Position numbers and translations under genes: made by a program
Shown: positions 1-64,000 of the stretch, in pieces
Position numbering within the stretch: the first letter of the stretch is position 1
Layout: each line of letters begins with the position of its first letter
Assembly (NCBI RefSeq): GCF_001429025.1
Contig: NZ_LMHT01000029.1
Coordinates: 1 to 64,000 of the forward strand
Length of the DNA: 64,000 bases
Reading direction: 5' to 3'
Origin: Phenylobacterium sp. Root700
GTDB lineage: Bacteria > Pseudomonadota > Alphaproteobacteria > Caulobacterales > Caulobacteraceae
Notes under the pieces: model-generated
Seen by the model: only the letters and a program-made list of their open reading frames with translations
Database searches by the model: none
What the model was told of the DNA's origin: nothing

Positions 1-66
1 AGATCGGACCGTTGAATCAGCTCAGCTCAGCAAGGGGAATCACTTCCGTGCATCCCGTAGCCCAGC

Positions 67-89
67 GGGGGAGCATCTGGCGTGGTGGG
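67..89. repeat. Short intergenic G-rich repeat, copy 1
   Basis: A 23-base G-rich stretch that recurs with two mismatches at 205-227 of the third kilobase (2205-2227). Both copies lie in non-coding DNA beside gene ends. The second copy forms part of a C5/G5 hairpin; this one lacks the complete left arm. It probably belongs to a dispersed intergenic repeat family, but only two copies are visible here. Confidence 0.4.
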
Positions 90-124
90 CTTTGCCCCAG
101 GCTTCGCCGGAGGGCGGACACAAA

Positions 125-152
125 GAAGCCGCGCGACGGATCGCGCGGCTTC
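125..152 (-). terminator. Hairpin terminator of the PEP-CTERM gene
   Basis: A perfect 12-bp inverted repeat (GAAGCCGCGCGA / TCGCGCGGCTTC) with a 4-base loop lies 28 bases past the stop codon of the leftward gene at 181-801. Read leftward, the stem is followed by a short T-rich stretch (TTTGTG). The strong GC stem and its position fit an intrinsic terminator. Confidence 0.75.
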
Positions 153-180
153 AATTGTCTTGCGGCCGTGGCTCGCGCGG

Positions 181-801
181 TTAGGCGTGGGCGAGGACGT
201 GGCGGCGGCGACGCACGGCGGAGCCGGCGAGGCCGAAGCCGACGATCATCATCGCCCAGGTCGCCGGTTCCGGCACGGCGCCGCCCGGCGAGAACGGAAT
301 GTCTTGCGAGAACAGATCGCCGATCTTGTTGTCCAAGGTTCCGCTGTTGGTCCACAGGATCTTCAGGTGCGGGCCCGTCGACGCGAAGTTGAAGGCGCCG
401 CTGTTCGCCGTGAGGTCGAAGGTCAGGTGGCTGGTGTTCGCGGCGACGTTCGGCGCGTAGTCGAAGCAGACGAAGCCCGAACCGGCGCCGTTGCATCCGC
501 TGGCGTTGAGGCCGCCGGCGACTGCGTTGACGCTGGCGCCGCCGCCGCCAATCTGGGTGGCGGTCAGGTTGCTGGCGCCGAGGCCCTTGAACGAGAAGGC
601 GCCGAGGAACTGCGCGCCGGCCCAGTCACCGGTGAGCGCGTTGGCGCCCGCGATATCGAAGGTGACGTTGGTGTTGCTGTTCTGGGTGACGGTGAAGGTC
701 GCCCCCTGGAAGGTCGTTTGATAGACCGTGGCGGCATTCGCCGCCGAAGCGGACAAGAACAGCGCCGCAGTGGCACAGGCAGCGCTAATAAGCTTATTCA
801 T
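181..801 (-). CDS. PEPxxWA-CTERM sorting domain protein
   Basis: Exported protein of about 206 residues. It starts with a signal peptide (MNKLISAACATAALF, cleavage near AANA) and ends in a PEP-CTERM signal: PEPATWAM, a hydrophobic stretch and a terminal RRRR cluster. Such tails direct processing by an exosortase and usually mark surface or exopolysaccharide-associated proteins. The middle has no domain I recognise; it is rich in Ala, Gly, Asn and Thr, and contains NxT sequences. The start at 801 is chosen because GGGAG lies 6 bases upstream; an in-frame ATG two codons earlier is possible. No exosortase gene lies in this window. The gene appears to be transcribed alone and ends at a strong hairpin. 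Confidence 0.88.
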   Translation of the reverse strand: MNKLISAACATAALFLSASAANAATVYQTTFQGATFTVTQNSNTNVTFDIAGANALTGDWAGAQFLGAFSFKGLGASNLTATQIGGGGASVNAVAGGLNASGCNGAGSGFVCFDYAPNVAANTSHLTFDLTANSGAFNFASTGPHLKILWTNSGTLDNKIGDLFSQDIPFSPGGAVPEPATWAMMIVGFGLAGSAVRRRRHVLAHA

Positions 802-1049
802 TTGCATCTCCCGTTGGCGGCCATCAGGGGCTGACCGTGAGTGTTTCAAAATCGGGCCGCTCGAAGGCCGTCGTTCGGTCAACTGCATTACCCGTGCCAA
901 ATTCAAGCCACAATACCGCTCAACCTGCGGGGGAGCCGATTTTACAATTGATTAACCAAGATTCTCGCTCAGCGAGTAATTGGTTTTGATTCGCGCAACC
1001 AGACGTCGGACAGAATCTGAGCTTCTTCACCCGCGCAGCGCGTGAAGCT

Positions 1050-1301
1050 CTATTCCGCGAACGGATGCGGCAGCGGCCCTGAGCGGAACAGGATGGTCGG
1101 GTTCTCGTCATAGTCGCCCATCTCGGTGTCGGCGGTGACGGTGAAGGCGACGACGGCGGCGCGGTGGGGGGCCAGGCGTTCGGCCTTGCGGCGTGCCTCT
1201 TCGGGATTGGCGCAGCCGACCTGCTGCTCGGCCTTGAGGCTCTTGCCTCGGCCCTGCTTGTAAGCCTGGATGATGTGGACGGTTTCTTTGGCCATGCCCA
1301 T
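1050..1301 (-). CDS. Small conserved hypothetical protein
   Basis: Protein of about 83 residues beginning MGMAKETVHIIQAYKQG. The middle is basic and rich in Ala and Arg (KAERLAPHRAAVVAF), and the acidic stretch GDYDENP lies near the C-terminus. No signal peptide or membrane segment is seen. The shape suggests a small cytosolic protein; I recall similar unnamed proteins in Caulobacterales but cannot name a family. A start two codons downstream (MAKETV) is equally possible. It is read toward the PEP-CTERM gene and away from the terminase-like gene. Function unknown. Confidence 0.6.
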   Translation of the reverse strand: MGMAKETVHIIQAYKQGRGKSLKAEQQVGCANPEEARRKAERLAPHRAAVVAFTVTADTEMGDYDENPTILFRSGPLPHPFAE

Positions 1302-1532
1302 GGCAGGCGGCTGATTGGCGGCCGGGGTCAAGAGTAATGTTCGTTATTTGTTCTTGACGATCGCGGATATTCGGGCAGGTTTGTGGGATGTGACGAGGCT
1401 GCGTCCGGCCTGAGGGCCGGCGGCGGGTGATCCTGCGAGCAGTCGGGATTTTCTGGAAATCGATGCGCGGCGGGCCGCTTCGTCCTTGGGGCGAGGCGCG
1501 CGTTCGCGCGTCCGGGCGCTGGGATGGTGGCG

Positions 1533-2176
1533 ATGAGCGATGGGAACTTGCCGGCGCGGGCCGGCTTGGACGACGGGGCGGTGTCGAGCGAGGGCGGGCC
1601 GCGGGCCTGGCGGCGGTTTTCCGAGGGGCTGGGCTCGGTGATCTGCGCGCGGGTGGCGGCGGGCGAAAGCCTGATGCAGATCTGCGCCGACGACGACATG
1701 CCCAGCCGGGCGGCGGTTGTGGCCTGGGGGCGCGGCTGGCGCAGGCGCGGGCCGAGGCGGCGCGCAATCCCTACGGGCGGGGGCGGCCGGCCTTTTGCCG
1801 ACATGTGGCGGGGCTGATCTGCGAGCGGCTGGCCTCGGGGATGAGCCTTCGGCAGGCCTGCGACCTACCGGGGATGCCGGTCGAGGACACGGTCTATGGC
1901 TGGGTGAGGAAGATCCCGGAGTTCGCGCAGGCCTATTTCTGGGCGCGCACGGTGCAGGCGCGCCGGCGGTTCGACCATGTGTGGGAGATCGCCGAGGCGG
2001 CGACGCCCGAGACCGCCTTCGCCGCGCGGGTGAAGATCGATGCGGCCCGCTGGCAGGCCTTGCGGCTGGCGCCCAAGCGCTATGGCGACAAGGTCGCGGA
2101 GGACGGCGAGGGCGGGCGCCCGCAGGTCAATGTGTTCATCCAGAAGTTCGGGGAGGATGAGGCGCAGCCGTTGTGA
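1533..2176 (+). pseudogene. Terminase small-subunit-like protein, frameshifted
   Basis: Two reading frames together give one coherent protein. The first frame (from ATG 1533; ATG 1524 also possible) encodes an HTH-like unit ICARVAAGESLMQICADD. The second frame continues with ICERLASGMSLRQACDLPGM, then a helical part ending near ALRLAPKRYGDKVAED. The switch is needed around the five-G run at 1726-1730, where one extra base would restore a single frame. The two HTH units resemble each other, indicating a tandem domain duplication. The fold resembles Sf6-type phage terminase small subunits, which bind DNA for packaging. No large terminase or other phage gene is adjacent. It is either a real pseudogene or a homopolymer sequencing error. 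Confidence 0.6.
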
Positions 2177-2194
2177 GGGCTGGGCGTTCAGATG

Positions 2195-2227
2195 CTCCCC
2201 CGCTGGGGGAGGATCTGGGGTGGTGGG
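2195..2227. terminator. C5/G5 hairpin with intergenic repeat, copy 2
   Basis: CTCCCCC-gct-GGGGGAG forms a 7-bp hairpin in the 70-base gap between the convergent terminase-like gene and histidine kinase gene. It continues into the G-rich repeat also found at 67-89. The position suits a bidirectional terminator, but there is no T tract. Confidence 0.45.
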
Positions 2228-2246
2228 GGTGGCGGGGGCTTCGCCG

Positions 2247-3827
2247 CTAGGCCAGGGCGAGGCCGAGGGCTTCGATTAGGCTGGCGGCGGTGACGGGCTT
2301 GGCCAGGTGGAGGTCGGCGCCGGCGGCGGCGGCTTCGTCGCGGTGCTGGGTCATGGCGTTGGCGCTGAGCATCACCACGGGGGTGCGGACGCCGCCGGGC
2401 GCCTCACGCGCGCGGATGGCGCGGGTGGCGGCCAGGCCGTCCATCACCGGCATCTGCATGTCCATGAGGATTAGGTCGAAGCGGTCGGCGGCGTGGGCGG
2501 CCAGCGCCTGGCGGCCGTCCTCGACGATGGTCAGCTCGACGCCGAACGGGGCGAGGATCAGCTCGACCACGCGCTGGTTGATCGGGTGGTCCTCGGCCAG
2601 CAGGATGCGCAGGGCGGCGAGGTGTTCGGTGCGCGGCGCGGCGGGGCGGCGGGGCGCGGCGCTGGCCTGGGCCAGGTCGTAGTCGGCGAGCGGGCGGGCG
2701 CGGGGCAGGGGCAGCTCGACGCGGAACAGGCTCCCGGCGCCGGGCCGCGAGGCGGCGGTGATCTCGCCGCCGAGGATCTCGACCAGGGCGCGGGTGATGG
2801 AGAGGCCAAGGCCAGCGCCGCCGAACCGGCGGGTGATCGAGCTGTCGGCCTGGCGGAAACGCTGGAACAGGTTGGCGGCGAACTCAGGCTCGAAGCCGAC
2901 GCCGGTGTCGGCGACCTCCAGCACCAGGCGGGCGGGCTGGTTCGCGTGCTGCTCCTGGAGGTCGATGACGACGGCGACCTGGCCCTGGTGGGTGAATTTC
3001 ACGGCGTTGGAGAGCAGGTTGCCGAGCACCTGTTTCAGCCGCACGCTGTCGCCGAGGAATTCGCCGCGGGCGCTCTCGCCGAAGGTGGCGGGGAAGGCCA
3101 AGCCCTTGTCGGCGGCGCGCAGGCGGAACATCTCCAGCAGGCCGTCGAACTCGGCGCGCAGGTCGAAGGGGCGGGTCTCGATCTCCAGGCGGCCGGCCTC
3201 GATCTTGGAGAAGTCGAGGATGTCGGAGACCAGGCGCTCGAGCGTGGCGCCGGAGTTGGCGATCAGGTCCAGCATGTCGCGCTGCGCGGGCGTCAGGTCG
3301 GTCTGGGCCAGGGCGGCGGCGACGCCGATGACGCCGTTGAGGGGGGTGCGGATCTCGTGGCTCATATTGGCCAGGAAGTCGCTCTTGGCGCGGTTGGCGG
3401 CCTCGGCCTCCTCGCGGGCGGCGGCCATCTGGGCTTCCAGCTCCAGCCGCTCGGTGACGTCGCGGGCGACGCCGTAGACGTGGTCGCCGCCGCGGCGCGC
3501 GCGCCACTCCAGGCGGCGATAGGTGCCGTCGCGATGGCGGTAGCGGTTGATGAAGCCGACCACCTCGTCCTCGATCTCGAGCCGCTGCATGTGGCCAAGG
3601 CTGGCGGGCATGTCGTCGGGGTGGATGAAGGCGGCCATCTTCTGGCCCTCCAGCTCCTCGACCCGGTAGCCGAGGGTCGCCTCCCAGGCCTGGTTGACGC
3701 GGACGAAGCGGAACTCGCGGTCGCGGATGCAGAGCAGGTCGAGGGAGACGGAGAAGAAGCTGGCGAGGTCTGGACCCGCCGCGATCCTGTCCGCCTGGAG
3801 CATATCGTTGCTGGGGGCGGAACTCAT
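2247..3827 (-). CDS. PAS hybrid sensor histidine kinase
   Basis: Cytosolic hybrid two-component kinase of about 526 residues. A PAS domain (about residues 20-125, with the PAC-like end YGVARDVTERLELEAQ) senses an unknown signal. A short coiled linker leads to a HisKA domain with the H-box SHEIRTPLNG (His near 157). The HATPase domain shows N, G1 and G2 boxes (GNLLSNAVKF, DTGVGF, GGAGLGLS). The C-terminal receiver domain (from about 397) carries LILMDMQMPVMDG with the phosphoacceptor Asp and a conserved KP lysine near the end. No membrane segments are seen. The start is uncertain: ATG 3827 sits just before the PAS domain, and an upstream ATG at 3881 would add 18 residues. No cognate regulator is adjacent, so phosphorelay partners must be encoded elsewhere. 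Confidence 0.9.
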   Translation of the reverse strand: MSSAPSNDMLQADRIAAGPDLASFFSVSLDLLCIRDREFRFVRVNQAWEATLGYRVEELEGQKMAAFIHPDDMPASLGHMQRLEIEDEVVGFINRYRHRDGTYRRLEWRARRGGDHVYGVARDVTERLELEAQMAAAREEAEAANRAKSDFLANMSHEIRTPLNGVIGVAAALAQTDLTPAQRDMLDLIANSGATLERLVSDILDFSKIEAGRLEIETRPFDLRAEFDGLLEMFRLRAADKGLAFPATFGESARGEFLGDSVRLKQVLGNLLSNAVKFTHQGQVAVVIDLQEQHANQPARLVLEVADTGVGFEPEFAANLFQRFRQADSSITRRFGGAGLGLSITRALVEILGGEITAASRPGAGSLFRVELPLPRARPLADYDLAQASAAPRRPAAPRTEHLAALRILLAEDHPINQRVVELILAPFGVELTIVEDGRQALAAHAADRFDLILMDMQMPVMDGLAATRAIRAREAPGGVRTPVVMLSANAMTQHRDEAAAAGADLHLAKPVTAASLIEALGLALA

Positions 3828-3924
3828 AGGCGGCGGTGACTCCAACTGACCGGCGCGAGCCTGCGCCCGCACCGGTATCATGGAGTTAACGCACGCCGAT
3901 TGGCGAGCTTTAGATGGGGTGGAG

Positions 3925-5247
<1,323 letters not shown>

Positions 5248-5310
5248 GGCGAGGGCTCCTTCGGCGCGCTGCTTAGCCCCGTAGGCCGTCAATCGCAATG
5301 TTCGGGGGCG

Positions 5311-5991
5311 TCAGCCGGCCGCTTTCAGGTAGGAGGTGACCAGGCTTTCCAGCCCGCTGGAGATGATCTGCACCCCCACGCAGAGCAGCAGGAAGGCCAC
5401 CAGCCGCGACATCACCCGCGCGCCGGACGCGCCGAGCAGGGCCAGGACCTTGCTCGACCAGCGATAGGAGACCCCGACCAGCAGGGCCACCAGGATCGCG
5501 GCGATGCTGACGCCCACGAAGAACGACAGGGCGCCGTGGCCGTCGGCCGGGCGCTGGGAGGCGAGCGCGATGGCCACCGAGATCGCGCCGGGGCCGGTGG
5601 TGAAGGGCATGGTCAGCGGGAAGAAGGCGACGTCCTCCTGCACCGTCTCGGCCGAGGCCGCGGCGTTGGCCTTGCGGTTCTCCTGGGCCTCGGGCTGCAT
5701 CAGGAGCTGCCAGGCGCGGATCGCCACCACCAGCCCGCCGGCCACCCGCAGGGCGCCCAGGCTGACCCCGAAGAAGTTCAGGATGTAGCCGCCCAGCAGC
5801 AGCGACCCCAGCAGGATCAGCAGAGCGTTGAGGGCGATGCGCCAGGCCAGCTCGTGGCGGTCGCTGCGCCCCTCGGTGACCTGATGGAAGGTGATCGCCG
5901 CCCCGACCGGATTGACGATCGAGAACAGGGCCGGAAACGCCAGGAGAAAGGCGCCGACGACGGTGGTGAGGGGCAGGGGGCTGAGATCCAT
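5311..5991 (-). CDS. MarC family integral membrane protein
   Basis: Inner-membrane protein of 226 residues with about six hydrophobic segments, typical of the MarC/UPF0056 family. Recognisable features are the N-terminal segment with FSIVNPVGA and the internal FPLTMPFTTGPGAISVAIA motif. The family was named from the E. coli mar locus, but its biochemical role is unsettled; it should not be read as proof of antibiotic resistance. It lies upstream of purB in the same direction. Confidence 0.9.
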   Translation of the reverse strand: MDLSPLPLTTVVGAFLLAFPALFSIVNPVGAAITFHQVTEGRSDRHELAWRIALNALLILLGSLLLGGYILNFFGVSLGALRVAGGLVVAIRAWQLLMQPEAQENRKANAAASAETVQEDVAFFPLTMPFTTGPGAISVAIALASQRPADGHGALSFFVGVSIAAILVALLVGVSYRWSSKVLALLGASGARVMSRLVAFLLLCVGVQIISSGLESLVTSYLKAAG

Positions 5992-6083
5992 AGGGGCTCA
6001 ACCTAAGCGAAGGGGCGGAGTCGGAGCTAGGGGGCTTGGCCGCTGGGCCAGCTCGATCTTCGCGTGAACGCTCCGTCGGCCCG

Positions 6084-8102
6084 CTAGGAGAACAGGAAGT
6101 CGCCGGCGGTGAGGCTGCTCATTGATATCCCGGCGAGCACGATCGTCTGGCCGCCCAGAGTGATAACGGTGTCCGCTCCGACCATGACCATCTTGCCGGA
6201 CAGGCCCTGGAAATCCGCCGCCTGGGTTGTCGACAGCAGGATGCGATCGGCCTCTGCGTGGCTGAAATCGGTGATGACATCCCGGCCGGCCCCACCGATG
6301 AAGCTGAAGATGTCCGCGCCGGCGCCTCCGGTGAGGGTGTCGTCGCCCAGGTCGCCGGAAAGACGGTCGGCGCCGTCGCCACCCCGGAGGATGTCATTGT
6401 CTCGGCCGCCCAAAAGGACGTCGTCGCCGAGGTCGCCCAAGAGCACATCGTCGCCCTGATTGCCCTGGAGGAAATCGTCGCCCTGGCCGCCGGCGACGCT
6501 GTCATCGCCAAGGTCGCCGAAAAGCAGGTCGTTCCCCTGGTTGCCGTTGATGAAATCATTCCCCTGGCCGCCGCGCGCCACGTCCGCGCCCGGGCCGGCC
6601 GAGATGGTGTCGGCGCCGGTATTGCCCTGCAGGAGGTCATTGTTCGGCCCGCCATTCACGTTGTCGTCGCCACCCCCGCCCGAGATCGTGTCTGCGCCGA
6701 CGCCGCCCCAGTAGATGCGGTTGTCGGTGGCGTCGCCTACGGCCACCGAGCCGTTCGTCGTGACGTAGGTGTCCACTGATGGCGGCGGCGGCGGCGGGGC
6801 GGCCTGTATGGAGATCGCCAGGTCGGCGCTGGCTGCGGAGGCGTTCCCTGCCAGATCCACCGCCTTGACCGAAACGGTGTGTGGGCCGCTCGCCAAGACA
6901 CTTGAGGTGATCGACCAGGCCCCTGACCCGTCGGCGGTCCCGGTCCCCAGCACGGTGATCCCGTCGGTGTCGTACAGCACAACGGCCGCGTTCGCCTGGC
7001 CGCCGCCGCTGAAGGTGGGCGTCGCGTCGCTGGTGAGATTGTCGGTGTTGGACGCCCCTGTATCTGACGCCGCGTCCAGGTCCGGCGGGGAAGGCGCGAG
7101 GGGGGGTGTCGTGTCGAGGACGTAGGCCTGGGCGTAGGTCGCACCGGCATTGCCCGCCAGGTCGACGACCCGCACTTTCAGCGTGTCGGATTGGGAGAGG
7201 GTCACCCCGGCTAAGGACCAGGCGCTGGAGCCCACCGTGGCGGAGGCCGTAATCCAGGTCGCGCCATTGTCGGTCGAGACGAGCACCGTGTCGCCGGCCG
7301 CGAGATTGCTCGCCAGGGCGCCGCTGATGGTCTGCGTCGCGGTCTTCGTGATGAAGTCGCTAGAGGAGGCGCCGGTGTCGGCGGACAGGCTGGCGCTGCT
7401 GACCCCGGTCGGCGCGACCGTGTCGAGGACGTAGGCCTGGGCGTAGGTCGCGCCTTGATTGCCCGCCAGATCGACGACCCGCACTTTCAACGTGCTGGAT
7501 TGGGAGAGGGTCACCCCGGCCAAGGACCAGGAGCTAGCGCCCACCGTGGCCGAGGCCGCACTCCAGGTCGCGCCATTATCGGTCGAGACCTCCACCGTTT
7601 CGATGGCCGCGAGATTGTTTGCCAGGACGCCGCTGATGGTCTGCGCCGCTGTCTTCGTGACGAAGTCGGAGCCGGAGGTCCCGGTGTCTGCTGAAAAGGC
7701 CGCCGAGGCGACGGTGTTCGTGGGTGAACTGGTGAGGATCACGATGTCCGCGTTGGCCCCCAGAGAGCCCGCCGTGCCCGGCGACGGCAGGGTGAGGACG
7801 GCGTCGATCGCGGTGCCGCTCTGGGTGATCGCGCCGGCGTTCAGCATCAGGGCCGACGTCGAACCGTAATCGAGGTCGGCGCTCGTCTGGCCAGGCGCCA
7901 CTGTGTAGGAGAAGATCAGGGTCGAGCTGCCGCCGCCGCCGACGAAGGCGCCGGCGCCGCCGCTGTTCAGGATCAGTGTCGGCGTGCCACCCGTGGTGTC
8001 TACATCCACGGCCGTGCTGAACTCGACGGTCAGTGTCACCGTGTCGCCGGCATTGTAATAGCCGTCGGTGGTGTTTGAATTGACCGAGACAACGTTAGTC
8101 AT
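6084..8102 (-). CDS. Ig-like repeat / RTX calcium-binding protein
   Basis: Large acidic protein (672 residues) without an N-terminal signal peptide, as expected for a type I secretion substrate. Residues 1-125 form an adhesin-like beta domain. Two nearly identical 103-residue Ig-like repeats follow (each with VSTDNGATW, LKVRVVDLAGN and GATYAQAYVLDT), then a related third domain, a proline-rich linker (PPPPPPSVD), and about 15 RTX nonapeptides of GGxGxDxxx type that bind calcium. The end (GADIFSF, VITDFSHAEADRILL) matches the usual RTX tail region. Probably a cell-surface or released adhesin. No type I exporter is encoded nearby. Confidence 0.88.
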   Translation of the reverse strand: MTNVVSVNSNTTDGYYNAGDTVTLTVEFSTAVDVDTTGGTPTLILNSGGAGAFVGGGGSSTLIFSYTVAPGQTSADLDYGSTSALMLNAGAITQSGTAIDAVLTLPSPGTAGSLGANADIVILTSSPTNTVASAAFSADTGTSGSDFVTKTAAQTISGVLANNLAAIETVEVSTDNGATWSAASATVGASSWSLAGVTLSQSSTLKVRVVDLAGNQGATYAQAYVLDTVAPTGVSSASLSADTGASSSDFITKTATQTISGALASNLAAGDTVLVSTDNGATWITASATVGSSAWSLAGVTLSQSDTLKVRVVDLAGNAGATYAQAYVLDTTPPLAPSPPDLDAASDTGASNTDNLTSDATPTFSGGGQANAAVVLYDTDGITVLGTGTADGSGAWSITSSVLASGPHTVSVKAVDLAGNASAASADLAISIQAAPPPPPPSVDTYVTTNGSVAVGDATDNRIYWGGVGADTISGGGGDDNVNGGPNNDLLQGNTGADTISAGPGADVARGGQGNDFINGNQGNDLLFGDLGDDSVAGGQGDDFLQGNQGDDVLLGDLGDDVLLGGRDNDILRGGDGADRLSGDLGDDTLTGGAGADIFSFIGGAGRDVITDFSHAEADRILLSTTQAADFQGLSGKMVMVGADTVITLGGQTIVLAGISMSSLTAGDFLFS
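7111..7728. repeat. Two tandem 309-bp repeats inside the RTX gene
   Basis: The phrase GTGTCGAGGACGTAGGCC occurs at 7111 and again at 7420, giving a period of 309 bp, exactly 103 codons. The two units encode near-identical Ig-like domains and differ by scattered substitutions. An in-frame tandem duplication of this kind can expand or contract by recombination. Confidence 0.8.
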
Positions 8103-8388
8103 ACTGAGTTCTCACTGACCATCGATGGGTGTTTTAAGAAGCAAAGCTATTTTGGTTACTAAACCGTCCGTTCGGCCATAAATTTCCCGTGACGCTGGAT
8201 CAGTTCAGCCGCGCTCCGGAGATCCCCCGGCTGGACGGCCTACTTACCGCACGCGGACTTGGCTTGGTATGGGCTCTTCTCTGATTTCATTGGCGCTCTA
8301 TTTGTTCTAGCCGCCTCTATCCCCGCAGGCGCCCTGGCGTCCAGGCGGACGCCTCGTCTCGCGTGGTCACGCCGTGTCCTCGATGTGC
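8103..8388. other. Non-coding upstream region
   Basis: Between the divergent RTX gene and the carboxylesterase promoter I see no convincing gene. The first 100 bases upstream of the RTX start are relatively AT-rich (TATTTTGGTTACTAAACC region) and may hold its promoter. Confidence 0.4.
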
Positions 8389-8419
8389 TTGACATACGGC
8401 ACAATATGTATCGTATATT
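8389..8419 (+). promoter_or_regulatory. Promoter with shared operator, copy 1
   Basis: TTGACA (8389-8394) and TATATT (8414-8419) are separated by 19 bases. Nearly all of the spacer is a palindrome-like element TACGGCAC-aatat-GTATCGTA (8395-8415). It matches the better palindromes at 19173-19213 and 21435-21455. It lies 55 bases upstream of the carboxylesterase start. I infer an operator bound by the local TetR regulator; the two arm mismatches here may make it a weaker site. Confidence 0.75.
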
Positions 8420-8469
8420 GCCGATAATGGATCGGGGCATCGATCCGACACATAGGGCGGGAGGCGACC

Positions 8470-10026
8470 ATGAGACGGTTTGCTGACATGCGACATGGGT
8501 TGGCTGGCGGTGCGCTCCTCTTGGCGCTCGCCGCGGTTCCCATCGCGTGCGAGGCGGCGACGAGCAGAGGCCTGGATGAGGGCCTGACGAAAGTGGATGG
8601 CGGGACGCTCAGGGGGCGTCTGGCGAAAGAGGTCTGGAGCTTCAAGGGCGTGCCCTACGCCCAGCCCCCGGTCGGCGCGCTGCGCTGGCGGGCGCCGCAG
8701 CCGCCGAAGGCGTGGACCGGTGTGCGCGAGGCGGCGACCCCCGGCCCGATCTGCATGCAGAAGATCGTTCCAGACAACGGGGTGGGACCTGGCCTGGCGA
8801 GCGAGGACTGCCTGACCCTCAACGTCTTCGCCCCGGCCGGCGCGGCGGGCCGTAGATTGCCGGTAATGGTCTGGATTCACGGCGGCGGGTTCGTCAACGG
8901 CTCGAGCGGCGCGGCGCTCTATGACGGGACACAGCTGGCCCGGCAGGGCGTGGTGGTGGTCACCCTGAACTACCGCTTGGGACGCTTCGGCTTCTTTGCT
9001 CATCCGGCCCTGACCGCCGAGACCCCTGAGGGGCCGCTGGCCAATTACGGCCTGCTCGACCAGGCCGCGGCGCTGACCTGGGTCCAGCGTAACATCGCTC
9101 AGTTCGGAGGCGACCCGCGCAACGTGACCCTGTTCGGGGAATCGGCGGGCGGCATGTCGGTCAATCGGTTGATGGCCATGGAGGCGGCACGGGGGCTGTT
9201 CCACAAGGCGATCATCGCCTCGGGCCTTGGGCGAGAGCAGGGCCAGAGCCTCAAAACCGCCGAGGCCAGCGGCGAGGCCTTCGCCGCGCGGCGCGGCCTG
9301 AAAGCCGTCAGCGCCGCGCAACTGCGGGCGGTTCCAGCCGCCGATATCCTGGTGGCCGGCGATCTCAACCTCTTCGCCGGCGAGGCCCCGATCCTCGACG
9401 GCAAGGTCGCGAGGCAAGGTCCGGTCGCCGCCTTCGCCGAGGGCGCCGTCGCGCCGATCCCAATGATCATCGGCTCGAACGACCTGGAGCTTCCGGCGGC
9501 CAGCGCCGGGCTCCTGCTGGAGAAGCTGATCGGGGTCCCGGAGGCGCGCAAGGCCGCCGCGATCGCCGGTTACGGCTCGCCCGCCGCATACGCCGAGCAC
9601 ATCGCCACGGACCTGGTTTTCGCCGAACCGGCCAGGACCCTGGCCAAGGCTCATGCTGGGCGGGGGGCGCCGACCTACCTCTATCGCTTCTCGGTGGTGT
9701 CGGCGAAGGCGCCGGCCGGGATGAGCGGGGCGGTCCACGGCGCGGACCGGCAATATGTCTTCCAGACCCTGGCCGCGTCGCCCTGGCCGACCGACGAGCG
9801 TGACGCGGCGCTGGCGAAAACCATCAGCGCCTACTGGGTTTCCTTCGCCAAGACCGGAGACCCGAATGGGCCCGGCCGACCCAGGTGGCCGCGATACGGC
9901 GACGGCGATCAACTGATCGACTTCACCAATGCGGGGCCAAGGGCGATGGCGACTCCCAACGCCGCGCCCCTGGACGCCCTCGCGGCGTCCTACCCCGCGA
10001 CACCGACCTCCGAACTGGGGCGCTAA
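8470..10026 (+). CDS. Type-B carboxylesterase, exported
   Basis: Serine hydrolase of 518 residues in the carboxylesterase/acetylcholinesterase-like alpha/beta-hydrolase family. An N-terminal signal peptide ends near CEAA. Motifs visible are the opening GVPYAQPPVGALRW, SEDCLTLNVFAP, the oxyanion segment WIHGGGF, and the nucleophile elbow GESAGG with Ser225; the catalytic His is probably in AVHGADRQY. It hydrolyses esters or lactones in the periplasm; the substrate cannot be told from sequence. It lies 58 bp upstream of a TBDR gene, so the two probably form an import-and-cleave operon from the operator-bearing promoter at 8389. Confidence 0.9.
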   Translation: MRRFADMRHGLAGGALLLALAAVPIACEAATSRGLDEGLTKVDGGTLRGRLAKEVWSFKGVPYAQPPVGALRWRAPQPPKAWTGVREAATPGPICMQKIVPDNGVGPGLASEDCLTLNVFAPAGAAGRRLPVMVWIHGGGFVNGSSGAALYDGTQLARQGVVVVTLNYRLGRFGFFAHPALTAETPEGPLANYGLLDQAAALTWVQRNIAQFGGDPRNVTLFGESAGGMSVNRLMAMEAARGLFHKAIIASGLGREQGQSLKTAEASGEAFAARRGLKAVSAAQLRAVPAADILVAGDLNLFAGEAPILDGKVARQGPVAAFAEGAVAPIPMIIGSNDLELPAASAGLLLEKLIGVPEARKAAAIAGYGSPAAYAEHIATDLVFAEPARTLAKAHAGRGAPTYLYRFSVVSAKAPAGMSGAVHGADRQYVFQTLAASPWPTDERDAALAKTISAYWVSFAKTGDPNGPGRPRWPRYGDGDQLIDFTNAGPRAMATPNAAPLDALAASYPATPTSELGR

Positions 10027-10084
10027 AGCCCCTTCCCGGGGGCGCCACGCCGCCGGGTCACCTAAAATACCTGGAGCCACCATC

Positions 10085-12355
10085 ATGACCTTCCCATGCG
10101 GGAGCGGCGCGCAGCGTCGCGCCTTGATGATCCTCGCCCTGGCGTCGAGCGCCCTGACGAGCCTTCCCCTGGCCGCCGCGGCGGCGACCCCCACCGACGA
10201 AAGTCTGCAGATCAGCGAGGTGGTGGTGACCGCGACCCGCCGCGAGGCGCGGTTGCAGGACGTGCCCTTGGCGGTGACCGCGGTCTCCGGCGAGGAGCTT
10301 CGCAGGTCCAATTACACCGCGCTGGCCGACGTCCAGTATCTGGCGCCGGGCGTGACCTTCTCCAGCGAGCCGGCGGCCAACGCCGGCGGGTTCCAGATCC
10401 GCGGGGTCGGGACGCAGGCCTATAACTACGGCACCGAGCAGACGGTCGGCATGGTCGTGGACGACGTGGTCATCGGCATGCCGCGCGACCCCGGCGTGGC
10501 GGGGTTTGGCGATATCGAGCGCATCGAGGTCCTGCGCGGGCCCCAGGGCACGCTGTTTGGCAAGAACTCCTCCGCCGGCGTGGTCGCCATTACGACCGTG
10601 AGCCCGAAGCTGGGCCAGTTCGGCGCCAACGCCCACCTGGCCTATGGCAGCCGCGAAGAGGTGGTGACCCAGGCGGCGGTCAATCTGCCGTTGACCGAAA
10701 CCCTGGCCGCCCGGATCTCGGCCTTCTACCAGAAGCAAGACGGCGCCATTCCGAACCTGCTGAACGACTGGCGCGCGGGTGATCGGAACGGGCGCGGCGT
10801 CTACGCCAAGCTGCTCTGGGAGCCGAACGACCGCTTCTCGTTCCAGGTCGCCGCCCAGCAGCAACGATTGTTCTCCCGCGATCCGGTCCTGGTGCAGAGC
10901 CTGGGCTTCAACCCGCTGTTCGCCGCGGCCTTCACGGGGCTTCCCACGCCGGCCCCAGACCGGCTGGTGAGCTACCAGAACGACCCCTATTACGCCCTGA
11001 CCAGGGTGAGCGGGCTGTCGGGCAAGGCGACCTACAAGCTCGGCGACTACAGCCTGACCTCGGTCACCGCCTATCGCCGGATGCGGCTCCAGCAACGGGG
11101 CGACGTCGACGCCGCGCCGGTCAACATCATGGACTACTTCCTGACGTCCAACTGGGATGAGCAGTTCACCCAGGAGTTCCGGCTGACCTCGCCGGCCGGT
11201 GAGCGATTGGAGTACGTGGCCGGCGCCTACTATTACGACGTCGACGTGCGGGCCGATGAGACCGCCATCGGCTACTTCTTCCAGCCCGTGCGGGTGTCGC
11301 TGACCGGCGGCGGCACGAACCATTACAAGGTCCGCACCCGCAGCACGGCCCTGTTCGGACAGGGCACCTATCGCCTGACCGACGACCTGCGGCTGATCGG
11401 CGGCCTGCGCTACACCCACGACCAGATCTCGGCGAATGTGGACATCACGCCGATCCCGGGGATCATACCGCTCAACATCACCGTGCCGGCGACCGGCAAG
11501 GTCGAGCACGACAACATCTCCGGCCGCGTCGGTTTCCAATACGATTTCGCGCCCGACGTGATGGCCTATGCGAGCTACGCGACGGGCTACAAGGGACCCT
11601 CGGTCAATGTGATCCAGGGGCAGGCCCGGTCGCTGAAACCGGAGACTTCGGAGAGCTATGAGCTGGGGCTGAAGTCGAGCCTGCTGGACCGGCGGGTGAT
11701 CCTGAACACCGCGCTCTACTGGTCGACCTACAAGGACTTCCAGGCCCAGACCTACGACACCACCCTGACCTTCCCGACGCTGATCCTGGCCAACGCTGGG
11801 GAGCTGCGGAGCCGGGGGGTGGAGGTCGAGCTGACCGGCAAGGTCACCTCGAACCTGACGGTGTCGGCGAACGGCGCCTTCAGCGAGGCGACCTATCGGG
11901 ACTTCACCTCCACCTGCTATCCGGGCGAGCCGATCTCCGCGCAGGTCGGGGTCGGCTGCTACGTCGATCCGCGAACCGGCGCCCAGGTCGCCAACATGGC
12001 CGGGCGACGCCTACCCAATTCCCCCAAGTGGACCTATTCGATCGGGGCGAACTATTCGCGCCCGGTCGGCAACGGGCTCGAGTTCGACCTGAACGCCAAC
12101 TGGGGCTGGCGCGGCGCGGTCTTCAATCGCGCCGGTGATCCGACGACCAAGACGCCTGACTATGGGCTGCTGGGCATGTCGGCGGGGATCGGCGACGAGG
12201 ACGGCCGCTGGCGGGTGGGCGTCTATGGACGCAACCTGCTGGACACGCTGTTCGTCTCGCCGGTGCACTCGGTCGCCGATCCCGGCGGCTTCAACCGCTT
12301 CATCAGCAACGAGGCCTTCCGCACGGTCGGGGTGTCCCTGGACGTCCGATACTGA
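10085..12355 (+). CDS. TonB-dependent outer membrane receptor (1)
   Basis: Outer-membrane active transporter of 756 residues. A signal peptide ends near AAAAAT; then comes a TonB-box-like ISEVVVTATRRE and a plug domain (DVPLAVTAVSGEEL through IERIEVLRGPQGTLFGKNSSAGVV). The rest is the 22-strand barrel, ending in an aromatic-rich terminal strand (TVGVSLDVRY). It belongs to the broad alphaproteobacterial TBDR group that often imports plant- or aromatic-derived compounds rather than iron. Its pairing with the upstream esterase suggests an ester-containing ligand. Confidence 0.93.
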   Translation: MTFPCGSGAQRRALMILALASSALTSLPLAAAAATPTDESLQISEVVVTATRREARLQDVPLAVTAVSGEELRRSNYTALADVQYLAPGVTFSSEPAANAGGFQIRGVGTQAYNYGTEQTVGMVVDDVVIGMPRDPGVAGFGDIERIEVLRGPQGTLFGKNSSAGVVAITTVSPKLGQFGANAHLAYGSREEVVTQAAVNLPLTETLAARISAFYQKQDGAIPNLLNDWRAGDRNGRGVYAKLLWEPNDRFSFQVAAQQQRLFSRDPVLVQSLGFNPLFAAAFTGLPTPAPDRLVSYQNDPYYALTRVSGLSGKATYKLGDYSLTSVTAYRRMRLQQRGDVDAAPVNIMDYFLTSNWDEQFTQEFRLTSPAGERLEYVAGAYYYDVDVRADETAIGYFFQPVRVSLTGGGTNHYKVRTRSTALFGQGTYRLTDDLRLIGGLRYTHDQISANVDITPIPGIIPLNITVPATGKVEHDNISGRVGFQYDFAPDVMAYASYATGYKGPSVNVIQGQARSLKPETSESYELGLKSSLLDRRVILNTALYWSTYKDFQAQTYDTTLTFPTLILANAGELRSRGVEVELTGKVTSNLTVSANGAFSEATYRDFTSTCYPGEPISAQVGVGCYVDPRTGAQVANMAGRRLPNSPKWTYSIGANYSRPVGNGLEFDLNANWGWRGAVFNRAGDPTTKTPDYGLLGMSAGIGDEDGRWRVGVYGRNLLDTLFVSPVHSVADPGGFNRFISNEAFRTVGVSLDVRY

Positions 12356-12363
12356 TCGTGCGG

Positions 12364-12407
12364 GCGCGGCGCATCGTGCCGATCTTCCCAGGCACGATGC
12401 GTCGCGC
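12364..12407. terminator. Long intergenic hairpin
   Basis: A 17-bp stem with one G-T pair (arms 12364-12380 and 12391-12407) and a 10-base loop lies just after the TBDR stop codon and before the hexosaminidase gene. There is no T tract, so it may attenuate transcription or protect the upstream transcript from decay rather than fully terminate it. Confidence 0.5.
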
Positions 12408-12448
12408 GAACCCTCATACCCCGTAGAGCCATGTCGGAGCTGACAGCC

Positions 12449-14626
12449 ATGCGCCGCTTTCCCGCCACCACGTCCTGCGCGGCGCTGGCCCTTGGCCTTG
12501 GGCTGTTGGTTTGGGGGCCGCCTGCGGCGGCGGCCCCCGCCGTGCTGCCCCAGCCGCTCAGCATCCAGGAGCAGACCGGCGCGGCGATCCCGGCGGCGGC
12601 GTTCCAGGTCGAGTGGAGCGGCCATCGCGACCCGGCTCTGGAGCGGGCCGCGCAACGGTTTGGCGCCTATGTCGCGCTGCGAACCGGGATCGACGCGCGC
12701 CTCGTCAAGCCGACGAGGCTGAGGATCATATGCGCGGGTCCCGATCCGGACGCCCTGACGCTCAAGGCCAAGGAGGCCTATCGCCTGACCGTCGAGGCGG
12801 AGGGGGTGACGCTCACCGCCGAGGGGCCGATCGGCGTGCTGCGCGGTCTGGCCACCCTAAGGCAGGCGATCACGTCCGGGCCGGAGGGTTTCGTGGTCCC
12901 GCGAATGCAGGTCGACGACCGTCCCCGCTTCGCCTGGCGCGGAGTGATGATCGACGTGGCCCGCCACTTCATGACGCTGGAGACCCTGAAGCGCCAGATC
13001 GACGCCATGGAGCAGGTGAAGTTGAACGTCCTGCACCTGCATCTCAGCGACAATGAGGGGTTCCGGGTCGAGAGCCGCCGCTATCCCAAGCTTCAGGCGC
13101 TGGCCTCCGGCGGCGAGTACTACACCCAGGCCCAGGTTCGCGAGCTGGTGGTCTACGCCGCCGAGCGCGGGGTGCGGATCGTGCCCGAGTTCGACGTGCC
13201 GGGGCACTCCCGCGCCCTGCTCGCCGCCTATCCCGAACTGGCCTCCCGCAAGGGCGAGGCGGACGGCGCCTTCGCCGCGCTGAACTCGGCCCTCGATCCA
13301 TCCTTGCCGGAAACCTACGCCTTCCTGGGCGGCCTGTTCTCGGAGATGGCCGAGCTCTTTCCCGACCGGTATTTCCATGTCGGCGGCGACGAGGTGGCCG
13401 GCGGAGACTGGGCGTCCAGTCCGCGCGTCCAGGACTTCATGCGCCGCAACGGCTTGACCTCGAAGGTCGAGCTGGAGGCCTATTTCCATCGCCAGGTCCG
13501 CGACATCGCTGCCGCGCGCGGCAAGACCATGATCGGCTGGGAGGAGATCGCCCATGCGCCGATCGCCGACGACGTGCTGGTCCAGGCTTGGCGCGGGTCG
13601 GCGGCGATCGCGCGCGGCACGGGGCAGGGCAACCGCGTGATCGTCTCGGCCGGCTACTATCTGGACCTGCTGGAGACCGGCGAGAGCCACTATCAGATCG
13701 ATCCGCTGGACGCGGCCGCCTACGGCATGGACGCCGAGGAGGCGGCCCGCGCGCGGGCGCATCCGGTGCTGAAATCGCTGCTGCACGAGGACGTGCTGAA
13801 GGTTCCGGGGCTACAGCTGACGGCGGCCCAGCAGGCCCTGGTGCTCGGCGGCGAGGCCGCGCTGTGGAGCGAACTGGTCACCGACGAAATGCTGGATGGA
13901 CGGCTCTGGCCGCGCGCGGCGGTGATCGCCGAGCGGCTTTGGTCGCCGGCCGAGGTCCGCGACACCGACGACCTGTACCGCAGATTGCTGCGGGTGCAGG
14001 ACGGGCTGCGCATGGCGGGGCTGAAGGATGAAGCCAACCGCGACCGGATGATCGCCAGACTGTCGCCCGGCGAGAGCGAGCCGGTGGCGCTTCTGGTGTC
14101 GCTGGTCTCACCGGTCCGCAATTTCGCGCACAAGGCCTCGGTGCAAGCCATCTTTCATGGCCGGCCGGGTGGCCGCCAGGACTTCAACCAACTGGCCGAT
14201 ATCGCCTCGCCAGACAGCCTGGTCGCGCGCCGCTTCGGCCTCGATGTCCGAGCCTTGATCGGCGGCGAGCGCGCCGGCGCCCCGGCCCTGAAGGCCGAGC
14301 TACGGATGTGGCGCGACAATCATGTGCGGTTCCTGAAGGTGGCCGAGGGCCGGCCGATGCTCCAGGCCGCCGCGCCGGTTTCGGCGGACATCGCGGCCCT
14401 GGCCGAGCTCGGGCTGGAGGCGGTCGGTTTCATCGAGGCTGGTCGTCGTCCGAAGGCGGAATGGCGCGCACGGGCGGCTGTAATGCTGGAGAAACAGGCG
14501 GCGGCGGAGCGGGCCTCCTCGACCTTCATGCAGACGGTCGCCTCGCCGAACCAGCCGCCGGCCGATCTGCTGATCGCTATCGCCCGGCCGATCGGCGTGT
14601 TGGTCGCCGCCGCCGAAGGGCGCTAG
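12449..14626 (+). CDS. GH20 beta-N-acetylhexosaminidase
   Basis: Exported glycoside hydrolase of about 725 residues. A signal peptide (GLGLLVWGPPAAAA) is followed by the GH20 N-terminal domain (about residues 30-150) and the TIM barrel. Catalytic signature FHVGGDEVAGGDW (near residue 315) supplies the Asp-Glu pair; RGVMIDVARHFM and LNVLHLHLSDNEGFR are further GH20 hallmarks. It removes terminal GlcNAc or GalNAc residues by substrate-assisted catalysis. The C-terminal 150 residues form a helical extension. ATG 12449 has GGAG upstream; ATG 12431 is an alternative. Its stop codon overlaps the stop of the convergent TetR gene by 3 bases. Confidence 0.92.
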   Translation: MRRFPATTSCAALALGLGLLVWGPPAAAAPAVLPQPLSIQEQTGAAIPAAAFQVEWSGHRDPALERAAQRFGAYVALRTGIDARLVKPTRLRIICAGPDPDALTLKAKEAYRLTVEAEGVTLTAEGPIGVLRGLATLRQAITSGPEGFVVPRMQVDDRPRFAWRGVMIDVARHFMTLETLKRQIDAMEQVKLNVLHLHLSDNEGFRVESRRYPKLQALASGGEYYTQAQVRELVVYAAERGVRIVPEFDVPGHSRALLAAYPELASRKGEADGAFAALNSALDPSLPETYAFLGGLFSEMAELFPDRYFHVGGDEVAGGDWASSPRVQDFMRRNGLTSKVELEAYFHRQVRDIAAARGKTMIGWEEIAHAPIADDVLVQAWRGSAAIARGTGQGNRVIVSAGYYLDLLETGESHYQIDPLDAAAYGMDAEEAARARAHPVLKSLLHEDVLKVPGLQLTAAQQALVLGGEAALWSELVTDEMLDGRLWPRAAVIAERLWSPAEVRDTDDLYRRLLRVQDGLRMAGLKDEANRDRMIARLSPGESEPVALLVSLVSPVRNFAHKASVQAIFHGRPGGRQDFNQLADIASPDSLVARRFGLDVRALIGGERAGAPALKAELRMWRDNHVRFLKVAEGRPMLQAAAPVSADIAALAELGLEAVGFIEAGRRPKAEWRARAAVMLEKQAAAERASSTFMQTVASPNQPPADLLIAIARPIGVLVAAAEGR

Positions 14627-15231
14627 GCGATCAGGCGGTCGATGACGGCGCGCAGCATCTTGTGGTCGAGCCGCGCGTGGCTGACGACGGCGCTCCAGAC
14701 CATGCCGCTGACGATCTCGAGCACGATGTCGACGCCCAGGCCGAAGGTGACGCCGGGCGTTGGGGGCATGGCCTCGAGGTAGCGGCGGACTTCGGCGCGG
14801 CGCACCCGCACCTGGCTCTGGACGGTGTCGGCGACCCGCGGATTGGCGCGCATCTCCCCGACCGCGAACCCGATCGACGGGGCGATGAGCGGGTCGGCGT
14901 ACACTTCCTCGATGGCCAGGGTGTACTGCACCAGATAGTCGGCCGGATGGTCGGCCCCGCGCACGGTCACGTCATGGAAGGCGTTGGTGATCGCCTCGGC
15001 GACCGCGTCGGACGGGTCAGGCCAGCGACGATAGAAGGTGGTGCGCGAGACGCCCGCCCGCGTGCAGATCTCGTTGACGGTCAGGCCCGAGAAGCCGCGC
15101 TCGGCCAGGACCTCCAGGGTCGCGCGCAGCATCCGGGCGTTGGTTTCCGGCGAGCGTGGCCGGCCCATCACCGCCGGCGCCTTGGCGGGCGGCTCGGCGA
15201 GGGGGCTCTGCTGGATCTTGGCCGGAGCCAT
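14623..15231 (-). CDS. TetR family transcriptional regulator (1)
   Basis: One-component repressor of about 202 residues. The N-terminal HTH domain is clear (LRATLEVLAERGFSGLTVNEICTRAGVSRTTFYRRWPD); the C-terminal ligand domain is unassigned. It is the last gene of the leftward run FAH-ADH-VOC-MFS-TetR, with a 74-bp gap after the MFS gene. Three copies of a palindrome of the size typical for TetR operators sit in promoters of this locus, including the one driving this run. I infer that it represses those promoters and itself, and is released by a pathway metabolite. Confidence 0.88.
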   Translation of the reverse strand: MAPAKIQQSPLAEPPAKAPAVMGRPRSPETNARMLRATLEVLAERGFSGLTVNEICTRAGVSRTTFYRRWPDPSDAVAEAITNAFHDVTVRGADHPADYLVQYTLAIEEVYADPLIAPSIGFAVGEMRANPRVADTVQSQVRVRRAEVRRYLEAMPPTPGVTFGLGVDIVLEIVSGMVWSAVVSHARLDHKMLRAVIDRLIA

Positions 15232-15305
15232 CAGGTCATTTCCTGCACTACGTTCGCAGGCCACATATGCCTTGAGTTCGCGGCGACGGCCAGCCGCAAG
15301 GGGCG

Positions 15306-16721
15306 TTACCGGACGTCTCGCCCGGAGTTGAACGGCAGGAAGGCCATGCCCACGGACCCTGCAATCAGCAGGCCGAGCAACACGACAAAGCCGGCCTGCT
15401 GCGCCCCGAAGGCGGCGGTGGCGGCGCCGACCAGGGCCGAGCCCAGCCAGACCGTCGCCGTGCCCGAGAGCGCGTAGAGTCCGAACCAGCCGCCGATATC
15501 CTCAGGTGTGCTCAGCTTCGTGAGCATCGAGCGGCTGGAGGCGTAGGACCCGCAGATGCCGAGTGCGTTCAGGCAGGCGATGGCGACAAAGGCGATCTCA
15601 GGAGCTGAGCGGAATACCGGGCCGTTCCAGACCGGCTCGGGCGACCAGGGCGCGTAGAGCAGGCGGCCTGGCGCCAGGCCAAGCAGCAGGATCTGGCCGA
15701 CGATGACGATGGCCAGTTCGATCTGGATGGCGCGCTTGGGGCCGAACGCGCGGTCGAGACGGGCGCCCAGCAGGCCGCCGAATGAGAGGAAGACGCTGAC
15801 GATCACGCCGAGCGACAGCAGCTCCAAGGCGCTCCAGCCCATGACGCCGGCCGCGTAGACGCCGGTGAACAGCAAGATCGCCGTCATGCCGTCGGTGTAG
15901 AGCATGCGCGAGCCCAGGAAGATCGCCATCGGCCTGTTGGTCGTAAGCGCCTTGAGCATCCGCCAGACCCCGGCGAAGGCGTCGCGGACGCCGCCGCCGC
16001 CCAGCCCGCGAGGCGCGTCTTTCCCCACGAGAAACAGCGGCAGCGCGCCGAGCGCGAAGACCACGGCCACGATGGGCGCGGTGATGCGGTCGGTCTCATG
16101 CGCCGCCGCCGACAGGCCAAGCAGCGGCTCGGCGGGGAAGCCTGGAAGCGCCATCTTGGCGGGTAGGGCGAAGCCCCAGAGGACGGCGGCCAGGAGCACG
16201 ACCGAGAGGGCGCTGCCCAACGCCAGGCCAAGGCCCGACGCCGCCGAGGTCTGGGCCGCGGGCGCCGCGTAAGGCAGCATCGAGTTGTGCAGCACCTCGG
16301 TGTAGGCGAACAGCAGGCCGGCGGCGAACACCACCGCGCAGGTCGCGCTCAGCGGCAGGCCGCTTCCATCGGGCTTGGCCCACCATAGCGAGGCGATCAG
16401 CGCGACCAGCAGCGCCGTGACCACGGCCAGGGCCGGCTTGCGCGGCCCGATCCTGTCCAGGGCGGCCCCCAGCAGCGGGCTGGTGAAGGCCGAGAGCAGC
16501 CCGTAGGCCATGACCAGCTGCGCCACCAGGGTCTGGCCGCGCACCGGATCCCCGACCAGCACGGTCGCGAGGTAGGGGATGAATATGTAGACCTTGATCA
16601 GGATCACATAGGGCGTACGGGCGCCCTCATAGACCGCCCAGGCCAGGCCCGAGGCGGGAAGGCGCGCCGATCGCTCGGCGCCCTTGGCGGGGGTGGTCGT
16701 CGATATCGCCGAACCGCTCAT
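15306..16721 (-). CDS. MFS transporter, UMF1/Atg22-like
   Basis: Inner-membrane transporter of 471 residues with about 12 hydrophobic segments. The opening SGLAWAVYEGARTPYVILIKVYIF and the central loop resemble the UMF1 (unknown major facilitator) branch. It likely imports or exports an intermediate of the locus. It is in the same direction as the upstream VOC gene, with a 30-bp gap, and precedes the TetR gene, so it is probably in the same operon. Confidence 0.85.
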   Translation of the reverse strand: MSGSAISTTTPAKGAERSARLPASGLAWAVYEGARTPYVILIKVYIFIPYLATVLVGDPVRGQTLVAQLVMAYGLLSAFTSPLLGAALDRIGPRKPALAVVTALLVALIASLWWAKPDGSGLPLSATCAVVFAAGLLFAYTEVLHNSMLPYAAPAAQTSAASGLGLALGSALSVVLLAAVLWGFALPAKMALPGFPAEPLLGLSAAAHETDRITAPIVAVVFALGALPLFLVGKDAPRGLGGGGVRDAFAGVWRMLKALTTNRPMAIFLGSRMLYTDGMTAILLFTGVYAAGVMGWSALELLSLGVIVSVFLSFGGLLGARLDRAFGPKRAIQIELAIVIVGQILLLGLAPGRLLYAPWSPEPVWNGPVFRSAPEIAFVAIACLNALGICGSYASSRSMLTKLSTPEDIGGWFGLYALSGTATVWLGSALVGAATAAFGAQQAGFVVLLGLLIAGSVGMAFLPFNSGRDVR

Positions 16722-16751
16722 GCGCGCCTCCCGGTGTTGATCTTGCGCCGG

Positions 16752-17234
16752 CTAGAAAGCCGGACCGCCGGCCGCGATCAGGCGTTGGTTTTCCTCCAGC
16801 ACCTCGGCGGCGGACGCGGTCAGGTCGATCGGCTTGCCGAACGGCTGGGGCACGTCGAGACCCGTGCGCCAGTAGATCTCGGACTTGTTGCCCTCGGGGT
16901 CGGCGAAATAGACGCCGATCGCATTGCCGTGGGTGATGACCATGTGGATCGGCGCCTGCGCGGCGAGCAGGGCTTGATAGAGGGTCTGAAGCGCCTCCAG
17001 GCTGTCGACGCGCCAGGAGACCTGGTTGATCAGCTTGGTGTCGAGCGGGGCCGTCCGGCCCTTGGCCAGCACCAGTTCGTGGTGCTCGACATCGGGCCGT
17101 GAGGACAGGAACACCGCGCCCAGTTGCGGCGCCTCGTCGGTCACTTTCAGTCCAAGGACCCGCGTGTAGAAATCGACCATCTTGTCGAGGTCGTTCACCT
17201 GGAAGCCCATATGGCCCAGTTCGGCGATCGCCAT
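16752..17234 (-). CDS. VOC family (glyoxalase/extradiol dioxygenase-like) protein
   Basis: Compact two-module VOC-fold protein of 160 residues. Candidate metal ligands are His8 (ELGHMGFQV), Glu53 or His51-52 (HHELVLAK) and Glu119 (NKSEIYW). The position that is His in extradiol dioxygenases and in GloA (LxHVAFxV) reads INQVSWRV, so Gln71 replaces it. Database naming would often be catechol 2,3-dioxygenase-like, but this substitution makes true ring cleavage uncertain. A well-placed GAGGA precedes ATG 17234. It lies 11 bp downstream of the dehydrogenase gene in the operon. Confidence 0.85.
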   Translation of the reverse strand: MAIAELGHMGFQVNDLDKMVDFYTRVLGLKVTDEAPQLGAVFLSSRPDVEHHELVLAKGRTAPLDTKLINQVSWRVDSLEALQTLYQALLAAQAPIHMVITHGNAIGVYFADPEGNKSEIYWRTGLDVPQPFGKPIDLTASAAEVLEENQRLIAAGGPAF

Positions 17235-17245
17235 GTCGGTTGTCC

Positions 17246-18286
17246 TCAGTTGACGGGAGCAGGGAGGTTCGGCGCGAGCAGCACCTTCAGGTGCGAGCCG
17301 GCCGGATCGAGCAGGGCGTCGAACATCTCGTTCGCCCGTTCCAACGGGACGACGGCGGTGACGAAGTCCTCGGCGCGGACGCGGCCGGCGGCGAGGTGGC
17401 TGATCGCCTCCTCCATGTCGCGGTGGTTGCAGCTGGCCGAGCCGACCAGCTCCAACTCCTTCTGCACGACCAGGTACTGCGAGACCTGGACCGGCGCTTT
17501 GGGCACGCCCTGCAGCACGATGCGCGCGCCGTAGGCGGCCAGCTCGACGGCCTTGCCGGGCGCGCTGAGGTGGCTGGTGCATTCGAAGATGAACTCGGGG
17601 CTGCGGCCGCCGAGGGCGGCGGGCACACTCTCCTCGCAGCCGGCCAGATCGACGGCGACGAAGCCGGCGGGGGCCATCAGCGCGCGGCGGGCGGCGTTGG
17701 GGTCGACCAGCACGATGTCGTCCACGCCGCGCGCGCGCAGGGCGGCGGCGGTCAGGGAGCCGATCGGTCCGGCCCCCAGGATCGCCACTGGATCGCCGGG
17801 CCTCACATTGGAGCGGTTGACCCCATGAATGGCGATGGCCAACGGCTCGGCGATGGCGGCCTGGTCGAAGGACAGGTGGTCGGGGATGTGGTGCAGCAAT
17901 TCGGGCGAGACCACGATGTGGCTGGCGTAGCCGCCCTGGACCACGCCGTGGCCCAAGGCCCGGTCGAGGTGATGGATGCAGAGGAAGCCGCGGCCGGCGC
18001 GGCAGGTCTGGCAGGCGCCGCAGGGCGAGCCCATCGAGAGCGCGACCCGGTCGCCGGGCGACCAGTTCTGGACGGCTGCACCGACCTCGTCGATTTCACC
18101 AACCACCTCGTGGCCCAGCACGCAGCCGACATGCCAGCGGGGCAGACTGCTGCTGCGCGCCGCCAGGTCGGTGCCGCAGATGCCGCAGCGTGCGACCCGC
18201 ACCTTGACGGCGCCCGGGCCGACTTCCGGTTCGGGAACCTCCGTCACCACCATCTTGCGGGCGTCCGAAATCATGATCGCTTTCAT
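17246..18286 (-). CDS. Zinc-dependent alcohol dehydrogenase
   Basis: Medium-chain dehydrogenase of 346 residues. Catalytic zinc ligands appear in CGICGTDLAAR and GHEVVGEID; structural zinc is held by four cysteines in SPCGACQTCRAGRGFLC. The Rossmann motif GAGPIGSL with an acidic residue after the second strand (LVDPN) suggests NAD use. It resembles threonine/sorbitol dehydrogenase-like enzymes, so a polyol or hydroxy acid substrate is likely. Its ATG overlaps the FAH-gene stop by 4 bases, showing translational coupling. Confidence 0.92.
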   Translation of the reverse strand: MKAIMISDARKMVVTEVPEPEVGPGAVKVRVARCGICGTDLAARSSSLPRWHVGCVLGHEVVGEIDEVGAAVQNWSPGDRVALSMGSPCGACQTCRAGRGFLCIHHLDRALGHGVVQGGYASHIVVSPELLHHIPDHLSFDQAAIAEPLAIAIHGVNRSNVRPGDPVAILGAGPIGSLTAAALRARGVDDIVLVDPNAARRALMAPAGFVAVDLAGCEESVPAALGGRSPEFIFECTSHLSAPGKAVELAAYGARIVLQGVPKAPVQVSQYLVVQKELELVGSASCNHRDMEEAISHLAAGRVRAEDFVTAVVPLERANEMFDALLDPAGSHLKVLLAPNLPAPVN

Positions 18287-19149
18287 GCGCCCACTCCGTC
18301 TTGGCCGGCGGGGGCGATCATGGGGTTACGCAGCTCGCCGATCCCTTCGATCCAGGTGGTCAGCAGGTCGCCGGCCGCCAGGAAGCGGGGCGGTTTGCGC
18401 GTGGCGCCGACGCCCTCGGGCGTGCCGGTGAAGATCAGGTCGCCGGGGTAGAGCGTGCAGAGGCCCGAGATGTACTCGACCAACTCACCGACCGAGAAAA
18501 TGAAGTCGCTGGTGCGCGAGGACTGCATGACCTCGCCGTTCACCGCGCAGCCCAGGGCCAGGTCGTCGGGATTAGGGAACTCGTCGATGCTGACGATGGT
18601 CGGGCCGATGGGACCAAAGCCGGCCAGGGACTTGGCCATGCTGAACTGCGGCATCGGACCCAGGCGCTGGATGGCGCGTTCGGAGATGTCCTGACCGGCG
18701 GTGAGGCCCGCGACATAGGACCAGGCGTCGGCGCGGCTGACATTGCGCGCTTCGCGGCCCATGACCACGACCAGTTCGGCCTCCCAGTCGACCTTGGCCG
18801 ACACCACCGTCACGGGGGCGTTCGGGCCGGTCAGGCAGCTGGGGAACTTGGTGAAGACCACGGGCTGTTCGGGCGGCGCGACGCCGGCTTCGGCGGCGTG
18901 GGCGCGGTAGTTGGCGCCGATGGCGAAGACCTGGCGCGGGCGCGGCACGGGAAGCTCCAGCCTGGCCGGATCGATTGGAGCGAAGGCGAGGGACGGCGCC
19001 GAAGCCATCCAGGCCGTCAGTTCGTTCCAGCGCTCGAAGACCTGTTGGGGGTCGGAGGGCAAGGCCCCGCCGGAAGCCTCGGCGAGATCGACGCCCTGGT
19101 CTTCGCCTGCGAGCAGATATGCCCGTCCGTTGATGGCGCCTATGCGCAT
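18283..19149 (-). CDS. Fumarylacetoacetate hydrolase family protein
   Basis: Cytosolic enzyme of 288 residues with the FAH C-terminal fold: AIGANYRAHAAEAGV, the metal-binding segment DWEAELVVVMG, YVAGLTAGQDISER and LIFTGTPEGVG. The family hydrolyses C-C bonds of 1,3-diketo acids or decarboxylates related compounds, in aromatic meta-cleavage and in deoxy-sugar-acid pathways. It is the first gene of the leftward operon, starting 24 bases beyond the perfect palindromic operator; GGGAGGA precedes the ATG. The next dehydrogenase gene overlaps by 4 bases. Confidence 0.92.
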   Translation of the reverse strand: MRIGAINGRAYLLAGEDQGVDLAEASGGALPSDPQQVFERWNELTAWMASAPSLAFAPIDPARLELPVPRPRQVFAIGANYRAHAAEAGVAPPEQPVVFTKFPSCLTGPNAPVTVVSAKVDWEAELVVVMGREARNVSRADAWSYVAGLTAGQDISERAIQRLGPMPQFSMAKSLAGFGPIGPTIVSIDEFPNPDDLALGCAVNGEVMQSSRTSDFIFSVGELVEYISGLCTLYPGDLIFTGTPEGVGATRKPPRFLAAGDLLTTWIEGIGELRNPMIAPAGQDGVGA

Positions 19150-19172
19150 GGCCTGGTCCTCCCTGAACCGAT

Positions 19173-19213
19173 CCTTCTTACTTACGGTACAATATGTACC
19201 GTAAGTAAGAAGG
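19173..19213. promoter_or_regulatory. Perfect 18+5+18 palindrome, operator copy 2
   Basis: The arms CCTTCTTACTTACGGTAC and their exact complement flank a 5-base AATAT centre. The inner core TACGGTAC-N5-GTACCGTA matches copies at 8395 and 21435. It lies between the stop of SDR 1 and the start of the FAH gene, so it controls the leftward FAH operon. Leftward, CTTACT and TAAGTA occupy the -35 and -10 places with a 19-base spacer. It could also form a hairpin in RNA, but the shared core argues for a protein-binding site. Confidence 0.85.
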
Positions 19214-19226
19214 GCTGTCCAGCGCC

Positions 19227-20015
19227 TCACCAGGGCATGGTGGCGCCGCCGTTCACGCGCAGGACCTGGCCGGTGATGAAGGCCGCGGCGTCGGAGGCGA
19301 GGTAGAGGAACTGATGGGCGACATCCTCCGGCGTCCCCACCCGACCCAGCGGCGCGCGCGCCGCCCAACGGTCGACGAAGGCGCTGCGGGCGTGGGGCTC
19401 CACGGGGGCTGGCCCCATCGACAGGGTGGTCGGGATGAAGCCGGGCGCCACGGCGTTCACGCGCACGCCGTCAGGGCCCGCCTCGTTGGCGAGCACCTTG
19501 GTCAGCATGACGACCGCGGCCTTGGAGACCGAGTAGCTGGCGTTGGTGGGGATCGACAGGTCGATGGCCGACGAGGCCATGTTGATGATTGAGCCGCGCT
19601 TGGCGGCCAGCATCATCGGCAGCGCCGCCTGGCAGCCGTAGAGCGTGCCCTTGAAGTTCGCCGCGAAGACCGCGTCGAACGCGGCCTCGTCCATCTCCTC
19701 GATGCGGTGGCCGCTGCTGGCCACGCCGGCGATGTTGCACTGGATGTCCAGGCGTCCGGCGGCGCCTGCAAATGCACGCACGGCGTCGACGACTGCGGCG
19801 CAGTCGGTGACATTCAGCGAGGCGGAGTCGGCATGGCCGCCGCTGGCGCTGATCGCGGCCGCCGTCTGCGCGGCCGCCGCTGCGTCGAGATCGCTGCAGA
19901 GCACTCGCGCGCCCGCAGCAGCAAGCGACTGGGCGACGGCGCGGCCTAGGCCGGCGCCCGCGCCGGTGACGAAGGCGGCCTTGCCGACCAGGGAGAGGCG
20001 AGATGAGTAGGTCAC
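19227..20015 (-). CDS. Short-chain dehydrogenase/reductase (SDR) 1
   Basis: Classical SDR of 262 residues. Cofactor motif TGAGAGLG (from about residue 17) with Asp after the second strand (CSDLD) suggests NAD preference; CNIAG and the catalytic SYSVSK (Tyr-x-x-x-Lys) are intact. The ending NGGATMPW is close to that of the next SDR, showing paralogy. Start is a GTG at 20015 with AAAGGAA upstream. It lies 62 bp downstream of SDR 2 in the same direction and probably acts with it on a hydroxyl or keto group of the imported compound. Confidence 0.92.
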   Translation of the reverse strand: MTYSSRLSLVGKAAFVTGAGAGLGRAVAQSLAAAGARVLCSDLDAAAAAQTAAAISASGGHADSASLNVTDCAAVVDAVRAFAGAAGRLDIQCNIAGVASSGHRIEEMDEAAFDAVFAANFKGTLYGCQAALPMMLAAKRGSIINMASSAIDLSIPTNASYSVSKAAVVMLTKVLANEAGPDGVRVNAVAPGFIPTTLSMGPAPVEPHARSAFVDRWAARAPLGRVGTPEDVAHQFLYLASDAAAFITGQVLRVNGGATMPW

Positions 20016-20077
20016 GGGAATTCCTTTGAACGCGGCGCGATCTTGAGGAGCAGCGGCGAGATGCGTCTGGGGCGACG

Positions 20078-20872
20078 TCACCACGGCATCGACATTCCGC
20101 CATTGGCGCGGAGCGTCTGGCCGGTGATGAAGCTGGAGGCGTCGGAGGCGAGGTAGAGCACCTGGGCGGCGACATCCTCGACCGCGCAGAGCTCGCCGAG
20201 CGGCGACTTCGCCCGCCACCAGTCCAGGTATCGCTCGCGCGCCTGCGCGTCGCGATAGCGGGTGAGCGAGAGTTCGCTGGGGATGAAGCTGGGCGCCACG
20301 GCGTTGGCGCGGACCCCGCAGTCGGCGACCTCGGAGGCGAGGATCTTGGTCAGCATCGAGATCGACGCCTTGGCGACCGCGTAGCTGGCGATGGTGGCCG
20401 GGGCGATGTCGATGGCCTCGGACGACATGTTGATGATCGCGCCCTGGCCGGCCGGGCGCATGACCTTCATCGCGGCCTGGCAGCCGTAGAGCACGCCCTT
20501 GAAATGGACGGCGAACATCTCGTCGAAGCCCTGTTCCTCGAGGTCGACCACCTTCTGCGAACGCCCGGCGATGCCGGCGATGTTGCACATGATGTGGAGG
20601 CCGTCCGAGGCGGCTGCGCGGGCGACGGCGGCGAAGACGGCGTCCTTGTCCGACACGTTCAGGGCGACCGGAATTCCGCCGACCAGGGCGGCCGTTTCGG
20701 TCGCGGCCTCAGCGCGCAGGTCGGCGCAGTGGACGCTCGCTCCGGCCTCGGCCAGGGCCACGCAGATCGCCTGGCCTATGGCGCCCCCCGCGCCGGTGAC
20801 GAAGGCTACCTTGCCGTCGAGTTTCCAGTCGCCATGAAGTATTGATTGTGCGTAATCTGGTGATTCGCTCAT
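20078..20872 (-). CDS. Short-chain dehydrogenase/reductase (SDR) 2
   Basis: Classical SDR of 264 residues, paralogous to the downstream SDR. Motifs are TGAGGAIGQAI with CADLR (NAD-type acidic residue), CNIAG, the catalytic SYAVAK, and the family C-terminus ASSFITGQTLRANGG. It starts a two-SDR leftward transcript. Its promoter region (20873-20941) is shared divergently with the lipocalin-like gene and lacks the TACGGTAC operator, so it may be regulated differently. Confidence 0.92.
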   Translation of the reverse strand: MSESPDYAQSILHGDWKLDGKVAFVTGAGGAIGQAICVALAEAGASVHCADLRAEAATETAALVGGIPVALNVSDKDAVFAAVARAAASDGLHIMCNIAGIAGRSQKVVDLEEQGFDEMFAVHFKGVLYGCQAAMKVMRPAGQGAIINMSSEAIDIAPATIASYAVAKASISMLTKILASEVADCGVRANAVAPSFIPSELSLTRYRDAQARERYLDWWRAKSPLGELCAVEDVAAQVLYLASDASSFITGQTLRANGGMSMPW

Positions 20873-20941
20873 GATTCAACAATCTCTATTGAAGTATAAT
20901 TGGCGATATGCTGATCATTGTCGAGAATTGGAGATCGACTG
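20873..20941. promoter_or_regulatory. Divergent promoter region
   Basis: A 69-base AT-richer gap between the divergent SDR 2 and lipocalin-like genes. A perfect TATAAT lies at 20895-20900 for the rightward gene, and an overlapping TATACT on the other strand (20893-20898) could serve SDR 2. No convincing -35 is visible for either. The TTCAA-N9-TTGAA dyad at 20876-20894 is short and may be chance. Confidence 0.35.
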
Positions 20942-21376
20942 ATGAGCATTGATAAATTCGTGGGAACTTGGGAATTGTTGTCCTATGAGGGCCGAGCGCC
21001 TGACGGCTCGGTGACGCATCCCCTTGGCGAGCATCCGTTCGGTGTTGGGATCTACACAGCCGCCGGCCAGATGTCGGCGCACCTGATGCGGGCGGAGCGC
21101 ACGCCGTTCGGGGGTGGGCGGCGGCCCGGCGTCGACGTCATCGCGCCTGACCTGATCGTCGCCGCGGCGGCCGGCTACATCGGCTATTGCGGCCGCTACT
21201 CGGTGGATGCCGATCGTCGGGTGGTCTCGCACTTTGTCGAAAGCGCCCTCATTCCCGACTGGGTCGGGACCGTCATGCCCCGCGAATACGCGTTCTCCGG
21301 CGACCAGCTGATCCTGCGTCCGCCGCCCCGGGGCGGCCTCGTCACCGAACTGCGCTGGCGGCGGCGAACCGCCTGA
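20942..21376 (+). CDS. Lipocalin-like domain protein
   Basis: Small protein of 144 residues opening with FVGTWELLSYEGRAPDG, the typical start of the bacterial lipocalin-like (Lipocalin_5) family, a beta-barrel that binds small hydrophobic ligands. No signal peptide, so it is probably cytosolic. GGAG lies 9 bases upstream of the ATG. Its place among catabolic genes suggests ligand binding, or an as yet undefined enzymatic role, toward the locus substrate. Confidence 0.85.
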   Translation: MSIDKFVGTWELLSYEGRAPDGSVTHPLGEHPFGVGIYTAAGQMSAHLMRAERTPFGGGRRPGVDVIAPDLIVAAAAGYIGYCGRYSVDADRRVVSHFVESALIPDWVGTVMPREYAFSGDQLILRPPPRGGLVTELRWRRRTA

Positions 21377-21428
21377 CCGGCGGTGTGGTGATTGTCGTCC
21401 GTCCATCAGGGCCTCCCGCAATACTCGC

Positions 21429-21459
21429 TTGACTTACGGTACATGTTGTACCGTATCTA
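21429..21459 (+). promoter_or_regulatory. Promoter with shared operator, copy 3
   Basis: TTGACT (21429-21434) and TATCTA (21454-21459) with a 19-base spacer enclose the perfect palindrome TACGGTAC-atgtt-GTACCGTA (21435-21455). It lies 70 bases upstream of the TBDR 2 start. Architecture is identical to the carboxylesterase promoter at 8389, supporting coregulation. Confidence 0.82.
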
Positions 21460-21524
21460 ACGCATATCGCGGGTGGCGCAGTCAAGCGCCGTGCGGGCGT
21501 CGCATCGCCCAGGGGAGGATCCAA

Positions 21525-23954
21525 ATGTCGACAACCATCCATTCGTCGCGCCGTCGTTCACGCAGGCTTGGCGTGCTCCTGCTGGCCGGCGCCAGCCTGA
21601 CCACGACCAGCGCCGCCCTGGCCCAAGGGACGGATGGCGCGATCGAGGAGATCGTCGTCACCGCCCAGAAGCGCGAGCAGAACCTGCAGGACGTGCCGAT
21701 CGTGGTGACGGTCGCCAGCGCGCAGCTGCTGCAGGACACCGGGGTTCGCGACATCAAGGACCTGACGGTGCTGACGCCCGGCCTGATGGTCGTTTCGACC
21801 GCCAATGAAACGCAGTCGACCGCGCTGATCCGCGGCGTCGGCACCGCCGGCGGCAATATCGGCCTGGAGTCCTCAGTCGGCACCGTGATCGACGGCGTCT
21901 ATCGGCCGCGCGTGGGCGTGGCGCTCAGCGACCTTGGCGATATGGAGCGGATCGAGGTGCTGAAGGGGCCGCAGGGCACGCTGTTCGGCAAGAACACCTC
22001 GGCCGGCGTCATCAATGTCGTCACCGCCCGGCCGTCGTTCGATCCCGGCGCCAAGGCCGAGCTCACCATCGGCAACTATGGCGAGGTCGGCGGCTCGCTC
22101 AGCATCGAGGGACCGATCATCGCCGACAAGGTGGCCGGCAGCCTGGTGGTGGTCAGCCGCAAGCGCGACGGGTTCTACGACGTGGCGCCTGGAAAGGGAC
22201 CGCGCACCCAGGACGACGACTCCAACCGCAACTTCTACTCCCTACGCGGGCAGTTGGTGTTCGAGCCGGGGAACGGCTTCGACGCGCGGCTGATCGGCGA
22301 CTTTACGCGTCGGGACGAAAGCTGCTGCGTCGGGGTGCAGCGGGTGAACGGGGCCACGGCGCCGATCGTCCAGGCGCTGGCCGGCGCCGGCGGCGGGGTG
22401 CTGTCGCCGCCCGATCCCTATCGTCGCCTGGCCTTCGCCAACCGCGACACCACCCAGAAGATCCGCGACGGCGGCGTCTCCCTGGAGATGAACCAGGACC
22501 TGGACGCCCTGGGCGGCGCCCAGCTGACCTCGATCACCGCCTATCGCGATTGGCGTTGGATCACCGGGTCGGACTCCGACTACACGAACGCCGACATCAT
22601 CTATCGGGGCGACAACGGCGACACCCAGAACCGCTTCCGGCAGTTCAGCCAGGAGCTGCGGATCGGCGGCAGCGCCGGCATCGTCGACTATACGGTGGGC
22701 GCCTTCTACGCCCACGAGAAGCTGGATTCCCGCGTCGCCCAACTCTATGGCGCGGACTTCCCGCAGTTCCTGGCCCTGCTGTTTTCCGGCGGGACCAACC
22801 CGAACTTCTTGGCGCCGATCCTCTCGCTGGCCACGGCCGGGACCGGGTCGCGGGACGTCTACGCCCAGAAGGACGACACCTTCGCGCTGTTCACCAACAA
22901 CAGCGTGCGCTTCACCGACGCCCTCGAGCTGACGGTCGGCCTTCGCTACACCACCGACCGCAAGAGCGCGGTCTCGTCCTTCAACGCCACCGACGGCGGC
23001 CGGCTCTGCAATGCGGGCCAGGGCACGGGCTCGGCGGCGATCATCGGGGCGCTTTGCAACCCGTTCTTCAACAGCAACTTCATCGGCGTGGTCAGCCGTC
23101 AGAAACGCTCGGAAGAGGCGCTGAGCGGGACGGCGAAGCTGTCCTATCGCTTCAGCCCTGAGCTGCTCGGCTACGCGTCCTATTCGCGGGGTTACAAGTC
23201 CGGCGGGTTCAATCTGGACCGGGTCGCCTATCCCTATGTCGCGCCCTCGCAGCCGAACGCGGCGCTGTCGCTGAAGCCGGTGCTGGACACCAGCTTCCCG
23301 GGCGAGTTCGTCGATTCCTACGAGGTCGGCGCCAAGTCGACCCTGCTCGACCGGCGGCTCTATCTGAACGCCACGGCCTTCTATCAGAAGTTCACCGACT
23401 ACCAGCTCAACGCCTTCAACGGCTTCTTCTTCAACGTCTTCCCGGTGCCCGAGGTGACGTCCAAGGGTGTGGATGTCGACATGCTGTACCGGCCGAGCAA
23501 GCAGCTGACCGTGCAGGGCGGCCTGACCATCGCCGACACCCGCTATCCCAAGTCGACCGCTTCGCTGCTCGCCCTGACCCCGTCGACCGCCCGGCTGCCG
23601 GGCCAGCGCCTGAACCTGGCCCCGCTCTATTCGGGCTCGGCCTCGGTCACCTACGAGCATCCAGTCGCCGAGGGCCTGCTGGTCCGCGCCAACGCCAGCG
23701 TGAAGTACAATTCCGAGTACAACGCCGGCAGCGACCTCAGCCCGCTGAAGCGACAGGCCGCCCACGCTGTCGTGAACGCCAGGCTCAGCCTGGCCAGCGA
23801 GGACGCGCGCTGGGCGGTCGAGCTCTGGGCCGCCAACCTGACCGACACCCAGTACGTCCAGACCGCCTATGACGCGCCGTTCCAGGCCGGCAGCGTCGAC
23901 GCCTTCCTGGGCGCGCCGCGCACCTTCGGCGTGACCCTGCGCGCCAGCTACTGA
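21525..23954 (+). CDS. TonB-dependent outer membrane receptor (2)
   Basis: Receptor of 809 residues. A basic leader (SSRRRSRRLGVLLLAG) and signal peptide cleaved near ALAQ precede the TonB box EEIVVTAQKRE and the plug (QDVPIVVTVASAQLL, MERIEVLKGPQGTLFGKNTSAGVINV). The barrel ends in APRTFGVTLRASY. GGGGAGGA lies upstream of the ATG. The gene is driven by operator copy 3 and followed after 16 bp by a serine hydrolase gene, so uptake and hydrolysis appear coupled. Confidence 0.94.
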   Translation: MSTTIHSSRRRSRRLGVLLLAGASLTTTSAALAQGTDGAIEEIVVTAQKREQNLQDVPIVVTVASAQLLQDTGVRDIKDLTVLTPGLMVVSTANETQSTALIRGVGTAGGNIGLESSVGTVIDGVYRPRVGVALSDLGDMERIEVLKGPQGTLFGKNTSAGVINVVTARPSFDPGAKAELTIGNYGEVGGSLSIEGPIIADKVAGSLVVVSRKRDGFYDVAPGKGPRTQDDDSNRNFYSLRGQLVFEPGNGFDARLIGDFTRRDESCCVGVQRVNGATAPIVQALAGAGGGVLSPPDPYRRLAFANRDTTQKIRDGGVSLEMNQDLDALGGAQLTSITAYRDWRWITGSDSDYTNADIIYRGDNGDTQNRFRQFSQELRIGGSAGIVDYTVGAFYAHEKLDSRVAQLYGADFPQFLALLFSGGTNPNFLAPILSLATAGTGSRDVYAQKDDTFALFTNNSVRFTDALELTVGLRYTTDRKSAVSSFNATDGGRLCNAGQGTGSAAIIGALCNPFFNSNFIGVVSRQKRSEEALSGTAKLSYRFSPELLGYASYSRGYKSGGFNLDRVAYPYVAPSQPNAALSLKPVLDTSFPGEFVDSYEVGAKSTLLDRRLYLNATAFYQKFTDYQLNAFNGFFFNVFPVPEVTSKGVDVDMLYRPSKQLTVQGGLTIADTRYPKSTASLLALTPSTARLPGQRLNLAPLYSGSASVTYEHPVAEGLLVRANASVKYNSEYNAGSDLSPLKRQAAHAVVNARLSLASEDARWAVELWAANLTDTQYVQTAYDAPFQAGSVDAFLGAPRTFGVTLRASY

Positions 23955-23970
23955 TCGACAGGTGCGGGCG

Positions 23971-25203
23971 ATGAGCATGCAAACGACGTCAGGGCCTTCG
24001 CCGGCCCGCTTGGCGCGGATCGGCGAGGAGCTTCAGGCGCGCTATCTGGGCCCCGGCCTGCTGCCGGGCGGCCAATTGCGCATCGCCCATCGCGGCGAGG
24101 TCGTGCTGGATCAGTGCTTTGGCATGATGGACGTCGCCCGTGGCAAGCCCTGGGCGAGCGACGCCATCGTCCGCATCTTCTCGATGACCAAGCCCGTGGT
24201 CTCCGTGGCGCTGATGATGCTGTGGGAGCGCGGCCTCTTCCAGCTCGACCAGCCGGTCGGCGAGGTCCTGCCGACCTGGCGCGACCAGCGGGTGTGGGTC
24301 TCGGGCGAGGGGACTTCGATGGTCACCGAGCCGGCGGCGCGGCCGGTGACCTTCCGCCATCTGCTGACCCATACGGGCGGCGTCACCTACGGCGCGCGGC
24401 TGGCCAGCGTCGGCGGCGCCAGGACGGCCGATCCCGTGGGCCTGGCCTATGCGGCCGCGCAGGTCGACGTCCTCGGCGAGACCGAGGGGCTGGGCGCGTT
24501 CGCCGCGAAAGTCGGAGAGCTGCCGCTACGCTACCAGCCGGGCTCGCGCTGGATGTATTCCTACTCGACCGACATCGTCGGAGCCCTGATCGAAGAGCTC
24601 TCCGGTCGGCCGCTGGACCGGTTCTTGGATGAGGAAATCTTCGCGCCGCTCGGCATGACCGACACCGGATTCAGCGTGCGCCAGGACGCGGCGGCGCGGC
24701 TGGCGGCCTGCTACATGGTCACGCCGCAAGATCCGTTGTCGTTGGCTGACGATCCCCTCGAGAGCGCCCGCCTGACGCCGCCTCGTTTTCTGTCGGGCGG
24801 CGGCGGGCTGGTCTCGACCATGGCGGACTATCACCGCTTCGCCGAGGTGCTGCGACGGGGCGGAGAACTGGATGGGGTTCGTCTGCTGAGCCCGCGAACG
24901 GTCCGGTTGATGACGCGAAATCATCTGCCGGAGGGGCGCGACCTGACTGACTTGGCGCTGATCAGCGATCCCAGACTGATCCCCGGCGGCATGGGTTTTG
25001 GACTGGGCTTCGGGCTGACCACGGACGCCGTGCGCGCGGGCTTGGCCGCTGACGGGGATTTCTACTGGAGCGGCGCGGCCAACACGATCTGGTGGGTCGA
25101 TCCGGCGGCGGAGCTTTCGGTGATCTTCCTGACGCAAGTGCTTCCGACGAGCGCATACCGGCTGCAGGACTGGCTGAAATCGCTCGTTTACGCGGCGATC
25201 TAG
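23971..25203 (+). CDS. Beta-lactamase-fold serine hydrolase (class C-like esterase) 1
   Basis: Penicillin-binding-protein-like serine hydrolase of 410 residues. SMTK (Ser71, Lys74) supplies the SxxK nucleophile, and YSYSTD near residue 191 supplies the catalytic Tyr. HTGGVTYG and GFGLGFGL are family features. The sequence resembles EstB-type esterases rather than true beta-lactamases. No signal peptide is seen, implying a cytosolic enzyme acting after import. Start ATG 23971 preferred, GTG 23962 possible. Probably cotranscribed with TBDR 2. Confidence 0.9.
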   Translation: MSMQTTSGPSPARLARIGEELQARYLGPGLLPGGQLRIAHRGEVVLDQCFGMMDVARGKPWASDAIVRIFSMTKPVVSVALMMLWERGLFQLDQPVGEVLPTWRDQRVWVSGEGTSMVTEPAARPVTFRHLLTHTGGVTYGARLASVGGARTADPVGLAYAAAQVDVLGETEGLGAFAAKVGELPLRYQPGSRWMYSYSTDIVGALIEELSGRPLDRFLDEEIFAPLGMTDTGFSVRQDAAARLAACYMVTPQDPLSLADDPLESARLTPPRFLSGGGGLVSTMADYHRFAEVLRRGGELDGVRLLSPRTVRLMTRNHLPEGRDLTDLALISDPRLIPGGMGFGLGFGLTTDAVRAGLAADGDFYWSGAANTIWWVDPAAELSVIFLTQVLPTSAYRLQDWLKSLVYAAI

Positions 25204-25382
25204 GCGCGATCGGTCCGTGAATTCTGTGCGGTCGAACTTCAGGATCGTCCCCCGCAGCAAATGTCGCGTTGCTGACCCGCGGCCGATTATCGAAGGTTAT
25301 CGGACACGACGTTCGCCAACACGGAGTCGATCACCTTGGGGTCCGGCGCTAGGCCGGCGACGTGATCCGTCGCTACGCGTTG

Positions 25383-26024
25383 TCAGGTTTCCCTGTCTTC
25401 AGACCCCGGGCTCTCTGACGGCTTTGCGTCGGCGAGGAGCGCGCCGAGGAAGGTCATGATCAGTCGGCCCGCAGGGGCCTCGCTGTCCTTACGGCGCTGC
25501 AAGGCCAGGCCGTGCGCCAAAGCCATGCAGCCCGCTGCAAGTTCACGGGGATCCAGCTGGGGCTCGCGGCCAAGCGACCTGTAGAACTCCGCCACGATTT
25601 GCCCGAGGTTCTTGGCGTGAGCTTCATGCACCTCGTCGTAGTCGGCCGCGAAGGTCGGCGAGCGATGAGCGAGCAGCTGAAGCTCGAGGGCGAGCATGGA
25701 CCAGTCGACCTCGGAGTTGAGCGTCCCGGCCCATGTCCCCAGCCGGTCCAGAGATGCTGCGCCATCCGAGCCCTTCACGATGGCCTGAAGCTGCTCAGCC
25801 TCTTCGCGCATGTGCTGGCGAAGGAGCTCCAGCATGATCGGCTCTTTGCCTGAGAAATTGGAGTAGAGCGCGCCCTGCGAGTAGCCGGCCTCTTCGGCGA
25901 TATCCCGCACGGACGCCCCGGCGAATCCGTTGCGCGCGACGACAGCCCTCGCCGCCAGCAGGATGCGCTCGCGCGTCTGCGCCTGACTTTCGTCTCGGGT
26001 GAGTCTCTTACGCGCCGTGGCCAT
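25383..26024 (-). CDS. TetR family transcriptional regulator (2)
   Basis: Regulator of 213 residues with the HTH RERILLAARAVVARNGFAGASVRDIAEEAGYSQGALYSNF split over residues 19-57; the ligand domain resembles the AcrR-type C-terminus. It is transcribed away from the NAD-dependent reductase gene with a 91-bp shared gap, the usual arrangement for a local repressor. The candidate half-site AAATAGCA just upstream of its start also occurs in the palindrome at 30748, upstream of TBDR 3. Confidence 0.9.
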   Translation of the reverse strand: MATARKRLTRDESQAQTRERILLAARAVVARNGFAGASVRDIAEEAGYSQGALYSNFSGKEPIMLELLRQHMREEAEQLQAIVKGSDGAASLDRLGTWAGTLNSEVDWSMLALELQLLAHRSPTFAADYDEVHEAHAKNLGQIVAEFYRSLGREPQLDPRELAAGCMALAHGLALQRRKDSEAPAGRLIMTFLGALLADAKPSESPGSEDRET

Positions 26025-26115
26025 TCATCTGAAATAGCATTTGCAATCCAGATCGCAAGCCCATAGATGGGGGAGCGATCGAAATCCAGAAAGCATTTGT
26101 TATGAGAGTGAAGCG
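26025..26115. promoter_or_regulatory. Divergent TetR 2 control region
   Basis: The 91-base gap holds AAATAGCA (26032-26039) and two copies of AGCATTTG (26036-26043, 26092-26099). AAATAGCA is identical to the outer half-site of the perfect palindrome at 30748-30770. These are candidate binding sites for the TetR protein, which would link this operon and TBDR 3. The match is short, so this is tentative. Confidence 0.4.
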
Positions 26116-27138
26116 GTGAGGGGCCTTGAAACGGCGTTCGTGACGGGCGCGACAGGTTTGCTTGGCGGCAATCTGGTCCGCGAACTCGCCGCTCGCGGTG
26201 TGCGGGTAAGGGCGCTGGCGCGATCACCCGCCAAGGCCGCGCTGCAGTTCGGCGGCCTGGCCGGCGTCGAGATCGTGGAGGGCGACATGCTCGCGGTTCC
26301 CGGCTTCGCTGCAGCGCTTGCCGGAGTGGACGTGCTCTTCCACACGGCGGCCCATTTCCGCGACAGCTACACGGGCGGGGATCACTGGGACAAACTGCGG
26401 GCCACCAATGTGGATGGGGCGCGCAACCTCCTGTCCGCCGCCTATGACGCAGGCGTGCGGCGCGCCGTGATGACCAGCTCGATCGCCGTATTGGACGGAC
26501 CAAGGGGAGCCGTCATCAACGAGACGATGGTCCGCAGGGTCGATAGGGCTGACGACTACTACAGGAGCAAGATCCTGGCGGACGAGGTCGCCTTCGAGGC
26601 GATGAAGGCGCACTCCGACCTGGACATCACCCTGGTGCTGCCGGGCTGGATGCACGGCCCGGGGGACGCTGGCCCCACCTCGGCGGGACAAGTGACCCTC
26701 GACTTCATCAACCGAAAGCTACCCGGGATCGTCCCCGCCACGTTCTCCGTCGTGGATGCGCGCGACGTCGCCCGGGCCCTGGTCGCTTCGGCCGAGCGCG
26801 GCCGGCGGGGGGAGCGCTATCTCGCGGCCGGCCGGCACATGACGATGGCCGATCTGCTCAAAGTCTATGAGCAGGTCACCGGTGTCGCTGCGCCCAAGGG
26901 AAAAATTCCGCCCCTGCTTCTGCTCGTCATCGCGACCGTGAGCGAGGCGATGGCGCGCCTGACCGGCAAGCCTACCCTCCTAAGCCTGGCGACCGTGCGG
27001 CTGATGCTGCGCGAGGCCGAGCGTTCCCGCTTCGACCACGCAAAGTCCGAGCGGGAGCTCGGCGTAACTTTCCGTCCGGTCGCCGAAACCCTGCGCGACG
27101 AGATCGCCTGGTTCCGCGCGCGCGGCCGCATCGCCTGA
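26116..27138 (+). CDS. NAD(P)-dependent epimerase/reductase
   Basis: Extended SDR of 340 residues with the N-terminal Rossmann motif VTGATGLLGGNLV, basic residues after the second strand (ALARSPAK, suggesting NADP) and the catalytic YYRSK. The family includes dihydroflavonol-4-reductase and 3-beta-hydroxysteroid dehydrogenase-like enzymes, which reduce ketones on ring compounds or act on nucleotide sugars. GTG 26116 is chosen for the GAGAGTGA upstream. First gene of a rightward catabolic run. Confidence 0.85.
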   Translation: MRGLETAFVTGATGLLGGNLVRELAARGVRVRALARSPAKAALQFGGLAGVEIVEGDMLAVPGFAAALAGVDVLFHTAAHFRDSYTGGDHWDKLRATNVDGARNLLSAAYDAGVRRAVMTSSIAVLDGPRGAVINETMVRRVDRADDYYRSKILADEVAFEAMKAHSDLDITLVLPGWMHGPGDAGPTSAGQVTLDFINRKLPGIVPATFSVVDARDVARALVASAERGRRGERYLAAGRHMTMADLLKVYEQVTGVAAPKGKIPPLLLLVIATVSEAMARLTGKPTLLSLATVRLMLREAERSRFDHAKSERELGVTFRPVAETLRDEIAWFRARGRIA

Positions 27139-27179
27139 AAACGGCGACATCATCCACATCCAAGTTGGAGCGCACCCCC

Positions 27180-28097
27180 ATGACCGTCGAACGCCGAAAC
27201 ATCACCTTTTCAAGCGGACATGCATCGTGTGCAGGCTGGTTCTTCCTGCCGGCCGAACGGGCCGCCAACGTACCTCTGCCGGCCGTGGCCATGGCGCACG
27301 GCATGGGAGCGGTGAAGGAGATGTATCTGGAGCAATTCGCGCGGCGCTTCGCAGAGGCGGGCGTGGCGGCGCTGCTGTTCGACTATCGCGGCTTCGGCGC
27401 CAGTGATGGGGCGCCGCGCCACAAAATCGCTCCGCGCGACCAGATGGAAGACTATCGAAGCGCGTTGACCTGGCTCTCGCTCCGAGAGGAGATCGACGCA
27501 GAGCGCCTTGGCATCTGGGGAACGAGCTTCAGCGGCGGCCATGTCCTGCACGTCGGCGCCTACGATCCGCGCGTCAAGGCGGTGGTCAGCCAGGTGGGCG
27601 CGATGGACCTCTACGCCAACGCCCGCCAGGTCATGTCGCCTGAACAGTTCGCCGCGTTCCAGAAGCTGGCGGTGGACGAACGCCTTCGGCGCGATGGGGA
27701 GTGCGGCGAGGTCTATATCGCCAACGCCCTGCCGCCCGGCGAGGGCCCAGCCATGCAGGTGGATCGGGAGACTTATGATTGGTTGATCCAGGCGCAGGCC
27801 ACCGTGGCGCCTTCCTGGGTCAATGAGGTGGCTGTGAGCTCGTTCGAGGCGATCCTGGAACACGCCCCGGCGAAGTCGATCGAACGCGTCTCGCCACGGC
27901 CGCTGTTGATGATCCTCGCAACCGAGGACCAATGGACGCCGCCCGGCCTGATCCGCGACGCGTACGAGCGCGCTCTTGAACCCAAGCGGCTTCTGGAGAT
28001 CTCGGGCGGGCACTACGCGGTCTACGAGGGGGAGGGGGCCGAGCTCGCCGGCGCAGCGGCCGCCGACTGGTTCGTCGAACACCTTGCGGCTGGCTGA
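27180..28097 (+). CDS. Alpha/beta hydrolase (dienelactone hydrolase-like)
   Basis: Cytosolic hydrolase of 305 residues. Motifs are MAHGMGAVKEMY, LLFDYRGFGASDG, the nucleophile elbow GTSFSGG (Ser116), an Asp in ATEDQWTPP and the catalytic His in ISGGHYAVYEG. It resembles xylanase-acetyl-esterase/dienelactone-type hydrolases and fungal polyketide-associated DltD-like hydrolases, so an ester or lactone substrate is likely. It follows the reductase by 41 bp; ATG 27180 chosen over an upstream TTG at 27165. Confidence 0.88.
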   Translation: MTVERRNITFSSGHASCAGWFFLPAERAANVPLPAVAMAHGMGAVKEMYLEQFARRFAEAGVAALLFDYRGFGASDGAPRHKIAPRDQMEDYRSALTWLSLREEIDAERLGIWGTSFSGGHVLHVGAYDPRVKAVVSQVGAMDLYANARQVMSPEQFAAFQKLAVDERLRRDGECGEVYIANALPPGEGPAMQVDRETYDWLIQAQATVAPSWVNEVAVSSFEAILEHAPAKSIERVSPRPLLMILATEDQWTPPGLIRDAYERALEPKRLLEISGGHYAVYEGEGAELAGAAAADWFVEHLAAG

Positions 28098-28303
28098 CTG
28101 CGATGCGGCCGGCCGTCGTCGAATCCCATCGGGACTCACAGGCGCTGTCGCCGGAGAGCGCTCGCCGCCGCCGGCCGGCGCCTTCCCTCGTCGCCCGCAC
28201 GATCCCTTTCGAGCAGGCCGCCCAAACAGATCGCGGCCTCGAGGCCGGCGCCGGCAAGCCCCTCCTGTCCGTCTCGGCCTGACCTCAAATTCTGGAGACC
28301 ACA

Positions 28304-29287
28304 ATGCAGAGTAGCACGACCCAGACCTCCCTCACCGTGTCCCGGCTCGGCCTCGGCTGCATGGGCATGTCCGAATTCTATGGCGAGAGCGACCCACGCG
28401 CCGCCCAGCGCGTGCTTGAGCAGGCCCTGGAGCTTGGCGTCACGTTCTTTGACACCGCCGACATGTATGGCCGCGGCGAGAATGAACGTCTGATCGGCGG
28501 CTTTGTGGTCGCCAACCGCGACCGGGTGGTCATCGCAACCAAGTGCGGCATCGTGCGCGGGGCGACGCCGGCCGACCAGCGGCGCGACACGAGCCCTGCT
28601 TACATCCGCAGCGCCTGCGAGGCCTCGCTCCGACGGCTCGGCGTCGAGTCGATCGACCTCTTCTATCTGCACCGGTTGGACGAGGTGACGCCGGTCGAAG
28701 ACAGCATCGGCGAGCTGTCACGCCTGGTGGAGGAGGGCAAGGTTCGGCATCTCGGTCTGTCCGAGGTCACCCTTGAGGAGCTACGCCGCGCCAATGCGGT
28801 GCACGCGATCGCCGCGGTCCAGAGCGAGTACTCGCTATCGACCCGCGGCCCGGACGTGGAGGCGATGATCGACGCCTGCGCCGCGCTCGGCGCGCTCTTT
28901 GTCCCCTTTTCTCCTCTCGGTCGCGGCCTGCTGACAGCCGCCTACAGGTCCGCCGAGGACTTCAAGGGCGCGGACTTCCGCACGATCCTTCCGCGCTTCC
29001 AGCCCGGCGCGCTCGAACAGAACCTCTCCGTCGTGGACCGGTTGGCGGAGCTCGCGTCTGCAAAGGGTTGCACCGTCGCCCAGCTGGCACTCGCCTGGGT
29101 GCTGGCGCGGGGGCCGCACGTGGTTCCGATCCCCGGCACCCGCCAGCTCCACCGGCTCGCCGAGAATGTCGGCGCGGTCGACCTGTCGCTAAGCGCCGAC
29201 GACCTGGCCGCCATCGAACGCGCGGCGCCTGCCGACGCGATCGTCGGCGATCGCTACCCGGCCTCCATTCCGATCCCGAAAGCCTGA
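28304..29287 (+). CDS. Aldo/keto reductase
   Basis: TIM-barrel NADPH-dependent reductase of 327 residues. The catalytic tetrad is visible: Asp50 and Tyr55 (FFDTADMYG), Lys80 (IATKCG) and His123 (FYLHRLD). The C-terminal cofactor loop VPIPGTRQLHRLAEN fits the AKR13/YajO-like group. It reduces aldehydes or ketones. A 206-bp gap with no clear gene precedes it, so it may have its own promoter although it shares the direction of the run. Confidence 0.93.
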   Translation: MQSSTTQTSLTVSRLGLGCMGMSEFYGESDPRAAQRVLEQALELGVTFFDTADMYGRGENERLIGGFVVANRDRVVIATKCGIVRGATPADQRRDTSPAYIRSACEASLRRLGVESIDLFYLHRLDEVTPVEDSIGELSRLVEEGKVRHLGLSEVTLEELRRANAVHAIAAVQSEYSLSTRGPDVEAMIDACAALGALFVPFSPLGRGLLTAAYRSAEDFKGADFRTILPRFQPGALEQNLSVVDRLAELASAKGCTVAQLALAWVLARGPHVVPIPGTRQLHRLAENVGAVDLSLSADDLAAIERAAPADAIVGDRYPASIPIPKA

Positions 29288-29355
29288 CACGTCCACGCTG
29301 GATCGCCTGCGCCGTAGCGGGTCGACCGCCGCATTCCCCATTTCTGGAGATGATT

Positions 29356-29790
29356 ATGACCAAGACCATTCCGACCGCCGCCCAGGTGGTCGACGCCATG
29401 CACGCCGCGTTCCGTGTGTCGGATCTGGACGGCATCGCCCGGTATTGGGCCGACGACGTCAAGTATCAGGCGCCCGGGGTCGAGCTCCTCGGGAAAGTTG
29501 CTCGTATCCAGGCCGAACACGTGTGGCTCGACGCCTTTACGAGCAACAATGTTGAAACCACCCGGCGGTTCGTCGATGGCGACGAGATCGTCGACTTCGC
29601 GATCATGTCAGCGATGCACACGGGTCCGCTGGCCCTGCCAGGCGGGCCGGTGCTGCCGCCCACCGGCGTGCAGATTTCGGCTCCCTATGTGGCGCGCTAC
29701 CGGATCGTCGATGGGCGGGTCGTATATCAGCATGTCATCTATGATCGACTGGCCCTGGTCGAACAGCTTCAAGGCGGCGGCCCATCGTGA
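29356..29790 (+). CDS. SnoaL-like / NTF2-fold protein
   Basis: Protein of 144 residues with the cone-shaped NTF2 fold signature: VVDAMHAAFRVSDLDGIARYWADDVKY and YVARYRIVDGRVVYQHVIYD split across the chain. The family covers cyclases, isomerases and ligand-binding proteins of polyketide, steroid and aromatic pathways. No catalytic residues can be assigned with confidence. GGAG sits 7 bases before ATG 29356. Its stop overlaps the next start. Confidence 0.82.
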   Translation: MTKTIPTAAQVVDAMHAAFRVSDLDGIARYWADDVKYQAPGVELLGKVARIQAEHVWLDAFTSNNVETTRRFVDGDEIVDFAIMSAMHTGPLALPGGPVLPPTGVQISAPYVARYRIVDGRVVYQHVIYDRLALVEQLQGGGPS

Positions 29791-30332
29791 CCGGAGGGCA
29801 AGTCGCCCTCATGGAATCTCGCATCTCGCCGGTTCCAGCTGACGCGGCGCGCGGGCCCTTGGCTACGGTCTTCCCCGGCGTCACCGACCACCATTGCGCG
29901 CCGCCGTCGTTGGGCCAGCAGCTCGTCGCGAACCCTTCGATCCTCTATCGCAGATGGCTCGCGCTCAGGTCGGAGCTGCTGACCAGCGAAGCGCTTCCGG
30001 CCGATCTGCGCGAGCTGGCGATCCTCCGGGTCGCTCATAATACAGGCTGCGACCAGGAGTGGCGCGGCCACTGGCGCGCGGCGATAGCCGCAGGTGTTCC
30101 CGAAGCCATGATCGCAAGCTGGAAAACCTCGCCGGCCGCGGTCTGGCCCGATGCCCGGTGGGCGGTGGTCGTCGCCTTGGCGGACGCTCTGCATCGCCGG
30201 GGCGCCGTTGATGACGAAATCTGGGACCAGCTTCGCCACCACTTCGACGTTCCGTTGATCCTCGAACTTGTGGTCCTGGTCGGCCACTACACGATATCCG
30301 CCTACGTACTGAACGCGGTGGGTGAGCCGTGA
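29787..30332 (+). CDS. Carboxymuconolactone decarboxylase family protein
   Basis: Alpha-helical AhpD/CMD-like protein of 181 residues. The core LRELAILRVAHNTGCDQEWRGHW split around residues 75-102 holds Cys and His as in the family, but the CxxC of peroxidase-type AhpD is absent. Possible roles are decarboxylation or hydrolase-like turnover of lactones. GTG 29787 overlaps the upstream stop (GTGA), giving coupling; ATG 29811 is an alternative start. Confidence 0.85.
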   Translation: MTGGQVALMESRISPVPADAARGPLATVFPGVTDHHCAPPSLGQQLVANPSILYRRWLALRSELLTSEALPADLRELAILRVAHNTGCDQEWRGHWRAAIAAGVPEAMIASWKTSPAAVWPDARWAVVVALADALHRRGAVDDEIWDQLRHHFDVPLILELVVLVGHYTISAYVLNAVGEP

Positions 30333-30747
30333 CGGAGGTCTTACTGCACCAGGCGAGGAGGAGAACGTCCTCGTCGCGAACTCTCGTTTCCTGAGGACCC
30401 GAGGTGGTCTGACCCGCCTCATCGCCGCGTCTCAAATCGCGCTCGACCTACACCAGTGTCGCCACGCCGGTCAGAAACTTCAGTCAGCGAGTGCTGCTGG
30501 AATACGACATCCGCTGACTAACGGATTTGCCCCTCGCAAGATGGGCGAAAGCTCCAGGTGTCGGGGCGAGGAACATGCCCCGCCCACGACCATGGGCCGC
30601 GGCGCAGTCCTGAAGACCTGGCGCAGTCAAAGAACCCATCGCCCGCAGACCAGCCTGACTGGCTCGACGAGACGCGCACGCGATTTCTGACCGCGCGAGA
30701 GCGCTCGCGCGCTTCACATAAAAAGCGATTGAACTGCAGATTTCATA
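30333..30747. other. Non-coding gap before TBDR 3
   Basis: No convincing gene. GC content falls toward the right end, where the palindromic operator and the promoter of TBDR 3 lie. Open frames here lack family similarity and ribosome binding sites. Confidence 0.4.
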
Positions 30748-30770
30748 TGCTATTTGAATATCAAATAGCA
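30748..30770. promoter_or_regulatory. Perfect palindromic operator upstream of TBDR 3
   Basis: TGCTATTTGA-ata-TCAAATAGCA is a perfect 10-bp inverted repeat with a 3-base centre, 76 bases upstream of the TBDR 3 start in an AT-rich stretch. It is of the size and symmetry of TetR-family operators. Its outer octamer TGCTATTT also occurs (reversed) beside the TetR 2 gene at 26032-26039, so TetR 2 is the best candidate ligand. Confidence 0.72.
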
Positions 30771-30846
30771 GGTGGGATTTGAACCCCGCCGTCACCTGAA
30801 CGCCGTCGCCTGACGACGCGATCCAATAGTCTCCTGGGGGAAATAG

Positions 30847-33096
30847 ATGACTGCACATGCCTTTAGCGGCGCTAGCGTTCTAGCGCTCACGACTGCTCTG
30901 CTGGCCACGCCCGCTCATGCGCAGAACGCATTGCCGGCTCAGGTCGAGGAGATCGTCGTGACGGCCGAGCGCCGCAGCGAGCGGCTGCAGGACGTCCCGG
31001 TGACAATGCAGGCGTTCGATCAGAAGACGATCCAGGCGGCGGGATTGAGCCAGGTGGACCAGTTGGCGCGTCTGACGCCAGGTCTCAACGTTGGCGCCTT
31101 CGCGCCAAGCAAGCCTCAGATCTACATGCGAGGCATCGGCACGCGGCAGATCGATATCGGCTCGGATCCGTCGGTCGGGGTTTTCCTCGACGACATCTAT
31201 GTCGGGCGCTCTTCGGGTTCGGTGTCGAACATCGCCGATATCGAGCGGATCGAGGTTCTGAAGGGGCCGCAGGGAACCCTGTACGGCCGCAACACGATCG
31301 GCGGCGCGATCGCGGTGACGACTCCCGATCCGAGCGACGAAACGGCCGCCAATCTTGAGATCGGCGGCGGAAATTTCGAGGCCTACAACGTCAAGGGCTA
31401 TCTGAACGGCGCGTTGATCCCCGAACGGCTCGATGGGCGGATTTCAGCTTTCTACGTGAAGCGGAACGGCTATGTCGTGAACACCGCCACGGGAAATACG
31501 GCGCTCGGCCTCGATCAGTTCGGTGTTCGCGGCAAACTACGTTTCACGCCCACAGACAGATTGAGCGCCGTACTGACGGTCGACCTGCTGCGGGACAGGT
31601 CTCCGGGTCAACAGGGCGAGTCCGAAGGCCCAGACGTCTTCCTGCGTAGCCCCCTGGTCGCGCTTCCGACGCTGACGCCCGACCGGTTCTCTGAAGCCTA
31701 CAATCTTGACTCCCCGACACACCGCAATGTCGACCAGGCCTCCTTGCGCGCCGAATGGGCGGGTGATGATGCAGTTCTGACGTCGATCACGGCGTTCCGG
31801 CGCTCGCGTCTCGTGGAGGACGCTGATGTGGACTCCACGCCGTTGGCGGTGCTGGAGCAGGCGACCTTTGAACGCTCACGAGAACTGTCCCAGGAATTCC
31901 GGATCGTATCTGACCGCGCTGGTCGCTGGTCGCTGGGAGGCCGCCTGGACTGGCTCGCCGGCGTTTATCTCTACCGCGATGACGCGGTTCGAACGGATCG
32001 CTTTGTCTGGGGGGCCGACAGCCTGCCGGTGCTGGTCGGCCGCTTCAGCGGCGTCACGGGCCTGACGTCGGTCACCAACGACGCGACCCTTGACCGGGTC
32101 GTCGATGGCCAGGCGATCTATGGCCAGGCCACCGTGCATGTCACCGACGCTGTCAGCGTGACGGCGGGCCTGAGGTACTCCCGGGATCATAAGGAGGGCG
32201 TCTATGTCGGCTCGACCGACCACATCGGCCTTCCGGTGTTGTCGCAGCCGTTCTCCATTCCGCTGGATCGAACCTGGACCTCGACGGATCCACGGCTGAC
32301 GGTGGACTGGAAGCCGGCTCGCGACGTGATGGTCTTCGCTACGGTAAGCCGCGGCTACAAGAGCGGGGGCTTCCAATGGGCGGTGACAGACCCCGCTCTC
32401 GCCGCAGGTATCTTCAATCCTGAGACGGTCGACTACTACGAGCTCGGGGCGAAGACCCGCTGGCTTGGCGGCGCGCTCGTCGTCAACGGGGCGCTGTTCT
32501 ACAACGACTACCGCAATCTTCAGGTGCAGCGGCTGGTGGGAACGCCGGGTGGCGGTGCGTCCAACGTCATCTCGAATGCTGCGGCGAGCACGATCAAGGG
32601 AGGCGAACTTGAAGTCACGGCGCGGCCGGGGGAGGGGTGGCTGATCAATGTCGGCTACGCCTATCTGAACGCCAGATACGACAACTATGTCTTTGCACCA
32701 GGCGTCGATTTCTCGGAGACCCGAATGGTGCGGTCCCCTGAGAACACACTCAACGCCAGCGTCCAGTATGACCGCGATCTTGGCGAGGATCTGACGCTTC
32801 AGGTTCGTGCGAGCGCAGCCTACACGTCGTCGTTCTTCTTCGAACCGGGTGAAGACCGCGTGTCGTCAGGCAACCGTGAACCTGCCTACACGACCGTCGA
32901 TCTGCGCGCTTCGCTGTCGCGAGGCGCATATCGAGTGACCGTATTCGCCAGCAACCTGCTCGATGAGCACTATCGCACCGCGCGACTGAGCTATCCCGGA
33001 ACGTCCAGTCCATTCGGGACCACGGGTCCGCAGAGCGTCGGCTACCTGGGCGCGCCTCGGATGGTGGGCGCGACTGTCAGTTGGACGCTCAGGTAG
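30847..33096 (+). CDS. TonB-dependent outer membrane receptor (3)
   Basis: Receptor of 749 residues. The signal peptide is cleaved near AHAQ; TonB box EEIVVTAERRSE and plug (DVPVTMQAF, IERIEVLKGPQGTLYGRNTIGG) precede a complete barrel ending GATVSWTLR. Codon use is a little less GC-rich than TBDR 1, 2 and 4. A palindromic operator lies upstream. It follows the hydrolase/reductase genes of region 3 and probably imports their substrate. Confidence 0.94.
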   Translation: MTAHAFSGASVLALTTALLATPAHAQNALPAQVEEIVVTAERRSERLQDVPVTMQAFDQKTIQAAGLSQVDQLARLTPGLNVGAFAPSKPQIYMRGIGTRQIDIGSDPSVGVFLDDIYVGRSSGSVSNIADIERIEVLKGPQGTLYGRNTIGGAIAVTTPDPSDETAANLEIGGGNFEAYNVKGYLNGALIPERLDGRISAFYVKRNGYVVNTATGNTALGLDQFGVRGKLRFTPTDRLSAVLTVDLLRDRSPGQQGESEGPDVFLRSPLVALPTLTPDRFSEAYNLDSPTHRNVDQASLRAEWAGDDAVLTSITAFRRSRLVEDADVDSTPLAVLEQATFERSRELSQEFRIVSDRAGRWSLGGRLDWLAGVYLYRDDAVRTDRFVWGADSLPVLVGRFSGVTGLTSVTNDATLDRVVDGQAIYGQATVHVTDAVSVTAGLRYSRDHKEGVYVGSTDHIGLPVLSQPFSIPLDRTWTSTDPRLTVDWKPARDVMVFATVSRGYKSGGFQWAVTDPALAAGIFNPETVDYYELGAKTRWLGGALVVNGALFYNDYRNLQVQRLVGTPGGGASNVISNAAASTIKGGELEVTARPGEGWLINVGYAYLNARYDNYVFAPGVDFSETRMVRSPENTLNASVQYDRDLGEDLTLQVRASAAYTSSFFFEPGEDRVSSGNREPAYTTVDLRASLSRGAYRVTVFASNLLDEHYRTARLSYPGTSSPFGTTGPQSVGYLGAPRMVGATVSWTLR

Positions 33097-33338
33097 GCGC
33101 ATCTCGCCTGGGCGCCGGCCGATGGGAAGCGAATGGAGATGATCAACTGCGCTGAACGCGGCGGGAGGGCCGCTGCTTGCCCAACAGGCCCTGGAGCGCA
33201 GGCAGGCTGATCGGCCCCCCGGCACGTCTCTCCGCCGCTACGGGTCACAACGCCCTTTGACAACGAGAGGAGGGGAGCATCCCAGTAGCCCGTGGGCGCC
33301 CGTCGGCGCCGGACGCACGGCATCTCCAGGAGGTTCTC

Positions 33339-34073
33339 TTGCAGACTCAGACCAACGAAATCGCGGACGGCGTCTACAGGTTCTCGACCTTGGTTCCCGA
33401 CGTGGCGGGGCCCGGCGGGTTCATGTTCAATCAGTTCCTGATCCTGGCCGACGAGCCGATGCTCTTTCACTGCGGGGGCCGGGGACTGTTCCCCCTGGTG
33501 TCGGAGGCCGTTGCGGCGGTCGTCCCGCTTGAACGCCTGCGCTGGATCAGCTTCGGCCACGTGGAATCCGATGAGTGCGGCAGCATGAACCAATGGCTTG
33601 CCGCAGCGCCGAACGCTCAGGTGGCGCACGGCCAGACGGCCTGCATGGTTTCCTTGAACGACCTGGCGGATCGGGCGCCGCGCGCGCTCGCCGATGGGGA
33701 GGTGCTCGATCTTGGCGGCAAGCGCGTCGCCTGGCGCGACACGCCGCACGTGCCGCACGGATGGGAAGCCGGCCTGATATTCGAGGAAACGACCGGGACG
33801 CTCTTTTGCGGCGACCTTTTCACCCAGGTCGGGTCCGGTCCCGCCCTGGTAGAAACCGACATCCTCGCGCCCGCCATCGCCACCGAAGACATGTTCCACT
33901 CCATGTGCCTCGGCCCGAACACCGGGCCGGTGATCCGCGCGCTCGCCGATCTCGCCCCGAAGACGCTCGCCCTGATGCACGGATCATCATTTTCGGGCGA
34001 CGGGGCCACGGCTCTGAGGGGCTTGGCCGCGCACTACGAAGCCCAGGCAAAGGCCTCCTTCGGCGTCGCCTGA
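33339..34073 (+). CDS. MBL-fold diiron (ODP-type) protein
   Basis: Metallo-beta-lactamase-fold protein of 244 residues. Instead of HxHxDH it has HVESDE (His74, Glu76, Asp78), the diiron pattern of flavodiiron/ODP domains; further ligands are probably the His of TPHVPHGW, the Asp of FCGDLF and the His of MHGSS. It lacks a flavodoxin or rubredoxin domain, so any redox partner is separate. The family reduces oxygen or nitric oxide, or senses oxygen. The start is a TTG preceded by a strong AGGAGG at 6 bases. Confidence 0.82.
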   Translation: MQTQTNEIADGVYRFSTLVPDVAGPGGFMFNQFLILADEPMLFHCGGRGLFPLVSEAVAAVVPLERLRWISFGHVESDECGSMNQWLAAAPNAQVAHGQTACMVSLNDLADRAPRALADGEVLDLGGKRVAWRDTPHVPHGWEAGLIFEETTGTLFCGDLFTQVGSGPALVETDILAPAIATEDMFHSMCLGPNTGPVIRALADLAPKTLALMHGSSFSGDGATALRGLAAHYEAQAKASFGVA

Positions 34074-34495
34074 CGGTCGGGGCGCCCAGCGGAACCTTTG
34101 GGCCACGCGCTCGGGTCGCCGAGCAGAGGGTCGCAGAAGTGTAGCCGTCGCCCACCCACCACGCGACTTCAGCTGGGGGTCAAGAGAGGCCCCTCTGGCG
34201 CGGTGCTGGATAGCCTGTCGCATTCTAGCGTAGGTGCGCCGACTCGGAAGGCGCCGAGAGCTACGCGACAGCCTCTCCCCCAGGTGACTCGGGCAAACCC
34301 TTGCGAGCGAGCGCGTCGGGCTTGGCCTTGTGCGCGATAGTCCGGGGTATTTGGGGCTGATTTGCACCCATTTTCTCCCGACCCAATAGCGGCCTTTCGG
34401 CGCGGCGCTCTTGGTTGGGCGCCAATGAACGGCTAACCAACGATCCCTGCGTGGACGGTCGTCAACGTCTACGGGCTTGGGCGAAGGGGTGTAGG
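34074..34495. other. Non-coding gap
   Basis: About 420 bases between the MBL-fold gene and the exonuclease without a convincing gene. This marks the change from the catabolic locus to the mobile-element-rich patchwork. Confidence 0.4.
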
Positions 34496-35455
34496 TTGAA
34501 GTTGCTGGATCAACTGTCTGCTGGGCTTGGCCTTCGCCTAGCCGCTGATCTGACGCTTCCCCTGACGCCGGACCCAGCCATCAAGGATCTCGACCTCGAT
34601 TTCGTCGTCGTGGATGTCGAGACGGCCTGCTCGCGTAGTTCCAGCATCTGCCAGATTGGCATTGTCGGCTTCGCGGGAGGTCGGGAAGTCCTGACCTATG
34701 AGAGCCTGATCGATCCGGAGGATCGGTTCGACGCCTTCAATACGCGGCTACATGGCATCGGAGCGAAGCATGTCCGCGGCAAACCGAACTATGCCCGGCT
34801 GCACGGCATGATCTCGGCCCACCTCGGGGGCCGCGTCGCTGTCGCCCATTCGAACTTCGATAGGGCGGCGCTCGGCGCGGCTTGCGCCAATGCGGGCCTT
34901 CCAGTGATCGACGCCAGGTGGCTCGACAGTGTGCGGGTCGCCCGTCACGCTTGGCCAGACCTGCCAAGCCACAAGCTCAATGTCGTGGCGGCGCACCTTG
35001 GCCTGGAGCACCGTCACCACGACGCGCTTAGCGACGCGCGGGTGGCGGGCTGGACGATTCTGAAGGCGATGGACCACACCGGCATCGACCTCGATGGCTG
35101 GATGGCCGGGCCTTGGCGCAGGCAGGGAGCCAAATCTGCAAGGTCGCCTTGGCCGACGCCGGCGGAAAACGGTCCCCTGGCTGGAGAGCGCGTGGCGTTC
35201 ATGAGCCGTCACAGCGACCCAGAGCTGCCGGCGGTCGTGGCTGATGCCGGTGGCCGGATCATGTCGGGCCTTGGCGAGACCACCACGCTCTTTGTCGTCG
35301 CCGCCGCCCGCCCATTCACCTTCGGAATCCGCCGCAGCGCGAACTATCAAAAGGCTGAGGCCCTCATCGCCGCGGGGAAGTCGCTGCGAATTCTGAGCGG
35401 GGATGAACTTCGCGCGCTTGTTTCGGCGGGCGCGGGGAGCTTCAAGACCATTTGA
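34496..35455 (+). CDS. DnaQ-like 3'-5' exonuclease with BRCT domain
   Basis: The N-terminal DEDDh exonuclease domain shows Exo I (VVDVETACSR), Exo II (AHSNFDRAAL) and Exo III (HHDALSDARVAG) motifs, as in the proofreading epsilon-subunit family. The C-terminal 90 residues (GPLAGERVAFMSRH to LRILSGDELRALV) look like a BRCT domain, which binds DNA ends or phosphoproteins. Length is about 319 residues from TTG 34496, or 346 from TTG 34415; both starts are non-ATG and uncertain. This combination is known in stand-alone bacterial exonucleases of unclear role, probably DNA repair. Confidence 0.85.
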   Translation: MKLLDQLSAGLGLRLAADLTLPLTPDPAIKDLDLDFVVVDVETACSRSSSICQIGIVGFAGGREVLTYESLIDPEDRFDAFNTRLHGIGAKHVRGKPNYARLHGMISAHLGGRVAVAHSNFDRAALGAACANAGLPVIDARWLDSVRVARHAWPDLPSHKLNVVAAHLGLEHRHHDALSDARVAGWTILKAMDHTGIDLDGWMAGPWRRQGAKSARSPWPTPAENGPLAGERVAFMSRHSDPELPAVVADAGGRIMSGLGETTTLFVVAAARPFTFGIRRSANYQKAEALIAAGKSLRILSGDELRALVSAGAGSFKTI

Positions 35456-35465
35456 TAGACAGCGT

Positions 35466-35497
35466 GGGTTCAGCCCAAGCGCGATCGGGCTGAACCC
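35466..35497 (+). terminator. Hairpin after exonuclease gene
   Basis: GGGTTCAGCCC and its exact complement (11-bp stem, 10-base loop) lie 11 bases beyond the exonuclease stop codon. No T tract follows, but the position suits a terminator. Confidence 0.6.
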
Positions 35498-35818
35498 TGG
35501 CGCGGCTAAGGGATATGTCCATTGGCGACTGAGATGCTGGAAATTCTCGGCCGTGTTGACGCCTGGGCAGGGGGGGCGTCCCGAAGCGATGGCCTCGTAT
35601 CGCACCCGGCCAATTCGAGCGCTGGATGGCCGGACCGCCGAGGCTTTGGTGAAGAGCGGGCAAGCCAGACTGGTCTGGCGCTATCTCGACGAGATCGATG
35701 TCGGCGGGTTTGCTTGAGGCTGCGAGGGCCGATGTCCAAGGCGACCAACGAGTACGAGTGGTGGCCGTCGCTCGCACGACCCTGGCCAATAAACCGGTTC
35801 GGTGATACAAATCCTCGG
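35498..35818. other. Gap with a possible 42-codon ORF
   Basis: An ATG-started frame at 35589-35717 would encode a basic 42-residue peptide (MASYRTRPIRALDGR at its start). It has no recognised family and no clear ribosome binding site. The remainder, up to the AbiEi start, becomes AT-richer and may hold its promoter. Confidence 0.3.
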
Positions 35819-36457
35819 ATGAATGCCGGAATTGACCAAGGAAATGTATCATATACGCAAGCGGACCGTCTGCTTGCGTACCTGCGCATTTACGGAATGG
35901 CCCGTCTTGCCGAGCTGCGCGCAGAAGGCATCACCGCTGCAACAGTCTCGCGGCTTGAGCGCAAAGGGGCCATAGCGCGCCTCAGCCGCGGCATCTATCA
36001 GCTGCCAGATGTCGCGCTTGACCAGCATCACAGCCTTGCCGAGGTCGCCAAGCGTGTCCCCAAGGGCGTCATCTGCCTGGTCTCCGCGCTGGCCTTTCAC
36101 GGCCTGACCGACCAGATGCCCAGGCGCGTCCAGGTAGCCATTGGCCGAAAGTCCTGGGCGTCGCGCGGCGAAGGGACGCCCCTTCAGGTGGTCCGCTATG
36201 CCGACGACCGGCTTGTGAACGACGTCGAAGTCCATGAGGTCGAGGGCGTGGCCATCCAAGTGTTCAGCGTCGCCCGTAGTCTGGCCGACGTCTTCGAGCC
36301 GCGCCGCCGGGTCTCGCGTGAAGTCGCTCTGCAGGCGCTGCGCGAGGCGGTGCGCCGGCGCATGGCGACGCCGGCGGAGCTGGCGGCTCAAGCACAGGCC
36401 GCGGGTGTCTGGCGGGTCATGGCTCCTTACCTCGAGGCGCTGTCGCTCGATGGCTAG
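35819..36457 (+). CDS. abiEi: AbiEi-type antitoxin / transcriptional regulator
   Basis: Protein of 212 residues matching type IV antitoxin AbiEi. An N-terminal winged HTH (YTQADRLLAYLRIYG, TVSRLERKGAIARLSRGIYQL) represses its own operon; the C-terminal domain (VICLVSALAFHGLTDQ onward) neutralises the AbiEii nucleotidyltransferase toxin. Start ATG 35819 fits the domain boundary. It overlaps the start of the toxin remnant by 8 bases, the normal abiE arrangement. With the toxin destroyed, this gene is an orphan antitoxin. Confidence 0.88.
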   Translation: MNAGIDQGNVSYTQADRLLAYLRIYGMARLAELRAEGITAATVSRLERKGAIARLSRGIYQLPDVALDQHHSLAEVAKRVPKGVICLVSALAFHGLTDQMPRRVQVAIGRKSWASRGEGTPLQVVRYADDRLVNDVEVHEVEGVAIQVFSVARSLADVFEPRRRVSREVALQALREAVRRRMATPAELAAQAQAAGVWRVMAPYLEALSLDG

Positions 36458-36911
36458 AGGGCCATCCAATGTCGCCGCCTCGGTCCGCCAGCGTCTCCTG
36501 AACTTGTCGCGGGCCACTGGCCAACCTTTCGACCTGGTGCTGACCCGGTATGTGTTGGAGCGTCTGCTCTAGACCGTAGTCGCCGAGAAGCTCCAGGCGA
36601 TGGTTGTGCTTGGCCGCGCCAACACGCGCATGAAGGACTTTTACGATGTCTGGAGTTTGAGCAGGCGAGCCGCCGATCAGGCGCGCCTGACGGAGGCTCT
36701 GCGGGCGACCTTCGAGCGCCGGCGCACCCTGCTTCCCGCGGCTCTGCCCGACGCCCTTAGCGAAGCTTTCGGATCTGACCCCGCCAAGCGGCGGCAGTGG
36801 AGCGCCTTTGCCGCCGACATCGGCGATGCGCCAGCCGACCTTGCCGTTGTGGTTGCGGACATCGCCGCCTTTGCTTGGCCGATGATTACGGCCGCGCGGA
36901 CATTCAGCTGA
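36450..36911 (+). pseudogene. abiEii: AbiEii toxin, internally deleted
   Basis: The gene begins correctly (ATG overlapping the antitoxin stop) and encodes the family N-terminus SVRQRLLNLSRATGQPFDLVLTRYVLERLL, split by a TAG at 36570. In the same frame it continues with the family C-terminal part TVVAEKLQAMVVLGRANTRMKDFYDVW. Intact AbiEii proteins are about 300 residues; here only about 150 codons remain, so the central nucleotidyltransferase core with its catalytic motif is gone. The toxin must be inactive. Confidence 0.82.
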
Positions 36912-37262
36912 TCTCCTCCGAGGCGCGCTCGATTGCGGCGATGCTCAGGGAGCGGCGTGTTCGACGCCACCAGGCGGACATCCGACATGGCTTCCAGCGT
37001 AGTGACGCTACGCTTAGCCTCAATGCCAACGTCCGTCCGCCTGAGGCCATGGCGAAGCCCGCTCCGCGGCGAAGGCGTCAACGTGAGCTCCTAGGTCGAC
37101 CAGCAGCGGATCGGCGCTCGCGCCGCGGCCTGACGCGACACACCGTACGGGACTAGCTCGATGAGCCTCTCGAAACAGCCGGACAGTCCGAGGGCGACAA
37201 AGGCGGCGGCCGAGACCAGATGGGCGCACACCGCCTCAGCGTAGGATGTCGTTACGAGCGCG
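36912..37262. other. Unassigned gap
   Basis: No gene is supported. The sequence separates the toxin relic from transposase relics and probably includes further scrambled mobile DNA. Frames on both strands lack family similarity. Confidence 0.35.
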
Positions 37263-37335
37263 GTGACGAGGATCGGGCCAGCGACGATCGCCGATCCCAC
37301 GGCCTTCAAGACCGGCCGCAATCTGGCGGCCTGGT
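37263..37335 (+). mobile_element. IS110-family transposase fragment
   Basis: The translated stretch RIGPATIADPTAFKTGRNLAAW matches the conserved C-terminal domain of IS110/IS116/IS902 transposases (IGPxTA...F.sGR.lAAW). Only about 24 codons remain and no terminal sequences are visible, so this is a relic. Confidence 0.55.
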
Positions 37336-37481
37336 CGACCGCTGATGCAGATTGCGACGGAAGTGGGGGTATTTCGTCATCAATGTTGCGGAACTGGCGG
37401 GCCGTGATCTGTGGTGGCGCGGCGCGCTTGAGAGGAGCGCCTTCAGGTCTGTCGCTGATGCCGTCGCCGACGGACCAGGCA

Positions 37482-37830
37482 GCCGAGATCAACCGGCTGA
37501 AGCGGGAACTCGACCGCCCGCGCATGGAGCGCCATGTGCTAAAAAAAGCGATCGGCGACGAACCGTGCGTTGCTCACCGATTTGCGCCACCTCCATGCCG
37601 AACATCACGGCCGCTATGGCAGTCCCAGGATGCACGCGGCGCTTCGCGCGGAAGGCAGGACGGCGAGCCGCGGTCGTGTCGCTCGTCCACCAGCGGCGAT
37701 GGGCGACCCGGAGGAGGCCCGAAGAGACCTCTTCGTCGACATCAAGGGCTACTATAACAGGCGGCGGATCCACTCCGCTCTTGGCTGTAGAACCCCAGAA
37801 ACAGGCCGAGCGACACATGGTCTAAACCCG
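37482..37830 (+). mobile_element. IS3-family element remnant
   Basis: The end of OrfA (EINRLKRELDRPRMERHVLKK) is followed, in another frame, by OrfB pieces: DLRHLHAEHHGRYGSPRMHAAL and, after an internal deletion, IKGYYNRRRIHSALG, the conserved C-terminus of IS3-type integrase domains. The catalytic middle of the integrase, with its DDE residues, is missing, so it cannot transpose. Terminal inverted repeats were not found by eye. Confidence 0.8.
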
Positions 37831-38371
37831 CGTCCACGATATCGAGGGAGGATCGCCCAATTGCGCTCGATCACCAACTCTCGATTGTGTCGGCCGCTTG
37901 GGTAAAGCCCGCGATCGCACTGCAGCGCTGCCAAAACCCGCTCTTCTTGGCCATCGAAATGTGCTATGGTGACGTTCAGCGCGCCATAATTTGCGATGAA
38001 CTAGGTGGTTCCCGTGCGCTGATGCAAGCCAAGCGATGGCTGCGCGAGCTGTGAGGCTCCCACGGAGCGGTTGTTCGAGGGTGTCGATGATGACCCGGGC
38101 GGCGTTGATACAAGAAAAAATTCGGCAACGCCGTATCGGCGCTGGTCTTCGTGGCCGCGCTGGACCAGCCGTGCTGCAATCTTCGCTAGATCTGTTGCGA
38201 TCCCGGACAAATGGCGACGCCGGCGTGACTCGACGCGCCCAGAATTTCGCCTCCGGCGCCGGACTGCGGCAGGCGCTTCGCGACGTCGATCGAACATATC
38301 CCCGACCTCTTAAGGAACTCCGAGGTCAACATGCGCGACGCCTGGAGACCCGCTGTTAGGCGAGACAAGTC
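37831..38371. other. Non-coding gap before the oxidase operon
   Basis: About 540 bases between the IS3 remnant and coxM. No gene is supported on either strand. The promoter of the oxidase operon should lie here, but I see no clear -35/-10 pair. The ribosome binding site before coxM is weak (AGGCGAGA). Confidence 0.4.
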
Positions 38372-39184
38372 ATGGCTGTAGCAATTGTAATAGCTGCGCT
38401 GGTTTTGTTCTCAATTGCGTTTCAACTTCTGTCGCCGTGGTGGCTGACGCCGTTGGCGTCCAACTGGAGATCGATCGATACCGCCCTCCACGTCACGATG
38501 TGGGTCTGCGGGTTTTTCTTTATTGTCCTGAATTTGTTCTTGGCCTTTTCGATCTTCCGTTACCGGCATCGCCAAGGTCATCGGGCCCACTACGACCCCG
38601 AAAGCGTAACCCTCGAGCGGCGCCTCACCGTTTGGACGGCGATCGGGATCGCCGCCCTCCTGGCGCCTGGCCTGATCGCCTGGAAAGAATTTGTCACGGT
38701 GCCCAAGGACGCCTCGGTCCTAGAAGCCGTGGGTCAGCAATGGCAGTGGAGCTTTCGGTTCCCTGGAAAAGACGGGGTATTGGGGACGGTCAACTCGCGA
38801 CAGATCAGCCCCGACAATCCCTTCGGCCTCAATCCCGATGATCCTTTTGGACGGGACGACATTCTTGTGGAAGGCAGCGAAGTGCACCTTCCGCGCGGCC
38901 GACCCGTTAAGGTCGTTCTACGGTCCAAAGACGTCCTGCACGATTTCTTCGTGCCGCAGATCCGCGCCAGAATGGATCTGGTGCCGGGCATGGTCACCTA
39001 TTTCTGGTTCACACCGACGCGCACGGGAAGTTTCGAAATCCTGTGCGCTGAACTCTGTGGGGTTAGCCATTACACAATGCGGGGCTCCATGATCGTAGAC
39101 GAAGGACCTGCCTTTGATGCGTGGCTAAGTCAGCAACCGACCTTCGCGCAATTGACGGCGGAGGTTGGGCTGCCAAATCAGTGA
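38372..39184 (+). CDS. coxM: Cytochrome c oxidase subunit II (alternative oxidase)
   Basis: Membrane-anchored CuA subunit of 270 residues. Two N-terminal transmembrane helices are followed by the periplasmic cupredoxin domain. CuA ligands are intact: His in DVLHDFF and C225-A-E-L-C229-G-V-S-H233-Y-T-M236. The aromatic electron-entry patch GQQWQWSFRFPG is present. It accepts electrons from cytochrome c and passes them to subunit I. First gene of an operon ordered like coxMNOP of Bradyrhizobium, 13 bp before subunit I. Confidence 0.93.
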   Translation: MAVAIVIAALVLFSIAFQLLSPWWLTPLASNWRSIDTALHVTMWVCGFFFIVLNLFLAFSIFRYRHRQGHRAHYDPESVTLERRLTVWTAIGIAALLAPGLIAWKEFVTVPKDASVLEAVGQQWQWSFRFPGKDGVLGTVNSRQISPDNPFGLNPDDPFGRDDILVEGSEVHLPRGRPVKVVLRSKDVLHDFFVPQIRARMDLVPGMVTYFWFTPTRTGSFEILCAELCGVSHYTMRGSMIVDEGPAFDAWLSQQPTFAQLTAEVGLPNQ

Positions 39185-39197
39185 ATTGAGGAGCGCA

Positions 39198-40940
39198 ATG
39201 GCTTACACGATCGCCGATGACACCAAGGTGCTTCACCATCCCAAGACGTGGGTTGGAAAATATGTTTGGAGTCAGGACCACAAGGTCATCGCCTTGCAGT
39301 ATTCGGTGACGGCCATCGCAGTCGGCGTGATCGCCCTGGTGTTGTCCGATCTGATGCGCCTGCAGCTCGGATTCCCGGGCGCGTTTAAGTTCATTACGCC
39401 CAGCGCCTATCTTCAGTTTCTAACCATGCATGGCATGATCATGGTGGTCTATCTGTTGACAGCGTTGCTCCTCGGAGGATTCGGGAATTACCTGATCCCG
39501 CTGATGATCGGCGCGCGGGACATGGTTTTCCCGTTTGTGAACATGCTCAGCTACTGGGTTTACTTGCTTGCCGTGCTCGTGCTGGTGGCAAGCATCTTTG
39601 CGCCCGGTGGACCGACCGGGGCCGGTTGGACGCTCTATCCGCCGCAAGCCATTCTCGAGGGAACCCCGGGGCGGCCCTGGGGGATCATTCTCATGTTGGC
39701 CTCCCTGGCGATCTTTGTCGTCGCCTTCACCATGGGCGGATTGAACTATGTGACCACCGTGCTGCAGGCCCGCACGCGAGGCATGACGTTGATGCGCATG
39801 CCGTGCACGGTCTGGGGCATCTTCGTCGCGGCCATCCTCGGGTTGTTGGCGTTTCCCGCGCTGTTCGTCGGCGCCGTCATGATGATGCTGGACCGCGTGG
39901 TCGGCACGAGCTTCTTCATGCCGTCGCTGGTGTCGATGGGCCAACAGACGCAATTCAATGGCGGCAGTCCCCTGTTGTTCCAGCACCTGTTCTGGTTCTT
40001 CGGGCATCCCGAGGTTTACATCGTCGCCTTGCCGGCTTTCGGCATCGTTTCCGATCTCATCAGCACCCATGCGCGGAAGAATCTCTTCGGCTATAGAATG
40101 ATGGTGTGGGCGATCGTCGTGATCGGCGCCCTCAGCATGTTCGTGTGGGCGCACCATATGTATATCAGTGGGATGAACCCCTATTTTGGGTTCTTCTTTG
40201 CGACATCTACACTGGTCATTGCAGTCCCCACTGCCATCAAGGTCTACAACTGGCTTTTAACTCTCTGGCGCGGCGACATTCACCTCAGAGTCCCGATGCT
40301 GTTCGCTATCGGCTTCATCTTCACCTTCATACACGGTGGATTGAGCGGCCTGTTCCTCGGCAACGTCAGCGTGGATGTGCCCCTGTCCGATACGTTTTTC
40401 GTCGTCGGCCATTTCCATATGGTGATGGGCGTCTCGCCCGTCTTGGTGATCTTCGGGGCGATCTATCACTGGTACCCCAAGATAGCCGGGCGCATGTGGA
40501 ACACGACATTGGGTCAGATCCACTTCTGGATCACGTTCCTGGGGGTCTATGCGATCTTCCTGCCCATGCATTACCTGGGCTTCCTCGGCGTGCCGCGGCG
40601 ATACTATGCACTGGGCGAGACGGCGTTCATTCCACCCTCGGCCCATCTGGCGAATGAGTTCATCACAATCGCCGCCTTGATCGTCGGCGTCGCGCAACTG
40701 CTGTTCTTCTACAATATGATCTGGAGCTTGTTCAAAGGTCCCAGGGCCGACAGCAATCCCTGGGGCGCGACGACGCTGGAATGGCAAACGCCTCAGACGC
40801 CGCCGGCTCATGGCAATTGGGGGCCGAAGCTCCCGGTGGTCTATCGCTGGGCCTACGACTACAGCGTGCCAGGCGCGCCACAGGATTTCATTCCACAGAA
40901 TGTTCCACCTGACGAGGTGACCCGCGATCACGCGACATGA
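39198..40940 (+). CDS. coxN: Cytochrome c oxidase subunit I
   Basis: Catalytic heme-copper subunit of 580 residues with 12 or more helices. Heme and CuB ligands are visible: His in LTMHGMIMV, HPEVY (CuB His with the cross-linked Tyr), HH in WAHHMYISG, and the two His of GHFHMVMG. The HPEVY tyrosine on the same helix marks an A-type oxidase, which reduces oxygen to water while pumping protons. GAGGAG precedes ATG 39198. Gene order and sequence fit the alternative oxidase coxN rather than the main aa3 ctaD. Confidence 0.95.
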   Translation: MAYTIADDTKVLHHPKTWVGKYVWSQDHKVIALQYSVTAIAVGVIALVLSDLMRLQLGFPGAFKFITPSAYLQFLTMHGMIMVVYLLTALLLGGFGNYLIPLMIGARDMVFPFVNMLSYWVYLLAVLVLVASIFAPGGPTGAGWTLYPPQAILEGTPGRPWGIILMLASLAIFVVAFTMGGLNYVTTVLQARTRGMTLMRMPCTVWGIFVAAILGLLAFPALFVGAVMMMLDRVVGTSFFMPSLVSMGQQTQFNGGSPLLFQHLFWFFGHPEVYIVALPAFGIVSDLISTHARKNLFGYRMMVWAIVVIGALSMFVWAHHMYISGMNPYFGFFFATSTLVIAVPTAIKVYNWLLTLWRGDIHLRVPMLFAIGFIFTFIHGGLSGLFLGNVSVDVPLSDTFFVVGHFHMVMGVSPVLVIFGAIYHWYPKIAGRMWNTTLGQIHFWITFLGVYAIFLPMHYLGFLGVPRRYYALGETAFIPPSAHLANEFITIAALIVGVAQLLFFYNMIWSLFKGPRADSNPWGATTLEWQTPQTPPAHGNWGPKLPVVYRWAYDYSVPGAPQDFIPQNVPPDEVTRDHAT

Positions 40941-40961
40941 AATCCCGTCGGAGGATGAGAT

Positions 40962-41612
40962 GTGAGCATTTTACGCAGGCTGTCCGAGAAACCCTGGCTG
41001 GCGCCGGGTGTGGATCCATTGACCGAGGCGGACGCGGAAAGCCTCCCGTCCTTATCTTCGGCCGCGGTTGGTCTGCGCGTTTACTTCGGCGTTGCGACGG
41101 TCATGTTCCTGCTGATCGCCGTGATCTTCGTCATGCGCATGGATGGGCATGGCGTCAGTACAGGCCAACAGCCTGATTGGAAGCCGATGTTTTGGCCGCC
41201 GCTCCTGTGGTTCAACACCGGCGTTCTGATGCTCAGCAGCGCGGCCTGGCAATGGGCGCGAGCCGCCGGATACCGCGGGCATATGGAGAGCCTGCGGGCG
41301 GGCCTCATCGCCGGCGGCGTCCTCGCCCTTGTCTTCCTGGCAGGCCAATTGACCGTATGGCGGCAACTCGAAGCCGCCGGATGCGGCATGACGGCCACGA
41401 CCATGAGCGCGTTCTTTTACCTGATCACCGCGCTGCACGGTCTGCACCTGCTGGGCGGCCTGGCGGTGTGGGGGCGAACCTCCGTCAAGGTATTGGGGGG
41501 AAGCGAGGTGGCCGAGGTCAGGCAGAGCGTCGACCTCTGTGCGATCTACTGGCACTTCCTCTTGCTGGTTTGGCTCGTGATGTTTGGGCTTTTGTTGTTG
41601 AATCGAAGATGA
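40962..41612 (+). CDS. coxO: Cytochrome c oxidase subunit III-like (first copy)
   Basis: Membrane protein of 216 residues with about five helices. Subunit III features include LITALHGLHLLGGL and the final helix IYWHFLLLVWLVMFG. Starts with GTG 40962, 21 bp after coxN. It is shorter and more divergent than the next gene. Two adjacent subunit III homologues are characteristic of coxMNOP-type clusters. Confidence 0.9.
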   Translation: MSILRRLSEKPWLAPGVDPLTEADAESLPSLSSAAVGLRVYFGVATVMFLLIAVIFVMRMDGHGVSTGQQPDWKPMFWPPLLWFNTGVLMLSSAAWQWARAAGYRGHMESLRAGLIAGGVLALVFLAGQLTVWRQLEAAGCGMTATTMSAFFYLITALHGLHLLGGLAVWGRTSVKVLGGSEVAEVRQSVDLCAIYWHFLLLVWLVMFGLLLLNRR

Positions 41613-42307
41613 CGGCGACGCCAATGACTGAGACCACAGACACAATTCCGGTCGCGCAGGGCTTGCGGAGCCTTGCCGCCGACTGGTCGTCGGACCAGGA
41701 GGTGTTCAAGCAGGTCCACTGGGGCAAGGCCATGATGTGGATCTTCCTGCTCAGCGACACCTTCGTGTTCTCCTGTTTCCTGACCTCCTACATGACGATG
41801 CGGGCGTCGACGACGGCGCCGTGGCCAAACCCGAGCGAAGTCTTCGCGCTGACCATTGGCGGTCGTCCCATCCCGCTCATCCTGATCGCCATCATGACCT
41901 TCATCCTGATCAGCAGCAGCGGGACGATGGCGATGGCGGTCAACTTCGCCTATCGCCGCGATCGCTTGAAGACGACGCTCCTGATGCTCGCGACCGCGGC
42001 GTTCGGCGCGACCTTTGTCAGCATGCAGGCGTTCGAATGGACCAAGTTGATTGTCGAGGAGGGCGTGCGTCCTTGGGGTAACCCCATGGGGGCCGCGCAA
42101 TTTGGCGCCTGCTTCTTCATGATCACCGGTTTCCATGGCCTGCATGTTTCGGCCGGCGTGATCTACCTTTCGGTCATCGCATCCAAGGTTGCGCGCGGAC
42201 GTTACGAGCGGGAGGGCAATTACGAGGCCGTCGAAATCGCCGGGCTCTATTGGCATTTCGTCGATCTTGTCTGGGTTTTCATCTTCGCGTTATTTTATCT
42301 TTGGTAA
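41609..42307 (+). CDS. coxP: Cytochrome c oxidase subunit III (second copy)
   Basis: Membrane protein of 232 residues. Motifs include FLLSDTFVFSCFLTSYMTMR, ITGFHGLHVSAGVIYL and EIAGLYWHFVDLVWVFIF, all typical of heme-copper oxidase subunit III. ATG 41609 overlaps the coxO stop by 4 bases, giving translational coupling and implying equimolar synthesis. Subunit III stabilises subunit I and the proton path. Confidence 0.92.
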   Translation: MTATPMTETTDTIPVAQGLRSLAADWSSDQEVFKQVHWGKAMMWIFLLSDTFVFSCFLTSYMTMRASTTAPWPNPSEVFALTIGGRPIPLILIAIMTFILISSSGTMAMAVNFAYRRDRLKTTLLMLATAAFGATFVSMQAFEWTKLIVEEGVRPWGNPMGAAQFGACFFMITGFHGLHVSAGVIYLSVIASKVARGRYEREGNYEAVEIAGLYWHFVDLVWVFIFALFYLW

Positions 42308-42318
42308 GGGTGAAGCAG

Positions 42319-42750
42319 ATGGCGGCCGACAGCGACGACGTCGCGCAACGCGTCATTCGACAGGCGGCCCAGCCCGCCCCCCAACCGGCTTCGTCGCACG
42401 AAACGGCGCCCGCCAGCATATCGAAGACCACCAAGGTCCACGGGCAACAGCATCCCATCGGACTCTATCTGAAGGTCTGGGGTTACCTGTTCGTCCTCAG
42501 CACGATGTCCTACCTCGTCGACTATTTTCATGTCGAGGGCGTTCTGAGAACGGTGCTCATCCTTACATTCATGATTTTGAAGGCGGGATTGATCGTCGCT
42601 ATCTTCATGCACATGGCCTGGGAACGCCTCGCCTTGATGTATGCCATTCTCGTCCCACCGATCTGCTTGGGGACGCTTGTCCTCCTCATGGCCATTGAAT
42701 CTGACTACACGTTCTGGACGCGGATTATCTTCTTCGGAAGAGGTCCTTGA
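42319..42750 (+). CDS. Cytochrome c oxidase subunit IV family protein
   Basis: Small protein of 143 residues. A hydrophilic N-terminal tail rich in Ala, Pro and Gln is followed by three transmembrane helices, with LKAGLIVAIFMHMAWE in the second, typical of prokaryotic COX IV/CyoD-like subunits. AAGGGTGA precedes ATG 42319; GTG 42310 is an alternative. It lies 11 bp after coxP in the same operon. Confidence 0.87.
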   Translation: MAADSDDVAQRVIRQAAQPAPQPASSHETAPASISKTTKVHGQQHPIGLYLKVWGYLFVLSTMSYLVDYFHVEGVLRTVLILTFMILKAGLIVAIFMHMAWERLALMYAILVPPICLGTLVLLMAIESDYTFWTRIIFFGRGP

Positions 42751-42841
42751 CGGATTTGGATCGAATGAACGCGGGTCAAATACCGGAGCGTCGGCCAAGT
42801 CCGAACGCACAGGAGATCGCGCCTGAGGACGGCGGGTGCGA

Positions 42842-43582
42842 ATGATGGATGGCTGGGAAAGACTCAAGTTTGGCGCGGCAATCACGGGCGTCGTTTTCTT
42901 GATATCTGTCCTTCGCTGGACCGCCGACCTTGTATACCCCGAGACTTACGTCACCGAACCCGCCTACAAGATTCCCGGTGTGAGCGAACCTGCCGTTGAT
43001 CTCAGCGCCCTCCAGAGGAGCTGGCCGGCCGGCTTGAGCGAGCCGGGTGGCCGCGCGAAGCTTCGCGATTATATGAGCAACATTGAGAAGGTCGCGGTTC
43101 CCCGGAGCGCCGAAGGTCCGCCAGCTGTCGCAGCGCCCGCGCCGCAAGTCGATCTGGCGACATTACTCGCTGCGGCGGACGTGGAAAAAGGCCGACAGAC
43201 CGCGCGTGTCTGCACGTCTTGTCACACCTTCGATCAAGGCGGCCAAGACCGCATCGGTCCGAGTCTCTGGGGCGTCGTGGGGCGTGATGTCGCCGCTCGC
43301 GAGACTTTTACATATTCCAGCGTTTTCGCAGCGCAGAGCGGCAGCTGGACATATGAGCGGCTCGACCGCTATTTGACCAATCCGGCAAAGGCTGTTCCCG
43401 GCAACAAGATGGCTTTTGCCGGCCTCCGCAAAGCGGAGGACCGCGCCAACGTTATCGCGTTTTTGAGCACATTGAGCGCCAGCCCAGTTCCGTTCCCAAA
43501 GGCGGAAAAGCCAAAGATCGCCGAGACACTCCAGCGGCCACGTCAGGGATCGCGCCGGCCCCCTCCCGGTTCGTCCGGGTGA
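42842..43582 (+). CDS. Membrane-anchored cytochrome c
   Basis: Protein of 246 residues. An uncleaved N-terminal anchor helix (FGAAITGVVFLISVLRW) places it on the periplasmic face. A single class I cytochrome c domain has CTSCH (Cys124, Cys127, His128), a RIGPSLWGVVGR loop and a probable Met ligand in PGNKMAFAG, as in CycM-type cytochromes. It is the likely electron donor to the oxidase encoded upstream. The C-terminal tail is rich in Pro, Arg and Ser. The start among GTG 42836, ATG 42842 and ATG 42845 is uncertain. Confidence 0.88.
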   Translation: MMDGWERLKFGAAITGVVFLISVLRWTADLVYPETYVTEPAYKIPGVSEPAVDLSALQRSWPAGLSEPGGRAKLRDYMSNIEKVAVPRSAEGPPAVAAPAPQVDLATLLAAADVEKGRQTARVCTSCHTFDQGGQDRIGPSLWGVVGRDVAARETFTYSSVFAAQSGSWTYERLDRYLTNPAKAVPGNKMAFAGLRKAEDRANVIAFLSTLSASPVPFPKAEKPKIAETLQRPRQGSRRPPPGSSG

Positions 43583-43630
43583 TGAGCTCACCATGCTGCC
43601 GGCCGAGATGAAGGCGGCGAACTCCATCGT

Positions 43631-43790
43631 CTACGGGCGCCATGCCGCCGGTTTGACGCCACCTGCGTTGGTCTCGCCGACGATGACGGCGCGCTTCGCC
43701 GCCTGCAGGTTGTAACTGAAAGCTTCCGCCGCCGAGGCGGTGCGATTGCTCGCAAGCACATGGAGCGGCGCAGGCGGAGCCTCGAACTTC
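43631..43790 (-). pseudogene. Peptidase S41 C-terminal fragment
   Basis: Read leftward, this short frame gives HVLASNRTASAAEAFSYNLQ followed by AAKRAVIVGETNAGG, the catalytic-serine region of tail-specific (S41) proteases with SAAEAF and GETxGG motifs. A stop precedes it and another follows at 43631, so only about 50 codons survive. It is a relic of a larger gene, unrelated to the oxidase operon. Confidence 0.55.
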
Positions 43791-44319
43791 CGGTTTCAGG
43801 AAGGGAGCGAGGTTCCGCTTATGGGCGCCTAGCGGACACGCCGGCAGATGCCCTCGGCTATCGCAGATCAGAGGGCCGTGGCGAACGTGTAGTTCTCGGC
43901 GCCTTCTGAGACGGCGCGCCTACGCCATCATACGCCACGCTATCCGAGAAGGGCTCCTAAGCTGCTGTGCGTTGGGCCCGACCGGTTTCCGATCTGGCGC
44001 CAACGACTACTTGCGACCCCTCTCTGACACCGCACACGTCAGCTTGTGGGCCGGGCCGCCGATGTCCAGGTCTTGCCGATCGGCCAATGACTAGCCATCC
44101 AATGCGGACGTTGGCGATCGGGCGGCGGGGGCGCATCTCGCGGAAGACACCATTCTCTGCATCCTTGCTCGGTCGAACCTTGTGGCTCAGCCAGGAATGA
44201 CCTCCTGAGGTTGATTATTTCTAACAAACAAAATCTAAGGTAGCGGGATTGCGCTTGGTTTTGCCGCGTGCCTAACTGGTCATCAGCATAGATTTATGCG
44301 CGCTGGAGGATTTCGTCGC
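43791..44319. other. Non-coding gap
   Basis: About 530 bases with no supported gene. GC content drops near 44210-44250 (TTTCTAACAAACAAAATCTAAGG), a likely promoter zone for the following phage-like genes. Confidence 0.4.
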
Positions 44320-45042
44320 ATGCCCGCAGGCCCCATTACTGTCACGTTCCTGGACGGAGACGGAAACAAGCGCACCGAGCGTATTTGGTCTTCCGATGGG
44401 ACCATCAGTGGGCAACTGCAGGCGATGCCAGTCCTCGCCGACGGCGCCGACGCGACCCAAGGCGCGATTGCTGACACCGCCTATGCCGGCGTGACAGCCA
44501 CGACGTCACAAGGCTATCTCCGCGCGATCGCCGACGCGGCGATCAGCGCCGCGCCAGCCGACGTCGTCGGCCAAACCTCCTCCGGCGCGGCGTTGGCCAA
44601 CGCCCCGGTGACAGTGGGCGGCCTCGCCAAGACTGCGAACCCTGCGGCTGTCGATGACGGCGACGTGGTCAACACCCTGCACGACAAGCTTGGCAAGGTG
44701 GTCGCGGTTTCCGCGGTGCGCGAACTGAAGGGCGCCACGCATACGGCCCTCACGACGACCACCGAAACGACCATTGTCGCGGGGGCTGCGTCGACGTTCC
44801 ACGACCTCTACGGCCTGGTCATCGCCAATTCGTCAGCGACCGCGACGGAAGTAACGATCAAAGACGCGACCGGCGGCGCAACGCGGGCCACCATTGCGGT
44901 TCCAGGCAACGCATCCGCCGGCTTCACCCTCGACCCGGGCGGGGCCATTCCGCAATCGGCCACAAACACCAACTGGACGGCGACTTGCGCCGACAGCGTG
45001 ACGTCGATCTTCGTGACGGCGCTTTATGTGAAGAACACCTGA
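44320..45042 (+). CDS. Phage structural-like hypothetical protein
   Basis: Protein of 240 residues, low in Cys and rich in Ala, Thr, Val and Gly, opening ITVTFLDGDGNKRTERIW. The C-terminal part (STFHDLYGLVIANSSATATEVTIKDATGG split over residues 160-190) has the beta-sandwich look of phage tail or virion-decoration proteins. GGAGGA lies 9 bases before ATG 44320. It starts a three-gene unit with the glycine-rich and beta-helix genes. The family is not named with certainty. Confidence 0.65.
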   Translation: MPAGPITVTFLDGDGNKRTERIWSSDGTISGQLQAMPVLADGADATQGAIADTAYAGVTATTSQGYLRAIADAAISAAPADVVGQTSSGAALANAPVTVGGLAKTANPAAVDDGDVVNTLHDKLGKVVAVSAVRELKGATHTALTTTTETTIVAGAASTFHDLYGLVIANSSATATEVTIKDATGGATRATIAVPGNASAGFTLDPGGAIPQSATNTNWTATCADSVTSIFVTALYVKNT

Positions 45043-45045
45043 TTC

Positions 45046-45972
45046 ATGGCGACGACTGTCGTACTGACAAGCGGAACGACGTGGACGGTTCCGGTCGACT
45101 TTGACTCTCTGGATTCCGTCGAAGCCATCGGTCCGGGGGGGAGCGGCGCTACTGGACAAGCGTCGACCTATGGCGGCGGCGGCGGCGGCGGCGGCGAGTA
45201 TCGCAAGATCACCACCATGGCGAACATCGCCCCGGGGAATGTTCTGAACATCCGGATCGGTGCGGGCGGCGCCGGCAACTCCACCTATCTTCGCGACAAC
45301 ACCAACGCGACGGTGCTTGAAGCCCATGCGGGAGCGAATGCTTCGGGCGCCGGCGGCGGGGCCGGCGGCTCCGGCGGAACCGGCGCCGCTGCCAACTTCA
45401 ATGGCGGCACGGGCGGCGCCGGACGCACGTCGAGCGCCCAGAACTGCGGCGGCGGCGGCGGGGCGGCGGCGGCGGGGCCGAACGGCGCCGGCCGCAATGG
45501 TGGCGGCACGAGCGCGACCGGCGCTGGCGGCGGGGGTGGCGCTAACGGCGGATCATCGACGGTTGGTTCAAGCGCAACTACGAGCGCAGGCGGCGCGGGC
45601 GGCCAAGGCCGCGCCGGAACCGGCTCGGGCGCCGGTGGCGCGCCGGCGTCCGCGGGCGCAAACGGCGGCGGCGGAGGCGGGGGTAGCTCTGGAGCCAGCG
45701 GCGCTGGCGGTGCGGGTTCGCAAGATTTCATCACCGCATGGGGCGCCCATGGCCCGGGCTCTGGCGGCGGCGGCTCAGGCGGTTCGGGATCGCCAGGCGT
45801 TCCGGGCGTTGGCGGCGGATATGGCGGCGGCGGCGGCGGCGGCGGCGCTGGCTTCGGCGGCGGCGGGGCGACGGGCGCCAGCGGCGCTCAGGGCATCCTG
45901 GTCATCGTCTATACGCCAGTCCTCGTGATGAACGCGTCCTCATCAAATCTGTCGCTCCTGGGGGTTGGATGA
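45046..45972 (+). CDS. Glycine-rich phage-tail/adhesin-like protein
   Basis: Protein of 308 residues. Residues 1-50 form a short beta domain (TVVLTSGTTWTVPVDFDSLDS), then glycine makes up most of a long low-complexity body with runs of up to eight Gly, and a C-terminal GILVIVYTP strand closes it. This matches the glycine-rich domain of tail tips and receptor-binding proteins, where polyglycine-II helices form a compact tip. It starts 3 bases after the previous stop; the next gene overlaps it by ATGA. Confidence 0.75.
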   Translation: MATTVVLTSGTTWTVPVDFDSLDSVEAIGPGGSGATGQASTYGGGGGGGGEYRKITTMANIAPGNVLNIRIGAGGAGNSTYLRDNTNATVLEAHAGANASGAGGGAGGSGGTGAAANFNGGTGGAGRTSSAQNCGGGGGAAAAGPNGAGRNGGGTSATGAGGGGGANGGSSTVGSSATTSAGGAGGQGRAGTGSGAGGAPASAGANGGGGGGGSSGASGAGGAGSQDFITAWGAHGPGSGGGGSGGSGSPGVPGVGGGYGGGGGGGGAGFGGGGATGASGAQGILVIVYTPVLVMNASSSNLSLLGVG

Positions 45973-47876
45973 GCGGATCTCGCCTGAAGCTCAAGATATT
46001 CAGAGGCGGCCCGTCCGGGCCGTTCCAGGTTAACTTTGGAGTAAAGACGCGCTCGGGTTATGGCGGCGTAGAGGGCCTTGGCTCAGCAACCATCGCGGGG
46101 ATTGGGGCGTCGGATTGGGCGAACGCTGGTGGATTGTTGGTCCCAAGCGGCGACTATGGCGCGGTCAAAACCTTCAGCCGCTCAAGTTACGATCTGACGC
46201 TTTCAGATGGGCGCGCGTTGACGATCACAATGGTCGCGAACACGGCCCATATTCGCTCTACCTCTACGGACACGGACACTGGGAACCAGCTCAACGTCCT
46301 GATCGTAACCGATGCCGGACAACCTGGGGCGGTGCTTCTCGGCGACACGATTGTGGGGCGCACGTGTCATCTGAACCCCACTGCTGTGCAGATGACCATC
46401 CGTCCGCGGGCATCCTATGGCGCAGGATCCGGATCGCTCATCACCATCACCTCCGAGGAAGTCGACAACTCCCTGGACGCCAGCGGCAACCCCGCGCGCA
46501 ATCACGGATTCAAAATCGGCGCTCTTTGGTCGGTTTCCGCATCGTCAGGGAATGTTCTGCACCCGATCAAGTTCCAGTCGGTGCAGTTCTATAGAAATGT
46601 TCACTCGACGCAGGCGTTCTTCGATCAAAACAATGCGAGCGGGTATGGGTATCGATTTGATGACTGCAAGATTTCTTGCGGACCATCTGTCGCGACCCCG
46701 GTGAACAACCCTGGCTTCGATCTAAACAGGGGGTCTTTTGTCACCAACTGCACATTTACAAACTGCGGAAAATGCCTCTCCGCGCTTGACGGGACGCTGA
46801 CGGCGAGTCGCAACATCTTTGGCCCGAAGATGCGCAACGATGCGATCGCCCTGTCGAAGGGTGACCATGTCGTCACCGACAACTTCTTCTATGACTGGAA
46901 CTGGGTGGTAGGGAACCACCCCGACTCGATCCAGCACAACGCCATTTCGAACGACCAGACCTATTCCATCGGCACGATCGCCCGCAACATATCGGTGCGT
47001 GGCGCTGGCACCCCGGGTTTCATCGATGCGCAGGGCTTCTTTGCGCGAAATCAAACCCATAGCGACAGCTATGACGGGACAGTGGCGATCAACAATATCT
47101 TTGGGCTGACCATGGCCAACATGTTCTGGCTGTCGACACAGGCAAACCCGAACTACAGCTACAATACTGCTCTGGCGGATTTCGCACAGCAGCCAGTCGT
47201 TACCGACGACCCGCCCGGTAGCAACCCGAACTCGTTTCTCAAGGTCGACAGTAACTTGGATGGAACCCTTACAGCGGGCGGAGCTGGATATGTGGACGGG
47301 ACTTATGGCGCGCACCCTGCGGCCGGCGTGCCATTGACCGGAGGCGGCGGGTCAGGAATGCTGGCGCAGCTGACCGTGACAGGCGGCGCGGTGACCGACT
47401 TCGTCATTAGGAAGCAAGGCTCTGGCTACGCTGTCGGCGATGTTCTCGGTGTGGCGGCGTCATCGGTTGGCGGCGCCGGGTCCGGGTTCCAGCTCACCAC
47501 GCGCAGCCTGGCGGGCTCGGGCGGTACGTTCAACGGCAACTTGGTGAACGCGCTGGATTTGAGCGCCAACACCACCATCGTGTCCCAACTCAACAACGTC
47601 CCGTTGCCCATCTTCGTTGACGACAAGTCGGCAACCTTGGCTCGCTATCGGGGAGCGCTTCCGAACTACACGGGAGATCCAGCCGACCTGAATACTCGGG
47701 CAAAGGTGCTGCTAGCGTATACGCCGCTTGCGGGCGGCACCGCCATGTCTGGTGGGAGCTACGCGGGGGCCTTGTTTCCTGCAACTGCAGGGGAAACGAC
47801 TGGTGCCTGGAACGACGGCTCCGCTTTCGATCCCGGCAACCCGACCTGGGTGGCTAGCCATCCTCCGGCGACTTGA
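45969..47876 (+). CDS. Right-handed beta-helix tail-spike-like protein
   Basis: Protein of 635 residues. An N-terminal region is followed by repeated short strands with Asn and Cys ladders (GSFVTNCTFTNCGK, ASRNIFGPKM, VTDNFFYDWNW, VRGAGTPGFIDA) typical of pectate-lyase-like parallel beta-helices in tail spikes and surface polysaccharide-active proteins. A Gly-rich domain (about residues 435-505) and a C-terminal tail follow. No signal peptide. ATG 45969 overlaps the glycine-rich gene stop. Catalytic residues cannot be assigned. Confidence 0.72.
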   Translation: MSGSRLKLKIFRGGPSGPFQVNFGVKTRSGYGGVEGLGSATIAGIGASDWANAGGLLVPSGDYGAVKTFSRSSYDLTLSDGRALTITMVANTAHIRSTSTDTDTGNQLNVLIVTDAGQPGAVLLGDTIVGRTCHLNPTAVQMTIRPRASYGAGSGSLITITSEEVDNSLDASGNPARNHGFKIGALWSVSASSGNVLHPIKFQSVQFYRNVHSTQAFFDQNNASGYGYRFDDCKISCGPSVATPVNNPGFDLNRGSFVTNCTFTNCGKCLSALDGTLTASRNIFGPKMRNDAIALSKGDHVVTDNFFYDWNWVVGNHPDSIQHNAISNDQTYSIGTIARNISVRGAGTPGFIDAQGFFARNQTHSDSYDGTVAINNIFGLTMANMFWLSTQANPNYSYNTALADFAQQPVVTDDPPGSNPNSFLKVDSNLDGTLTAGGAGYVDGTYGAHPAAGVPLTGGGGSGMLAQLTVTGGAVTDFVIRKQGSGYAVGDVLGVAASSVGGAGSGFQLTTRSLAGSGGTFNGNLVNALDLSANTTIVSQLNNVPLPIFVDDKSATLARYRGALPNYTGDPADLNTRAKVLLAYTPLAGGTAMSGGSYAGALFPATAGETTGAWNDGSAFDPGNPTWVASHPPAT

Positions 47877-48275
47877 AATCGCTCCTATGCCCGATGTGAT
47901 CCGTCGGATCGTAAGCCGCGAAATGTGCGCATGGATGACGCAGCATCTTCCCGGGGGAACGGCAGTTTCGACCTCTGCGGCGGGAAGCTAAACTAATCGA
48001 AGGGCGGCCAATCCGGCCTAAACGCCCCAGGTCGAATGCGGCTGACAAATTTTCCAGTCCGGACACGAGAGCCGCTCGTTCGCCGTTGATTCAGGCCAGG
48101 CGAGGGGCCGCTTTCACCCCTCGGAGACCATGGTGACGTCCGCTTTCCCGCAAGGTGGCCGACGTCGCCTGCGGGCGCCTTGGTCGGTGCTCGCCCGCAT
48201 TCGATGCATCGCCGATGTTTGGCGCAGGTGCTACATGCCGCCGCAATCAACTCAGGAACTCGAGGCAGGCTGGCG
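47877..48275. other. Non-coding gap
   Basis: About 400 bases after the beta-helix gene without a supported gene. It closes the patchwork region; ordinary chromosomal genes follow. Confidence 0.4.
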
Positions 48276-48605
48276 ATGATTCAACCCGGTGAGACGTTCA
48301 AGGAAAATCTCCAGCAATTGCCGCCGGTTGACGGGGTGCAACGCATCGACCTGGTGGACGGGAAGGGAGATGTGGTCGCTTGCATCGAAAATCAGCCGGG
48401 CAAGCAAGGCTCGTTGGCCGTCTACCAGTACCTAAAGCAGGCCTTTGGCGTCTTGGATGAGAAGGCCGCGCAACATGGCCTGGCCGTGTTCGCGGAGCAT
48501 ACGGCGGATGCTCGCAGCCGCCCGGGCGCGCATCCGAATATCGACCGCCTGCTGGAGATCGCCGCCGGCGGCGGCCCGCTGCATGTCGAGGTCATCGCGG
48601 CCTGA
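48276..48605 (+). CDS. DUF2322 family protein
   Basis: Cytosolic protein of 109 residues with the DUF2322 pattern: FKENLQQLPPVDGVQRIDLVD, IENQPGKQGSLAVYQYL and the end GAHPNIDRLLEI. The function of the family is unknown. Start ATG 48276 fits the domain start. It converges on the LysR gene with 15 bp between stops. Confidence 0.85.
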   Translation: MIQPGETFKENLQQLPPVDGVQRIDLVDGKGDVVACIENQPGKQGSLAVYQYLKQAFGVLDEKAAQHGLAVFAEHTADARSRPGAHPNIDRLLEIAAGGGPLHVEVIAA

Positions 48606-48620
48606 CTTGCTTGGCGGGCG

Positions 48621-49505
48621 TCACGGGAGCGCCAGGTCCGGCAATCGCGAGACGAACAGCTCCAGGATCGGGGAGGCGTTTCCCGTTCGGTAGCCCACCA
48701 CCAGGTCGATGGTCGGCGGCGTTCCCGTCAGCGGCCGGGTGATCACCGTCGAGGGCAGGTAGCTCTGCGCGTAGGTCGGGGCCAGCGCCACGCTGTGGGT
48801 CGAGGCGATCAGCGACATGGCCATGGTGAGGTTGTGCACCTCGTGGCTGGGGCGGATGTCCAAGCCCTGCTCGGCCAGATAGCCGTCGATGGCGATCCGC
48901 AGCATGGGCGCGATGTTCGAGACGCTGATGAAGCTCTCGCCCGCCAGCTCGCGCGGGTCGATGGCCGCCTGCGCCGCTAGCCGGTGGTCCATCGGCAGAA
49001 ACACCAGCAGCGGTTCGGTGGCGACGCGAACGAACTCCAGTCCGCTCGCATGGGCCTCGCGCCGCATGAACGCGGCGTCGAGCTTGCCGCTCATCAGGGC
49101 GTCGGCCAGGTCCGGCGAGTACTTGCTGGAGACTGTGATCTCGATGTTCGGCATCTGGTCGGTGAGGACGCGCATCGCCGCCGGCAGCCACGCCAGTTCC
49201 TGGCCGGTGAGGAAGCCAAGCTCGAACTTGGACTTGGCGCTCTGCGCGACGCGGCGGGCCGCTTCCCCCGCGGCCTCCACCTGGGACAGGGCCAGGCGGG
49301 CGTGATCGAGAAAGGCCCAGCCGGCGGGCGTCAGTTCGACGCCGTGGACGTTGCGCGTCAGCAGCGGGACGCCGACCTCGGCCTCCAGGTCGCGGATCTG
49401 GCGGCTCAAGGAGGGTTGGGCCGTATGCAGCCGGCGGTCGGCGGCGTGGGTCACGCTGCCTTCCTCGGCGACGGCGATGAAATAGCGCAGGTGCCGCAGT
49501 TCCAT
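48621..49505 (-). CDS. LysR family transcriptional regulator
   Basis: Regulator of 294 residues. The N-terminal HTH (RHLRYFIAVAEEGSVTHAADRRLHTAQPSLSRQIRDLE, residues 4-41) and C-terminal periplasmic-binding-like effector domain are complete. It is divergent from the alpha/beta hydrolase gene with a 109-bp gap, so it probably activates that gene in response to a small molecule; the effector is unknown. Confidence 0.93.
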   Translation of the reverse strand: MELRHLRYFIAVAEEGSVTHAADRRLHTAQPSLSRQIRDLEAEVGVPLLTRNVHGVELTPAGWAFLDHARLALSQVEAAGEAARRVAQSAKSKFELGFLTGQELAWLPAAMRVLTDQMPNIEITVSSKYSPDLADALMSGKLDAAFMRREAHASGLEFVRVATEPLLVFLPMDHRLAAQAAIDPRELAGESFISVSNIAPMLRIAIDGYLAEQGLDIRPSHEVHNLTMAMSLIASTHSVALAPTYAQSYLPSTVITRPLTGTPPTIDLVVGYRTGNASPILELFVSRLPDLALP

Positions 49506-49614
49506 GGAGACGTCCCATGCTCGCGAGGTATGGCGCTGAACCTACAAAGTCTTTTTCGGGAGCGTAAGCGCCGCCTCAACTGTTCGCCGACCTGACGGAT
49601 GGAAGGAGATCGTG

Positions 49615-50307
49615 ATGGCTCAACCGAAGACCGTAAGCGTGGTTCTGGTTCACGGCGGGTTCGTGGACGGCTCGGGCTGGGAGGCCGTGCATAGGATCCT
49701 GCGCCAGGACGGCTACCAGGTCAGCGTCGTGCAGCACCCGACGCTGTCCCTGGAAGGCGATGTCGCCGCCACCGCGATGATCATCGAGGCGCAGGACCAT
49801 CCCGTGGTCCTGGTCGGTCACTCCTATGGCGGCGTCGTGATCACCGAGGCCGGAACCCACCCGAAGGTGAAGGGGCTGGTCTATATCGCCGCCTTCGCGC
49901 CCGACGCCGGGGAGTCCGTTTCGTCGCTGATCGCCAATCCGCCGCCCGGCGCGCCGACGCCGCCGATCCTGCCGCCGAAGGACGGCTACCTGTTCCTCGA
50001 TCGCGCGAAATTCCAGGCCGCCTTCGCCGCCGACGTGGACGCCGACAAGGCCGCGTTCATGGCCGATTCCCAGGTCCCTTGGGGCGTGGCGGCGCTCAGT
50101 GGGGCGGTCAGCGAGCCGGCCTGGAAGTCGAAGCCGAGCTGGTATCTGGTCGCCACCGACGACCAGATGATCCCGCCGCCGGCCCAACAGATGATGGCCC
50201 AGCGCGCCGGGGCGACGACCGTCGAGTCGCCCGGCAGCCATTCGGTCTATGTCTCCCAGCCCCGGACGGTGGCGGCCCTCGTCATGATGGCCGCCGCGGC
50301 GCAGTAG
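49615..50307 (+). CDS. Alpha/beta hydrolase
   Basis: Hydrolase of 230 residues. VLVHGGFVDGSGW supplies the oxyanion loop, GHSYGG holds the nucleophile (Ser70), and ATDDQMIPP and SPGSHSVYVSQP hold the acid and His. It resembles the MhmaT/haloperoxidase-like esterases often regulated by LysR or AraC proteins. AGGAG precedes ATG 49615. Divergent LysR suggests inducible expression. Confidence 0.9.
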   Translation: MAQPKTVSVVLVHGGFVDGSGWEAVHRILRQDGYQVSVVQHPTLSLEGDVAATAMIIEAQDHPVVLVGHSYGGVVITEAGTHPKVKGLVYIAAFAPDAGESVSSLIANPPPGAPTPPILPPKDGYLFLDRAKFQAAFAADVDADKAAFMADSQVPWGVAALSGAVSEPAWKSKPSWYLVATDDQMIPPPAQQMMAQRAGATTVESPGSHSVYVSQPRTVAALVMMAAAAQ

Positions 50308-50313
50308 GTCGCG

Positions 50314-50745
50314 ATGGACCCGACCCTCATCAGCGCCCTGGCCGCTCTTGTCGGGGCGCTGATCGGCGGCATGGCGTCGCTCGGCAGCTCGTGGCTGACG
50401 CAATGGATTCAGCTGAGCGCCCGGAACCAGGAGCGCGATCAGGTTCGGCGCGAGGCGCTGTACACCGGCTTTATCGCTGAGGCTTCGCGCCTCTATGGCG
50501 ACGCCCTCAGTCATGAGAAGGACGGCGTCCTCGACATGGTGCAGCTCTACGCCATGGTGGCGCGCATGAGGTTGATCTCGTCCGCTGCGGTCGTGACGGC
50601 GGCCGAGCGGACGCTTGATGCGGTGATCGACGCCTACCTTTCCCCGAACAAAAGCCTGCGCGACCTGCGGCTGCTGATGGCCGAGGGACGGATGAACTTT
50701 CTCGTGGATTTCAGCCAAGCGGGGCGGGCCGAACTGGATCGCTAG
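50314..50745 (+). CDS. Hypothetical single-helix membrane protein
   Basis: Protein of 143 residues. An N-terminal transmembrane helix rich in Gly and Ala (LISALAALVGALIGGMASLG) is followed by a helical, charged domain (RNQERDQVRREALYTGF). Such proteins are common beside unrelated genes and have no assigned role. It begins 6 bases after the hydrolase stop, so it is cotranscribed with it. Confidence 0.7.
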   Translation: MDPTLISALAALVGALIGGMASLGSSWLTQWIQLSARNQERDQVRREALYTGFIAEASRLYGDALSHEKDGVLDMVQLYAMVARMRLISSAAVVTAAERTLDAVIDAYLSPNKSLRDLRLLMAEGRMNFLVDFSQAGRAELDR

Positions 50746-50814
50746 CGGACCAGGTCGGCGGCTGGCGCAACCCTCACCGTTGACCGGGCTGGCCGTTTGC
50801 CGCACCACCGAGCG

Positions 50815-51483
50815 ATGACCGACCTCAACCGTCTCAAGGGCCCCAAGGCCGCCCCGGCCAGCGGCCGCGACCCTCAATCGCTGGTGATCCTGCTGCACGG
50901 CTACGGCTCGAACGGCGATGACCTGATGGGGCTCGTCCCCTATTGGCGCGCGAGCCTGCCCGACACCGTGTTCATGGCGCCCAACGCCCCGGAGATCTGT
51001 CCCGCCGCGCCCGGCGGCTATCAGTGGTGGTCGCTGGCCGATCTTGGACGGGAAAGCCGCGCGGCGGGCGTGCGAGCGGCCGCGCCGCTGGTGCACGCCT
51101 TCATCGACATGCACCGGAGCGCCCACGACCTGCCGAACAGCAAGGTGGCGCTGGTGGGGTTCAGCCAGGGGACCATGATGGCCCTCCATGTGGGACCACG
51201 GCGGCCTGAAGTCCTGGCGGGGATCGTGGGCTATTCGGGCATGCTGGCCGACCCCGAGGCGTTGGCCGCCGAGGTCAAGACCAAGCCGCCGCTGCTGCTG
51301 GTCCACGGGGACGCCGACCTGATGGTGCCCTTCACCGCCATGGGCGAGGCGCAGGCGGAGTTCAAAGCCATGGGGTTCGAGGTCGGCACCCATGCGGCGC
51401 GGGGTCTTGGCCACAGCATCGACGAGGCCGGACTGCGACTGGGCGGGGAGTTCCTGGCCGGCGTGTTGCACCCTGTCGGCTAG
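50815..51483 (+). CDS. Phospholipase/carboxylesterase family hydrolase
   Basis: Cytosolic alpha/beta hydrolase of 222 residues. HGYGSNGDDLMGL, the nucleophile elbow GFSQGT (Ser117), HGDADLMVP (Asp) and GLGHSID (His) form a complete triad. It belongs to the acyl-protein-thioesterase/carboxylesterase family acting on short acyl esters. ATG 50815 is preferred to the upstream TTG. Convergent with the RibD-like gene. Confidence 0.93.
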   Translation: MTDLNRLKGPKAAPASGRDPQSLVILLHGYGSNGDDLMGLVPYWRASLPDTVFMAPNAPEICPAAPGGYQWWSLADLGRESRAAGVRAAAPLVHAFIDMHRSAHDLPNSKVALVGFSQGTMMALHVGPRRPEVLAGIVGYSGMLADPEALAAEVKTKPPLLLVHGDADLMVPFTAMGEAQAEFKAMGFEVGTHAARGLGHSIDEAGLRLGGEFLAGVLHPVG

Positions 51484-51497
51484 GGCGGGACGCGCGA

Positions 51498-52022
51498 TCA
51501 GGCCGGAACGTAGGTCAACCTGATCACGTCCTCGCCCATAAGATCGCTGGCCGCCAGGCGGAGCGGGGGCCGGGGGCCGGCGAAGAACGGCACGCCCTGA
51601 CCCAGAACGGCGGGGTGGAGGTAGAGCCGGTACTCATCGATGAGATCGGTCAGGCTGTGCGCCAGGGTCGGTCCGGAGACGGCGATCTCTCCGGCAAGGT
51701 CAGCCTTCAGCCCGCGGACCACCGCCTCGACGTCGTCGCCCACCAGCGTGGCGTTGGGGCCGACCGACTTGAGCGAGCGCGACGCGACCCATTTCGGCTG
51801 GCGTCGCCACGCCGCGGCGAAGTCGCGTCGGGCCGCGTCCCACTCAGGATCGTCTTGATCCCAATAGCGCATGATTTCGTACATGCGGGCGCCGTACACG
51901 CTGCCGGCCAGGCCGCCCACCTGCTCAGTCCAGTGACGAAAGAGCTGGGGGCCTGTCTGGAATTTGTCGTGGTCGACGTAGCCGTCCAGGGACTGGTTCA
52001 TTCCGAAGACGAGCTTGGCCAT
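51498..52022 (-). CDS. Dihydrofolate reductase-like (RibD C-terminal) protein
   Basis: Protein of 174 residues with the RibD_C fold: KLVFGMNQSLDGYVDH at the start, GARMYEIMRYW, and EIAVSGPTLAHSL with a C-terminal FFAGPRPPLRL. The family consists of NADPH-binding reductases of unknown substrate. GGAGG lies upstream of ATG 52022. It reads toward the carboxylesterase gene. Confidence 0.9.
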   Translation of the reverse strand: MAKLVFGMNQSLDGYVDHDKFQTGPQLFRHWTEQVGGLAGSVYGARMYEIMRYWDQDDPEWDAARRDFAAAWRRQPKWVASRSLKSVGPNATLVGDDVEAVVRGLKADLAGEIAVSGPTLAHSLTDLIDEYRLYLHPAVLGQGVPFFAGPRPPLRLAASDLMGEDVIRLTYVPA

Positions 52023-52204
52023 GCTGCAAACCTCCATTCCAGGGTCTGCAGGATAGCTGGAACGCCCGCGGCGTAGAAGCCGACGGATCCCCAAGTATTT
52101 GCTCATCAATCGCGGCTTTGTGCGTGCCATAGTGCTCGGCGCAATCGGGAGATGGCCATGGGCAGGGTCTTGGTAGGCGTCGCCAGCGACCGGGGCGCCT
52201 GGTC

Positions 52205-53521
52205 GTGACGGAACCCGCCCATCAAGCCGAGCCGGGTCGGGTCATCGGGATCGCCGGCGTCGCGTTCACCTCTTTCAACTGCATCGTCGGGGTCGGCATC
52301 TTCGGCCTGCCGGGTCTCGTCGCCGGGGTGTTGGGCCCGGCCGCGATCCTGGCCTATGGGACGTGCCTGCTGCTGCTGGCCCTGGTCGCCCTGTGCCTGG
52401 CCGAGGCGGGCAGCCGGGTGCCGCACGCCGGCGGCCTCTACGCCTACGCCGCCGCGGCGTTCGGCCCGGTGGTCGGCGGCGTGACCGGCGCCCTGGCCCT
52501 CTTCGCGTCCTCGATCGGCAGCGCCGCCGCCCTGGCCCGGTTTTTCATCGATACCCTGGCGGGCTTCATTCCCGCCGCGGGGAGCCCGGTCGGCGTCGTC
52601 GTGGTGCTCCTGGCCCTGTACGGCTCTCTGGCGATCGCCAACATCCTTGGGACGCGGGGCGGCGGCCGTCTGGCCATCGTGTTCGGCCTCCTCAAGTTCA
52701 CGCCGCTGGCGTTGCTGATCATCATTGGCGCCTTCGCTGTGCAGCCGCACAACCTGGTCTGGACCTCGATCCCGCCGGTGGCCAAGGTCGGGGAGGCGAC
52801 GCTGCTGCTCTTCTTCGCCTTCATGGGCATCGAGTCCGGGCTCTGCGTTTCGGGGGAGACCCGCAATCCGGCGCGCACCATCCCGCGGGCCATCGCCCTG
52901 AGCCTGGCCACGGTCGCCGCGCTCTATATCGGCCTGCAAACCGTGACCCAGGGCGTGCTGGGTCCGGCCTTGGCGATGTCGACGGCGCCGCTGGCCGACA
53001 CGGCCGGCGTCGCGCTTGGCCCCTGGGGGGCGCAGCTGCTTGGCGTGCTGACGCTGCTGTCGGCCGGAGGGTACCTCGCCGCCGACATGCTGAGTTCGCC
53101 GAGGATCGCCTTCGCCCTGGCGCGGGCCGGGCAGCTGCCGCAGGTCGTCGGGCGCATCCACCCGCGCTTGGGCACGCCGGTCGTGGCGATTGGACTCTAT
53201 TCGGCGTCGGTCGTGCTGGTCGCGCTGTCGGGAACCTTCCAGCAGATCGCCGTCCTGGCGGTGTCCGGGACGCTGGTGACCTACCTGATCTGCTGCCTCG
53301 GCGTGCTTCGCCTGCGCGCCCTGGGGGTGGAGGGTGACGGCCCCCCGTTCGTCGCGCCGGGCGGGTGGGTGGCGCCGATCGCCGCGGCGGCCATGATCGT
53401 CTGGCTGTTCACGACCCTGGCGACGCGCGAACTGGTGGCGACGCTGGCGTTCGTGGTCGTGGTCGGCGCGGTGTACGCCGCGCGGCATGCGATGCGCAGG
53501 CCCGTCGTTCTGACCAAGTAG
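52205..53521 (+). CDS. APC-superfamily amino acid permease
   Basis: Inner-membrane transporter of 438 residues with about 12 helices. The first helix carries FNCIVGVGIFGLPG, the unwound glycine-rich substrate site of the APC fold; FAFMGIESGLCVSGETRNPARTIPRAI in helix 6 region is also typical. It imports amino acids or related amines; the substrate is not predictable. Starts with GTG. Confidence 0.92.
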   Translation: MTEPAHQAEPGRVIGIAGVAFTSFNCIVGVGIFGLPGLVAGVLGPAAILAYGTCLLLLALVALCLAEAGSRVPHAGGLYAYAAAAFGPVVGGVTGALALFASSIGSAAALARFFIDTLAGFIPAAGSPVGVVVVLLALYGSLAIANILGTRGGGRLAIVFGLLKFTPLALLIIIGAFAVQPHNLVWTSIPPVAKVGEATLLLFFAFMGIESGLCVSGETRNPARTIPRAIALSLATVAALYIGLQTVTQGVLGPALAMSTAPLADTAGVALGPWGAQLLGVLTLLSAGGYLAADMLSSPRIAFALARAGQLPQVVGRIHPRLGTPVVAIGLYSASVVLVALSGTFQQIAVLAVSGTLVTYLICCLGVLRLRALGVEGDGPPFVAPGGWVAPIAAAAMIVWLFTTLATRELVATLAFVVVVGAVYAARHAMRRPVVLTK

Positions 53522-53550
53522 CGCCGCCCGGCGGGATCGCCGGGCGGCGC
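53521..53550. terminator. Bidirectional hairpin between permease and katG
   Basis: A perfect 13-bp GC stem (GCGCCGCCCGGCG and its complement) with a 4-base GGAT loop fills the gap between the convergent permease and katG genes. It probably ends both transcripts, although no long T tract flanks it. Confidence 0.75.
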
Positions 53551-53556
53551 CTTGGG

Positions 53557-55923
<2,367 letters not shown>

Positions 55924-55937
55924 CTAGTTTAGCGCCC

Positions 55938-56306
55938 ATGTTTCACGATCCTGAGGCCGCGTGGTTGGGGAGGGCGGCGCGGGCGGCGCGCACGCTGAAG
56001 GCCAGCACGCGCGGCGCGCGCGGGGCGGGGCATTCGGTCTATGTGGTGCTGCTGCGCGACGCCCGGCGGGCCGATCCCTTTGGGCTCTATGTCGGCCAGA
56101 CCTCGCGCGATCCCGACCTGCGCTTCGATCAGCATAAGAGCGGCTACAAGGCCAGCGGCGCGGTGCGGCGGTTCGGTTTGCGGCTGTTGCCTGATCTGAG
56201 CGCGCACCTCAATCCGATGCGGGCCTGGGAGGCGCTGGAGCTTGAGGCCGCGTTGGCCGAGGTGTTCCAGGCCGCCGGCGTGCCCTGGGTCGAGGGCGGC
56301 CACTGA
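55938..56306 (+). CDS. GIY-YIG-like small protein
   Basis: Protein of 122 residues. VYVVLL followed by GLYVGQTSRDPDLRFDQH resembles the GIY-YIG nuclease core (GIY replaced by VYV, YIG by YVG, with a following Arg and His). A catalytic Glu is plausible in WEALELEAAL. Possibly a DNA repair or mobile-intron-type nuclease domain used alone; function not assigned. It overlaps nothing and converges on the double-TetR gene with 5 bp between stops. Confidence 0.72.
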   Translation: MFHDPEAAWLGRAARAARTLKASTRGARGAGHSVYVVLLRDARRADPFGLYVGQTSRDPDLRFDQHKSGYKASGAVRRFGLRLLPDLSAHLNPMRAWEALELEAALAEVFQAAGVPWVEGGH

Positions 56307-56311
56307 GGCGT

Positions 56312-57547
56312 TTAGCGCGGAGGCTCCAAGCAGACGCCGTGGGTCGCCAGGGTGGCGAGTTCGTCGGCGATGTGGGCGCGGGCCTCGGCGCTCTGTTCGG
56401 GGCCGTTGGCGGCCCAGGAAAAGACGCCCGGCAGGGCGGCGACGACGGCGTCGACGGGCACGGGGCGCAGGCTGCCCTCGGCGACGCCTTGCCGAAGTAC
56501 GCGGTGGTAGCCGGCGGCCAGCTGGCCGGCGTGGTCGGCCGCGGCCTGGCGTTCGCCGACGCTGAGCAGGCCGAAACCGACATAGGGAGCCATGATGCAG
56601 ACACCAGGTTCGCTGGCCGACCAGATGATGTCGCGCACCGCAGCGTGGATCACGTCCGGGCGCGGGGCGCTCGCGTTTTCGGCGGCCCGCATCACCTCAA
56701 GGAAATGGGCGTAGGCGCGCTCGACGCAGGCGTCGATGAGATCCTGCTTCTGGCCGATGTGGTGATAGATCGCCCGCTTGCTGAGCCCCAGCGCCGCGCC
56801 GACATCCTCCATCCGGGTGGCGCCGATGCCGCGACGGTTGAACAGGAACGAGGCGGCGATCAGGATCCCCTCGCGCTTGGCGGCGTCGACGGCGTGGCGA
56901 TTGAAGATGTCGGCCTGGGGCGGGGCCAGCGAGGTCAGGGGCGCGAGCCTCGCCGACGGCGCGGAGCGGTCGGCGACCAGGCCCTGAAACAGGATTTCGC
57001 GAGCCCCGACCGCGACCAGGTCGAGGTCGGCGTCCGTCGGCGCCCATCGCGCGTAGATCGGCGTCCAGTTGGCCATGCCGAGGATGGCGTGGCTGACCAC
57101 GACGGGGTCCATGGGGCGAAGCTGCTTGGCGTCGATCCCGGCCTGGATCAGCGCGGCGAGCCGATCGATGATCGCCCGCTGGCGTGACCAGATGAGGTCG
57201 CGCTGCTCAGTGGGCAGGGCCATCATTTCACTGAGCACCGCCGGCTCGGGCGCGGCGTCGGCCTTGGTCAGGAACGCTGAGAGGACTTCGACGATGTCGG
57301 AGGACGCCGCCGTCGCGGCGTCCAGGCGCGCGCCGAGCGCGTCGCAGGCGTCGGCGTAGCATCGGAACTGCAGATCCTCGCGGTCGGTGAAGTACTTGTA
57401 GATCGCCGGCCGGGTCAGGCCGAGTTCGGCGGCGATCTCGCCGAACCACTCCACCGACACGCCCATGGTGTTCAGGTGCCGGGAGGCGACATCCAGAATC
57501 TGCTGCTCGCGATTTCGGGAGCGGGCTGTCGTTTCCTGGACGTTCAA
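56312..57547 (-). CDS. Tandem double TetR-family regulator
   Basis: About 411 residues containing two complete TetR units in one chain. Unit 1 (about residues 10-200) has the HTH ending LTRPAIYKYFTDRED; unit 2 (about 225-411) has LSKRAIYHHIGQKQDL. Single TetR proteins are about 200 residues and dimerise, so one chain may mimic a dimer with two different DNA-binding heads and two ligand pockets. No good ATG exists; TTG 57547 just before VQETTARSRN is the best start, as upstream candidates run into the divergent TBDR gene. It probably controls TBDR 4 through the dyads at 57551-57610. Confidence 0.85.
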   Translation of the reverse strand: MNVQETTARSRNREQQILDVASRHLNTMGVSVEWFGEIAAELGLTRPAIYKYFTDREDLQFRCYADACDALGARLDAATAASSDIVEVLSAFLTKADAAPEPAVLSEMMALPTEQRDLIWSRQRAIIDRLAALIQAGIDAKQLRPMDPVVVSHAILGMANWTPIYARWAPTDADLDLVAVGAREILFQGLVADRSAPSARLAPLTSLAPPQADIFNRHAVDAAKREGILIAASFLFNRRGIGATRMEDVGAALGLSKRAIYHHIGQKQDLIDACVERAYAHFLEVMRAAENASAPRPDVIHAAVRDIIWSASEPGVCIMAPYVGFGLLSVGERQAAADHAGQLAAGYHRVLRQGVAEGSLRPVPVDAVVAALPGVFSWAANGPEQSAEARAHIADELATLATHGVCLEPPR

Positions 57548-57550
57548 GCG

Positions 57551-57610
57551 GGTTCTCGGCGGGTTCTCAGCGGAGTTTCGAATAGGGGCGGAACTGTACT
57601 CGTTCGAAAC
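57551..57610. promoter_or_regulatory. Control region of double TetR / TBDR 4
   Basis: A spaced dyad GTTTCGAA-N20-TTCGAAAC (57575-57610) lies between the divergent regulator and receptor genes. Beside it are two direct repeats of CGGGTTCTC 11 bases apart (starting near 57549 and 57560). Both are candidate binding sites for the double TetR protein. Two different site types would suit a regulator with two different HTH domains. Confidence 0.5.
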
Positions 57611-57694
57611 CCACTTGACGACAGGGTAACGATTTGCGGAATGTGCGCACCTAATCGTAACTAAAAACCGACGCAGTTCGGGACGGGGAACGGA

Positions 57695-59956
57695 ATGCAC
57701 TCAGGATCGAACCAGACCGCCTTGGCGGCCAAGCGCCGCTGGGCTCTGCTCTGCACGGCCTCGCTCGCCAGCCTTTGCGTGGCCGACGCGGCGATGGCCC
57801 AGGCCAGCCCGTCCCCGACCGCCATCGAGGAGATCGTGGTGACGGCCGACCGCCGGAGCGTGAGCGCCCAGGACGTGCCGGCCACCCTGACCGCCGTCTC
57901 GGGCCAGACCATCGCCGAGCGCCATCTGGACAACATGTCCGAGGCTATCGGCATCGTGCCCAATGTCGACATCAAGCAGAACGCGCCCGGCGTGCTGCCG
58001 GTGGTGACGATCCGCGGGGTCGGGCTGAACGACTTCGGCGGCAACACCAGCCCGCCCGCCGGGATCTATGTCGACGAGATCTTCCTCTCGACCGTGGTGA
58101 TGATGAACGGCCAGCTGTTCGACCTGGACCGGGTCGAGGTGCTGAAAGGCCCGCAGGGCACGCTTTACGGCCGCAACTCCACCGCTGGGGCGATCAACTT
58201 CATCTCCGCGCCCCCGACCAAGGAGGCCGGCGGCCGCGTCCAAGCGGGGTACGGCAACTACAACACCTTCACCCTCGACGGCATGGTCAACATGCCGATC
58301 TCCGACACCCTGGCGCTGCGGGTCTCGGGCAAGCTGATCGAGCAGCAGGACGGGTACTGGAAGAGCCGCCTGCTGCCGGGCACGATCGGCAAGCAGAGCA
58401 TCCAGACCGGCCGGGCGATGCTGCTCTGGACGCCCAATGACGACTATCGCAGCCTGCTGAAGGTCGAGGGCCTGCGCCAGCGCGGCCAGCAGGGCCTGAC
58501 CGAGTTCTTCGGCGGCGTCGACCCGACCACTTTCGGCCCCTGCGCGGCCCTGGCGGCCGGCCGCATCGACGACACCAGCTGCACGAACTATCTCGGCTAC
58601 ACCGACCGCGACGGCGACCCCTATAAGGGCGACTGGGAGCGCAAGCCGATCCAGAACAGCGACGGTTGGGACGCCACCTGGCGCAACGATCTGCAGGTGG
58701 GCGGCCTGACCCTGACCAGCGTCACCGGCTATCGCAGCTTCATCCAGCGCACCGATTCCAACATCGACACCACGCCGGCGCCGATCCTCGACTACCTGAA
58801 CAAGTACGCTATCGATCAGTTCTCGCAGGAGGTCCGGTTCGGCGGCAAGTCCGGGCCGCTCGATTGGATCGTCGGCGGCTTCTATTCCTGGGACCAGTAC
58901 ACCTACTCGTCGGTCGGCCAGAACCGGGCGCTGTTCAACACCAACACCCTGATCACCGCCGACCAGACCACCAAGTCGGCGGCGGCCTTCGCCCACGGGC
59001 TCTATTCCATCACCCCGAAACTGACCGGGGTCCTGGGCCTGCGCTACACCTGGGAGGAGCGTCACTACGCGGGCGGATCGTTCGACCTGAACACCTTCGG
59101 CGCCAGCGCGCTCTGCGGCGGCTGCGCCCAGCCGTTTCCCTTGGCGGTGGTCGACCAGACCATCAGCGACAAGAACGTCACCGGCACGGTGGGGCTGAAC
59201 TACAAGCCGGACGACGACAGCCTGATCTACGCCTCGATCTCGCAGGGGCAGAAGAGCGGTGGGTTCTTCTCAGGCCTGGCCACCGATCCGCGGCAGCTGA
59301 TGCCCTACGACCCGGAGAAGCTCACCTCGTATGAGGTCGGGGTGAAGCTGGCGCTGTTGCAGCGCTCGCTGCAGGTCAATGTGAGCGGGTTCTATTACGA
59401 CTACCGCGACATCCAGACGTTCAAGCGCTCGACCGCCGGCTTCATTCCGATCCAGATCCTGGGCAATGTCGACAAGGCCACGGTCAAGGGCATCGACGCC
59501 GACGTCTCGTGGCGGCCGACCCAGGACCTGACCTTGCAGGCCGCGGTCGGGATCCTGGACTCCGAGCTGGGCGAGTTCGTCAATGCGGCCGGCGTGGTGC
59601 AGGACGGCAACAAGATGCCGAACGCCCCGGCGTTCAGCTTCAAGGGCTCGGCGTCCTACGACGTCCACCTGCCGCGGGATTACATGGCGCGGGTCACGAT
59701 CCAGCCGAGCCATGCGAGCAGCGCCTACCGCGACTCTGAGAACACTCGCATCGCCAAGACGCCGAGCTACTGGACGGTGGACGGCAATGTGCTGCTGTCG
59801 TCGGCCGGCTCGCCGTGGACCTTCTCGGTCTGGGGCAAGAACCTCACGGACGAGCAATATCTGACCCAGGTGATCGACCTGACCGGCCTCGGCTTCGGGA
59901 CCAAGATCTACAGCGCGCCGCGCACCTTCGGCGTGACCCTGGGCGTCGCCTGGTGA
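57695..59956 (+). CDS. TonB-dependent outer membrane receptor (4)
   Basis: Receptor of 753 residues. The signal peptide ends near AAMAQ; TonB box EEIVVTADRRS and plug (QDVPATLTAVSGQTI, DRVEVLKGPQGTLYGRNSTAGAINF) precede a complete barrel ending APRTFGVTLGVAW. It heads a rightward run with a serine hydrolase (46-bp gap) and a sulfatase-like enzyme, repeating the receptor-plus-hydrolase arrangement of TBDR 2. Confidence 0.94.
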   Translation: MHSGSNQTALAAKRRWALLCTASLASLCVADAAMAQASPSPTAIEEIVVTADRRSVSAQDVPATLTAVSGQTIAERHLDNMSEAIGIVPNVDIKQNAPGVLPVVTIRGVGLNDFGGNTSPPAGIYVDEIFLSTVVMMNGQLFDLDRVEVLKGPQGTLYGRNSTAGAINFISAPPTKEAGGRVQAGYGNYNTFTLDGMVNMPISDTLALRVSGKLIEQQDGYWKSRLLPGTIGKQSIQTGRAMLLWTPNDDYRSLLKVEGLRQRGQQGLTEFFGGVDPTTFGPCAALAAGRIDDTSCTNYLGYTDRDGDPYKGDWERKPIQNSDGWDATWRNDLQVGGLTLTSVTGYRSFIQRTDSNIDTTPAPILDYLNKYAIDQFSQEVRFGGKSGPLDWIVGGFYSWDQYTYSSVGQNRALFNTNTLITADQTTKSAAAFAHGLYSITPKLTGVLGLRYTWEERHYAGGSFDLNTFGASALCGGCAQPFPLAVVDQTISDKNVTGTVGLNYKPDDDSLIYASISQGQKSGGFFSGLATDPRQLMPYDPEKLTSYEVGVKLALLQRSLQVNVSGFYYDYRDIQTFKRSTAGFIPIQILGNVDKATVKGIDADVSWRPTQDLTLQAAVGILDSELGEFVNAAGVVQDGNKMPNAPAFSFKGSASYDVHLPRDYMARVTIQPSHASSAYRDSENTRIAKTPSYWTVDGNVLLSSAGSPWTFSVWGKNLTDEQYLTQVIDLTGLGFGTKIYSAPRTFGVTLGVAW

Positions 59957-60002
59957 TGCGCCGCCCGATTGAACCTGTTGCTGGACAAGGAGCCGAGCGC
60001 CG

Positions 60003-61136
60003 ATGACCGCCACGTCAGTATCTGGATCATGCGACCCGCGCTTCGAGGCGGTCCGTGGGCTGTTCGAGGCCAACCTCGCCAGCGGGGCCGATGTGGGCGC
60101 GAGCTTCGCGGCCACGATCGAGGGCGAAACGGTGGTCGATCTCTGGGGCGGCTTCGCCGACGAGGCCCGCACCCGGCCTTGGGAGGCCGACACCCTGGTC
60201 AATGTCTACTCGACCACCAAGACCATGACCGCCTTGACTGCGCTGCTGCTGGCCGACCGTGGCGAGCTCGATTTCGCCGCGCCGGTCGCCCGCTATTGGC
60301 CGGAATTCGCGGCCAATGGGAAGGCGCAGATCACGGTCGCCCAGCTGATGGCGCACGCGTCGGGGCTTTCCGGCTGGCAGGAGACGATCAGCCAGGAGGA
60401 CCTCTACGACTGGGACAAGGCGACCGGGCTGCTGGCGGCCCAGGCGCCGTTCTGGGAGCCGGGGAGCGCGCCCGGCTACCATGCGATGACCCAGGGGTTC
60501 CTGGTGGGGGAGGTGGTCCGGCGGATCACCGGCCGCTCGCTGGGGACGGTCTTCCGTGAAGAGATCGCCGAGCCGCTGGGCGCTGACTTCCACATCGGCA
60601 TGGGGGCGGAGCACGACGCGCGTGTCGCCGACCTGATCCCGCCGCCGGCCGCGGCGCCGGCCGATCTGGGCGCGCTGACCCCGCTGCTGATCAATGTGAT
60701 GACCAACCCGGCGTCCGATCCGTTGGAGACGAGGACACGGGCCTGGCGCGGCGCCGAGATCCCGGCGGCCAACGGGCAGGGCAATGCGCGCTCCATCGCG
60801 CAGATCCACATGCTGCTGGCCAACGGCGGCGTCGCGAACGGCAAGCGGCTGTTGTCGGAGGCCGGTTGCCGCCGGGCCCTGGAGCCGCAGGTCGAGGGCG
60901 TCGATCTGGTGCTGGGCATGCCGGCTCGGTACGGCCTCGGCTTTGGCCTGGCGCCGATCATCCCGCTGCCGGGTCCCAACTGCATCTTCTGGGGCGGCTA
61001 TGGCGGCTCCCTGGCGATCATCGACATGGACGCGCGCGCCACCTACGCCTTCGCCATGAACCGCATGGGCGTGACGACGATCGGCGACGCCCGGGGCCTG
61101 GGCATGGCGACGGCGATGTGGAGCGCCCTGGCGTAA
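60003..61136 (+). CDS. Beta-lactamase-fold serine hydrolase (class C-like esterase) 2
   Basis: Serine hydrolase of 377 residues. STTK (Ser70, Lys73) is the SxxK nucleophile motif; the catalytic Tyr is in PGSAPGYHAMTQGF; a C-terminal WGGYGGS replaces the KTG-like box. Closest in style to EstB and lovastatin-esterase-like proteins, which hydrolyse esters. No signal peptide. Second instance in the window of such a hydrolase directly after a TBDR. Confidence 0.9.
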   Translation: MTATSVSGSCDPRFEAVRGLFEANLASGADVGASFAATIEGETVVDLWGGFADEARTRPWEADTLVNVYSTTKTMTALTALLLADRGELDFAAPVARYWPEFAANGKAQITVAQLMAHASGLSGWQETISQEDLYDWDKATGLLAAQAPFWEPGSAPGYHAMTQGFLVGEVVRRITGRSLGTVFREEIAEPLGADFHIGMGAEHDARVADLIPPPAAAPADLGALTPLLINVMTNPASDPLETRTRAWRGAEIPAANGQGNARSIAQIHMLLANGGVANGKRLLSEAGCRRALEPQVEGVDLVLGMPARYGLGFGLAPIIPLPGPNCIFWGGYGGSLAIIDMDARATYAFAMNRMGVTTIGDARGLGMATAMWSALA

Positions 61137-61179
61137 GGCGCCGCTTCCCTCCGGCGCGGAGGGCGTCCAGGGTGGCGGG

Positions 61180-62610
61180 GTGAACATCCTCTTCATCACC
61201 CTCGATCAGTTCCGCGCCGACTGCCTCTCGGTGGCCGGGCATCCCGTGGTCCGCACGCCGCACCTCGACCGACTGGCGCGCGAGGGCGTGCGGCTGGCGC
61301 GGCACTACAGCCAGGCCGCGCCCTGCGGGCCGGGGCGGGCCAGCCTCTACACCGGGACCTACCAGCTCAATCACCGGGTGGTGGCCAACGGTACGCCGCT
61401 GGACCGGCGGCTGGACAATGTGGCGCTGGCCGCGCGGCGGGCGGGCTATGAGCCGACCCTGTTCGGCTACACCGACCAGGCGGTCGATCCGCGCGACGTC
61501 AGCGGGCCTGACGATCCACGGCTGCAGACCTATGAAGGCGTGCTGCCGGGGTTCGCCGTCGAACTCGATTTCACCACCCATGACCCCAGCGCCTGGATCG
61601 GCTGGCTGCGGGAACTGGGCCACGAAGTTCCAGACGACAGCGAGGCCGCGCTGCTGGGCGAGCCGGGGCGGCCGGCGGAGCACAGCCTCTCGGCGTTCCA
61701 CACCGACGCCTTCATCGGCTGGATGGGCCGTCAGACGGGGCCGTGGTTCGCGCATCTGAGCCAGCTTCGCCCGCACCCGCCCTATGCGGCGGCCGGGCGG
61801 TTCGCGACGATGTACGACCCGCGAGACATCGCCCCGCCGATCGCGCCGTCGCCCGAGCGGCACCGGCTGCACGAGGGGCTGCTGCGGGTCTTGCCCGCGC
61901 CCGGCGATCCGGTCGAGATGGCCAGGGTCCAGGCCCAGTATTTCGGGATGATCAGCGAGGTCGATCATCAGCTGGGCCGCGTCTGGGCGGCGCTGGAGGC
62001 GGCGGGCCAGTGGGAGGAGACCTTCATCGTGGTCACCGCCGACCACGGCGAGCAGCTGGGCGACCACGGACTGATCCAGAAGGCCGGCTATTTCGAGCAG
62101 AGCTATCACGTGCTGGGGATCGTGCGCGATCCGCGCCAGCCGCAGGCGCACGGCGGCGTGGTCGAGCGGTTCACCGAGAACGTCGACATCCTGCCGACCC
62201 TTTGCGAGGCGATGGGCGCGCCGGTTCCGGCCCAGTGCGACGGCCTGCCGCTGACGCCGTTCCTGGCCGGCGAGGAACCGCCCTGGTGGCGCGAGGCCGC
62301 TCATTGGGAGTTCGACTGGCGGGTGGGGAACATCCTGCAGGGCGATCATCCCTGGCCCTGGGATCGGCGGCTGGAGCGCCAGAGCCTAGCGGTGCGGCGG
62401 ACCACGGATGCGGCCTATGTGCAACTGGCCGACGGCGACTGGCTATGCTTCGACCTGGCGGCGGACCCGAGCTGGCGCACGAACCTCACCGACCCGGCGC
62501 GGGTGCTGCCCCAGGCCCAGGCGATGCTGGCGTGGCGCGCCCAGCACGCCGACCGGACGCTGACCGGCCTGCTGATCGAGGACGGCGGCGTGGGGCGCTG
62601 GCCGGAGTAG
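61180..62610 (+). CDS. Sulfatase / phosphonate monoester hydrolase-like enzyme
   Basis: Alkaline-phosphatase-superfamily enzyme of 476 residues. The N-terminus ILFITLDQFRADCL binds metal; CGPGR (Cys49 to Arg53) followed by ASLYTG is the C-x-P-x-R sulfatase motif whose Cys is converted to formylglycine; TADHGEQLGDHG supplies more metal ligands. No signal peptide, so it is cytosolic, which is more typical of phosphonate/phosphodiester hydrolases than of secreted sulfatases. Starts with GTG, 43 bp after the esterase. Confidence 0.88.
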   Translation: MNILFITLDQFRADCLSVAGHPVVRTPHLDRLAREGVRLARHYSQAAPCGPGRASLYTGTYQLNHRVVANGTPLDRRLDNVALAARRAGYEPTLFGYTDQAVDPRDVSGPDDPRLQTYEGVLPGFAVELDFTTHDPSAWIGWLRELGHEVPDDSEAALLGEPGRPAEHSLSAFHTDAFIGWMGRQTGPWFAHLSQLRPHPPYAAAGRFATMYDPRDIAPPIAPSPERHRLHEGLLRVLPAPGDPVEMARVQAQYFGMISEVDHQLGRVWAALEAAGQWEETFIVVTADHGEQLGDHGLIQKAGYFEQSYHVLGIVRDPRQPQAHGGVVERFTENVDILPTLCEAMGAPVPAQCDGLPLTPFLAGEEPPWWREAAHWEFDWRVGNILQGDHPWPWDRRLERQSLAVRRTTDAAYVQLADGDWLCFDLAADPSWRTNLTDPARVLPQAQAMLAWRAQHADRTLTGLLIEDGGVGRWPE

Positions 62611-62637
62611 TTTTGGCGGCTCGGCGACGCCTGGGCC

Positions 62638-63099
62638 TTAGAGCTTCGGCGTCCAGTCGGCGGTGTCGTGATCGGGGTGCTGATAGGAGACGATGCTGGC
62701 GATATGCGCCGCCGCCCGGGGCTCGTCGGCCTCGTGCACGGGCAAGGTCGCAAGCTCTTCGAAGTAGGGCAGGCGCGCGGGCGAGGCGAGTTGCTCGCTT
62801 AGCCGCACCTCACCTGGCCGATCGAGGGCGCCGATAGCCAGGGCGACGTGCTGGCCGTCGTACTCGAAGGTAAGGGGCGTGCCGCAGTCGCCGCAGAACC
62901 CCCGAGCGACCTTGTTTGAACTCTGGAAGCGCTTGGGCCGGCCGCGCGTCCAGGCCACCGTGTCGTGGGGGGCGCCCACATAGGGGCCGAAGAAGCCGCC
63001 GGTCGCTTTCTGACACATGCGGCAATGGCAGATGGACGCTTCTCCGAGCTCGCCATCGACGCGGAACCGCACCGCTCCGCACTGACATCCTCCGGTCAT
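62638..63099 (-). CDS. GFA family protein
   Basis: Zinc-binding protein of 153 residues in the GFA (glutathione-dependent formaldehyde-activating enzyme-like) family. Cysteines of the zinc sites are seen in GGCQCGAVRF, CHCRMCQKATG and GFCGDCGTPLTF. Most family members have no proven activity; formaldehyde activation should not be assumed. Start ATG 63099 avoids overlap with the upstream hairpin. Confidence 0.9.
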   Translation of the reverse strand: MTGGCQCGAVRFRVDGELGEASICHCRMCQKATGGFFGPYVGAPHDTVAWTRGRPKRFQSSNKVARGFCGDCGTPLTFEYDGQHVALAIGALDRPGEVRLSEQLASPARLPYFEELATLPVHEADEPRAAAHIASIVSYQHPDHDTADWTPKL

Positions 63100-63169
63100 G
63101 CTCACGCTCGCTGTCACCAAGGTCTCCAACACGCGATAGGAAGTGAAGTCAGGTTTGCCCGGCTGGCGG

Positions 63170-63199
63170 TTCTCCTCCCCCACGAATGGGGGAGGAGAA
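63170..63199 (-). terminator. Hairpin after MFS gene
   Basis: TTCTCCTCCCCC and its complement form a 12-bp stem with a 6-base loop, 9 bases beyond the stop of the leftward MFS gene. The C5/G5 core resembles the hairpin at 2195, suggesting a common terminator-type repeat. Confidence 0.65.
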
Positions 63200-63208
63200 A
63201 CCCGGGGC

Positions 63209-64000
63209 TTAGGCCTTCAGCGCTTCGGCTTCGGTGAGGCGTTGGGCTTCGGCCATGTCCTTGGGCAGGGTGATGGCGGCCAGCAGGTAGTGGACGCCGG
63301 CCCAGGCGTAGATCAGCAGGTTGAAGACGATGCCCTGGCGGGTGCCTTGGGCGGTCGCCAGCTTGCAGGCGGTGTCCAGCGCCGCGCCGGCGCCTTCCTT
63401 GCCGACGCCGCCGGGGCACATCTCGAAGAACGAGCCGGTGTTGGTCAGGGCGAACTGGGCCTGGGACAGCATGTCGATGCACCAGCCGCAGAAGGGAGGG
63501 CCAAAGCCGAGCGCGATCAGGTTCAGCACGAAGAACAGCAGGGCCGTGGCGGTGGCGCGCATGCGCAGGGACACCGCATTCTGGATCACGCCGAAGGTCG
63601 GGCCGAGATAGGTGTAGTGGAAGATGCCCGGGATCAGCAGCAGGCCGGCGGCCAGCTTCCAGTCGTCGCGGGTGTAGACGAGGATGTAGAGCGGGCAGGC
63701 GATCAGCAGGCCGAAGGCCGGGACCAGAGCGTACCAGCGGCCGGACTTCTTGGCCGCCCAATCGGTGAGGAAGCCGCCCATCAGGGTGCCGATGCCCGCG
63801 GCGATGCCGCCGACCACGCCGAAGATCAGGCCGACGGTGGCCAGGTCCAGCCCGAACATGCGGATGAAGTAGGGGGCCGAATACTGGCCGGTGCCGTAGC
63901 TGGCGAAGGAGGCCACGGTGATCCCGGCCACCATGTGGAAGAAGCCCCACTTGCCGAAGATACGCTTGGCGACCGCCAGGACGGAGGGCGGGGAGGCGTG
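63209..64000 (-). CDS. MFS transporter, 5' end outside the window
   Basis: The C-terminal 263 residues of a major facilitator transporter; the reading frame continues past the right edge. Five or six membrane helices are visible, with GGFLTDWAAKKSGRWY as the conserved loop between helices 8 and 9. It resembles the spinster-like MFS proteins often found beside TBDR-sulfatase genes. The substrate is unknown; it might export or import a product of the neighbouring hydrolases. Confidence 0.88.
   Translation of the reverse strand, partial: HASPPSVLAVAKRIFGKWGFFHMVAGITVASFASYGTGQYSAPYFIRMFGLDLATVGLIFGVVGGIAAGIGTLMGGFLTDWAAKKSGRWYALVPAFGLLIACPLYILVYTRDDWKLAAGLLLIPGIFHYTYLGPTFGVIQNAVSLRMRATATALLFFVLNLIALGFGPPFCGWCIDMLSQAQFALTNTGSFFEMCPGGVGKEGAGAALDTACKLATAQGTRQGIVFNLLIYAWAGVHYLLAAITLPKDMAEAQRLTEAEALKA

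Follow-up and report, generated by a model that had tools for sequence, protein, structure and literature searches.

Does a palindrome that stands three times within 13 kb of the genome of Phenylobacterium sp. Root700, each time ahead of co-directional catabolic and uptake genes, mark the operators of one local regulon, and which regulator would then bind it? We considered this question in a window of 64,000 nucleotides (the whole stretch of DNA analysed; contig NZ_LMHT01000029.1, positions 1 to 64,000). We regard a local three-promoter regulon as well supported (probability about 0.9), because within the genome the motif is confined to this locus, and a TetR-family protein encoded within the cluster as the probable repressor.

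Three copies of one palindrome

The core of the motif is TACGGTACA-N3-TGTACCGTA, with arms of 9 bp whose ninth bases pair too; the copies at 19183-19203 and 21435-21455 match it perfectly, and that at 8395-8415 carries two changes. Copy 1, a putative imperfect operator (8395..8415, plus strand; TACGGCACA-ATA-TGTATCGTA) with two mismatches against the perfect copies, lies directly behind TTGACA (8389-8394). Copy 2, a putative operator to which no strand is assigned (19173..19213), is a 41-bp perfect palindrome around the core at 19183-19203, and copy 3, a putative operator with a perfect core (21435..21455, plus strand), lies directly behind TTGACT (21429-21434). The core centre is ATA at copies 1 and 2 and TGT at copy 3.

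An earlier note, made from the sequence alone, gave the pattern as TACGGTAC-N5-GTACCGTA, and we could confirm that it matches without mismatch at 19183-19203 and 21435-21455 and with two mismatches at 8395-8415. The note saw no other copy in the window, and our scan agrees, with three matches only at up to three mismatches, as against a mean of 0.06 in shuffled sequence; three copies were seen in none of 100 dinucleotide shuffles. For the palindrome at 19173-19213 the extent of 41 bp stands, but the arms must be corrected, being 19 bp and perfect around a centre of 3 nt rather than 18 bp around 5.

Motif occurrence across genomes

A check for scatter of the motif over the whole source genome (4,575,332 bases, 4.58 Mb, in 35 contigs, 99.94% complete), which the earlier note had proposed, returned only these three sites at up to three mismatches, so that the motif is not scattered at unrelated genes; the reversed letters of the motif, used as a control at the same threshold, gave 12 matches. 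With the looser pattern TACGNNACN5GTNNCGTA the genome gave three perfect matches (these sites), none at one mismatch and 22 at two, and the reversed control of this pattern 73 matches in total. With this genome-wide gap between them and the background, the three sites stand apart as a group confined to a single locus. Among 59 relatives (208 Mb) there were two single matches, both at two mismatches, which corresponds to 0.044 expected per genome of this size; 100 other genomes of the genus, a set that partly overlaps the 59 relatives, also gave two single matches, and no genome had two sites.

The argument lies in this genome-wide privacy and not in recurrence within the window by itself, since some other inverted repeats, rich in G+C, recur there as often or more often. 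Among the 38 perfect inverted repeats with 8-bp arms that served as a window control, six entries recur within two mismatches as often as the motif or more often (two recurrences for the motif, seven for the top inverted repeat, GCGGCGCG), and the most-recurring are G+C-rich strings, the window having 66-69% GC.

Gene organisation and promoter geometry

Each copy precedes the genes that the earlier note had named, namely a carboxylesterase and a TonB receptor, a run from FAH to TetR, and a TonB receptor and a hydrolase. The first gene behind copy 1 encodes a type-B carboxylesterase (8470..10026, plus strand; Pfam COesterase, 1.1e-111) and is followed by TonB-dependent receptor 1 (10085..12355, plus strand; Pfam TonB_dep_Rec and Plug), the ORF of which opens at 9929 inside the esterase gene, 10085 being the start chosen, with its start codon checked. 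An inverted repeat with 17-nt arms at 12364-12407 separates this receptor from a family-20 glycosyl hydrolase (12431..14626, plus strand; Pfam search), the membership of which in transcript 1 is therefore uncertain. Behind copy 3, the ATG at 21525 opens the gene of TonB-dependent receptor 2 (21525..23954, plus strand), followed by a beta-lactamase-fold esterase/hydrolase (23962..25203, plus strand; Pfam Beta-lactamase, 1.1e-62) and then by TetR2, a rival regulator (25383..26024, minus strand), on which the earlier note is silent.

The run on the minus strand reads SDR1, SDR2, copy 2, FAH, zinc ADH, VOC protein, MFS transporter and TetR1. SDR1 (20078..20872, minus strand) has no motif copy at its start region, and SDR2 (19227..20015, minus strand; its GTG start is a candidate) lies upstream of copy 2 and points at it; no motif copy was found at the AT-rich start region that the two SDR genes share with a lipocalin gene situated mid-cluster, a point that the earlier note passes over as well. 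FAH, a fumarylacetoacetate-hydrolase-family enzyme (18283..19149, minus strand; Pfam FAA_hydrolase, 8.5e-64; start codon checked), is the first gene behind copy 2, and is followed on the same strand by a zinc alcohol dehydrogenase (ADH; 17246..18286, minus strand; Pfam), a protein of VOC/glyoxalase-dioxygenase fold (16752..17234, minus strand; its start is set at the first candidate that follows the ADH gene), an MFS/Atg22-like transporter (15306..16721, minus strand; Pfam) and, as last gene, the candidate regulator TetR1 (14623..15231, minus strand; Pfam TetR_N, 1.6e-11). Judging from their spacing, the gene runs behind each site are likely to be single transcripts.

Copies 1 and 3 begin at the base right after TTGACA and TTGACT respectively, in the same register, and the hexamer 19 bases on is TATATT at copy 1 and TATCTA at copy 3. 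The arrangement at copy 1 has the look of a promoter-blocking operator, and TATCTA at copy 3 is a poor -10. A simple sigma-70 scan, which allows spacers of 16-18 where the spacer here would be 19, gave no promoter at any of the three sites. At copy 2 the co-directional run has a gap of 77 bp, in which the palindrome stands 23 bases, and its core 33 bases, ahead of the start codon of FAH.

A candidate regulator encoded within the locus

We infer that TetR1 is probably the repressor of the three sites. This protein of 202 aa belongs to the TetR family by its TetR_N domain (PF00440; 44.2 bits against a cut-off of 24), and its structural model has the TetR fold, all-helical and of two domains, with nine helices and a mean pLDDT of 86.8 (below 50 at residues 1-24). 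Using Foldseek against the PDB, the best matches were the TetR-family regulators 2fq4 and 2id3 (TM 0.61-0.64 for the first two entries), the former being matched also by the sequence profile of TetR1; this search confirmed the TetR fold and named no operator like this one. The gene is co-directional with the FAH site and downstream of it and, as TetR1 is the last gene of the copy-2 run, self-regulation is predicted as the best inference.

Against this model stand the SDR pair without a motif copy, the sigma-70 scan and the poor -10 of copy 3. Against TetR1, copy 2 is not at the TetR1 gene itself, which is the fifth of the run behind it, and the relatives of TetR1 in the Caulobacter group (34-41% identical; recognition helix PRATFYRRW vs SRTTFYRRW) have no such palindrome within 300 bp upstream; they carry other inverted repeats there. 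In favour of TetR1, its relative L039 of Methylobacterium terricola (39% over 132 aa) has TACGCTTCA-TATA-TGTATCGTA 88 bases before an ATG start, the right half being identical to that of copy 1. In a comparison of upstream regions, three of the 70 rows had the motif at two mismatches (L039, L045 and L051), three at four and 64 at five or more; several of these rows hold the same gene twice, one is the window's own TetR1, the slice of L031 is wrong and L020 lies outside them. In 915 kb of loci searched at up to three mismatches with gaps of 4-6, only L039 and L020 matched, each of them where a TetR gene begins, a count that excludes loci fetched by the motif and the window's own and that favours such places, many of the loci having been chosen for a TetR gene. 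L039, L020, L045 and L051 have TAC-rich palindromes at TetR gene starts, with a differing spacing of 1 or 6, and L039 alone among the four is a relative beyond the DNA-binding domain.

The nearness of a TonB receptor to TetR1-like genes was rejected as evidence. All seven wider stretches considered (L106-L112) have one, at 600 bases or less in four and at 1.4-2.0 kb in three, but the choice was biased, as three of the seven (L109, L110 and L111) were taken after a receptor had already been seen, and receptor-free loci exist, such as L026-L028 (17-20 kb). TonB receptors are common in these bacteria.

Relatives of the locus in other genomes

Orthologues of TetR1 at 49-93% exist as proteins (P0001-P0006). 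One of them, P0002 (81%), and the FAH orthologue P0036 (81%) are both given with a longest contig of 20963, and are probably on one contig since this figure is the same, a point in favour of TetR1. The carboxylesterase has one close homologue (94%), the next being at 67% and lower; none of the best 120 of its 2154 homologues is tied to the 20963-bp contig of the FAH and TetR1 orthologues, so these best homologues give no link between this gene and the conserved cluster.

In alignments longer than 100 residues, no TetR1 match in 28 loci was above 41%; short ones to the DNA-binding part went up to 50%. TetR1 had matches at E <= 1e-18 in 17 of 249 genomes of the family (own included; the others at 32-39%) and at E <= 1e-20 in four of 101 genomes of the genus (own included; the others at 32-34%), and among 398 genomes of the phylum its own genome only was found at E <= 1e-35. 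FAH has orthologues of 71-73% in Sphingopyxis. In 385 genomes of the class and 397 of the family of G340 (a genome chosen because, of 30, it has the homogentisate dioxygenase nearest to that of Sphingomonas abaci, at 69% identity), one match besides its own was found, G1111 (53%), the neighbourhood of which has an FAH gene and a TonB receptor, without a TetR1 match and without the motif; in 149 genomes of the family the matches besides its own were at 38-48%. On plasmids all FAH and TetR1 matches were below 60%, with no useful cluster, and no FAH was found in viral contigs. FAH relatives at 52-55% stand among ring-dioxygenase genes on a Sphingobium plasmid and beside an FAD monooxygenase on a Rhodococcus plasmid, and these neighbours hint that the substrate of the pathway may be aromatic.

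Alternative explanations

The palindrome ahead of FAH is longer than an operator of the shared type would need to be. The 101-nt stretch 19140-19240 folds as RNA at -55.7 kcal/mol (z -8.6; none of 200 shuffles as good), and ten extra pairs, with a chance of about 3e-6, extend the core here and are absent at the other two sites. As the shared core does not need these pairs, a second reason for them is called for: they may strengthen or double the operator, or form a hairpin that would insulate FAH from SDR read-through. An intrinsic terminator was considered and rejected, as no T run follows the stem and none was found at 19100-19280. If the 41-bp palindrome served chiefly as a hairpin of the mRNA, which it would insulate or stabilise between SDR2 and FAH, and not as an operator, this would fit the perfect 19-bp stem, the strong fold and the ten added paired bases; we nevertheless hold this reading to be very unlikely, as the core recurs at two promoter sites without that extension and the element lacks the signs of a terminator. 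An element of double function, in which the core would be the TetR1 operator and the outer pairs an mRNA hairpin, the whole set being a private, horizontally moved regulon that carries operator, repressor and both receptors, is a speculative reading to which we give little weight. Were it true, the hairpin would shield the FAH run from read-through of the operator-less SDR pair, and the repressor gene, the last of that run, would stay under its own control.

The number of operators and the identity of their binder have also to be weighed. It is extremely improbable that the three copies reflect chance or a dispersed repeat: single exact copies of the motif do occur, for example one in viral contigs, inside a coding ORF, and some G+C-rich inverted repeats of the window recur equally often within two mismatches, but no shuffle gave three copies, the rest of the genome has none at up to three mismatches, and the flanks of the copies differ by eye past the TTGAC hexamer, so that the motif is not a duplicated element. 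We consider it unlikely that only the two perfect copies are operators, with the copy at 8395 weak or fortuitous and the carboxylesterase and TonB receptor 1 outside the regulon, a view compatible with the best explanation for the other copies and suggested by the two arm mismatches and by the carboxylesterase not being traceable, among the best 120 of 2154 homologues, to the contig of the FAH and TetR1 orthologues. Against it, the copy at 8395 has the same TTGAC register and the same ATA centre as copy 2, only 0.04 such sites are expected per genome at that mismatch level, and the two promoters of CymR also have one imperfect and one perfect repeat (PMC1654148). Rather unlikely, finally, is a genuine regulon of another regulator, either TetR2 or one encoded elsewhere. 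TetR2 lies only 180 bases behind the genes of TonB receptor 2 and the hydrolase, and the absence of the motif upstream of the Caulobacter relatives of TetR1 would agree with such a regulator; yet at E <= 100 no local alignment joins TetR2 to TetR1, and TetR2 has a different, imperfect palindrome of its own (TTGCAATCCAGATCGCAA, 26041-26058, 7/9 pairs by eye) between it and a divergent reductase, and a motif private to one locus would not usually belong to a regulator encoded elsewhere.

Model of regulation and its implications

We propose that the three palindromes are the operators of one dedicated repressor, most likely TetR1, a dimer of which on the 21-bp core would block RNA polymerase; at copies 1 and 3 the core behind TTGACA or TTGACT would fill the spacer and reach the -10 region. 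The substrate or an intermediate of the pathway may release TetR1, and release would jointly switch on both TonB receptors of the outer membrane, the two hydrolases of esterase type and the run FAH-ADH-VOC-MFS, while TetR1, as last gene of the FAH run, would limit itself. Repression is here presumed rather than activation. What the locus offers is a candidate pair of operator and regulator for a cluster of catabolic and uptake genes. Once identified, the inducer would indicate the substrate on which the two TonB receptors and the FAH-type pathway act, and the palindrome, being private, could be used as a sensor part. The system is of an ordinary type, a fresh example of a well-known switch.

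Relation to known repressors

The literature search gave no paper joining a TetR palindromic operator with a TonB receptor and FAH; a search for the half-sites with TetR gave matches of which all those listed look unrelated, and one for a TetR/TonB receptor regulon of Phenylobacterium gave nothing beyond one genome paper. The PhlF operator also contains GTACCGTATC; the letters of this operator were not found in the literature searched. In Pseudomonas, PhlF/phO is a system in which a TetR-family dimer sits on an inverted repeat at the diacetylphloroglucinol operon and is released by a small molecule (PMC8003664). Genus and pathway differ from those here, and the likeness is one of logic. The TetR-like PA3973 of Pseudomonas aeruginosa binds palindromes at its own promoter and has TonB-receptor genes among its peaks (PMC9736018), but its motif is SAAGRNMTGAACG and its many targets are genome-wide and not a local set.

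A tie between uptake and breakdown through a single repressor, as proposed here, is known from PheR of Sphingobium, a repressor of phenanthrene catabolism, the deletion of which also raises TonB receptors (PMC13273656); PheR differs in being of the IclR family, with the motif GCAACG. An IclR-family operator was rejected, as the motif departs by eye from the consensus GTNCG-N5-6-CGNAC quoted in that same source (PMC13273656). In addition, no IclR Pfam match was found in 45 ORF queries, which cover part of the listed ORFs and of which one is a piece of another.

CymR is a repressor of the TetR family that represses the catabolism of p-cymene and p-cumate. This one repressor serves the cym and cmt catabolic operons, the promoters of which carry a perfect inverted repeat in one case and an imperfect one in the other (PMC1654148). 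What the present locus has in common with local repressors of this kind is a palindrome shared by neighbouring catabolic promoters and not found elsewhere; the difference is that TonB receptors and esterases are involved here, and the two systems are likened by logic. CymR may accordingly be taken, by analogy, as the closest working model, the present locus belonging with a CymR-like group by its logic only.

Other elements of the catabolic cluster

Within the catabolic cluster, an inverted repeat with 17-nt arms (94%) at 12364-12407 separates the gene for TonB receptor 1 from that for the family-20 glycosyl hydrolase. The lipocalin gene and SDR1 diverge from a start region (20840-20960) that is AT-rich, in contrast to the surrounding cluster, which has a GC content of about 69%, and this start region contains no copy of the shared operator.

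Additional TetR-like genes and associated palindromes

TetR2, the second TetR-family gene, is separated from a divergent run of genes encoding a reductase, a hydrolase and an aldo-keto reductase by the imperfect palindrome TTGCAATCCAGATCGCAA (region 25383-26058), and TetR2 with its own palindrome is probably a separate neighbouring switch. In the region 56312-61136, a single ORF carries two TetR_N matches in tandem and is divergent from another TonB receptor and beta-lactamase-fold hydrolase pair, which is similar to the pair behind the third operator copy (26% identity between the two hydrolases).

In other genomes, TonB receptors are found at most 2 kb from the genes resembling TetR1, the candidate regulator, in all seven stretches considered (L106-L112), three of which were picked knowing that a receptor was present. 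A genome from the same genus carries AACGATACGATACCGTATCGTA (L020:1716-1737), with a TetR gene on one side and, on the other, a gene in divergent orientation that by eye appears VOC-like. The perfect palindrome TACTGTACGGTACAGTA occurs with the same letters in a Rhodospirillales MAG (L045:9961-9977) and in Thalassospira australica (L051:9871-9887), in each case ahead of a TetR gene.
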